From contig JAFGIM010000058.1 of assembly GCA_016929605.1 (NCBI GenBank), positions 1 to 33,777 on the forward strand: a DNA stretch of 33,777 bases, given 5' to 3'. How positions within the stretch are numbered: the stretch's first letter is position 1; each line of letters starts with the position of its first letter. Of this stretch, positions 1 through 33,777 are shown in pieces. The DNA comes from Spirochaetales bacterium (GTDB lineage: Bacteria; Spirochaetota; Spirochaetia; Treponematales; Treponemataceae). The notes beneath the pieces are model-generated. The model saw only the letters and a program-made list of their open reading frames with translations. It had not been told where the DNA came from and made no database searches. The translations under genes and the position numbers were made by a program.

Positions 1-1737
1 CTCGTCCTGTCCTACCACTCGTTTTCGTAACACTTCTTCAAGCTGCAGGTACTTTTGGATTTCTCCGGCAAGCATCTTGGCAACGGGAATGCCGGTCCAG
101 ACAGACACGATTCTGGCAATATCTTCCTCCGAGACCTCTTCCCGCAAAAGTTGGGTTACCCCCTCGTGTCCTTCGCTTGACTTTTCGCTTAAAGCTGCAA
201 TCTTGCGCTCAAGTTCGGGGATTCTTCCATATTTGATTTCTGCGGCCTTTGTAAGGTTTCCATCGCGCGTAAAGCGAATTTCCTCGGTTCTTAGATGTTC
301 CAGCTCTTCTTTAAAACGGCGTGACTCGTCAATGCGGTCTTTCTCGTTATTCCACTGAACCTTCATTGCGTCGCGAACAGAAGATAACTCGGCAAGTTCC
401 TTTTCCAGCTTAGCAAGGCGTTCTACGGAGGCAGTATCCCGCTCTTTGGAAAGAGACACCTTTTCAATATTGTATTGAAGAATCTTGCGCTCCACCTTGT
501 CGAGCTCTGTGGGCTGACTCTCAATTTCCATCTTGAGCCGACTTGCCGCCTCATCAACCAGATCAATTGCCTTATCCGGCAAGAAACGACTCGTTATATA
601 ACGATCGGACAGGGTTGCCGCAGCAACAAGGGCGTCATCGCGAATGCGTACCCCATGATGAACCTCATACTTTTCCTGAAGTCCCCGTAATATGGAAATG
701 GTATCTTCAATGCTTGGTTCGGGACAATACACCTGCTGAAAACGCCGTTCAAGAGCCGCGTCTTTTTCGATGTATTTGCGATATTCGTTTAATGTGGTGG
801 CCCCAATGGCTCTAAGCTCTCCGCGGGCAAGCGCTGGCTTGAGCAAATTTGAGGCATCCATTGATCCCTCGCTTGCGCCAGCCCCCACAAGGGTATGAAG
901 CTCATCGATAAACAGGATTATTGAACCTTCCGCTTTTTGAACCTCGTGAATAACGGCTTTAAGCCGCTCTTCGAATTCACCGCGAAATTTTGCTCCGGCA
1001 ACCAGGGCACCCAAATCAAGGGAGAGCAGCTTTTTTCCCTTAAGGCTGTCAGGAACATCCCCGGAAACAATACGCCGGGCAAGGCCTTCAACAATGGCGG
1101 TTTTTCCAACACCAGGCTCACCGATTAAAACCGGGTTATTCTTGGTTCTACGAGAAAGAACCTGCATAACCCGCCTGATTTCTTCATCCCTGCCGATAAC
1201 TGGATCAATCTTCTCCTGACGTGCAAGTGCAGTTAAATCCCGGCAATATTTCTCCAGACTCTGAAAGGTCGCTTCGGGATCCTCTGTGGTTATCCGTTGA
1301 TTCCCCCGGACCTCTTTTAACGCGGACAAAAGGGCAGAACGGGTAATACCCTTTTCTTGTAAAAATTTGCCAGCTTGATCCTCAGAGGCCGCAATGGATA
1401 ATAAAAGATGCTCGGTTGATACGTATTCGTCTTTTAGAGATGAGGCCTCTTGTTCTGCCTTGGCAAGAACTTTGGAAGCCTGAGATGAAAAATGGACCTG
1501 GGCGGCCTCTCCACTTACCCGAGGAAGCCGATCAAGCCGGTCAGAAAGTTCTTTAAGCAGAGCGCTCGCCGAGATACCAATTCTTTCTACCAGGGGCGGT
1601 ACAATGCCACCTTCTTGAGAAAGAAGTGCGAATAACAGATGGTCGGTTTCTATCTGCGCATGATCGCGCCGTTGAGCGATCGAAGATGCTTCCCCGATCG
1701 CCTCACGTGTTTTAATGGTGCATGTATCGAGATTCAT
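1..1737 (-). CDS. clpB: ATP-dependent disaggregase ClpB (3' end cut by window edge)
   Basis: ClpB is a cytoplasmic AAA+ ring that pulls apart protein aggregates together with DnaK. The visible 579 residues start [18 protein letters not shown] and show, in order, the double Clp N-domain (about 1-145), the first ATPase domain with Walker A GEPGVGKT near residue 206 and a Walker B ending [12 protein letters not shown] near 275, the charged coiled-coil middle domain (about 400-530) that separates ClpB from ClpA/ClpC, and the start of the second ATPase domain ([10 protein letters not shown], then VVGQDE at the edge). The second Walker A and the C-terminal domain lie outside the window. The usual family length is about 860 residues. 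The gene is the last visible member of the minus-strand run that starts at 8052. I saw no CIRCE-type inverted repeat in front of it, and no strong ribosome binding site. Confidence 0.97.
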
Positions 1738-1795
1738 GTGATAAATATACTCACAAGGAGCTCATCCGTCCATGATTCTCTACATCTACAGACGC

Positions 1796-1999
1796 TTAAA
1801 AAGAAGGGAGTTTTTCGGAATCCTTGTCCTTGGGAAAGTTTTTATCGATATATTCAAGACATTGAATGGCAACAACCTGCGCATGTTCATACCATATTCG
1901 ATATAACTCATTATCGATTACATTAGGATACGGCGCCCCCTGAACGTCAGACACCAGTTGCTTGAGTATGTGATATCCTTCCTTATCAATTTTTTTCAT
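1796..1999 (-). CDS. Small conserved-looking hypothetical protein, 67 aa
   Basis: I do not recognise a family. The 67 residues are soluble, aromatic- and charge-rich (KKIDKEGYHILKQLVSDVQ at the N-terminus), with no signal peptide or membrane segment. It is supported as a real gene by a strong ribosome binding site (AGGAGG, 9 nt before the ATG) and by its place in the run, 33 nt after the M16 peptidase and 58 nt before clpB. The context next to a peptidase and a disaggregase allows a guess at a role in protein quality control, but nothing in the sequence shows it. Confidence 0.7.
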   Translation of the reverse strand: MKKIDKEGYHILKQLVSDVQGAPYPNVIDNELYRIWYEHAQVVAIQCLEYIDKNFPKDKDSEKLPSF

Positions 2000-2032
2000 G
2001 ATGTGTCGCCTCCTGTAGTGCTTCCAGATGAA

Positions 2033-5000
2033 TTATATAGTCATTTTAGCCACTTTGCCAGCAAAACGATCGTTTTCACCGTCTTTAAGCATCTTTTCCC
2101 CCGCAAAAACAGCCTGGCAAACCGAAGGCCATGAGTCAAGAAGCCTGGTTGCGCAGGCAGAAAGCTCAGCGGGGGTAACCGCAAGAATTCCGGCTATCTT
2201 TGTTTTTCTCGCTTCATCGGTAATTCCATAGAGAAGACGGATAAAAGCAGTAAAGCCCTTGTCCGAAGGGGAGCGAGGCTGAATTTCCCGGCTATAGGCT
2301 CCGGTAACGATCCGGTCCAGGGCCTTTGACTCGATGGGGTGTAAAGATGCTTCTTCAAGTGCTTCCTTAAAAACCGCCAGGGATGCAAGGGGTTGAGGAT
2401 CGCGATAGGTTGCCATGACGAACAAATCCTCCAGAGAATCCGGATAGGAAAAAGCTCCGTAAGCACCTCCAGTGGTCCGGATACGCTCCCATAGCGGTCC
2501 ACTGGAAAGCCAATGCCCTAAAACAATCTCTACCGGATGATCGGGGTGTGTATAGGGAACTGACGGAAGAACCGCGGCTGCAAAGCCCACCTGCAAGGGA
2601 GAACTGATTAAAAGGCGGAAACTGCCGGAAAACTCAGGCTCGATACAGCAATAAAGCTCACTGGCCCGTTTTTGATCCGGGGTATACGGAGCGGGCCCGT
2701 CATAGCCTTCTAGATGTGGAGATAACTGAGCCTGAAGGGAAGCCATACTCGTCGCTTCGGCGGTGGCATTTACCACAATCCCGGACGATCGTAATTGCTG
2801 TGCAATGGAAGTCAATCGCTCAGCCAAAGAAACAAGAGCCTTTGTATCCTTAGCTTGCGCGCACAGTTCCCGTATAAACCGGAGCTGCGTCAATCCATTC
2901 CATATTTCGTCAACAGCCTTGGTTCGACTGGCAAAGGCTGCAGCCCGAGAGACGGCATATTGATTACCCGCAGGAGCAAGAGAAGATTCAAGATCGTTTC
3001 GGTATTCATTCAGTAAATCAAGAAGCCGTTTTGTATCGGAAAAATCAGCTTTTTCAAAAAAGCGGAACATAAGAGAAATCGCTTCGGAAGACAGTTCCTC
3101 AAGAGCCTTCATCCGGATCATTAAAAAGTCCCTGCCTCCCTTTACAAACTCAAGGGATTGCGGGACCTGATAGCCGCTAACCATCTGACTTGAAAAAAGC
3201 ATAGCTCCAAGAGATGCGGTATAGCGGGCCGTTAACAAAGAAGCCTCCACCCATGAAAGACCATCAACAGCCATGCTGGTAAGAACGGCCGAGAAAAAAG
3301 GAAGAAGGGGATAATCTGATGTTTTAATAACGTCAATCGGCACTGCAAGATCCACATAGATAATCTTGTTTACCGGCTGTTCATGCAAGACAATCGGAAC
3401 CTGTCCACAGGTAGTTATTCGTGATGGAATTGAATCAGCTACAGGAGGTAAATCCGAACGTCTCAGATGAGGAATAAGCGCAAGTTGCTCCTCGCTGTCC
3501 GCTTCGCGCTGACGGGCAAATAAGTCTTCCTGACGAGAGAGAAACGCCTGTTCCTCTTCCCCGGAAAGAGTGGATTCAAAAAGCTTGACTCGTGCATCTA
3601 CGCGCTCATCCATGCGGGCAATCCATTGTGAATCAGGGTAAACCACTACACGAGCGCGGCGAGGATTATCAAGAAGGAAGCGGCGAACAAGAGATTGAAT
3701 ATAGTCGCTCTTGTTGGCAAGCCTTGTCTTAACTTCTTCGAATGCAGGAATTACGCGAAGGGTCTCATAAGGGCCGACTCCGTGAATCCAACCGCGTAAT
3801 GATCGGCGCATCAGCGTGAGCGAAAAAGGCCCACCTGAACGCCTGACTTCCCTATTGGAAAAATCAATGGATCGTACCGCGCTCTCCAGTTCTTCTGAGC
3901 TCACACCATGTGCCGCAATGTCGCCCAGGGTATCTAATACAAGTTGTTCAAAGGCAGGCACATCATCTTTTGCCATACCCCTAAGTCCAACACTAAAACA
4001 GAGGTGAAGAACCTCGGTCTCAATACCGCTTGAAGGGGCAACATCCTCTCCAAGAGCGGATTCAAGTAAAACCCGATTCAGGGGGGACCCGTCATGGCCC
4101 AGCAATATTTCAGTAAGAAGGTTTGCTTCCATGTACGTAACCACATCGGTTACCGCAGGTAAAAGCCAATTAAGTTGCGCAGTTACCAAAGAAAGATCTT
4201 GGCCATCTCCTGAGGGCGCAGGCACAACAAATTCCTTTGGCCAGTCGGTATCAGAAGAAGGAGAAACCAGAGCAGGAGCAGGGGCTGAGGTAAAATGGCA
4301 GAGAAACTCTTCCTGCAAAAGAGCAAGTTGTCTTTCGGTCGGAATATTTCCCGAAAGAAACACCTTACAGTTTACCGGATGATAGTAGGTTCGATGAAAA
4401 TCCCTGAACTGCTTCCACGTCAAAGCGGGAATATCGGCAGGATCACCCCCAGAGTCATGGGCATAGATGGTTGACCCAAGAATTGACTTTAAGGACCAGT
4501 CTGCAGCTATTGTATCAAACGATGAATAGTTACCTTTCATCTCGTTAAACACTACGCCCTGAATTGAAACAGAGCCATCGCTCGCCTTTTCAAAACGATG
4601 ACCTTCCTGACGGAATATCCACTCATCGAGCAGGGGAAAAAAAACCGCATCCCCATATACTCGCATCAGATTAAAATAATCGGCCTCGACCATGGAGCTT
4701 GCCGGATACACTGTCTTATCAGGAAAGGTCATTGCATTCAAAAAGGTTTTTACACTTTGCTTTGCCAATACCAAAAACGGGTCTTTGAGCGGATAACGGC
4801 GAGAACCACAAAGGACTGAATGTTCAAGAATATGTGCTACCCCGGTAGAATCTTCCGGTGCCGTTATAAACGAATAAGAAAAAAGATTTTCTTCATCATC
4901 AGTTAGCAGATGGAAGACCTCAAGGCCTGTTACCTCATGTCGGGCATGGATACCAACACCCTTATACTCCGCCAATGGCTCTGAAGAAAGAATAACAAAT

Positions 5001-5050
5001 CCATGAAGGCGCTCTTGCGCCTTAAGCGCGTGCGAAAAGGCTTGTTGCAT
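2033..5050 (-). CDS. M16C-family zinc metallopeptidase (presequence-protease/PreP-like)
   Basis: This is a large insulinase-superfamily peptidase of about 1005 residues, the size of the fused, clam-shell M16C enzymes that digest short unfolded peptides. The inverted zinc motif HILEH lies near residue 73-77 and the third zinc ligand is probably the Glu in RQEGHRF about 75 residues later. The C-terminal half is the usual inactive M16 repeat. There is no signal peptide, so a cytoplasmic site is likely. Two starts are possible: ATG at 5050, two nt after the stop of the FliG-like gene, or an in-frame GTG at 5062 that overlaps that stop. I prefer the ATG because its position is typical of translational coupling, but neither start has a strong Shine-Dalgarno. 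The natural substrate cannot be told from sequence. Confidence 0.93.
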   Translation of the reverse strand: MQQAFSHALKAQERLHGFVILSSEPLAEYKGVGIHARHEVTGLEVFHLLTDDEENLFSYSFITAPEDSTGVAHILEHSVLCGSRRYPLKDPFLVLAKQSVKTFLNAMTFPDKTVYPASSMVEADYFNLMRVYGDAVFFPLLDEWIFRQEGHRFEKASDGSVSIQGVVFNEMKGNYSSFDTIAADWSLKSILGSTIYAHDSGGDPADIPALTWKQFRDFHRTYYHPVNCKVFLSGNIPTERQLALLQEEFLCHFTSAPAPALVSPSSDTDWPKEFVVPAPSGDGQDLSLVTAQLNWLLPAVTDVVTYMEANLLTEILLGHDGSPLNRVLLESALGEDVAPSSGIETEVLHLCFSVGLRGMAKDDVPAFEQLVLDTLGDIAAHGVSSEELESAVRSIDFSNREVRRSGGPFSLTLMRRSLRGWIHGVGPYETLRVIPAFEEVKTRLANKSDYIQSLVRRFLLDNPRRARVVVYPDSQWIARMDERVDARVKLFESTLSGEEEQAFLSRQEDLFARQREADSEEQLALIPHLRRSDLPPVADSIPSRITTCGQVPIVLHEQPVNKIIYVDLAVPIDVIKTSDYPLLPFFSAVLTSMAVDGLSWVEASLLTARYTASLGAMLFSSQMVSGYQVPQSLEFVKGGRDFLMIRMKALEELSSEAISLMFRFFEKADFSDTKRLLDLLNEYRNDLESSLAPAGNQYAVSRAAAFASRTKAVDEIWNGLTQLRFIRELCAQAKDTKALVSLAERLTSIAQQLRSSGIVVNATAEATSMASLQAQLSPHLEGYDGPAPYTPDQKRASELYCCIEPEFSGSFRLLISSPLQVGFAAAVLPSVPYTHPDHPVEIVLGHWLSSGPLWERIRTTGGAYGAFSYPDSLEDLFVMATYRDPQPLASLAVFKEALEEASLHPIESKALDRIVTGAYSREIQPRSPSDKGFTAFIRLLYGITDEARKTKIAGILAVTPAELSACATRLLDSWPSVCQAVFAGEKMLKDGENDRFAGKVAKMTI

Positions 5051-5052
5051 AG

Positions 5053-6219
5053 TTATACCCACTTATCGCGATCGTCGCGACCTGAAATAAATAATTTTCC
5101 CTCCTCCCACGCCTTACGCATAGAAAGGAAAAAAACGGATGTAGCTGTATCGGCTTCCTGCCGTGAAACAGGATGAATAATTTTCTCTTCTTCCAAAATC
5201 ATCGCACCGCGCGTCTTGGACACCGCAGAGAGAATTTTCGTGCGGATTTCCTCGCTCTTACCTGCAAGTATCAAGGCGATATCTCGTTCGCCAAGAGAGC
5301 GAAGGTGCTCCTGAAGGAATTTATCGTCGGCCCTTACGATGTCATCCAAGGTAAATAGTCTATCGCGTATATCCCTGGCCAAATCCTGATCGTTATGAGA
5401 GAGGGCATCAAGAATACTCCGCTCGCCCTTTCCATCCATACGTCGCAGAATTTCTGCCAGGGCAAAACGACCGTCAATTGAATCAGAAGAGGCTGTATCG
5501 ATCGTTTCAATTTTTTCGCGCATTGCCGCATCCACACGGGCAACTGTATCAGGAGCAATGCCAGTTAGTTTTGCCAAACGAATAATCGTTTCTTTTTTTT
5601 CACTGTCGCCCATCAGATTGATTACCTGAGCTGCTTTCTTGCTTTTCATCTGGGAAAGAACCAAGGCCTTTACAGCAGGCAACTCATCGGTAATAAGACG
5701 ATAGATGCGATCCTCGTCCACATCCTCAAGGTAGTCAAATGGTTTTCCCTGTATAAACGGGACAGCCTTATGCAAAAGCGAATCGGCCCGCTCTTCGCCA
5801 AAAGCCTGGGTTAATATTGACCGGGCTGTATCTATTCCGCCGGTGGGCTCCCGGGCTTTTCGCAATAAGGACTCAAATTCAGCCAGAACAACAGTCGCTT
5901 CATCGCTATCCACTCTGCGAATTGAGGCAAGCTCAAGGGCAACCCGCTCCGTTTGCTCAGGACTTAGCCGAGAGACAACCTTGGCCGCTTCATCAACACC
6001 AATTAAAATAAGGAATTTGGCAACCTTTCGATAGGGATTTTCCTTGCCATGACTATCCTGAGATGTAGCTACCTTGATAAGGCCCGGAAGCTCGACAGAA
6101 GATGGTTTTTTGCTTTTATCCTCACTGTCAATGCGCTTTCCATCATCTTTCGCTTGCTGGTCTGTTTTATTAGAAGCGCTCCGATAGGCACCAAGACGTT
6201 TATCGTTCAAATTCATCAT
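5053..6219 (-). CDS. fliG1: FliG paralogue (FliG1-like flagellar switch protein)
   Basis: The 388-residue protein follows the FliG layout: a hydrophilic N-terminal extension (1-60) not usual in FliG, then FliG N-domain (about 62-125, RKVAKFLILIGVDEAAKVV), middle domain (about 135-245) and C-terminal domain (about 250-385, ALAEILRRMD then LDDIV). Known spirochaetes carry two FliG proteins: FliG2 in the main motor operon and FliG1 at a separate locus; in Borrelia FliG1 is reported at one cell pole and needed for normal motility. This copy is not among flagellar genes and has degenerate signature sites: the middle-domain EHPQ motif reads ELPA at 179-182, and the hinge GG reads DG near 249-250. 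It sits 4 nt behind the phospholipase-like gene and overlaps or abuts the M16 peptidase. Start is ATG 6219 or the adjacent ATG 6216. Confidence 0.85.
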   Translation of the reverse strand: MMNLNDKRLGAYRSASNKTDQQAKDDGKRIDSEDKSKKPSSVELPGLIKVATSQDSHGKENPYRKVAKFLILIGVDEAAKVVSRLSPEQTERVALELASIRRVDSDEATVVLAEFESLLRKAREPTGGIDTARSILTQAFGEERADSLLHKAVPFIQGKPFDYLEDVDEDRIYRLITDELPAVKALVLSQMKSKKAAQVINLMGDSEKKETIIRLAKLTGIAPDTVARVDAAMREKIETIDTASSDSIDGRFALAEILRRMDGKGERSILDALSHNDQDLARDIRDRLFTLDDIVRADDKFLQEHLRSLGERDIALILAGKSEEIRTKILSAVSKTRGAMILEEEKIIHPVSRQEADTATSVFFLSMRKAWEEGKLFISGRDDRDKWV

Positions 6220-6223
6220 CGCA

Positions 6224-7282
6224 TCATATCAGCTCGCCATCGGTGCGGTCAACTGAACCACACGATTGAAGCCACTCTTGTCGGGTTCTTACCTCTTGCA
6301 ATAAAGCCGATTCAAGCGGAAAAGGACGGCGATGGGAGGCAACGGCAATACTGCCATCGGGGCGCGCAATGGAAAGACAATCATTTGATATCAAATCGCC
6401 AAGGGATTCGCATGAAGAGGTTCCATCCAAAACCGAAGCAAACAGCTCGAGCGCGATTCGGGCATTCGACATCCCCTTTTCAAAAAGCTCGGGAACGCTT
6501 TCCCTTCTTGACAAACCGGACACTGGATCAGGCCACGGTGAGGAAGTGAGATTGAGATAATCGATGGATGTATCAAGGGCCACCGGGAACAATAAGGCAA
6601 CCCCGGAAGCCCCACGCGAGGCATAGGCTGCAATAGATCGGGGAAGTTCATGAGACGGAGCATTTGTTCTTGAAGGGTCGGTTAAAGCATAAAAATAATA
6701 GGTGTCTGCAAAGGCATTTTGAATTCTCTCATCCAGGTCTGCATCAGTAGCACTCTGGTCCGGGTATGTTTCCCGTAAACAGCGGCTAATCAATGCCACA
6801 ATACAGTCAATCGCAGCGGGGTCGGCGTAAAACACCTTGCGGGCATTAAAATGGACAACAGGGTGTTGTTCATACAATTCATAGAGTAATACATCCAGGA
6901 TACGTTCAAAAAAAGCGTGATACAAAGCAGGAGATACACCGCGCAACACCTGGTTGTCCTGGTTTGTTCCCGACCATGAAGGCGTTCGGCACACAATATA
7001 GGGATGCAAGGCCTTGTCCAGGGCTTGATGAGTCAAAAATCCGGAAAACCAGGAAAGAAGGACAGGGTCTTGGGTATCTCTAAGCAGGCGGGCGCACGAG
7101 ACACAGAAATCCCCATAGCCCCTGCGATGCAAAAGCCGTGCATACGACAGTGCAAAGGGTTTGGTCCTCCGGCCATGGGCAAAAACATCCGGCCCCTGAC
7201 ACCCCAAGGCGAAGGCTGGATCTGGCGAAGCATCATTGCGTGAACGCCACCCTCCAAGGACATGACATATTTGGGAAGGCAT
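6224..7282 (-). CDS. Zinc-dependent phospholipase C-like protein
   Basis: The 352 residues match the zinc-dependent phospholipase C/S1-P1 nuclease-like family seen in many Firmicutes and spirochaetes. Candidate metal ligands are His7 (ICHVLGG), Asp32 (GCQGPDVF), His36 and the helix with His85, Asp89 and His93 (FLTHQALDKALHPYI). There is no signal peptide, so a cytoplasmic or membrane-facing location is likely and the substrate is unknown. The C-terminal half (about 180-352) has no motif I recognise. The ATG lies 5 nt after the response-regulator stop with only a weak Shine-Dalgarno, which suggests translational coupling. Other members of this family are annotated only by homology, so the lipase activity is inference. 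Confidence 0.8.
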   Translation of the reverse strand: MPSQICHVLGGWRSRNDASPDPAFALGCQGPDVFAHGRRTKPFALSYARLLHRRGYGDFCVSCARLLRDTQDPVLLSWFSGFLTHQALDKALHPYIVCRTPSWSGTNQDNQVLRGVSPALYHAFFERILDVLLYELYEQHPVVHFNARKVFYADPAAIDCIVALISRCLRETYPDQSATDADLDERIQNAFADTYYFYALTDPSRTNAPSHELPRSIAAYASRGASGVALLFPVALDTSIDYLNLTSSPWPDPVSGLSRRESVPELFEKGMSNARIALELFASVLDGTSSCESLGDLISNDCLSIARPDGSIAVASHRRPFPLESALLQEVRTRQEWLQSCGSVDRTDGELI

Positions 7283-7287
7283 ACTCG

Positions 7288-8052
7288 TTACTCGGAAACA
7301 GACAGCGGAATGACCAAAGCCGAAACCGCCTGGGAATCAGGATTTCTGACGCCAAGAATCATAAACTGGTTATCACAACTAGAAGGCTTTAACACAGTTG
7401 CAAGCCGATCATCGTTAGTAACCCGGGACAACAAGGATATCAACTGTTCCCGAATTGGTGCAAAAAAAGAGACATCAGTGGATGATCCGTCGCTAGTGTA
7501 TACAAGACCGGCATCTGCTTTCCATGTTATTGAATGAGTCAGTCCTGCGTCCATAAAATTCTTAAGAACTTCGCAATTGTCTGATAATATACGATAACGC
7601 TCTTCTGCAAGTTCAGCCCGCTTTTCAAGCTTGTATTTGTACAAGACGGTATCAAGCGTTGTTGCAAGGCTGTCCGGATTGATGGGTTTTAATAAGTATC
7701 CGGCATAGGATATTTCTTTTGCACGAGCGAGCAAGGCAAGATCGGGACTTGATACACAAAACACTACAGGCGTTGAGGAACTCTTGTTAATCTCCCGGGC
7801 TGCATCAATGCCGTCAACACCGCCACCTATAGCCATATCAAGAAGAATAACGTCCGGTAAAAACCGACGAGCGGCGGCAACAGCGGCCTGACCATTATCA
7901 ACGATAGCCACGACATCATAGCCAAGCCGAGTTATCATCCCCTGTAAATCCAGGGCGACAATAGTATCATCCTCGGCTATAAGAACCTTAGTCCTGGCAT
8001 CCGAGGAAAGATCAGGAATATCGCTTGTGTCACTCATAAACCGGTCACTCAC
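7288..8052 (-). CDS. Response regulator: receiver domain plus uncharacterised C-terminal domain
   Basis: Residues 21-135 form a CheY-like receiver with acidic residues Glu27, Asp28 and Asp29, phospho-acceptor Asp72 (VILLDMAIGG) and conserved Lys122 (YLLKPI), so it should accept phosphate. A short linking helix (about 130-155) leads into a C-terminal stretch (155-254) that resembles no DNA-binding or enzymatic output domain I know; it might be a divergent PAS-like sensor. No histidine kinase lies in the window. The gene opens the minus-strand run toward clpB and is divergent from the tRNA-Pro. The first in-frame start is GTG 8052; ATG 8037 (five codons in) is an alternative. Neither has a good ribosome binding site. 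Confidence 0.85.
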   Translation of the reverse strand: MSDRFMSDTSDIPDLSSDARTKVLIAEDDTIVALDLQGMITRLGYDVVAIVDNGQAAVAAARRFLPDVILLDMAIGGGVDGIDAAREINKSSSTPVVFCVSSPDLALLARAKEISYAGYLLKPINPDSLATTLDTVLYKYKLEKRAELAEERYRILSDNCEVLKNFMDAGLTHSITWKADAGLVYTSDGSSTDVSFFAPIREQLISLLSRVTNDDRLATVLKPSSCDNQFMILGVRNPDSQAVSALVIPLSVSE

Positions 8053-8060
8053 AGCTAAAG

Positions 8061-8088
8061 TCTATAGTGTTTTAGTCAATCCTTCAAG
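8061..8088 (-). promoter_or_regulatory. Possible promoter of the response-regulator operon
   Basis: On the minus strand CTTGAA (8083-8088) is followed after 16 nt by TATAGA (8061-8066), a fair sigma-70-type pair. It would start transcription only a few nt before the GTG at 8052, or about 15-20 nt before the ATG at 8037. A TTGACT lies between the two boxes but has no good partner -10. The call rests on consensus match only. Confidence 0.3.
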
Positions 8089-8113
8089 CCGGATTTCTCC
8101 GGACGAGGCTCTC

Positions 8114-8143
8114 TTGACACTCCCCCCCCCGTTATGGTATTTT
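8114..8143 (+). promoter_or_regulatory. Promoter of tRNA-Pro with a nine-C tract in its spacer
   Basis: A perfect -35 box TTGACA (8114-8119) is followed after 18 nt by TATTTT (8138-8143), 44 nt before the mature tRNA 5' end. Most of the spacer is a run of nine C residues (8122-8130). An alternative reading puts the -10 at TATGGT (8133-8138) with a 13-nt spacer, which is too short at the present tract length. Confidence 0.6.
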
Positions 8144-8186
8144 TTCCCTCGCCTTTCCTGCAGTCAATTCCGAGAGTGTCTTTAGT

Positions 8187-8260
8187 CGGGCAATAGCGCA
8201 GTTGGTTAGCGTACAAGTCTGGGGGACTTGGGGTCCCCGGTTCAAATCCGGGTTGCCCGA
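8187..8260 (+). tRNA. tRNA-Pro, anticodon GGG
   Basis: The cloverleaf folds by eye without mismatches. Acceptor stem CGGGCAA (8187-8193) pairs with TTGCCCG (8253-8259); D stem GCGC/GCGT with one G-U pair; anticodon stem CAAGT/ACTTG with loop CTGGGGG giving anticodon GGG at 8221-8223; five-nt variable loop; T stem CCCGG/CCGGG with loop TTCAAAT; discriminator A at 8260. It reads proline codons CCC and CCU. CCA is not encoded. The flanks extend the acceptor pairing by a further 11 bp (see findings). The gene stands alone between the response-regulator operon and the terminator of the smc operon. Confidence 0.96.
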
Positions 8261-8278
8261 CTAAAGACACTGGTTATT

Positions 8279-8306
8279 AAAAAAAAATGGCGGCTATTCG
8301 CCGCCA
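8279..8306 (-). terminator. Intrinsic terminator of the smc operon
   Basis: Read on the minus strand, a perfect 7-bp GC-rich stem (TGGCGGC/GCCGCCA, arms 8288-8294 and 8300-8306, 5-nt loop) is followed directly by an uninterrupted run of T residues. It begins about 20 nt after the stop codon of the metallophosphoesterase gene, the last gene of the run that starts with smc. There is no T run on the plus-strand side, so it should not stop tRNA-Pro transcription efficiently. Confidence 0.88.
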
Positions 8307-8327
8307 CATAAGCTTACCGATACTGTC

Positions 8328-9044
8328 TTAAAACTCACTGATAAAATCGTTCATCGGACTATCACTTGCCAAAATCTCTTTATTAATCTTGTCGTTATCA
8401 ATCTCTACCTGTCTGAACGTAATGTTATAGTGCTTACCCCGCCCTTCGATCAGTACATACTCCGCCCAGGGATGCTTTACGGGAGGCATGGTATAGCCGA
8501 TAAAAGGCTGTCCTACACTCCCCGAAGTGATAATACGGGTTCCGGCATAGTTTCGCAGCATTTGAACATGGGTATGCCCCCCGATAAAAATGGTATTCGA
8601 TTTTTCCCGAATTAACGGAGTAAAACTGTCCACGGGGCTTTCGGGTTTAACATTTTCCATATTTGATGTAGGAGAGCCATGATAGCAATAAATGTCGGTA
8701 TCGGGAAGAAAAGGTACGCGAAGATCCTTTTTAAAGGTCTTTATAAAATTAAAATGTCGCTTTGAATGACGAGCTCTGGACCATTCTACCGTATCAATAA
8801 CCAGTTTATCCTTGGTATATGCATAAATCTTTGCCGGATCGATCATGAACTCGTCATGGTTTCCCATGACACAGTCGCAATTAAGGGATTGCAGGAGTTC
8901 CAGGGATTCAACCGGGCGAATACCCAGAGTCGATGCATCACCCAAAAAAATAATGCGATCGGCTTTTTGTTTTTTTAGGTCTTTTAGTACTGATTCAAAG
9001 GCATGGATATTTCCGTGAATATCTGAAATAAAAGCTATTTTCAT
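8328..9044 (-). CDS. Calcineurin-like metallophosphoesterase (YfcE/MJ0936-type)
   Basis: The 238 residues carry the full metallophosphoesterase motif set: SDIHGN with Asp8 and His10, GD at 35-36, GNHD at 61-64, a YCYHGSP His near 120, and the C-terminal GGHTH. The size and single-domain layout fit the YfcE/MJ0936 group of phosphodiesterases or phosphatases; the substrate is not determined by sequence. It has no signal peptide, so it is cytoplasmic. It begins 24 nt after the stop of the GGDEF-EAL gene and ends just ahead of an intrinsic terminator, so it is the last gene of the smc run. Pairing with a cyclic-di-GMP phosphodiesterase makes nucleotide signalling a reasonable but unproven context. 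No clear Shine-Dalgarno precedes the ATG. Confidence 0.9.
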   Translation of the reverse strand: MKIAFISDIHGNIHAFESVLKDLKKQKADRIIFLGDASTLGIRPVESLELLQSLNCDCVMGNHDEFMIDPAKIYAYTKDKLVIDTVEWSRARHSKRHFNFIKTFKKDLRVPFLPDTDIYCYHGSPTSNMENVKPESPVDSFTPLIREKSNTIFIGGHTHVQMLRNYAGTRIITSGSVGQPFIGYTMPPVKHPWAEYVLIEGRGKHYNITFRQVEIDNDKINKEILASDSPMNDFISEF

Positions 9045-9068
9045 AGTGATGAGTATACACCCGCTTTT

Positions 9069-10853
9069 TTACATTTTCCACCTTTCAATTATTTTTTCTG
9101 CACTCTCCGGTTTTCCATATAAATAACCCTGATGAAGAACGTGCGCGCGAGCGTTTAAAAATTCAGCTTGCAAGTGCGTTTCGACTCCCTCTGCAACTAC
9201 ACGGAGCTTTAACAGACTGGCAACAGCAAGAATTGCCTCAACCAGGGCCGCATCATTAGTGTCTGTCGGGGCATCCTGGACAAAGGATTTGTCTATTTTA
9301 AGTTCATGAATCGGTAAGCGTTTTAGATACGCCAAAGATGAATAGCCGGTGCCAAAATCATCAAGGGAAAATGATATGCCCAAGTCTACCAATTCATTCA
9401 TTTTTGCGACAATATCGGCCATATCTCCGATAAAAAGTCCTTCGGTAATCTCCAGGGTTAAACGATTTGGCTTTGCTCCACTTCGTTCCAACAGGTTCTT
9501 GACCCATAAGGTAAAATTTGTCTTTCTAAAGTGCCGCGGACTCATATTTACCGAAATATGTACCATTTGGCCGGCCTTATCGCAGCCAGCAATAATCCCG
9601 CAGGCCTGTGTTAATACCCATTTTCCCACTTCGATAATCAAATCCGATTGCTCTGCAATCGGAATAAAGGCGGCAGGCGAGAGCAAGCCTCGTGACGGGT
9701 GTTCCCAGCGGACCAGGGCTTCCGCAGCAACAATCGAACCTGCAGAGTCAACCTGAGGTTGTAAAAACAGACGTAATTGCCCATCTCGAATCGCATCCGC
9801 CAACTCTCGTTCAACCCGATAGTTCTCTGAGGCAGTTTCACCCATTTCCGGATCAAAAAATGCATATTGATTGCCGCCAGCATCTTTGGCACGGTGCAAG
9901 GCGGTATCGGCTCTTTTTAACGCCAGTTGTGGGGTATCATCATCGGTTATCGGTAATAAGGTAACACCAAAGCTCGCGGTTACCACAAAGGATTCATCCT
10001 CAATCAAAAAGGGACTTCGTAATGCGTCCCGGATTCGTTCGGTGATGATCATGGTAGTTAAACCTATTTGCTCGGAATTGGAATCATCAGAGGGGAGAAG
10101 CAGGGCAAACTCATCTGCGCTCATACGAGCGACGGTGTCAGCCTCTCTCATGATCGATTGAAGACGGGTTGCGACCGCAGTTAAAAGACTATCGCCTAAT
10201 TGATTACCCCGCGCGTCATTAATAACCTTAAACCGGTCAAGATTGAGTAAAACAAGTACATCTTTGCGGGGATACCGTTGAATAAAGGCAAGACGTTGCG
10301 ACAGCCGGTCAAGAAGAAGACTGCGATTTGGTAAGCCGGTAAGCACATCGTAGAAAGAAAGACGATACGCCTTGTCCTCTGCTTCTCGTTCGCGGGTAAT
10401 ATCTTCTTCCAAAAACACTACATGAGAAACTTCTTGCGATGTACGAATCGGGTATGCTGACACCCGATATACCTTGATCGGTCCCGTCTTTCCTTCTTCG
10501 GCAGGGTTATAGGTAAACTCCTGCTGTTCACAAATTGCCCCTTCAAGGACGGACATAAAAACATCCCGGATTCCAAGCCGTTTAACAATATCCATATCCA
10601 TAAAAGACATGGTGCTTGCGCTCTTGTCTTCTGGCACCCATCGCTTTTTAAAAGCGGGATTAACCAATACGGTGGAACCACTTCGGTCCAAAACGAGTAT
10701 GGCTTGGGGGATGTAATCAAAAACTGCGGTAGAGAGTGAACTTAGTTCAGTAGAATCTGTGGAGCCTGGTGTATCGTTCACATTGCAATCCTTATCTTCT
10801 CTAGGATTATCGTACGCGGAAGTAAAACTGTTTGATGTATCGTATTCGCTCAT
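9069..10853 (-). CDS. PAS-GGDEF-EAL protein, probable cyclic-di-GMP phosphodiesterase
   Basis: The 594-residue cytoplasmic protein has a PAS domain (about 38-155), a GGDEF domain (165-335, starting FYDVLTGLPNR) and an EAL domain (345-594). The GGDEF signature is degenerate, SADEF at 245-249, so cyclase activity is unlikely. The EAL domain looks intact: EALVRW at 388, LEITEG, LDDFGTGYSS, KIDKSF and AEGVET are all present. The likely reaction is hydrolysis of c-di-GMP to pGpG, with PAS and the dead GGDEF domain as sensors. The ATG overlaps the end of the lipoprotein gene by 47 nt and is preceded by GGAAAG at good spacing; the next in-frame Met is well inside the PAS domain, so the overlap seems genuine. 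Confidence 0.93.
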   Translation of the reverse strand: MSEYDTSNSFTSAYDNPREDKDCNVNDTPGSTDSTELSSLSTAVFDYIPQAILVLDRSGSTVLVNPAFKKRWVPEDKSASTMSFMDMDIVKRLGIRDVFMSVLEGAICEQQEFTYNPAEEGKTGPIKVYRVSAYPIRTSQEVSHVVFLEEDITREREAEDKAYRLSFYDVLTGLPNRSLLLDRLSQRLAFIQRYPRKDVLVLLNLDRFKVINDARGNQLGDSLLTAVATRLQSIMREADTVARMSADEFALLLPSDDSNSEQIGLTTMIITERIRDALRSPFLIEDESFVVTASFGVTLLPITDDDTPQLALKRADTALHRAKDAGGNQYAFFDPEMGETASENYRVERELADAIRDGQLRLFLQPQVDSAGSIVAAEALVRWEHPSRGLLSPAAFIPIAEQSDLIIEVGKWVLTQACGIIAGCDKAGQMVHISVNMSPRHFRKTNFTLWVKNLLERSGAKPNRLTLEITEGLFIGDMADIVAKMNELVDLGISFSLDDFGTGYSSLAYLKRLPIHELKIDKSFVQDAPTDTNDAALVEAILAVASLLKLRVVAEGVETHLQAEFLNARAHVLHQGYLYGKPESAEKIIERWKM

Positions 10854-12063
10854 CAGATTCTTTCCAGCGAACGCTGTCGGGAAAAACCGAAGTAACTGTT
10901 TCGTAGGCAGAAAGGGCCTTTCGAATATCCCTTAAGGGAGTATTTGCCTCATAAGCCTGTGCGCGCAAAAACCATCCTTCGTCCAAAGAGGCTCGGGCAA
11001 CGGTAAAAAAAGAATCCAGATACTCAAGGGCGCGCACAGAATCCGCCTGAGCTATGGCCTTCCGGGCTTCTTCCAGCAAGAGAAGCGGATCCTCTGTGGG
11101 AACCGGCACAGATCGTGCGGCCTCCTGCACCGGTGTGGTAACTGGCCGCAATTCAGGCTCATCGATCATTACTGAATGAACCGGATCTGGAGTCGTCTCT
11201 ACAATAGATGAGTCGGTCAAAGAGCGATAATCGGGGGCGCGTACCTTACCGGAGCGAATGTTTCCCGGCTCTTTAACCTGAACAGCAAGCAAATCCGATA
11301 CAAATGAATCGCCCAAGACATCGTAGCGAGAGAACTCAAGCAGGTATGAACCCTCCTTGAGCGCCCTAAAGGTAAACAAGGTATCATCGCCGTCTATTTT
11401 CCGTGTTTGATACGAAAGGCCATCCAGGGAGGAGGAATCGCCAAGATATACCCAGCCAGTGCCTGGATACCAAACCTCCAGCGAAAAATCCCGCGGAACA
11501 GTTACCTCGCGCGAAGCTTTTTTAACCGGGGTACTTTGTATTGTCGGACTAACTGAAGGCGGCAGACTCTCCTTCTCCCAAATACCTGCCTCCGGTGTTT
11601 CCAAAGGCTCTTGTGCAACATCAGGCTCAACTTCTGCAGTACCTTCAGGTTCTGCAGTACCTTCAGGTTCTGCTTCAGGTTTTGCTTCAGGTTCTTTTTT
11701 CCTTTCTATCTTAACTTCTTTGGGTAGTTCTTGAGGAGGATCTTGCACAGACTTACTGTCGTCTTGGGTGTGCATTGGCTCCGGGAGTAGTAAAGAAGGC
11801 TCGGGATAAAAATAGATAAAACCATCCGGTTCTTTCGGGTCCGCTATGTCGCCCGGGGAGACCTGTGGTACCTCAGAGGATATATTCTCTTCGGATTGAT
11901 CGCTAACAGATGCTTCACTCTCTTGAGCTTCCACCGCAGTTACAGTATGTTGCTCTTCCGCGGGCACTTCTTGCTCTGGTGTAGTCGCTGGTCCTGTAGA
12001 GGTACAGGATACATACAAAAAAAACACACACGTGAAGCAAAGCGAGAGAACTGTTTTAGTCAT
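10807..12063 (-). CDS. Probable lipoprotein with Pro/Glu repeat region and C-terminal helical repeats
   Basis: The N-terminus (MTKTVLSLCFTCVFFLYVSC) is a lipoprotein signal with the acceptor Cys at 20; the lipobox is relaxed, as is usual in spirochaetes. Residues 25-180 are low-complexity and rich in Pro, Glu and Ala, with two PEGTAE copies and shorter PEAE/PEAK units. Residues 180-270 look like a beta-rich domain with several Tyr and Trp residues. Residues 315-418 are alpha-helical and tetratricopeptide-like (EEARKAIAQADSVRALEYL). It is probably anchored to a membrane and spans periplasmic space. I recognise no named family. It overlaps the upstream one-TM gene by ATGA and the downstream PAS-GGDEF-EAL gene by 47 nt. 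Confidence 0.82.
   Translation of the reverse strand: MTKTVLSLCFTCVFFLYVSCTSTGPATTPEQEVPAEEQHTVTAVEAQESEASVSDQSEENISSEVPQVSPGDIADPKEPDGFIYFYPEPSLLLPEPMHTQDDSKSVQDPPQELPKEVKIERKKEPEAKPEAEPEGTAEPEGTAEVEPDVAQEPLETPEAGIWEKESLPPSVSPTIQSTPVKKASREVTVPRDFSLEVWYPGTGWVYLGDSSSLDGLSYQTRKIDGDDTLFTFRALKEGSYLLEFSRYDVLGDSFVSDLLAVQVKEPGNIRSGKVRAPDYRSLTDSSIVETTPDPVHSVMIDEPELRPVTTPVQEAARSVPVPTEDPLLLLEEARKAIAQADSVRALEYLDSFFTVARASLDEGWFLRAQAYEANTPLRDIRKALSAYETVTSVFPDSVRWKESDERIRYIKQFYFRVR
11632..11691. repeat. In-frame tandem repeat in the lipoprotein gene (two 18-bp and two 12-bp units)
   Basis: On the plus strand TTCTGCAGTACCTTCAGG occurs twice in tandem (11632-11667) and is followed by two 12-bp shortened units, TTCTGCTTCAGG and TTTTGCTTCAGG (11668-11691). 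The unit lengths are multiples of three, so gain or loss of copies keeps frame. They encode PEGTAE and PEAE/PEAK in the flexible linker. Confidence 0.9.
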
Positions 12064-12428
12064 GGAACAGACTCCAATAACGCGTCAATCTGTCGACAGG
12101 CTTCTGAGCCAACAGCGGCAACATCCTGCTCATTGATTTCACTATACCACAGATTCTGCTCTTGTGGTCCCCATTGCTTTTTTTGAGCACGAGAAAACTG
12201 AATTCCCGGAAGAGGTAAAGGATCCGGTAAAAGCCATACGTCTGTCACCGGAACCCGTTGCGAACGAAGCTGTTCCTGTTCAATACGCATCTGGCTTTTT
12301 TGTTGTGAAGAAACTGATATTTGAAAAATCAACATCCCGATAAAAATCAATAAAAGTGCCGACAAAACAATAACACACCTTTTTTTGTGTGTTTCAAAAA
12401 AATTCGTCAGCGCTTCAAGTTGACTCAT
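12060..12428 (-). CDS. Hypothetical one-TM protein, 122 aa
   Basis: No family recognised. A short charged N-terminus (1-17) is followed by one strongly hydrophobic segment (about 18-39, CVIVLSALLLIFIGMLIFQI) and a hydrophilic tail of about 80 residues, predicted outside the cytoplasm. The layout resembles small divisome or envelope proteins such as FtsL/FtsB in outline only; the tail is Pro- and Gln-rich and lacks a clear leucine zipper. Its ATG overlaps the smc stop by one nt and its stop overlaps the lipoprotein ATG, so it is translationally coupled on both sides and almost surely expressed. Confidence 0.75.
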   Translation of the reverse strand: MSQLEALTNFFETHKKRCVIVLSALLLIFIGMLIFQISVSSQQKSQMRIEQEQLRSQRVPVTDVWLLPDPLPLPGIQFSRAQKKQWGPQEQNLWYSEINEQDVAAVGSEACRQIDALLESVP

Positions 12429-15370
12429 TATGCTTCTGATTCTCCACTGTCAGCTGTATTGTTCTCCTCCACCTCGGCATTTTTTATGCGTTTGGGAGGG
12501 TGTGGCGGAATAACGATGTTTTCTTCAAGGGGAACATCTTCTTCCTCAAAGTTTTCAAGATCAGAGGTCGTCTCAACGATTCTGTCAGATTCATTTTCGA
12601 GTTTAATTGCGATAACCTTGGTAACACCGGATTCTTCCATGGTAACACCAAGCATAGTTCCCGCACCCATTACGGTCTTCTTGTTATGGGTAATAACGAT
12701 ATACTGACTTACGTTGGCAAATTCCCTCAGGGCATTAACAAAGCGGGTAACGTTTTGCTCGTCAAGAGCCGCGTCAATCTCGTCCAACAGACAAAAGGGA
12801 GAGGGCTTAACCATATAGGTTGCAAACAAAAGCGCTACAGCAGTCATTGACTTTTCGCCACCGGAGAGCAGACTAATGTTTTCAAGCCTTTTTCCCGGAG
12901 GCTGGGCAAAAATATCAACCCCGGACTCAAGTACATTTTGGGGATCAACAAGGCGAATTTCGCCTCGACCGCCACCAAAAAGACGCCTGAACATATTATG
13001 AAAGTTCTTTTTAATCTTGTTATAGGTAGCAAGGAACATCTCTGTAGACTCAGCTCTAATTTCCTCGGTAATACGTTTAAGATCATCGCGCGCTTTTTGA
13101 AGATCAGCAATCTGCGACGTCAAGAAATCATAGCGTTCTTTTGCTTCAGCGAATTCCTCCACTGCCATCAAGTTTACACTTCCCAGGTCCCGTAAGGCAG
13201 AACGGGATGAAGCGAGCTTTTCCCTGAGTTCTCCAGCGGGTGTATTGATGGTAAACATACGCTCTTCAAATTCCATCAAATCCCGTGAATGGGTTTCCCT
13301 GAAGTTTTCCATGATATTTCTAATCTCGGTTTCGGTCATCGCAAGATCCATGTGAATCTTTTCTAACTGACTTTGAATCTTTCCCATTTCGGCGGTTCGG
13401 TCTTTTAACCGTGACTGCTTACTCGACACATCAGTGTTCCGGCTTGAAATGTCCTGTTCAAGTTTCTCCAGTTCAGAGGTCAGGGTTCGACCGCGATGCT
13501 CGATGGAAGCAAGTTCTCCTTCAATCTCGTCAATCTGTTCAAGAATATCTTCCAACCGCTTTTGCTCGGTAAAAAGCTCGTTTTCCAGCTCGCGAAGAGC
13601 CGCCTCCTGCGAGGCAAGCTCTCTTCGGATTAACCTTGCCTGCTCTTCTGCGGCTTCGCCCTGAGTCTTCATCTGCACACGGTTAAGGCGCAAATCCTCA
13701 AGAGTCTTGCGATATTCCTCGATCTTGACAACAAGATCGGTGTTTACCGCTTTAAGGGTGGCAATCTTTTCGCGGCGAACAGAAATCCCTTCCCTGTTTT
13801 CCTGAATCTTTGCATCAATGCTTCGCTTTCGCGTAATAATACCCTCGGGAGAAAGGAACTCATCAATAAAGCCAGGGGATGTAGTGCGATAGGAATTAAG
13901 CGCATTCTCGAGTTTGCCAGACAGTTCATGCAATTCGGAAAAACTGGCAACCGCGCTTTCTGCGAATCGCTTGGTATCATCTCGCGAAGGATCATGTAAT
14001 TGAGCAAAGTCCGAAAAAATATTTTTCTTTCCCGAAACAAGAATCTTGATTTGAGAAACGATTGAGGAGAGAGCCTCGTCTGCTTCGCTGTGGGCACGCG
14101 AAGAATAACCGGCATCCCTCAAACGCTGATCAAGTTCAGTAACGATATCCTCAGTAATTGCGCGAAGCTCACTCTCCATTATTTCGCGCTCACGATCGCA
14201 AGAGTCTATCTCCGATTCAAGTATGGCACCCTGCCGATCGTTTTCGGATATGCGGTTTCCTGCTAATTCAATATTCTGCTCAAAAGAGGAGATATTTTTT
14301 TCAATCTCGGCAAGCCGTTTGTTCAGATCACGAACTAATTCATCTTGCCCATCTGCGTCTTCTCGAAGACTTTCAACCCTGTTTTCTATCGCGGTTTTTC
14401 TGCCCTCAAGCTGGGCTAATTTTGATTTAACCTCATTGTGACGCTCAACCAATAAATGGGACTGTTTATCTTTTTCGTTCTTTTCTACAGCAAGTCCATA
14501 TATTTGTTTTTGATAGTCAACAAGCCGCTCTTCCATGGAGTTCACCACATCCATGTTTTCTTCGAGCGAGGCGTTAATCTCGTCTATCTCTGCCTGTACC
14601 CTGGAACGCTTTGTCTGTATATCCGAGATATCCTGACTTCGTCTGTCCTTGTCTTGCGTAAAACCCTTAAGTCGCAACAATTGAATATCAAGCTCATTTT
14701 CAAATATTGCTTCGCGCAATGTACGATACTTTACGGTTTTATCCGCCTGAATTTTAAGGGTGTCGTACGATCGCTTAACCTCGCCAAGTATCCCCTCAAT
14801 CTGTCGCATGTTTTCTTCGGTTTTGGAAAGCTTTCGCTCTGCCTCGGCTCCGCGAACCTTAAACCGGGTAATCCCTGCCGCTTCTTCAAAAATGTACCGG
14901 CGCTCTTCGGGTTTACTAGAAAGAATCTGATCGATCTTTCCCTGCTCCATGACTGAATAGGCGGCCTTACCAACACCGGTATCCCAAAATAGTTCGCGTA
15001 TATCTTTAAGCTTTACCGGCGTATTGTTGATGTAGTATTCGCTTTCTCCTGAACGATACAAGCGGCGTTTAATGGCAATCTCACTGACATCCAGATTTAA
15101 CAGTCCAGCCTCATTCGCAATAGTCAGCGTTACCTCGGCAACATTGAGCGGCTTCCGCGATTCCGTTCCGTTAAAGATAACGTCTTCCATTTTGTCGGCT
15201 CGCATAGCCTTGGAGGCCTGTTCACCGAGTACCCATTTTACCGCATCGACGACGTTACTCTTTCCACAGCCATTTGGACCGAGCAAGGCGGTTATCCCGT
15301 CGGAAAACTGGATGTGGGTTCTGTCGGCGAAGGATTTAAAACCGAATATATCAAGACTTTTAAGAAACAC
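12428..15370 (-). CDS. smc: Chromosome segregation ATPase SMC (short form without a recognisable hinge)
   Basis: SMC forms a long coiled-coil ATPase dimer that organises and segregates the nucleoid with ScpA and ScpB. The N-terminal head has the FGFKSFAD start and Walker A GPNGCGKSN (31-39); the C-terminal head has the signature LLSGGEKS (about 834) and Walker B FCLLDEIDAALD (859-870). Coiled coil fills about 170-410 and 520-780. The protein is 980 residues, shorter than the usual 1150-1200, and the central region (about 410-520) does not show the glycine-rich hinge pattern. A Glu-rich tail of about 50 residues follows the head. The start is GTG 15370, fixed by the family N-terminus and by AAGGGG upstream. 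ScpA and ScpB are not in the window. Confidence 0.95.
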   Translation of the reverse strand: MFLKSLDIFGFKSFADRTHIQFSDGITALLGPNGCGKSNVVDAVKWVLGEQASKAMRADKMEDVIFNGTESRKPLNVAEVTLTIANEAGLLNLDVSEIAIKRRLYRSGESEYYINNTPVKLKDIRELFWDTGVGKAAYSVMEQGKIDQILSSKPEERRYIFEEAAGITRFKVRGAEAERKLSKTEENMRQIEGILGEVKRSYDTLKIQADKTVKYRTLREAIFENELDIQLLRLKGFTQDKDRRSQDISDIQTKRSRVQAEIDEINASLEENMDVVNSMEERLVDYQKQIYGLAVEKNEKDKQSHLLVERHNEVKSKLAQLEGRKTAIENRVESLREDADGQDELVRDLNKRLAEIEKNISSFEQNIELAGNRISENDRQGAILESEIDSCDREREIMESELRAITEDIVTELDQRLRDAGYSSRAHSEADEALSSIVSQIKILVSGKKNIFSDFAQLHDPSRDDTKRFAESAVASFSELHELSGKLENALNSYRTTSPGFIDEFLSPEGIITRKRSIDAKIQENREGISVRREKIATLKAVNTDLVVKIEEYRKTLEDLRLNRVQMKTQGEAAEEQARLIRRELASQEAALRELENELFTEQKRLEDILEQIDEIEGELASIEHRGRTLTSELEKLEQDISSRNTDVSSKQSRLKDRTAEMGKIQSQLEKIHMDLAMTETEIRNIMENFRETHSRDLMEFEERMFTINTPAGELREKLASSRSALRDLGSVNLMAVEEFAEAKERYDFLTSQIADLQKARDDLKRITEEIRAESTEMFLATYNKIKKNFHNMFRRLFGGGRGEIRLVDPQNVLESGVDIFAQPPGKRLENISLLSGGEKSMTAVALLFATYMVKPSPFCLLDEIDAALDEQNVTRFVNALREFANVSQYIVITHNKKTVMGAGTMLGVTMEESGVTKVIAIKLENESDRIVETTSDLENFEEEDVPLEENIVIPPHPPKRIKNAEVEENNTADSGESEA

Positions 15371-15415
15371 GTTATTTGGGCCCCTTGGTTAAAAACTGAC
15401 GAAAAATCAGGGTAT

Positions 15416-15445
15416 ACTGTACTCCAGAGGGCATACTCCGGTCAA
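15416..15445 (-). promoter_or_regulatory. Probable promoter of the smc operon
   Basis: On the minus strand TTGACC (15440-15445) is followed after 18 nt by TACAGT (15416-15421). Transcription would start near 15408, leaving about 38 nt of leader including the AAGGGG ribosome binding site. It lies in the divergent spacer between smc and the winged-helix regulator. I found no equally good pair for the plus-strand gene. Confidence 0.55.
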
Positions 15446-15541
15446 CTCCGTTCAGGTGGCACTTCTTCATCAATATCTCCATTATATCTACTGTCACTGC
15501 TTTATCTTTAGACTTGTCATGAGAGAGCCGATAGAGAAATC

Positions 15542-16252
15542 ATGGCTGAAACACTGGTACTTTTCTCGTCGGATACTCCCGGCGAAAGCCAGATAAGCCG
15601 TTCACTGCGTAGGGCCGGATACACCGTGAAAAGGGTGCACACCCTTTCAGCTCTGCATACGATTGCGTATTCCTTCACGGTTTTAGCGGTTATCCTTAAC
15701 CGCACAATCATCGAGCGATACTGTCTGGAACCAATCAAACATCTCAAACGAGCGAGAAGCGCATGCGCCATCATTAGCTGGCATTCGGGATTGTATCATC
15801 CAGAGGTCGACAGCGTAAGTGTCTTATGCGAATACTCCACCAATGGCTGGACCCAAGAGCGACGGATAGAAGAACTCGACCACGTGGTAAAAATCATAGA
15901 AAACCCCGAAAAAGATGAGGTCCAGGGGGACTTATTTGTTACTGATGAAACAACCCGATATGGAAAAAGAGGACTTGTTACAGAAACAGATATTCCCTTG
16001 GAGAAAACGCATAAAAAAATGCGCAAGGTATATGAATTACTGGTGGATGCAGGCTCAAAAGGAATCAGCGTTGAAGATTTATCAATACGATTATGGGGAA
16101 GAAATGCACAGATCAAACGGGACGACCTTCAAAGCTATATGAGCAAACTGCGCAAATTACTAACTGAGGCCTCTGGTGGAAAGCGAACGATTGCAAGAAA
16201 AGGAGAAACCTACCGTATTAGCCCCATACACAACGAGACGGCAGAGCAATAA
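15542..16252 (+). CDS. Winged-helix regulator with a degenerate (pseudo-)receiver domain
   Basis: The 236-residue protein has a receiver-like N-terminus (3-115) and an OmpR/PhoB-type winged helix at the C-terminus (about 150-230: IRLWGR, then LQSYMSKLRKLL, then a Gly-Glu-Thr-Tyr wing). The acidic pair of a true receiver is replaced by Ser9-Ser10 before Asp11, and the phospho-acceptor position reads Asn53 (VILNRT), so phosphorylation in the normal way is unlikely. The linker (115-150) is acidic and Thr-rich. It probably binds DNA and may act on the flanking divergent smc operon or on chemotaxis genes, but no target is shown. It stands alone on the plus strand between two minus-strand operons. 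The ribosome binding site is weak. Confidence 0.78.
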   Translation: MAETLVLFSSDTPGESQISRSLRRAGYTVKRVHTLSALHTIAYSFTVLAVILNRTIIERYCLEPIKHLKRARSACAIISWHSGLYHPEVDSVSVLCEYSTNGWTQERRIEELDHVVKIIENPEKDEVQGDLFVTDETTRYGKRGLVTETDIPLEKTHKKMRKVYELLVDAGSKGISVEDLSIRLWGRNAQIKRDDLQSYMSKLRKLLTEASGGKRTIARKGETYRISPIHNETAEQ

Positions 16253-16277
16253 AAAAGGAGGGCGTATCAGCCCTCCT
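16251..16277 (-). terminator. Intrinsic terminator of the chemotaxis operon
   Basis: Read on the minus strand, an 8-bp stem (AGGAGGGC/GCCCTCCT, arms 16256-16263 and 16270-16277, 6-nt loop) is followed by six T residues (16251-16256 complement). It starts 8 nt after the cheY stop. Its T run overlaps the stop codon of the convergent winged-helix gene. On the plus strand the stem is followed only by a mixed TG/CT sequence, so plus-strand termination would be weaker. Confidence 0.85.
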
Positions 16278-16285
16278 GTGCACTC

Positions 16286-16723
16286 TTATTTACCAAGTAC
16301 GGTAGAAATTCGCTCAAGCACCTTCTTGCGATCAAGTGGCTTGACGATATAATTTTTAGCTCCAAGGAGAAGCGCTTTTTTTACGAGCTCTTCCTTACCA
16401 AGGGCGCTAATCATTACAATCTTGGCATTTTTATCAAAGGCCATTATCTGCTCAAGGGCGGTAATTCCATCCATCTTGGGCATGGTTATATCCATGGTTA
16501 CCAAATCGATATTCGGACAGAGTTCCTTATATTTCTCAACTCCATCAAGACCATCGGTTGCAGTGGTAACAACCTCGTAGCCTTCACTGGTCAAAATCTG
16601 ACCAATTTGTTTGGCGACGAACATAGAATCGTCTACAACCAGTACGCGGTACGGTGTGCCGTCCGCCTTTAAACCCTCGGGGGGCCGTTCATTGATCGCC
16701 GGAAAATCTTGTTTAGATATCAT
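16286..16723 (-). CDS. cheY: Chemotaxis response regulator CheY
   Basis: CheY takes phosphate from CheA and binds the flagellar switch to set rotation sense. The receiver is complete: Asp31-Asp32, phospho-acceptor Asp78 (LVTMDITMP), Ser106 at the Thr position and Lys128 (YIVKP). A 24-residue N-terminal extension precedes the domain, as in treponemal CheY. The start is set by GGGGAG 8 nt upstream of ATG 16723. It is the last gene of cheA-cheWR-cheX-cheY, 17 nt after cheX, and is followed by a terminator. There is no CheZ; CheX should dephosphorylate it. Confidence 0.97.
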   Translation of the reverse strand: MISKQDFPAINERPPEGLKADGTPYRVLVVDDSMFVAKQIGQILTSEGYEVVTTATDGLDGVEKYKELCPNIDLVTMDITMPKMDGITALEQIMAFDKNAKIVMISALGKEELVKKALLLGAKNYIVKPLDRKKVLERISTVLGK

Positions 16724-16740
16724 ACACTCACTCCCCTTCT

Positions 16741-17205
16741 TTACATGCGGTCACGTATCGCTACGTTTACTTCTACCTTACCCTGATCTGTTTCCATTGG
16801 AACAATCAGAGCCTCTACTTCATGATCAGAAATCTCCATATTGTCTCCGGTAAACAGAGCCGGAGGCGTTAAATCAAAACGGAAACCCAGATCGTGCAGT
16901 TTTGTTACGGCCTGTGCGGTAATCAAATTGGCAAGTTCGGTTATAGTCGCCTTTGCCAAATCGTCAAAGGTCTGTAGTTGCTCGCCGTTCATTTGGGAAG
17001 CAATCTTCATCGCTGAATCCAAGCTCATGTCAAAGATAACTCGACCTTCAACATCACCTGCCAAACCAACAAGGGCAGCCACACCCATAACAGGCATGGA
17101 CGTTGATTTCAGATACAATTCACCTCGTTTGATCTCGCCACCCAACACCTCTGTCAAGATGTTATACGCAGCTTCCACAAACGGATTAATATACTCTACA
17201 CGCAT
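16741..17205 (-). CDS. cheX: CheY-P phosphatase CheX
   Basis: CheX is the phosphatase that removes phosphate from CheY in spirochaetes and some other bacteria lacking CheZ. The 154-residue protein has the CheC/CheX/FliY-type fold pattern and the single catalytic pair Glu90 and Asn93 in TELANLIT, matching the E-x-x-N motif of Borrelia CheX. It has one such helix, not two as in CheC. The ribosome binding site AAGGAGAG is well placed before ATG 17205. It lies between cheWR and cheY, the classic spirochaete order. Confidence 0.96.
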   Translation of the reverse strand: MRVEYINPFVEAAYNILTEVLGGEIKRGELYLKSTSMPVMGVAALVGLAGDVEGRVIFDMSLDSAMKIASQMNGEQLQTFDDLAKATITELANLITAQAVTKLHDLGFRFDLTPPALFTGDNMEISDHEVEALIVPMETDQGKVEVNVAIRDRM

Positions 17206-17233
17206 TGGTCTCTCCTTCTATTATGATGCTCAA

Positions 17234-18583
17234 TCACTCTTTGCTGAAAGCCACAATATCTCCGCGAACGGCTCGCAACCATCCGCTATGCTGAGGCATA
17301 GCCTCGTTCTTGCCAAGAATTACAAAGCCATTATCCTTAAGTTTTTCTGTAATCTCACCCAAAATAGTAGCCTGTTGCTTGGGATTAAGGAACGAAACCA
17401 TGTCCCGGGCAACAACAATATCCATAGCAGGTACTGCATTTTGATTATTACAATCGTGATATTCAAAAAGGATCATATCCTTAATGGTTTGATTAAATGT
17501 CCATTGCCCATTAACACCCTTTACCATGTAGGATAGATAGCGGGGAGGTATTGCTTCCTCGTTAACGGAAAGCATGGGGGCATTGGAAATAGCAAGAAGA
17601 TCGGAGTCATTAGCGTAAATACGTATCCGTGCGGAGGGATATTTTTCCCTTAAGATAACCGCCAGGCTATACGCCTCGTACCCCTTGCCGCATCCGATGT
17701 TCCATACATTGATTTGTTTAGCCTGATTTTCCGGAAGCATGGAGGCAAAAGAGCTCGCATAGGCGCTGCTCCAAAAAGTTCCGGTATCCGGAGAATAGAA
17801 GGTTTCAAGGTACTGCCGCGCGTCCTGCTCGTTCGCAAGTTGGATATCACTCTGGGAGCGCAGGTCACGCCAAACTCTAAAGCGCTCGGACACCCATTGT
17901 TCATTAACTGCGGTAACATGAAAACGGGCAAGAGCGGCAAGGGTATCGCTGATAAAGGAAATATCAAGATCATCTCGGGTTTGTTTTACCTTGACCTTAC
18001 CTGGAGCCTCTACAAGACGCTCTTCCATCATCTCTGCCATCTCGGAAGCCGGGGTATCGGCTTGCTTGTCGCGAGAGGCAAAAATTCGCTCAACATCAAG
18101 AAGGATGTACAGGCGACCCTGGTTTTCTACCACACCATGAATGTATTTAATATTGATATCGCCAAAGATGGGGTGTGGTGGCTGTATGGAGTTTCGGGAA
18201 ATACCCACCACCTTATCTATCGCGTCAACGACTACACCAAAGGTTTGCTCTCCAACATGAATAATAATCATGCTTTCCAGAGCATCTTCAGCGCGTTCAC
18301 GGGTGGGAATATTAAAGAAAATACGTAAATCAATGATGGGAATAATATCGCCACGAAGGTTATACACACCTAACACAAACGGAGAGGTGTTGGGGACGTA
18401 GGTAAAACGTCCTGCCTTGGCGATTTCCTTAACTTGCATGATGTCGATGGCATAATCTTTCCCGGCAAGGGAAAAGGTAACCATCTTGAAATCAATGACA
18501 ACTGCCTTTTCGGCGCGTACTTCGCTTTCTTCCCGTTCAGTATCTTCGTTTACCAGGGTTCGCGTTTCTTTTTTATTTACCAT
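17234..18583 (-). CDS. cheW: CheW with C-terminal CheR-like domain
   Basis: The 449-residue protein joins two chemotaxis modules. Residues 30-170 are a CheW adaptor domain (FSLAGKDYAIDIMQVKEI, then VYNLRGDIIPIIDLR) that links receptors to CheA. Residues 205-449 resemble the CheR methyltransferase: a SAM-site-like NIGCGKGYEAYSLA at 296-309, YANDSD at 323-328 and VVARDMVSFLN in place of the CheR CRNV-I-YF strand. The FFR-type segment reads FWS at 270-272, so a normally catalytic arginine appears missing. A CheW-CheR-like fusion is known in Treponema, where it is part of an unusual receptor array. The start ATG overlaps the cheA stop by 7 nt. Methyltransferase activity should not be assumed. Confidence 0.94.
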   Translation of the reverse strand: MVNKKETRTLVNEDTEREESEVRAEKAVVIDFKMVTFSLAGKDYAIDIMQVKEIAKAGRFTYVPNTSPFVLGVYNLRGDIIPIIDLRIFFNIPTRERAEDALESMIIIHVGEQTFGVVVDAIDKVVGISRNSIQPPHPIFGDINIKYIHGVVENQGRLYILLDVERIFASRDKQADTPASEMAEMMEERLVEAPGKVKVKQTRDDLDISFISDTLAALARFHVTAVNEQWVSERFRVWRDLRSQSDIQLANEQDARQYLETFYSPDTGTFWSSAYASSFASMLPENQAKQINVWNIGCGKGYEAYSLAVILREKYPSARIRIYANDSDLLAISNAPMLSVNEEAIPPRYLSYMVKGVNGQWTFNQTIKDMILFEYHDCNNQNAVPAMDIVVARDMVSFLNPKQQATILGEITEKLKDNGFVILGKNEAMPQHSGWLRAVRGDIVAFSKE

Positions 18584-20952
18584 ACTGAAGCCTCACGTTG
18601 TTCGCGCGCCTGCAACTCCTGTTTAAGTCCAAGATCCAGAAGCTGACTAACGTCTATGATGAGGGATACTGAACCGTCTCCCAAAATCGAGGCACCGGCA
18701 ATACCGGGCGAATTGGTAAACTGATCCCGAAGAGGCTTTATTACCACATCCTCTTCTCCAATAAGACTGTCGACCATCAAACCAATTTTTTTCTCGCTTG
18801 TTCCTACGATAACAATATAGTTAAACTCGGAAACATCCTGTGTCTTTATGCCAAAAAGTCGGTTAAGACGCAAGAGGCTGATTACCTCGTTACGAACATT
18901 AAAGACTTCATAGTTATCGATACGACTAATCTCTTCCGGCTTGACACGATGGCTTTCGATAACAGAGGTAATTGGTATGGAGTACACCTCGCGGCCAACG
19001 CGCACCAGAAGCCCCTGGATTATGGCAAGGGTAAGTGGCAAACGGATAACAAAACGTGATCCGATGTTAGGTTGACTTGAAATAGTGACAGTTCCGTTGA
19101 GTTTCTCGATATGGGTTTTTACTACATCGAGGCCAACTCCGCGACCGGATACATTGGTAATCTTCTCGGCTGTGGAAAAACCAGGTTCAAAAATAAGCTG
19201 AAAGGCTTCCACATCGGTAAGGTTTTTACCAGGATGTATGATGCCGCGAGCGACTGCCTTTTTCTTGACCGATTCAACATCGATTCCATGACCGTCATCG
19301 GCTATTTCGATAACAATCATGTTGCCTTCGTTGCTAGCCTTGAGCAAGACCATACCTTCCTCGGATTTACCGGCAGCAGCCCTGACAGAGGGAAGCTCAA
19401 CGCCATGGTCAATTGCATTGCGCACACAGTGCATAATGGGATCAAGCAAGTCTTCTACAACGGATTTATCGAGCTCGGTATCCTCTCCTTCTATGACCAG
19501 ACGAACCTGCTTGCCCAAGTCATGTGATAAATCACGGACAAGGCGCGGGAAGCGGTTAAATATCTGGCTGATGGGAACCATGCGGATCTTCATTACGCCT
19601 TCCTGCAATTCACCGGTAATTCTACCGAGGTTTTGCGCGGCGGAGCGGAATTTACTGACGGTACCCTTCATAGAGGAATCAAAACCACCAAAAACCTCAA
19701 AAAGACCATTATATTCGGCCATTAATTCTTTCTTGATATCCTTAACGCTTCGACCATCCTGAATCTGTTCAAGCAAATCCGGAATAGAATCAAGCAGGGC
19801 TCTCAGTCGTTCCTTCCAAGCCCCCTCGGCTTGCTGAAACTCGGATATAAGATCGCTAAAATGCAAGGCGCTTTGATTAAAGGAAGCCTTGGTAATAACC
19901 GTTTCGCTCACCAGATTAAGCAAATAATCGATTCTACGGGAATCAACTCGAAGAATAGAGCCTGAACTATTATGGGATACCGTAGATGCGCTCTTTGACG
20001 GTGTTTTCTCCGATAGTTCCGTCATTGCCTTTGGCTCGCCGACGCTCTCTTCCTCGTCTACTTCAACTGGCGATTCCTCTTTACGGGAAACTACCGGCCC
20101 CGCCGGCTTTGGCGCTGGTGCACTTCGTTGTGGTTGTGCCTGAGCCATAAAAGGCTGCACATCCACCGAACTGGTAACGTCGGAAATAGAAGAGGCTTTT
20201 TTAAGATCCTCGCTTGAAACAGTGGTTGCCACAAAATACACAACATGTTCGTGGAATTCATCCTCGTAGAGGGCATCAAAATCCGGAATAGTCTTTAACA
20301 CCTGACCGTGTTGCTTAAGAGCGGCAAAAACCTGAATTCCACCAACGGAATTCATGGGGTTAGACTCATCGAAGGTAACCCGCACAATAAAGACACTTTC
20401 ACCCGGAGGAACAGCTTCTTTAAGCTCAAGGATCTCATACTCTGATAACAGAGCCGTTGTATCTGCAGAAGGAACCATCTCGACTGTTCCAGGAGCGACT
20501 GAAGATGGTGCAGGAACTTTTTTCTTGGCTGCTGCAGGCTTTTGCTTCTTCTCTTTTGAGGGAAGCAGGGCTTCAATAGCCTCTTTTACCGGGGAAACAT
20601 CATCATCAAACACAGCACCGGCAGACCTGGCAGACAACATTGCCTTGATGATGTCCAAGGCCTGTAGAAGAATATCCACAACAGAGCCGGAAACGGCAAG
20701 AGAACCGGAGCGAATCACATCGAGTAAGTCTTCTACAATATGCGTAAAACCCGACAGTTCGTGCATTTCGACGGTAGCAGAGCCACCCTTAAGGGTATGC
20801 GCAGCTCTAAAAATCTCGTCGATAGCCTCATGATTGGATGGATCATTTTCTATAACCAGGATATTGCTTTCCAGCGTGAAAACCTGCTGTTCAGCCTCAC
20901 TGAAAAAGTCTTTTAGTAGTTCCTCATTGTTGATATCCAGATAGTCACTCAT
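18577..20952 (-). CDS. cheA: Chemotaxis histidine kinase CheA
   Basis: CheA is the receptor-coupled kinase that phosphorylates CheY. Domains: P1 phosphotransfer (1-110) with His52 in AAHTLKGGSA; a P2-like region (about 170-265); an acidic linker; P3 dimerisation (about 330-450); P4 ATPase (450-640) with N box HCVRNAIDHG at 508-517, G1 ADDGHGID near 551-558 and G2 GRGVGLD at 603-609; P5 CheW-like (640-785). P3 is longer than in E. coli because of an inserted helical stretch (about 373-428), as described for Treponema CheA. The four genes cheA-cheWR-cheX-cheY run together to the terminator at 16251. The ATG has no Shine-Dalgarno and lies only a few nt from a candidate promoter. Confidence 0.97.
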   Translation of the reverse strand: MSDYLDINNEELLKDFFSEAEQQVFTLESNILVIENDPSNHEAIDEIFRAAHTLKGGSATVEMHELSGFTHIVEDLLDVIRSGSLAVSGSVVDILLQALDIIKAMLSARSAGAVFDDDVSPVKEAIEALLPSKEKKQKPAAAKKKVPAPSSVAPGTVEMVPSADTTALLSEYEILELKEAVPPGESVFIVRVTFDESNPMNSVGGIQVFAALKQHGQVLKTIPDFDALYEDEFHEHVVYFVATTVSSEDLKKASSISDVTSSVDVQPFMAQAQPQRSAPAPKPAGPVVSRKEESPVEVDEEESVGEPKAMTELSEKTPSKSASTVSHNSSGSILRVDSRRIDYLLNLVSETVITKASFNQSALHFSDLISEFQQAEGAWKERLRALLDSIPDLLEQIQDGRSVKDIKKELMAEYNGLFEVFGGFDSSMKGTVSKFRSAAQNLGRITGELQEGVMKIRMVPISQIFNRFPRLVRDLSHDLGKQVRLVIEGEDTELDKSVVEDLLDPIMHCVRNAIDHGVELPSVRAAAGKSEEGMVLLKASNEGNMIVIEIADDGHGIDVESVKKKAVARGIIHPGKNLTDVEAFQLIFEPGFSTAEKITNVSGRGVGLDVVKTHIEKLNGTVTISSQPNIGSRFVIRLPLTLAIIQGLLVRVGREVYSIPITSVIESHRVKPEEISRIDNYEVFNVRNEVISLLRLNRLFGIKTQDVSEFNYIVIVGTSEKKIGLMVDSLIGEEDVVIKPLRDQFTNSPGIAGASILGDGSVSLIIDVSQLLDLGLKQELQAREQREASVW

Positions 20953-20961
20953 ATGATATCA

Positions 20962-20989
20962 AGTGTATACCGTTTTGACGATTAGTCAA
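20962..20989 (-). promoter_or_regulatory. Candidate promoter of the chemotaxis operon, very close to the cheA start
   Basis: On the minus strand TTGACT (20984-20989) is followed after 16 nt by TACACT (20962-20967); an overlapping TATACA (20965-20970) is also possible. Either would start transcription about 3-7 nt before the cheA ATG at 20952, giving a leaderless or nearly leaderless message, consistent with the absence of a Shine-Dalgarno there. Confidence 0.5.
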
Positions 20990-21008
20990 GACGAAATCCG
21001 GGAGGGTT

Positions 21009-21028
21009 TTTCCTTTTTGAAAAGGAAA
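21009..21028. repeat. 20-bp near-perfect palindrome between cheA and the divergent exported-protein genes
   Basis: TTTCCTTTT (21009-21017) and AAAAGGAAA (21020-21028) are perfect inverted arms separated by TG. The loop is too short for a good RNA hairpin at full pairing, and both flanking genes are transcribed away from it, so an operator for a dimeric regulator is more likely than a terminator. No regulator is identified. Confidence 0.5.
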
Positions 21029-21055
21029 TAGTGGCTCTGCCGCTTCCAAATGGTA

Positions 21056-21072
21056 TATACTGAGACAGGGAG
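21056..21072 (+). promoter_or_regulatory. Candidate -10 box and ribosome binding site of the exported-protein pair
   Basis: TATACT (21056-21061) is a five-of-six match to the -10 consensus, but no convincing -35 box lies 16-18 nt upstream, so activation or an alternative sigma factor would be needed. AGGGAG (21067-21072) is a good Shine-Dalgarno 5 nt before ATG 21078. The implied start site near 21068 would fall in or next to the Shine-Dalgarno, which weakens the call. Confidence 0.3.
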
Positions 21073-21077
21073 TTTGA

Positions 21078-22220
21078 ATGAAAAGACGCATCCGGGTACT
21101 TATCACAATCAGCGTATGTTGCGTCCTTAAGGCGTTTTCCCAAGAAGTTTCACTTGCCGACCTCTCCTTTCAATCGACCGCTTTTATTCAAGAAGAAGAT
21201 GACAGTCCGGTCATCCTCACCGGGGGTACAATAGCCCTCCGCTTTATACCGGTTACCCCTATTGAACTGACCGCCCGCACTGCTTTTTATACCCAAGACA
21301 CGCAAAAGTTTTTATCTTCGTTTGACAACAGTCAAGAACCGGCTTTTGTCTTGTTTGAAGGAGCCGCCCTGTCCTATACAGCCCTGTTCAATCGAACAAG
21401 CACAGTGACCGTCTTTACCGGCCTACTCGACAATCCAGCCTCCCCCTCTCTGCTGCGCCGTTTGTTCAAGATTACTGTCGAACCATGCGAATTTCACGGG
21501 ATGCCCGCCGGTGTTCCTTTTTCGCCGGAAACCGAGATACGGGGAAACGGACTAGCCCTTACGACCATTCCTTTTAATACACAGGTAGGGGCCGGTATAT
21601 ATACCTACTGGAACGGTGAAACGGGTTCACAGTTCACCCTTACCGGTGACCTTCGTTTGGTACTTGCCCTGGATAACGCCTTTTTTAACTTTTTTGGGGG
21701 TAGTTCCTGGCTGTATGGGGATGAAAAGGCTTCTTTCCGCGGAGGCGCAACTGCCCTGGTTCGATCTGACAGCGGACATGAGCTCTATGGAGAAGCAGGA
21801 ATCCGAAGCATCAGCATTGGAAGTGACGACATCGGAAAAAATCTCTATTTTTTGTTTGAAAGCCGTTTGCATACTAACGCCATTGATTCGGTGTTTTCTT
21901 TTTTTTCATCCCCCGTGTTTCCCTCTACGCTCAGAAACGAATCCATTATGGAAGCCGAAACTATGTTCTTGGGCTTAAATGCTCTGATCGCATGGGGAAG
22001 GCTGCCAATAGAGCGGATTCGCACTGGCATTAGTTTTTTGGGAGCCTTGAATCCCGATGATCCGGGAACGGTAACTCCGTTTTCATTTTCCGTAAGCCCA
22101 TTTGTTACCTGCCGGCTTTCGGATTATGATATACAGGTAACGGCTGTGATAAAGCCGTTATTACTTGATGATCCCGGTACAGCCGGAGAATTGAGGTTTT
22201 TGCTCAAGGCGGTGTTTTAA
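21078..22220 (+). CDS. Exported protein of unknown function, 380 aa, probably beta-rich
   Basis: No family recognised. The N-terminus is a type I signal peptide (KRR, then a hydrophobic core, cleavage likely after AFSQ near residue 22). The mature part is rich in Phe, Thr, Ser and Gly with many alternating hydrophobic stretches, and it ends in Phe (LLKAVF), features expected of outer-membrane beta-barrels but not proof. No lipobox. It is divergent from cheA and directly adjoins the next gene, whose ATG follows this stop with no spacer, so the two are surely co-translated. Confidence 0.8.
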   Translation: MKRRIRVLITISVCCVLKAFSQEVSLADLSFQSTAFIQEEDDSPVILTGGTIALRFIPVTPIELTARTAFYTQDTQKFLSSFDNSQEPAFVLFEGAALSYTALFNRTSTVTVFTGLLDNPASPSLLRRLFKITVEPCEFHGMPAGVPFSPETEIRGNGLALTTIPFNTQVGAGIYTYWNGETGSQFTLTGDLRLVLALDNAFFNFFGGSSWLYGDEKASFRGGATALVRSDSGHELYGEAGIRSISIGSDDIGKNLYFLFESRLHTNAIDSVFSFFSSPVFPSTLRNESIMEAETMFLGLNALIAWGRLPIERIRTGISFLGALNPDDPGTVTPFSFSVSPFVTCRLSDYDIQVTAVIKPLLLDDPGTAGELRFLLKAVF

Positions 22221-23105
22221 ATGAATAAGGTCCTTCGCATCTTGTTTGTCGCAGTTCTTGTCATCTCCTTACCGCCCCACCTTTGGGGAGCGGAAATAGG
22301 CGCATCGGTATCCTCAAGTACATTCGGCTTTACCAAAGACGGAAGTTTGGATCCTGATGATCCGCTCTTCGGCTTCAGTTTTTTTGTACGGGATTCATTA
22401 ACGGATTTTCTTGACGGAACGATATCATTTGAACGCGACCCGGTAACCGGAAACCTTGTATCAGCTCGAGCGTCCTATAAAACCACCTTCCTTTCGATAA
22501 GCGCAGGACCATCGTTTGGTGTGCTTAATACACCGGACGGGGACGATGGGGTAACGAATCTGATTCAACCCGGATTGGCTCTGGGCTTTAGTGTCATCAT
22601 TCCCGGAATCTTTGTAGCCCGAGCGGACAGTGACTTTGCCCTGCCCCAGATGACCGGTCACAATGGACAGATGTTTATACAACGAGGCCTGCTGTCCCTT
22701 GGTTTTTTCTTGCCTAATGTGCTTTGCTCTCTAAACATACATCAACGAAGTACGGTTGAATATCTTTCCAACGGTTTAAGCGCAACGCGAAGTATTACCG
22801 ACTGGGGTCTATACACCGAGTCCTTTATGAAGGGTTCCCCCTTTCGGGTTTCTGTTGATTTTATCTATCGGGTGTTGGAGTACTACGAGGGGACTGATAG
22901 CCCTGAAAACAGGGAATTTGCGTCTCTTGTACTGGGAGGAGGTCTTACCTGGGTACCCAAAGCCGATATGAGTTTTTTCATTCTTGGCTCTGGTTCCCTG
23001 TATACCTTTTTGCTTGAAGAGGCCGAAGACGATCTTGATCGATTCCTCTTCGAAATTAAAATTGGCACTCGCATCATGACGGGGAATCAGGCCGGTCATA
23101 GATAA
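22221..23105 (+). CDS. Exported protein of unknown function, 294 aa, probably beta-rich
   Basis: No family recognised. A type I signal peptide (MNKVLRILFVAVLVISL, cleavage probably after HLWGA near residue 24) is followed by a Ser/Gly/Phe-rich mature region with alternating polarity, suggesting an outer-membrane or periplasmic beta protein. It shares the overall style and an Asp-Pro-Asp-Asp-Pro segment (about residue 41) with the preceding protein (NPDDPG near its C-terminus), but I cannot show they are paralogues by eye. The ATG follows the upstream TAA directly; AAGGCGGTG inside the upstream gene can serve as ribosome binding site. Confidence 0.8.
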   Translation: MNKVLRILFVAVLVISLPPHLWGAEIGASVSSSTFGFTKDGSLDPDDPLFGFSFFVRDSLTDFLDGTISFERDPVTGNLVSARASYKTTFLSISAGPSFGVLNTPDGDDGVTNLIQPGLALGFSVIIPGIFVARADSDFALPQMTGHNGQMFIQRGLLSLGFFLPNVLCSLNIHQRSTVEYLSNGLSATRSITDWGLYTESFMKGSPFRVSVDFIYRVLEYYEGTDSPENREFASLVLGGGLTWVPKADMSFFILGSGSLYTFLLEEAEDDLDRFLFEIKIGTRIMTGNQAGHR

Positions 23106-23114
23106 TAACCGGCC
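23090..23114. other. Hairpin across the convergent gene ends, terminator uncertain
   Basis: GGCCGGT (23090-23096) and ACCGGCC (23108-23114) form a perfect 7-bp stem with an 11-nt loop, spanning the stop codon of the second exported-protein gene and lying about 20 nt beyond the dapL stop. There is no T run on either strand, so it is not a standard intrinsic terminator, although the convergent position suggests a 3'-end role. Confidence 0.35.
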
Positions 23115-23133
23115 AGTCCATCACGCCATCTTC

Positions 23134-24366
23134 TTAGTCTATATCAAGCTTGGCAAGACGTTCGCATGCTTCTTGAATCTGCGCACGATGCCCAAATGAA
23201 CTAAATCGAATAAAAGACTCTCCGGCTGGACCAAAACCTGCCCCTGGAGTACACACTACATGAGAGCGCTCAAGAAGTAAGTCAAATATCTGCCAGCTCT
23301 TTTTTCCGGGGAACCGCGCCCACACATACGGTGCATTATCCCCACCGTACAAGGTCACACCAGCTTTTGCAAAGGAAGGGGCACAGAGGGCTTCCCGAAT
23401 CAAACGGGCATTCTCCAAATAATAATCGGTAAGGGAGCGAGTCTCTGCCAAACCCTTTTCATCAAGAGAAGCCAAGCCGCCAGATTGTGCAATATTTGAA
23501 GCTCCGTTAAAGATTGTGGTAACAAGACGACTCCAATCCTTACCCACCGCAGTTCCATCGGCGAAGGTTAATTCCGAAGGAATACAAGTCCAACCAAGAC
23601 GCACACCAGTAAAACCGATGGGTTTTGAAAAAGAGCTTACCTCGATGGCACAGGTTCTTGAGCCAGGAATTTCATAGATTGATCGAGGCAATTGCGGATC
23701 GCGGATATACGATGAATATGCAGAATCAAAAATGATGATCGACTCTTGCTCTATAGCTCGAGCTACCAAAGCTTCAAGTTGCTCCCGTGTCGCGACTGCT
23801 CCGGTAGGATTATTGGGCGAACAGAAATATATCAAAGCATTTTTTGGAATGGCGGCAAGATCAGGAAAGAAATTATTTTCCGCAGTACAGGGCATATACA
23901 CAATACCGGAATAACCGCTTCCACCTTCGGTAACAGGACCGGCAGCGCCAATCATGACAGAGCCGTCTACATACACCGGATACGCAGGATCTTGTACCGC
24001 AACAGTTACATCACGGCCAAAAAGATACTGCAAACGACCAATATCGCACTTGGCACCGTCCGAGATATATACCTCATCAGCACTGACCATACCCTTATAG
24101 AGAACTTTAGAAATCTTGTCTCGGAGGGCGGTTGATCCGGTCTCGTCTCCATAGCCGGAATATCCTTCGGCTGTTCCAAGACGGGTAACCTCTTCATGTA
24201 GACCCGAAACAACATGAGGCGTAAGCGGTTCGGTGGTATTACCAATACCCAGGCTGATTATCTTTGCCTCTGGATGAGCCTTGGCAAAGGCGGCCCTGCG
24301 TCGAGATATTTCCGGAAACAAATAACCTGAGCTAAGATGTGCAATGCACGGATTACGTTTGAGCAT
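23134..24366 (-). CDS. dapL: LL-diaminopimelate aminotransferase DapL
   Basis: DapL converts tetrahydrodipicolinate directly to LL-diaminopimelate with glutamate as amino donor, the short route to lysine and peptidoglycan precursor used by plants, Chlamydia and spirochaetes. The 410-residue class I/II PLP enzyme shows the family start (NPCIAHLSSGYLFPEI), GIGNTTEPL, GYGDETGS, the SPNNPTGA motif near 184-191 and the PLP lysine Lys248 in SSFSKPIGFTGVRLGW. The ATG has GAGGGAG at good spacing. It follows the SGNH-protein gene by 37 nt and is the last gene of the long minus-strand run; it may share its transcript or have its own promoter. Confidence 0.93.
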   Translation of the reverse strand: MLKRNPCIAHLSSGYLFPEISRRRAAFAKAHPEAKIISLGIGNTTEPLTPHVVSGLHEEVTRLGTAEGYSGYGDETGSTALRDKISKVLYKGMVSADEVYISDGAKCDIGRLQYLFGRDVTVAVQDPAYPVYVDGSVMIGAAGPVTEGGSGYSGIVYMPCTAENNFFPDLAAIPKNALIYFCSPNNPTGAVATREQLEALVARAIEQESIIIFDSAYSSYIRDPQLPRSIYEIPGSRTCAIEVSSFSKPIGFTGVRLGWTCIPSELTFADGTAVGKDWSRLVTTIFNGASNIAQSGGLASLDEKGLAETRSLTDYYLENARLIREALCAPSFAKAGVTLYGGDNAPYVWARFPGKKSWQIFDLLLERSHVVCTPGAGFGPAGESFIRFSSFGHRAQIQEACERLAKLDID

Positions 24367-24403
24367 GTCTACTCCCTCTTTGTATTCATGGGAAGTATAT
24401 CAA

Positions 24404-25573
24404 TTATTGCGGAAGATTGGCAACCGGAAGCTCGGCAAAGGAAAAGTCTTGTACAAGATTGTCAAAAAGCCCACGCATGGCAAGTTGACCGCCTTCTACG
24501 GTAAAGTGAGATCCATCGTCGCTCATAACACGAATCGTTTGCCCTCCATCGAGAACAATTGTCTGACTGTATTCTTTGCCACTACCCGGTATTGAATCGG
24601 ACAGTGAAATTCGGGTTACCAGATTTGGACTGTATTCCTCGGCAACTGATGCCTGGACTGAATCGATATAGCGCAGACTTTCGTCATACACCCGATTTTT
24701 AACCCTGGGCATTCCAATCCAGTACACATGAACAACCTCGCTAAGAGCCAAATCAATAATCGATCTACAGCGCTCTCGATACGCATGTTCCCAGGAAGGA
24801 GTGTGCTTTTTTAATATGGTTCCCGTCTCGTCCCTAAAACTTTGGTAATCGTTCATACCCATCATAACTGCGCACGATGCATAATGGCGATCCTTAAAGG
24901 TATCCAAAAGTTTTGAAGGCCAGTCAAAGTAATCACTGCGAATAAATCCGGAAGAATGCACTGCCAGATAGTCAACCTTTACAGGCCCACCTTTGCCGAC
25001 CAGTCTGGTTAAGCCAGAACCGAGACTGAACACTTGAGAATCTCCAAAGAAAAAAATCTCTAAAGGATTGGAGCTTGAATATATTGAAGAGCGGGAAGAG
25101 GGATCATTTATGGATTTGGTAGTTCCAGTGGTTTGGGTTAATACGTTTTGGCGGACGGGATGTATCTCTTGCGGGGCTTCTTCTGCAAGGGGAGTTTCGC
25201 CAACAGCTTGGATTTCCTCTATAAGCGGAGGGGGCGGCACTACCGGAGATTGCTCCTCGATAACAGCGACAGTACGCTCGGCTCGTTTATTGTAATATCG
25301 GGAATCCCAGGAGAGATGCTCGGACAAACCGGTAAGATCAAGGAAGAAAGAGCGAACCGAAGGCTGTAGCGAATCTATATGAGCTACGGAGGAGACAGAA
25401 GCAACGGCGTCGCATACGGAAAGAACAATAGCCCGTAGGTGCAAGTTTACAATACGGGAAGCGGGAATCCAAAGCGTGCGAGCAGATAATAAAGCGGACA
25501 GGGAAAAGCACAATATAAAAGCTGCGATAACATGGTTAGGGCTATACGAGTCGTTGCGATTAAAGAACTTCAT
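24404..25573 (-). CDS. Membrane-anchored SGNH/GDSL-fold protein, partner of the MBOAT acyltransferase
   Basis: The 389-residue protein has an N-terminal signal-anchor (about 14-38), a Pro/Glu-rich linker (100-170) and an SGNH hydrolase domain outside the membrane (170-389). Catalytic blocks are present: FGDSQ with Ser179, GMND at 239-242 and DGSH with Asp353 and His356. Such domains paired with MBOAT proteins move or remove O-acetyl groups on extracellular polysaccharide or peptidoglycan. The ATG is 10 nt from the MBOAT stop, and its Shine-Dalgarno is a run of seven G. The layout matches the SGNH family near DUF459. The actual glycan acceptor is unknown. Confidence 0.87.
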   Translation of the reverse strand: MKFFNRNDSYSPNHVIAAFILCFSLSALLSARTLWIPASRIVNLHLRAIVLSVCDAVASVSSVAHIDSLQPSVRSFFLDLTGLSEHLSWDSRYYNKRAERTVAVIEEQSPVVPPPPLIEEIQAVGETPLAEEAPQEIHPVRQNVLTQTTGTTKSINDPSSRSSIYSSSNPLEIFFFGDSQVFSLGSGLTRLVGKGGPVKVDYLAVHSSGFIRSDYFDWPSKLLDTFKDRHYASCAVMMGMNDYQSFRDETGTILKKHTPSWEHAYRERCRSIIDLALSEVVHVYWIGMPRVKNRVYDESLRYIDSVQASVAEEYSPNLVTRISLSDSIPGSGKEYSQTIVLDGGQTIRVMSDDGSHFTVEGGQLAMRGLFDNLVQDFSFAELPVANLPQ

Positions 25574-25582
25574 ACTCCCCCC

Positions 25583-27019
25583 CTAAAACTGGAAATAAAT
25601 AAAGGGCGCGACTGCCGACATAGAAAGCGATGACAGAAGCACCATAAAAAGACCAAGTAATATGCCCTTAAGCGGAAGCGGAATGGCAATCCATATATCC
25701 ATGGATCTTTGACGTACCCAGGAGGGAATGGCGTGCATAAGAAGGCCCACAGCGATTAAGCACAGGACGAGCGGCGAAATCAAGGTAATTGGAACAGAAA
25801 AATTGGTTAAAGAGAGAGCCCAGGTATACACAGCCTGAAAGGTAGAAGCGCGAAACACCATCCACCCCACGGTGGTAAAGAGAAAGGTAGCGGTAATTTG
25901 AAGAGAGCTTTTCCATAATACACTACTTTTTGTATTACCGGAATTCGTAATCCTTTCTAGAACAAGGGCAAGTCCTTGCATCATACCCCACACCAAAAAA
26001 GTAAGGGCGGCCCCATGCCATAAGCCGGCAAGAGTCATCGTAAAAAAGAGGGCGAAAAGGGTGCGAACAAGGCCAAACCGTGAGCCGCCAAAACTAAAGT
26101 AGAGATAGTTTCTAAGCCAGGAAGAAAAACTGATGTGCCACCGACGCCAAAAATCAGTAACCGAAAAAGAGATATACGGACGATTAAAGTTAGCGGGTGT
26201 GTGAAAGCCAAGAAGCAGTGCAACGGCAATAGCCAGATCGCTATAACCGGAGAAATCGGTATAAATGACAACAGAGTATCCAATAGCAGCCAGGAAATTC
26301 TCTATAGCAGAAAAGGAAGCCGGATCTGCAAGAACCGGATCGACAAACAGGGTTGACAGAAAATTGGCACAGACAAGTTTTTTAAGTAGACCGGAGACCA
26401 GTAAGGCACTTGAACGGGAAAATTCAATCGGCTTGGATCCTGGCTCCAAACCGGAGGCACAGACACCTTCTATCTGCGGCAAAAAATCAACGGCATGAAC
26501 GATAGGTCCTGAAGCGACTTGCGGGAAAAAAGAAATATAGAGGGCAAGATCAAGGAAGGAGCGACAAGGAGGAATCTTGCACAGATACACATCAAATACA
26601 TAGCTCATTGCCTTAAAGGTATAAAAGGAAATACCAACGGGCATGATCACCGAAAGAACCGGAAAGAGAAACCCCTCTCCTCCGTGCCGCGAGAGTGAAA
26701 AAAGTGCGTTAAGCTCTTCTGCAAAGAAATTGTAATACTTAAAAAAACCAAGAATCAGGAGGTTAAGGCAGGCCGACAATATCATAAAAAGCTTGCGCCA
26801 CCGGTAGTCTTTATTCGATCCAAGCAATAGACCAAAACCGTAGTTTACCGATGTAGAAGCGAGCAGTAAAAAGCAAAACCGCCAGTCCCACATCGCATAG
26901 AAGAGGTAGCTGGCGGCCGTTAAAAAAAGTCGTCGGTCCCGGTGCCGCCTAAAGACGTACCAGAACCCGACAAACACGCAGAGAAAAAAAAGCGCAAAAC
27001 CAAAGGTTGGAAAAATCAT
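25583..27019 (-). CDS. MBOAT-family O-acyltransferase (AlgI-like)
   Basis: MBOAT proteins carry acyl groups across the membrane for transfer to an exported polymer. The 478-residue protein has about ten or more hydrophobic segments and the AlgI/DltB-type landmarks: YIS-F-PQV near 161-168, the DFWRRWHISFSSWLR block with His295 near 289-303, and the catalytic His335 in AGLWHGAALTFLVWG. Acetyl from acetyl-CoA is the usual donor in AlgI relatives, but the acyl chain is not fixed by sequence. It starts 6 nt after the ilvB stop and is followed at once by its SGNH partner. The Shine-Dalgarno is weak (GGAAG right before the ATG), which suggests translational coupling to ilvB. Confidence 0.92.
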   Translation of the reverse strand: MIFPTFGFALFFLCVFVGFWYVFRRHRDRRLFLTAASYLFYAMWDWRFCFLLLASTSVNYGFGLLLGSNKDYRWRKLFMILSACLNLLILGFFKYYNFFAEELNALFSLSRHGGEGFLFPVLSVIMPVGISFYTFKAMSYVFDVYLCKIPPCRSFLDLALYISFFPQVASGPIVHAVDFLPQIEGVCASGLEPGSKPIEFSRSSALLVSGLLKKLVCANFLSTLFVDPVLADPASFSAIENFLAAIGYSVVIYTDFSGYSDLAIAVALLLGFHTPANFNRPYISFSVTDFWRRWHISFSSWLRNYLYFSFGGSRFGLVRTLFALFFTMTLAGLWHGAALTFLVWGMMQGLALVLERITNSGNTKSSVLWKSSLQITATFLFTTVGWMVFRASTFQAVYTWALSLTNFSVPITLISPLVLCLIAVGLLMHAIPSWVRQRSMDIWIAIPLPLKGILLGLFMVLLSSLSMSAVAPFIYFQF

Positions 27020-27025
27020 CTTCCG

Positions 27026-28726
27026 TCAGGATTGCGCATCCAGAAGGAGTTCGTCAATAGGCTTTCCGGCCGGAACCATCGGAAAGACCATCTCGTCTAT
27101 ATCCATATAGCAGTCGATGAGCGCAGGAGTTCTCTCTCCTAGCGCTTTGTCGAAGGCGACACGAAACTCTTCTTCGGTGTGAGCCCTAAACCCGCGGATG
27201 GCAAAAGCGTCGGCGAGTTTAACAAAATCAGGAGGTCGATCCAAAGTAGTTGCAGAATACCGCTGGTCGTAAAACATCTTTTGCCACTGCCTGACCATAC
27301 CAAGGGTGCCATTGTTGGCAACTATGATAACGATGGGCATATTGTAGTGGCTTATTGTCGCAAGCTCATTAAGATTCATGCGGAACGATCCGTCGCCAGC
27401 GATATGGATTACATGACGATCGGGAAAAGCGGTTTGGGCACCCATTGCCGCTCCTGTTCCATAGCCCATTGTTCCCAAACCGCCCGAGGTCAAGAAGGTT
27501 CTGGGCTTTGCGAAGGGATAAAACTGGGCAACCCACATCTGATGTTGACCGACCTCCGTACTGATTATTGCGTCATCGCCAACCTTGGCATGGACTGTCT
27601 CGAGTACAAAGCGGGGATGGAGGGTTGTCTTGCGGGTATACATGGAAGGAATGTGGGTTTTCCATTCATCTACCTTATCATTCCATTCATCGCGTGCACG
27701 GGGAGAAACCTCTTTGGCGAGACGGGCAAGAATGGTGCGAATATTGCCATTAAGGCATGCTTCAGTTCTGATGTTCTTGTTTATCTCGGCGGGATCTATA
27801 TCTATCTGAAGAATCTTGCTTGATTTGGCGAAGCGTGAGGGATCTGAAATAACCCGATCAGAAAAACGCGCTCCAATAGCAACCAATAAATCGCACTGGT
27901 TTGCTGCCGTGTTGGAGGCCTTGGTCCCGTGCATACCAATCATACCGGTACACAACTCGTGCCTGGCGGGAAAAGCGGTTTTTCCCATCAGGCTCACCGC
28001 AACCGGAGAAGCAATTTTTTCCGCAAGGGCAGCCAGTTCGGCCGTAGCTTCGGAAATAACGACGCCCCCTCCGACATAAAAGAAGGGTCGCTTCGCGCCG
28101 GAAAGCAAGGCGATTGCGCGCTCAAACTCCGAATCGGACGGCTCGGGGGTCTTGGCGACGCACCGTTCAACCATGGCAGTTTTTTCGCATGTAGCGATGA
28201 CAACCGGCTCATACTCGCAGGTAGCGGCGGTAATATCCTTAGGTATGTCGATAAGGACGGGACCGGGTCTTCCACAGCGGGCGATGTCAAAAGCTTCTCG
28301 AACCACACCCGCCAAGTCCTTTACATCGCGAACGATATAATTATGCTTAGTGATAGACATGGTAATACCGGTAATATCGACTTCCTGAAAACTGTCCTTG
28401 CCTAATAGCGCCGTAGGAACATTGCAGGTAATCGCGACAAGAGGAACAGAATCCATATACGCGGTGGCGATACCCGTTACCAGATTGGTGCAGCCGGGAC
28501 CGCTGGTGGCCATAACAACGCCAACCTTACCGGAAGCGCGAGCATAGCCGTCCGCTGCGTGACAGGCACCCTGCTCGTGTGCAGTGAGTATGTGTGTAAT
28601 ACGATCCGAGTTTTTGTATAACTCATCGTAAATATTTAAGATGGTTCCACCCGGATAGCCAAACACCGTCTGTACACCTTGCTCTGCAAGACATTCTACT
28701 ACAATACGGGCTCCTGAATACTTCAT
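27026..28726 (-). CDS. ilvB: Acetolactate synthase large (catalytic) subunit IlvB
   Basis: IlvB condenses two pyruvates, or pyruvate and 2-oxobutyrate, to acetohydroxy acids, the first shared step of valine, leucine and isoleucine synthesis. The 566 residues hold the three TPP-enzyme domains: Glu51 in [16 protein letters not shown], the FAD/central domain, and the C-terminal TPP motif GDGSF with the paired NN about 25 residues on. I start the gene at ATG 28726 ([10 protein letters not shown]), which overlaps the ilvD stop as ATGA; an in-frame ATG 90 nt upstream would add 30 residues inside ilvD that look unlike the family. No regulatory subunit ilvN lies next to it or elsewhere in the window. 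Confidence 0.96.
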
Positions 28727-30381
28727 GATAATACCGCTCCTGTGTCGGCACTTGATACCAACTTGGCGTATCGTGCTAAATAACCGGTGGTTACCTTGGG
28801 GGCAATGGGTTTCCACTGAGCCTTGCGAAGGGCGAGCTCTTCATCTGAAACCTCAAGCTTGATTGAGTATGCATTTATGTCAATGCTGATAATGTCTCCT
28901 TCCTGAACCAGGGCGATAGGACCGCCAACTGCTGCTTCGGGAGAGCAATGGCCGATAGACGCCCCGCGAGTCGCGCCGGAAAAACGGCCATCGGTAATAA
29001 GGGCTACCGCCTTATCAAGGCCTCGTCCCGCAAGAGCTGCGGTTACCGCAAGCATCTCACGCATGCCCGGCCCTCCCCTCGGGCCTTCATAGCGAATTAC
29101 CACAAAGTCGCCTGCCTTGATCTTTCCCGCCTGAAGGGCGGCAAAGGTTTCTTCTTCTGAATTGAAGACCCGTGCAGGGCCTGAGTGCTTCATCATCTCC
29201 GGAGCGCAGGCAGAGCGCTTAACCACACAACCGGAGGGAGCAAGATTCCCGAACAAAACGGCAATACCGCCAGAAACGGAATACGGATTTTCTACAGGAC
29301 GGAGAACCTCGGGATTACGGTTAATAACCCCACTAATATTTTCTGCTATTGTTTTTCCCGACACCGTCACAATCGATGTGTCGAGTAATTTCTTTTTATC
29401 AAGTTCAGCAAGGACTGCCTGCACACCGCCTGCGGCGTATAGATCCTCTATAAAATGATCCCCGGCCGGAGAAAGATGGCACAGGTTTGGAGTCTTTTCT
29501 GATATTTCGTTTACACGATGTAAATCAATTTTTATGCCAACCTCGTTGGCAATTGCGGGAAGGTGTAACAGGGTATTGGAACTGCAGCCAAGAGCCATGT
29601 CCGCGACGAGCGCGTTTTCAAACGAGGCCGTAGTCAAAATCTTCCGCGCGGTAATTCCTTTTTCCAGCATAGTCATAACCGCCATACCGGCCTTCTTTGC
29701 AAGCGCAATTCGCGCCCCATATGGAGCGGGAATGGTTCCGTTTCCGGGAAGGGCAATGCCAAGAACCTCACTGACGCAGTTCATTGAATTGGCGGTAAAC
29801 ATACCGGAGCATGAACCACAGCCGGGACAGGCACATTCTTCCATGGCATCGAGCTCACATTGAGAGAGCTTTCCCGCAGATACCGCGCCAACAGCCTCGA
29901 ACATATTAGTAAGGGAAAGCCGCTTGTCGCCGTACTTTCCGGCAAGCATTGGCCCGCCAGAGACAACAACAGTAGGAAGATCAAGGCGACCGGCAGCCAT
30001 AAGCATGCCGGGTACAACCTTGTCGCAATTGGGAATCATTACAATAGCGTCAAAGGCATGGGCCTTTGCTACACACTCAATGGAGTCGGCAATGAGTTCG
30101 CGGGTAACCAAAGAATAGCGCATGCCTTCATGGCCCATGGCAATTCCGTCGCATACACCAATCGCAGGAAATTCCATTGGTGTACCACCTGCCATTCTGA
30201 TGCCTGCCTTTACGGCATCGACAACAGCTTGCAAGTGAATATGACCGGGAATAATCTCGTTATGGGAATTGACAACGCCGACGATGGGCCGTGAAAGCTC
30301 TTCGTCGGTATAGCCCATCGCCTTAAAAAGGGAACGATGTGGCGCCCTTTCCATGCCTATTTTGGTTGTATCGCTTTTCAT
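28723..30381 (-). CDS. ilvD: Dihydroxy-acid dehydratase IlvD
   Basis: IlvD dehydrates 2,3-dihydroxy acids to 2-keto acids in the valine/isoleucine/leucine pathway. The 552 residues have the Fe-S cysteines in NCDK (Cys119) and in CPGCGSCSG (near 185-191), the ANSMNC block and the C-terminal GGPGMREM and GRFSGATRG motifs. The N-terminal block reads PGHIHL, as in the E. coli type, rather than the PCN-HL form with a third cysteine near the N-terminus; this hints at the oxygen-sensitive cluster type but is inference. The Shine-Dalgarno GGAGG is 7 nt from the ATG. It overlaps ilvB by 4 nt and follows leuB by 30 nt. Confidence 0.97.
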
Positions 30382-30411
30382 GCTGGAACCTCCATTGATT
30401 CTGTGTCTCTC

Positions 30412-31506
30412 TTAGAGAGCTTCGATTGCCTTTAGAACCAGGTCTCCCATTTTCTTGGTACCGACCAGCTTGTCTGCCAGAGCCTCGCGGTCCCTTGCAG
30501 AACCGGCGATGTCGGCAGTTCGCCAACCTTCGTCCAGAACGCGTTCTACGGCAGTTTCTATCATACACGCTTCAACGCCCAACCCAAGGGAATAGCGAAG
30601 GAGCATGGCACAGGTAAGAATCGTCGCCAGGGGATTGGCAATGTCCTTTCCGGCAATATCGGGTGCGGAGCCATGAATGGGCTCATAAAGGCCGGGGCCA
30701 CTGTCGCCAAGCGAGGCAGAAGCGAGCATACCGATAGATCCGGTAATCTGGCTCGCCTCGTCCGAGAGAATATCGCCAAACATATTGCTCGTAACGATGA
30801 CGTCAAATTGTCCGGGGTTACGCACCAATTGCATGGCGGCGTTGTCAACGTACATATACGAAAGTTCAACTTCCGGATAGGAGGCCTTCATCCTTTCGGT
30901 TACCTCGCGCCACAGGCGACTCGTTTCCAGGATATTTGCCTTATCGACTACGCAGAGTTTTTTTGACCGCTTCATTGCCGAATCAAAACCAATTTTAACA
31001 ACTCGTTCAATCTCTGGAATGCTATATGCTTCGGTATCCCAGGCGGAGTCTCCCTTGTCGTTTCGACCGCGGTCGCCAAAGTAAATACCACCGGTTAATT
31101 CGCGAACGATAAGGATATCAAGACCCTTGGCTACGATTTCGGGTTTTAGAGGACAGGCTGCAGAAAGCTGCGGAAACATAAGGGCCGGGCGTAAATTAGC
31201 GTACACGTTCATGCCGGCTCTCAAACCGAGCAAAGCCTTTTCGGGGCGTTTGGCACCGGGAAGAACATCCCACTTGGGGCCGCCCACGGCGCCAAGAAGA
31301 ACCGCGTCGCTTGCGAGGCAAGCGTCCAGGGTAGCCTTGGGCAAGGGCTCTCCGGTAGCGTCAAGAGCCGCGCCGCCGGCAAGGGTTTCGGTGTAGGTAA
31401 AGCTGTGTCCGCATTTTTTGCCGATGGCATCAAGAACGCGGCAACCTTCCCGCACGATATCAGGTCCAATTCCGTCTCCCGGTATTGTTGTTATCTTGTA
31501 ATTCAT
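30412..31506 (-). CDS. leuB: 3-isopropylmalate dehydrogenase LeuB (likely also 3-methylmalate)
   Basis: LeuB oxidises and decarboxylates 3-isopropylmalate with NAD in leucine synthesis; in citramalate-pathway organisms it also takes erythro-3-methylmalate to 2-oxobutyrate. The 364-residue protein has [21 protein letters not shown], the substrate loop [13 protein letters not shown], the conserved Lys-Ala-Asn triad, and DNAAMQLV with metal-binding Asp residues in the [12 protein letters not shown] block, and GSAPDIAGK for NAD. The Shine-Dalgarno GGGGAG is 6 nt before the ATG. It sits 17 nt after leuD. Confidence 0.97.
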
Positions 31507-31523
31507 GTGTATCTCCCCTGCCC

Positions 31524-32015
31524 TTATTTAAGCTTGGCCTTAAGCTGATTGATCAAACCATCCGCAGAAATGATATCCTGCATAAATGAGGGAAAGGGTT
31601 GCCCCTTAAAAGTTGCGCCAGTACTCACGTTGGTGATGACGCCGCTGTCGAAGTCAACCTCGACCTCGTCTCCTGCCTTAATACCGGCAACCGCCTCCGG
31701 GCATTCCAAAATGGGAAGACCGATGTTAATCGAGTTTCGGAAGAAGATGCGGGCAAAGGTAGAAGCGATAACGCAGGAAACCCCTGCGGTTTTGATCGCC
31801 AAGGGAGCGTGCTCACGGCTTGAGCCGCAACCGAAGTTTTTATCCGCAACCATGATGTCGCCTTGTGTAACCTTCTTGATAAACTCGGCATCGATGTCTT
31901 CCATACAGTGAGCCGCAAGCTCTTTTGCATCCGAGGTATTAAGATAGCGGGCAGGGATGATAACGTCTGTATCAACGTTGTCCCCATATTTAAAAACGTG
32001 TCCGTGTGCTTTCAT
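31524..32015 (-). CDS. leuD: 3-isopropylmalate/citramalate dehydratase small subunit LeuD
   Basis: LeuD is the swivelling small subunit that completes the aconitase-type isomerase with LeuC. At 163 residues it matches the short homoaconitase-like form (LeuD2/HacB) rather than the 200-residue enterobacterial form. Landmarks are [14 protein letters not shown] at 12-25, the [14 protein letters not shown] block and [12 protein letters not shown]. The Shine-Dalgarno AAGGAG overlaps the leuC stop, so translation of the two subunits is coupled. The short paired LeuC/LeuD type is known to accept citramalate as well as isopropylmalate in several organisms. Confidence 0.96.
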
Positions 32016-32025
32016 GAGATACTCC

Positions 32026-33294
32026 TTATCGGCCCATCACATCGACGGGATCGGTGATTACGCCGGTAATGGCGCTCGCGGCGGCAACGGCCGGATTGGA
32101 AAGATACACCTCGCTTTCGGGGTGACCCATTCGTCCGACGAAGTTTCGGTTAGTGGTTGCAAGGGCACGCTCTCCCTTGGCAAGAATTCCCATGTGTCCG
32201 CCCAAACACGGTCCGCAGGTGGGAGTCGAGAAGGCAACGCCAGCTTCCACGAAAATTTTGGCAAGACCTTCCTTCATTGCCTGAAGGTAAATCTTTTGAG
32301 TTGCGGGGAAGATGATGCAACGAATATCCTTGGAAACCTTTCGGCCCTTCAGAATTTTCGCGGCTATGCGCAAGTCTTCTATGCGTCCGTTGGTGCAGCT
32401 ACCGATAACAACCTGATCGATCTTAAGACCTTTTGCCTGATCGATGGTCTTGGTGTTGGATGGAAGATGGGGAAAGGCAACGGTCGGTTTGATTTGAGCA
32501 AGATCAATCTCGATAACTCGATCGTATACTGCATCAGCATCCGCTTCAAAAATCTTTGAAGGACGTTTCCCGTGTTCCTTAAGATACTTAAAGGCAACCT
32601 TATCAACCGGAAAGATTCCGTTTTTCGCGCCAGCCTCGATTGCCATATTCGCGATGGTAAAGCGGCCATCAATGTCGATGGTAGCAACGCCGGGACCGGT
32701 AAATTCCATTGACTGGTACAAGGCCCCGTCAACACCGATCATCCCGATAATATGAAGGATCACGTCCTTACCGCTTGCCCAACCGGAAAGCTTTCCGTTA
32801 AGTACAAACTTGATTGCGGAAGGAACCTTAAACCAGGCGGTACCCGCGGCCATACCGGCAGCCATGTCGGTAGAACCAACACCGGTAGAAAAAGCGCCCA
32901 GGGCTCCATAGGTACAGGTATGGCTATCCGCGCCGATAACCACATCACCGGCTACAACCAGTCCCTTCTCGGGAAGCAGGGCATGCTCAATACCCATGCA
33001 TCCAACTTCAAAGTAGTTTTCAATTTCTTTTTCGCGGGCGAACTCGCGAACGAGTTTAGCCTGTTCTGCGGCCTTAATATCCTTATTCGGGGTAAAGTGA
33101 TCCGGAACGATGGCGATCTTTGTTTTGTCAAAAACGGCAGAACAGCCTATCTTCCTGAATTCATTGATGGCAACCGGAGTGGTAACGTCGTTTCCAAGCA
33201 CCAGGTCCAATTTTGCCTCGATGAGCTGACCGGCGACGACTGAATCGAGTCCCGCGTGGGCGGCCAGAATCTTCTGGGTCATTGTCATTCCCAT
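32026..33294 (-). CDS. leuC: 3-isopropylmalate/citramalate dehydratase large subunit LeuC
   Basis: LeuC is the [4Fe-4S] catalytic subunit. The 422-residue length fits the short LeuC2/homoaconitase-like class. Cluster ligands are Cys300 (VIGSCTNGR), Cys360 and Cys363 ([11 protein letters not shown]), and [13 protein letters not shown] is at 121-133. The start at ATG 33294 is chosen for its strong AAGGAGA Shine-Dalgarno at 5-6 nt; a second in-frame ATG three codons later is possible. It follows cimA after a gap of 104 nt and is coupled to leuD. Confidence 0.97.
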
Positions 33295-33398
33295 GAATTT
33301 CTCCTTTTCGTCGAATTATCTATAACCGACGCATCTAAACATATACTGTAATAACTTTAGTATAATTAAAGATTGCTGTCCAGAGTCCAGAACCCTTA
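33295..33398 (-). other. AT-rich cimA-leuC spacer, possible internal promoter
   Basis: The 104-nt spacer is the largest in the amino acid run. On the minus strand it contains TATACT (33359-33364), a good -10 match inside the short inverted repeat CTTTA/TAAAG, but no -35 box I trust at the right distance. No terminator hairpin with a T run is seen. It ends with the leuC ribosome binding site. A second promoter for leuCDB-ilvDB is possible, as is simple read-through. Confidence 0.25.
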
Positions 33399-33777
33399 TT
33401 ATGTCGTTTCCGGATGCTTTTCTCCGGAGGTAATCAACTTGTACTCAAAAGAATCGACAAGGGCTATCCATGAGGCTTCGATAACGTCGCTTGAAACCCC
33501 GACGGTTGTCCAAGATTCTTCGCCATCTGTGGACTCAATCAATACCCTGACCTTTGCTGCAGTTGCGCTTCTTGAGTCAAGCACGCGAACCTTAAAGTCG
33601 GTGAGTCGGATGCTGGCAACAACCGGATAAAATCGTTCCAAGGCATTTCGTAGAGCTACGTCAAGCGCATGGACAGGACCATCCCCTTCTCCTGCGGTTA
33701 TCGCGACTGCAGAACCAACATCAATCTTTATTTGAGCAAAGGCATTATAGGGAACACCAGGAATTGGTTGCTCTCCA
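33399..33777 (-). CDS. cimA: (R)-citramalate synthase CimA (C-terminal 125 residues, 5' part cut by window edge)
   Basis: CimA joins acetyl-CoA and pyruvate to (R)-citramalate, the entry to isoleucine without threonine. Only the C-terminal regulatory domain is in the window. It contains [41 protein letters not shown] and [21 protein letters not shown], the last two being typical of the CimA branch of the isopropylmalate synthase family rather than of LeuA. The reading frame is open to the right edge (first whole codon at 33776). Upstream of leuCDB, it provides a substrate for them. I call CimA rather than LeuA with good but not complete certainty because the catalytic domain is not visible. 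Confidence 0.88.

Follow-up and report, generated by a model that had tools for sequence, protein, structure and literature searches.

The smc locus

The window, i.e. the whole stretch of DNA analysed (33,777 nucleotides from a Spirochaetales bacterium of the Treponemataceae), carries on its minus strand an ORF of 980 residues with a GTG start at 15370 and a stop codon at 12428–12430; plus strand frame 1 is interrupted by many stops. The translated protein (P0001) matched the whole-protein profile TIGR02168 with 851.7 bits (cut-off 567.35; E 9e-256) and Pfam SMC_N at 2e-72, with both head halves and long arms present, which bears out the claim of an earlier note on this DNA, given there without a strand, that both heads and two coiled-coil arms are kept. 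Judging by the sequence of its heads and arms, the protein is an ordinary bacterial Smc, and its own genome holds one full-length copy. We take GPNGCGKSN in the N-terminal head half to be the Walker A motif and FCLLDEIDAALDE, found with LLSGGEKS in the C-terminal head half, to be Walker B (Table 1).

Table 1. Position of smc and its parts in the window, with the basis of each assignment.
Feature	Position	Strand	Basis
smc, 980 aa, chromosomal condensin Smc	12428..15370	-	ORF and TIGR02168
N-terminal ATPase head half, residues 1-170	14861..15370	-	Pfam and alignment
N-terminal arm, residues 171-419	14114..14860	-	Model from residue 330; length constant in 81/81 close relatives
Joint, first half, residues 420-423	14102..14113	-	Model and alignment; G421 and Y422 invariant in 81/81 close relatives
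Apex helix A, residues 424-456	14003..14101	-	Two models; poorly conserved
Tip loop, residues 457-462	13985..14002	-	Two models; length variable
Apex helix B, residues 463-497	13880..13984	-	Two models; poorly conserved
Joint, second half, residues 498-522 (SPGFIDEFLSPEGIITRKR...)	13805..13879	-	Alignment
C-terminal arm, residues 523-775	13046..13804	-	Model to residue 619; end is our own anchor
C-terminal ATPase head half, residues 776-928, with LLSGGEKS and FCLLDEIDAALDE	12587..13045	-	Alignment
C-terminal tail, residues 929-980	12431..12586	-	Poorly conserved

Search for the hinge in the family and phylum

SMC proteins are defined in part by their hinge. The earlier note had held that the centre of this one lacks it, and PF06470 was indeed absent from the 24 Pfam matches of the protein at E ≤ 10; the MukB family was also not among them, though HMMER filters drop weak matches and the fold lists leave room for a MukB-type hinge. 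Across the 145 genomes of the family and the 198 of the phylum, the sole PF06470 match at E ≤ 0.001 was to a gene other than smc in genome G052, identified as Wadjet JetC1 (PDLC00519, 3.8e-161), so the profile does work in these genomes. Smc proteins from 10 other families gave no PF06470 match at E ≤ 1 (10/10). The profile also misses the control Caulobacter, an Smc carrier, and its absence alone is therefore little proof.

Among the matches listed, Smc was found in 143 of the 145 family genomes (the two without a match being G058 and G038) and in 191 of the 198 phylum genomes, G225 only at 7.6e-4. Six family genomes (G011, G017, G040, G055, G061 and G062) showed weak matches (E 1e-5 to 1e-3), and convincing family orthologues numbered 137 among the matches listed, a few being truncated at contig ends or by a frameshift. 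An assembly artefact or deletion as the cause of the hinge absence is ruled out by the orthologues. On the profile searches, the absence is not a quirk of one gene, a standard hinge going undetected in the Smc of the sampled phylum relatives. In one genome (G108) Smc is split directly after the joint; the break is one frameshift next to a stretch of A and is most likely due to misassembly.

Predicted structure of the apex

AlphaFold2 modelling was carried out for this protein alone, with 80 close relatives. The two models of the Smc centre (mean pLDDT 91.3 and 90.5) were all helix with no strand and matched in their boundaries, giving two arm helices and, between them, a joint (GYS ... FIDEFLSPEGIITRKR) with a two-helix hairpin of variable sequence, about 91 residues in all. 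The earlier note had placed about 100 non-coiled residues here; the size agrees, but the term “non-coiled” does not, as residues 424–456 and 463–497 are predicted to be helical and pair as a hairpin in both models. Neither of these confident models predicted a canonical hinge fold in residues 410–520, and the suggestion of that note that the protein dimerises differently or uses a minimal, undescribed hinge is supported by the strand-free models and by the lack of PF06470 in this and the sampled Smc proteins.

A Foldseek search with the apex model gave a best match at E 0.32, with nothing lower. The best 50 entries of each Foldseek and VIA-align list were coiled coils, hairpins and other helical chains, the one hinge entry among them being 4rsi_B, which includes extended coils; no canonical hinge domain was among the apex fold-search matches listed, a result that applies to those entries only. 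VIA-align matches to the apex model were tied at Z 9.4 to 10.1 and indicate only a common helical arrangement. The hairpin alone fitted other hairpins at 1.1–2.6 Å over 70–78 residues, whereas arms plus hairpin fitted other chains at 5.9–10.3 Å over 127–138 residues; this tight fit against a loose one is read as a kink at the joint, a reading of fit distances rather than of coordinates. A helical-wheel plot of the two apex helices favoured neither a two-helix nor a four-helix arrangement. The net charge of residues 420–522 was slightly negative (median −2 in 81 sequences); against the canonical toroid, whose central channel is positively charged and holds ssDNA, this is only suggestive.

Conservation of the joint, apex and arms

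Eleven joint positions (G421, Y422, F501, F505, P508, G510, I511, T513, K515, R516 and D519) were invariant in all 81 close relatives, with mean entropies of 0.28 and 0.80 bits for the joint halves vs 1.96 and 2.30 bits for the hairpin; mean top-residue frequencies of the head halves were 0.88 and 0.87 (81 sequences). Apex length ranged from 63 to 109 residues, and the distance from G510 to residue 775 was 265 in 80 of the 81 close relatives. In these alignments, arm length is tightly fixed and the apex variable.

For the wider comparison, 60 phylum loci were fetched by place, of which L158, L164, L175, L193, L201 and L202 were dropped for having no full-length single-frame chain under our criteria, leaving 54 Smc chains from outside the order (817–1104 aa). 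The 68-row phylum alignment comprised these 54, P0001, 10 of 80 named relatives and three further loci. The first half of the joint was not conserved in this alignment (mean entropy 3.14 bits, above the 2.81 bits of the arms), and its second half was moderately conserved (2.31 bits vs 1.45 and 1.58 bits for the heads). Arms fell in the short class in 50 of 66 phylum chains, i.e. the 68 rows minus the duplicates L131 and L135. An apex profile built from the 81 close relatives matched 18 of the 54 outside-order chains at E < 1e-3, each time where the apex would be expected, with none of 54 reversed controls passing. After iteration the profile matched 44 of 54 chains, yet it also picked up between 5 and 8 of the 54 reversed controls, at E values as low as 2.3e-6, so that for the deeper homology position counts for more than score; the 10 chains missed include three from family f5 (Borrelia-like) and three from f35.

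A zinc hook at the arm tip was rejected because no CXXC motif was found in the Smc centre of any of the 81 close relatives (one of 68 phylum rows had one); P0001 has cysteines only at positions 35, 391 and 860.

ScpA and ScpB

Of 100 genomes, 91 had ScpA and 90 had ScpB. Both are present in the own genome of this Smc (G000:C9:12275-12910 and G000:C9:11707-12183, respectively), and neither was found at E ≤ 0.001 in G216, the sole f5 genome in these searches. DUF4194, which we take to be MksE/JetB, was rare (7/100 genomes). As far as these sequences tell, the phylum-wide extent of the trait, the joint invariant in close relatives and the retention of ScpAB lie beyond what the earlier note had seen.

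Proposed mechanism and alternatives

The protein probably belongs to a Smc-ScpAB condensin that has exchanged its hinge toroid for a small helical dimerisation apex, keeping loop extrusion and losing hinge-gate bypass. The Smc of this Treponemataceae bacterium would work with ScpA and ScpB as chromosomal condensin, the alpha/beta hinge toroid being replaced in Spirochaetota by a small all-helical apex in which the arms would meet at the joint and the variable two-helix hairpin would project from it. Two apices may pair, either through their hairpins in a four-helix bundle or through their joints, and their pairing would close the ring, allowing ATP-driven loop extrusion and DNA entrapment as in other Smc-ScpAB; with no hinge channel for single-stranded linkers, large obstacles would have to be threaded or avoided. 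We infer dimerisation through the apex, and the poor conservation of the hairpin counts against it. It is also conceivable, at somewhat less than an even chance, that the new helical dimerisation apex arose at a kinked joint in the ancestor of the sampled Spirochaetota, yielding a condensin that is “core-only” by nature, able to extrude loops but not to use a hinge gate, which would also go some way towards explaining the missing arm alignment of Borrelia chromosomes; the lack of conservation of the first joint half across the phylum lowers the probability of such an ancestral replacement.

Normal growth on rich medium is reported for B. subtilis whose Smc carries the Rad50 zinc hook in place of the hinge, and shortened arms are reported to be functional again at 253–267 aa (PMC5344682). 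According to PMC12647877, a Wadjet core without the elbow-to-hinge part still cleaves DNA, taken as extrusion, if the ring is closed, and shows no obstacle bypass. Smc(Zh) of B. subtilis and ecJET(core), as these two sources describe them, keep core activity with the hinge swapped or removed; both are laboratory constructs, whereas the swap here would be natural. Borrelia Smc is described as ParB-recruited and as supporting origin segregation (PMC9712426).

That the apex does not dimerise, the chains being held by ATP-engaged heads and ScpA only and the hairpin forming a free tip or binding protein or DNA, is unlikely but deserves weight: hairpin sequence and apex length are variable, and Borrelia chromosomes are reported to show no arm alignment despite Smc (PMC10406323), while the invariant joint positions in close relatives, the reported loss of function of a Wadjet core opened at the ring top (PMC12647877) and the conservation of ScpAB, which argues for a ring, speak against it. 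Far less probable is a normal hinge diverged beyond Pfam recognition with its alpha/beta toroid fold kept. The segment between the arms is about 91 residues long in the model, vs some 150–200 for an alpha/beta hinge, and a divergent canonical hinge was rejected on this size and the two strand-free models; the fold lists, helical in the best 50 entries of each apart from a lone hinge entry that includes extended coils, point the same way. In its favour are the Caulobacter Smc missed by PF06470 and the scope of the strand-free prediction, which covers this Smc alone.

Slightly less probable again is that this Smc is decaying and another condensin has assumed its role; Borrelia burgdorferi is reported to have MksB as well, without MksE or MksF (PMC10406323), and a lone MksB would escape a DUF4194 search, but the heads are strongly conserved, arm length is fixed, DUF4194 is scarce and Smc matches are present in nearly all phylum genomes among the matches listed. 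That another protein provides the hinge in trans is hardly credible: nothing was found in favour of it, and PF06470 was absent at E ≤ 0.001 from the own genome (78 percent complete) and from 144 of the 145 family genomes, although a protein missed by the profile is possible.

Comparison with known systems

Replacement of the hinge by a helical apex would leave a condensin like B. subtilis Smc-ScpAB in head sequence, antiparallel arms and the presence of ScpA and ScpB, with arms of about 250–260 residues by our own anchors vs the 344 given for B. subtilis Smc (PMC5344682); an alpha/beta hinge is present in canonical Smc-ScpAB, whereas none is recognisable here and a helical apex is predicted in its place. 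MukB, Wadjet II/III JetC and Acetobacter Smc are described as having channel-less hinges (PMC12647877), and a hinge channel is likewise not expected here; these proteins keep the hinge and tend to longer arms according to the same source, in contrast to the lack of a predicted hinge fold and the predominance of short arms in the present chains. Rad50 and the archaeal ASRP (PMC9389158 for ASRP) also carry a non-hinge tip device, a zinc hook, here without counterpart in CXXC. A hinge-less SMC of marine Actinobacteria (PMC12153180, 2025) is likewise of SMC lineage without hinge or CXXC; by its description, it is set apart as a small divergent clade from ocean sequencing, the present case being the Smc of sampled Spirochaetota.

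The purpose proposed for the hinge is a gate for obstacle bypass, and loss of its channel has been linked to longer arms (PMC12647877). Sampled Spirochaetota look like a large counter-example, with no recognisable hinge and with short arms in most sampled chains, and if the ancestral apex replacement is true, the hinge channel can be lost without compensation by longer arms. These bacteria offer a natural test of which functions of SMC proteins depend on the toroid. In Borrelia, arm alignment is reported to be unexpectedly lacking, its Smc being called canonical and ScpB missing (PMC10406323); the absence of a hinge may be a further cause, in addition to the lack of ScpB. No description of a hinge-less spirochaete SMC was found in the literature searched, mostly judged by title, start of abstract and term counts. 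SMC proteins have been gathered with a hinge alignment as query (PMC5344682), and as such queries could miss hinge-less Smc, the trait may have gone unremarked.

Genes downstream of smc

Relatives of the 122-aa and 418-aa genes that follow smc lie downstream of it in 10 and 35, respectively, of the 80 named loci, with no evident link to Smc function; 73 of the 80 hold at least 600 bases after smc and 60 hold at least 1800.

Identity of the protein and spread of the missing hinge

The smc frame at 12428-15370 (minus strand) encodes a 980-residue product, P0001, that scores 851.7 bits against the bacterial chromosomal Smc profile TIGR02168 (cut-off 567.35) and whose closest solved structures are head constructs of bacterial Smc. 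By the sequence of its heads and arms, P0001 is a chromosomal Smc. The head-sequence tree placed it within named Treponemataceae, beside Brucepastera (98/85), and it is the named relatives that give the phylum as Spirochaetota. One full-length smc copy is carried by the window's genome, which is 78 percent complete at 2.16 Mb and has ScpA and ScpB adjacent to each other on another contig (G000:C9). The hinge-profile search suggested in the earlier note was run as a Pfam scan of P0001, which recovered the SMC_N head but, with E relaxed to 10, still no hinge profile. Together with a predicted centre free of strands, this bears out the description in that note of an Smc lacking a recognisable hinge and, as far as profile and model go, supports its reading that the protein must dimerise differently or use a minimal, undescribed hinge.

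The missing hinge is not a local oddity of one gene, and its scope is much wider than first supposed. Smc matches were obtained in 143 of 145 family genomes (six weak among the matches listed) and 191 of 198 phylum genomes (G225 being weak among the matches listed), and the hinge profile PF06470 at E<=0.001 in a single genome of each set, G052 in both. This lone match, locus L032 (G052:C27:20049-23306), comes from a genome of the window's family and belongs to a Wadjet JetC1 whose hinge is recognisable; the hit is therefore not in Smc, and it demonstrates that the search is effective in genomes of this set. Among control genomes 10/14 were positive, the misses being E. coli, Caulobacter, Bacteroides ihuae and Sulfolobus; since Caulobacter has an Smc and is missed, a missing PF06470 match is not proof by itself. 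None of ten Smc chains from ten other families matched PF06470 at E<=1 in a Pfam scan.

A TIGR02168 re-check of 43 genomes left eight weak among the matches listed (G267, G281, G308, G155, G157, G196, G254 and G225), for which loss, missing contigs and strong divergence stand as alternatives. In group f5, taken to be Borrelia-like as its smc near 43 kb fits the bb0045 region in PMC9712426, TIGR02168 was weak in G267 and G308 (98-99 percent complete), whereas an 817-residue Smc is present in their congeners G216, G238 and G243; Smc may have been lost or have diverged strongly in some f5 species. In group f17, smc appeared broken at G222:C8:2296285-2299085 and G269:C1:2117326-2120128, with several stops in the N-terminal match and an open C-terminal match, as would follow from sequencing error, frameshift or real interruption. 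The smc of locus L211 (G108:C58:13900-17100) is split right after the apical joint by a single frameshift adjoining a stretch of A residues; an assembly error is the likeliest cause.

Predicted structure and conservation of the apex

An AlphaFold2 model of residues 330-620, built with 80 named relatives, had a mean pLDDT of 91.3 and zero strands. Modelling residues 394-537 by themselves (mean pLDDT 90.5) gave boundaries that agreed to within one residue. Confidence was lower at the joint, where blocks averaged 77-79 and 73 in the longer model and 81 in the shorter.

Predicted elements of the P0001 apex
Element	Residues	Source
Arm helix	to 419	AlphaFold2 model 330-620
Turn	420-423	AlphaFold2 model 330-620
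Helix A	424-456	AlphaFold2 model 330-620
Loop	457-462	AlphaFold2 model 330-620
Helix B	463-497	AlphaFold2 model 330-620
Short helix	501-505	AlphaFold2 model 330-620
Turn	506-510	AlphaFold2 model 330-620
Arm helix	from 511	AlphaFold2 model 330-620

The leading Foldseek matches of the longer model were coiled-coil segments, from Pyrococcus Smc (E 5.1e-4), the MukB elbow and B. subtilis Smc; Foldseek found no match under E 0.32 for the apex-only model, which VIA-align related to many unrelated helical chains with tied Z among the matches listed. Because the isolated hairpin gave a good superposition on other hairpins and the fit worsened to 5.9-10.3 A once the arms were included (VIA-align), the modelled joint is read as kinked.

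Among 81 sequences (P0001 and the 80 relatives) the joint was about as conserved as the heads, with mean entropies of 0.28 bits (420-423) and 0.80 bits (498-522) against 0.45 and 0.50. Among the helices, A and B varied most (1.96 and 2.30 bits; arms 1.46 and 1.35), and apex length ranged from 63 to 109 residues. Invariant positions included G421, Y422, F501, F505, P508, G510, I511, T513, K515, R516 and D519. Conservation of the joint weakened phylum-wide, to 3.14 bits for 420-423, above the arms (2.81), and 2.31 bits for 498-522 (heads 1.45 and 1.58).

The N-side arm (residue 170 to 419) measured 249 in 81/81 sequences and the C-side arm (G510 to 775) 265 in 80/81. The C-side distance, compared over 66 chains (P0001, ten named relatives and another 55 from the phylum), fell within 260-266 for 50 and equalled 339 for eight; the other eight gave 240 (three, f5), 285, 291, 375, 381 and 384. 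The arms thus occur in a few fixed lengths, as reported for other SMC proteins. The eight long-arm chains formed one group in the head-sequence tree (100/98), adjoining group f35 (99/96). In PMC5344682, other SMC arms show length modes of 238, 341 and 515, with a shorter functional range of 253-267 for B. subtilis Smc; the P0001 arms, at ~250-260 each, lie near this range, in rough agreement only as the anchors differ.

An apex profile from the 81 sequences matched 18 of 54 Smc chains from outside the window's order at E<1e-3, all at the expected position, and 0/54 reversed chains (best 0.002). Iteration extended this to 44/54, every one in the expected place; reversed chains also passed in three later rounds (5, 8 and 6 of 54), so that iterated scores are inflated by helical composition. 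Ten chains remained unmatched (three from f5, three from f35, and loci L176, L177, L192 and L199). Visual inspection of distant families shows the joint's second half again as FNPEGIIQTKKRIE, LFDKEGTYMQKEAID and YSEEGTYTQKERIQ.

Possible function and relation to published work

B. subtilis whose Smc has its hinge replaced by a Rad50 zinc hook is described as growing normally on rich medium (PMC5344682). P0001 resembles such hinge-swapped or hinge-removed constructs in keeping heads and tuned arms and lacking a hinge, with a small helical apex instead. A ring requires closure at its top. Dimerisation is the likeliest role of the apex, with the invariant joint or paired hairpins as candidate surfaces, and the expected outcome would be loop extrusion without a hinge gate. 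No general back-up condensin was apparent: DUF4194, which we take to be MksE/JetB, occurs in 7/100 genomes, in a search that would overlook MksB on its own, as has been described for Borrelia.

Among SMC proteins, channel-less hinges tend to go with longer arms, the larger lumen being suggested to compensate (PMC12647877), and most sampled spirochaete Smc chains break the pattern as given there. For Borrelia, PMC10406323 reports no arm alignment, terms Smc canonical and offers absent ScpB as a possible reason; a missing hinge is an additional candidate cause. A hinge-less SMC of marine Actinobacteria is presented as new biology in PMC12153180, and no published account of a hinge-less spirochaete SMC was found in literature judged mostly from titles and abstract openings.

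Genes around smc

Proteins of 122 and 418 aa, without a Pfam match at E 0.001, are encoded at 10807-12428 (minus strand), the 122-aa frame overlapping the smc stop by one base; their relatives lie downstream of smc in 10/80 and 35/80 named loci, respectively. At 15542-20952, upstream of smc, lies a gene whose product shows a weak C-terminal regulator match, followed by chemotaxis genes that encode a receiver domain, CheX, a CheR-CheW fusion and a CheA-like kinase. The minus strand at 2033-8052 carries an M16C/PreP-like peptidase, a FliG-like protein under the NCBIfam cut-off (195.5 vs 226.7), a receiver-domain protein and a marginal zinc-dependent phospholipase C match. An apparent branched-chain amino acid synthesis cluster occupies 27026-33294 (minus strand), with a TPP enzyme, members of the dihydroxy-acid dehydratase and isocitrate/isopropylmalate dehydrogenase families, and two aconitase-family pieces.
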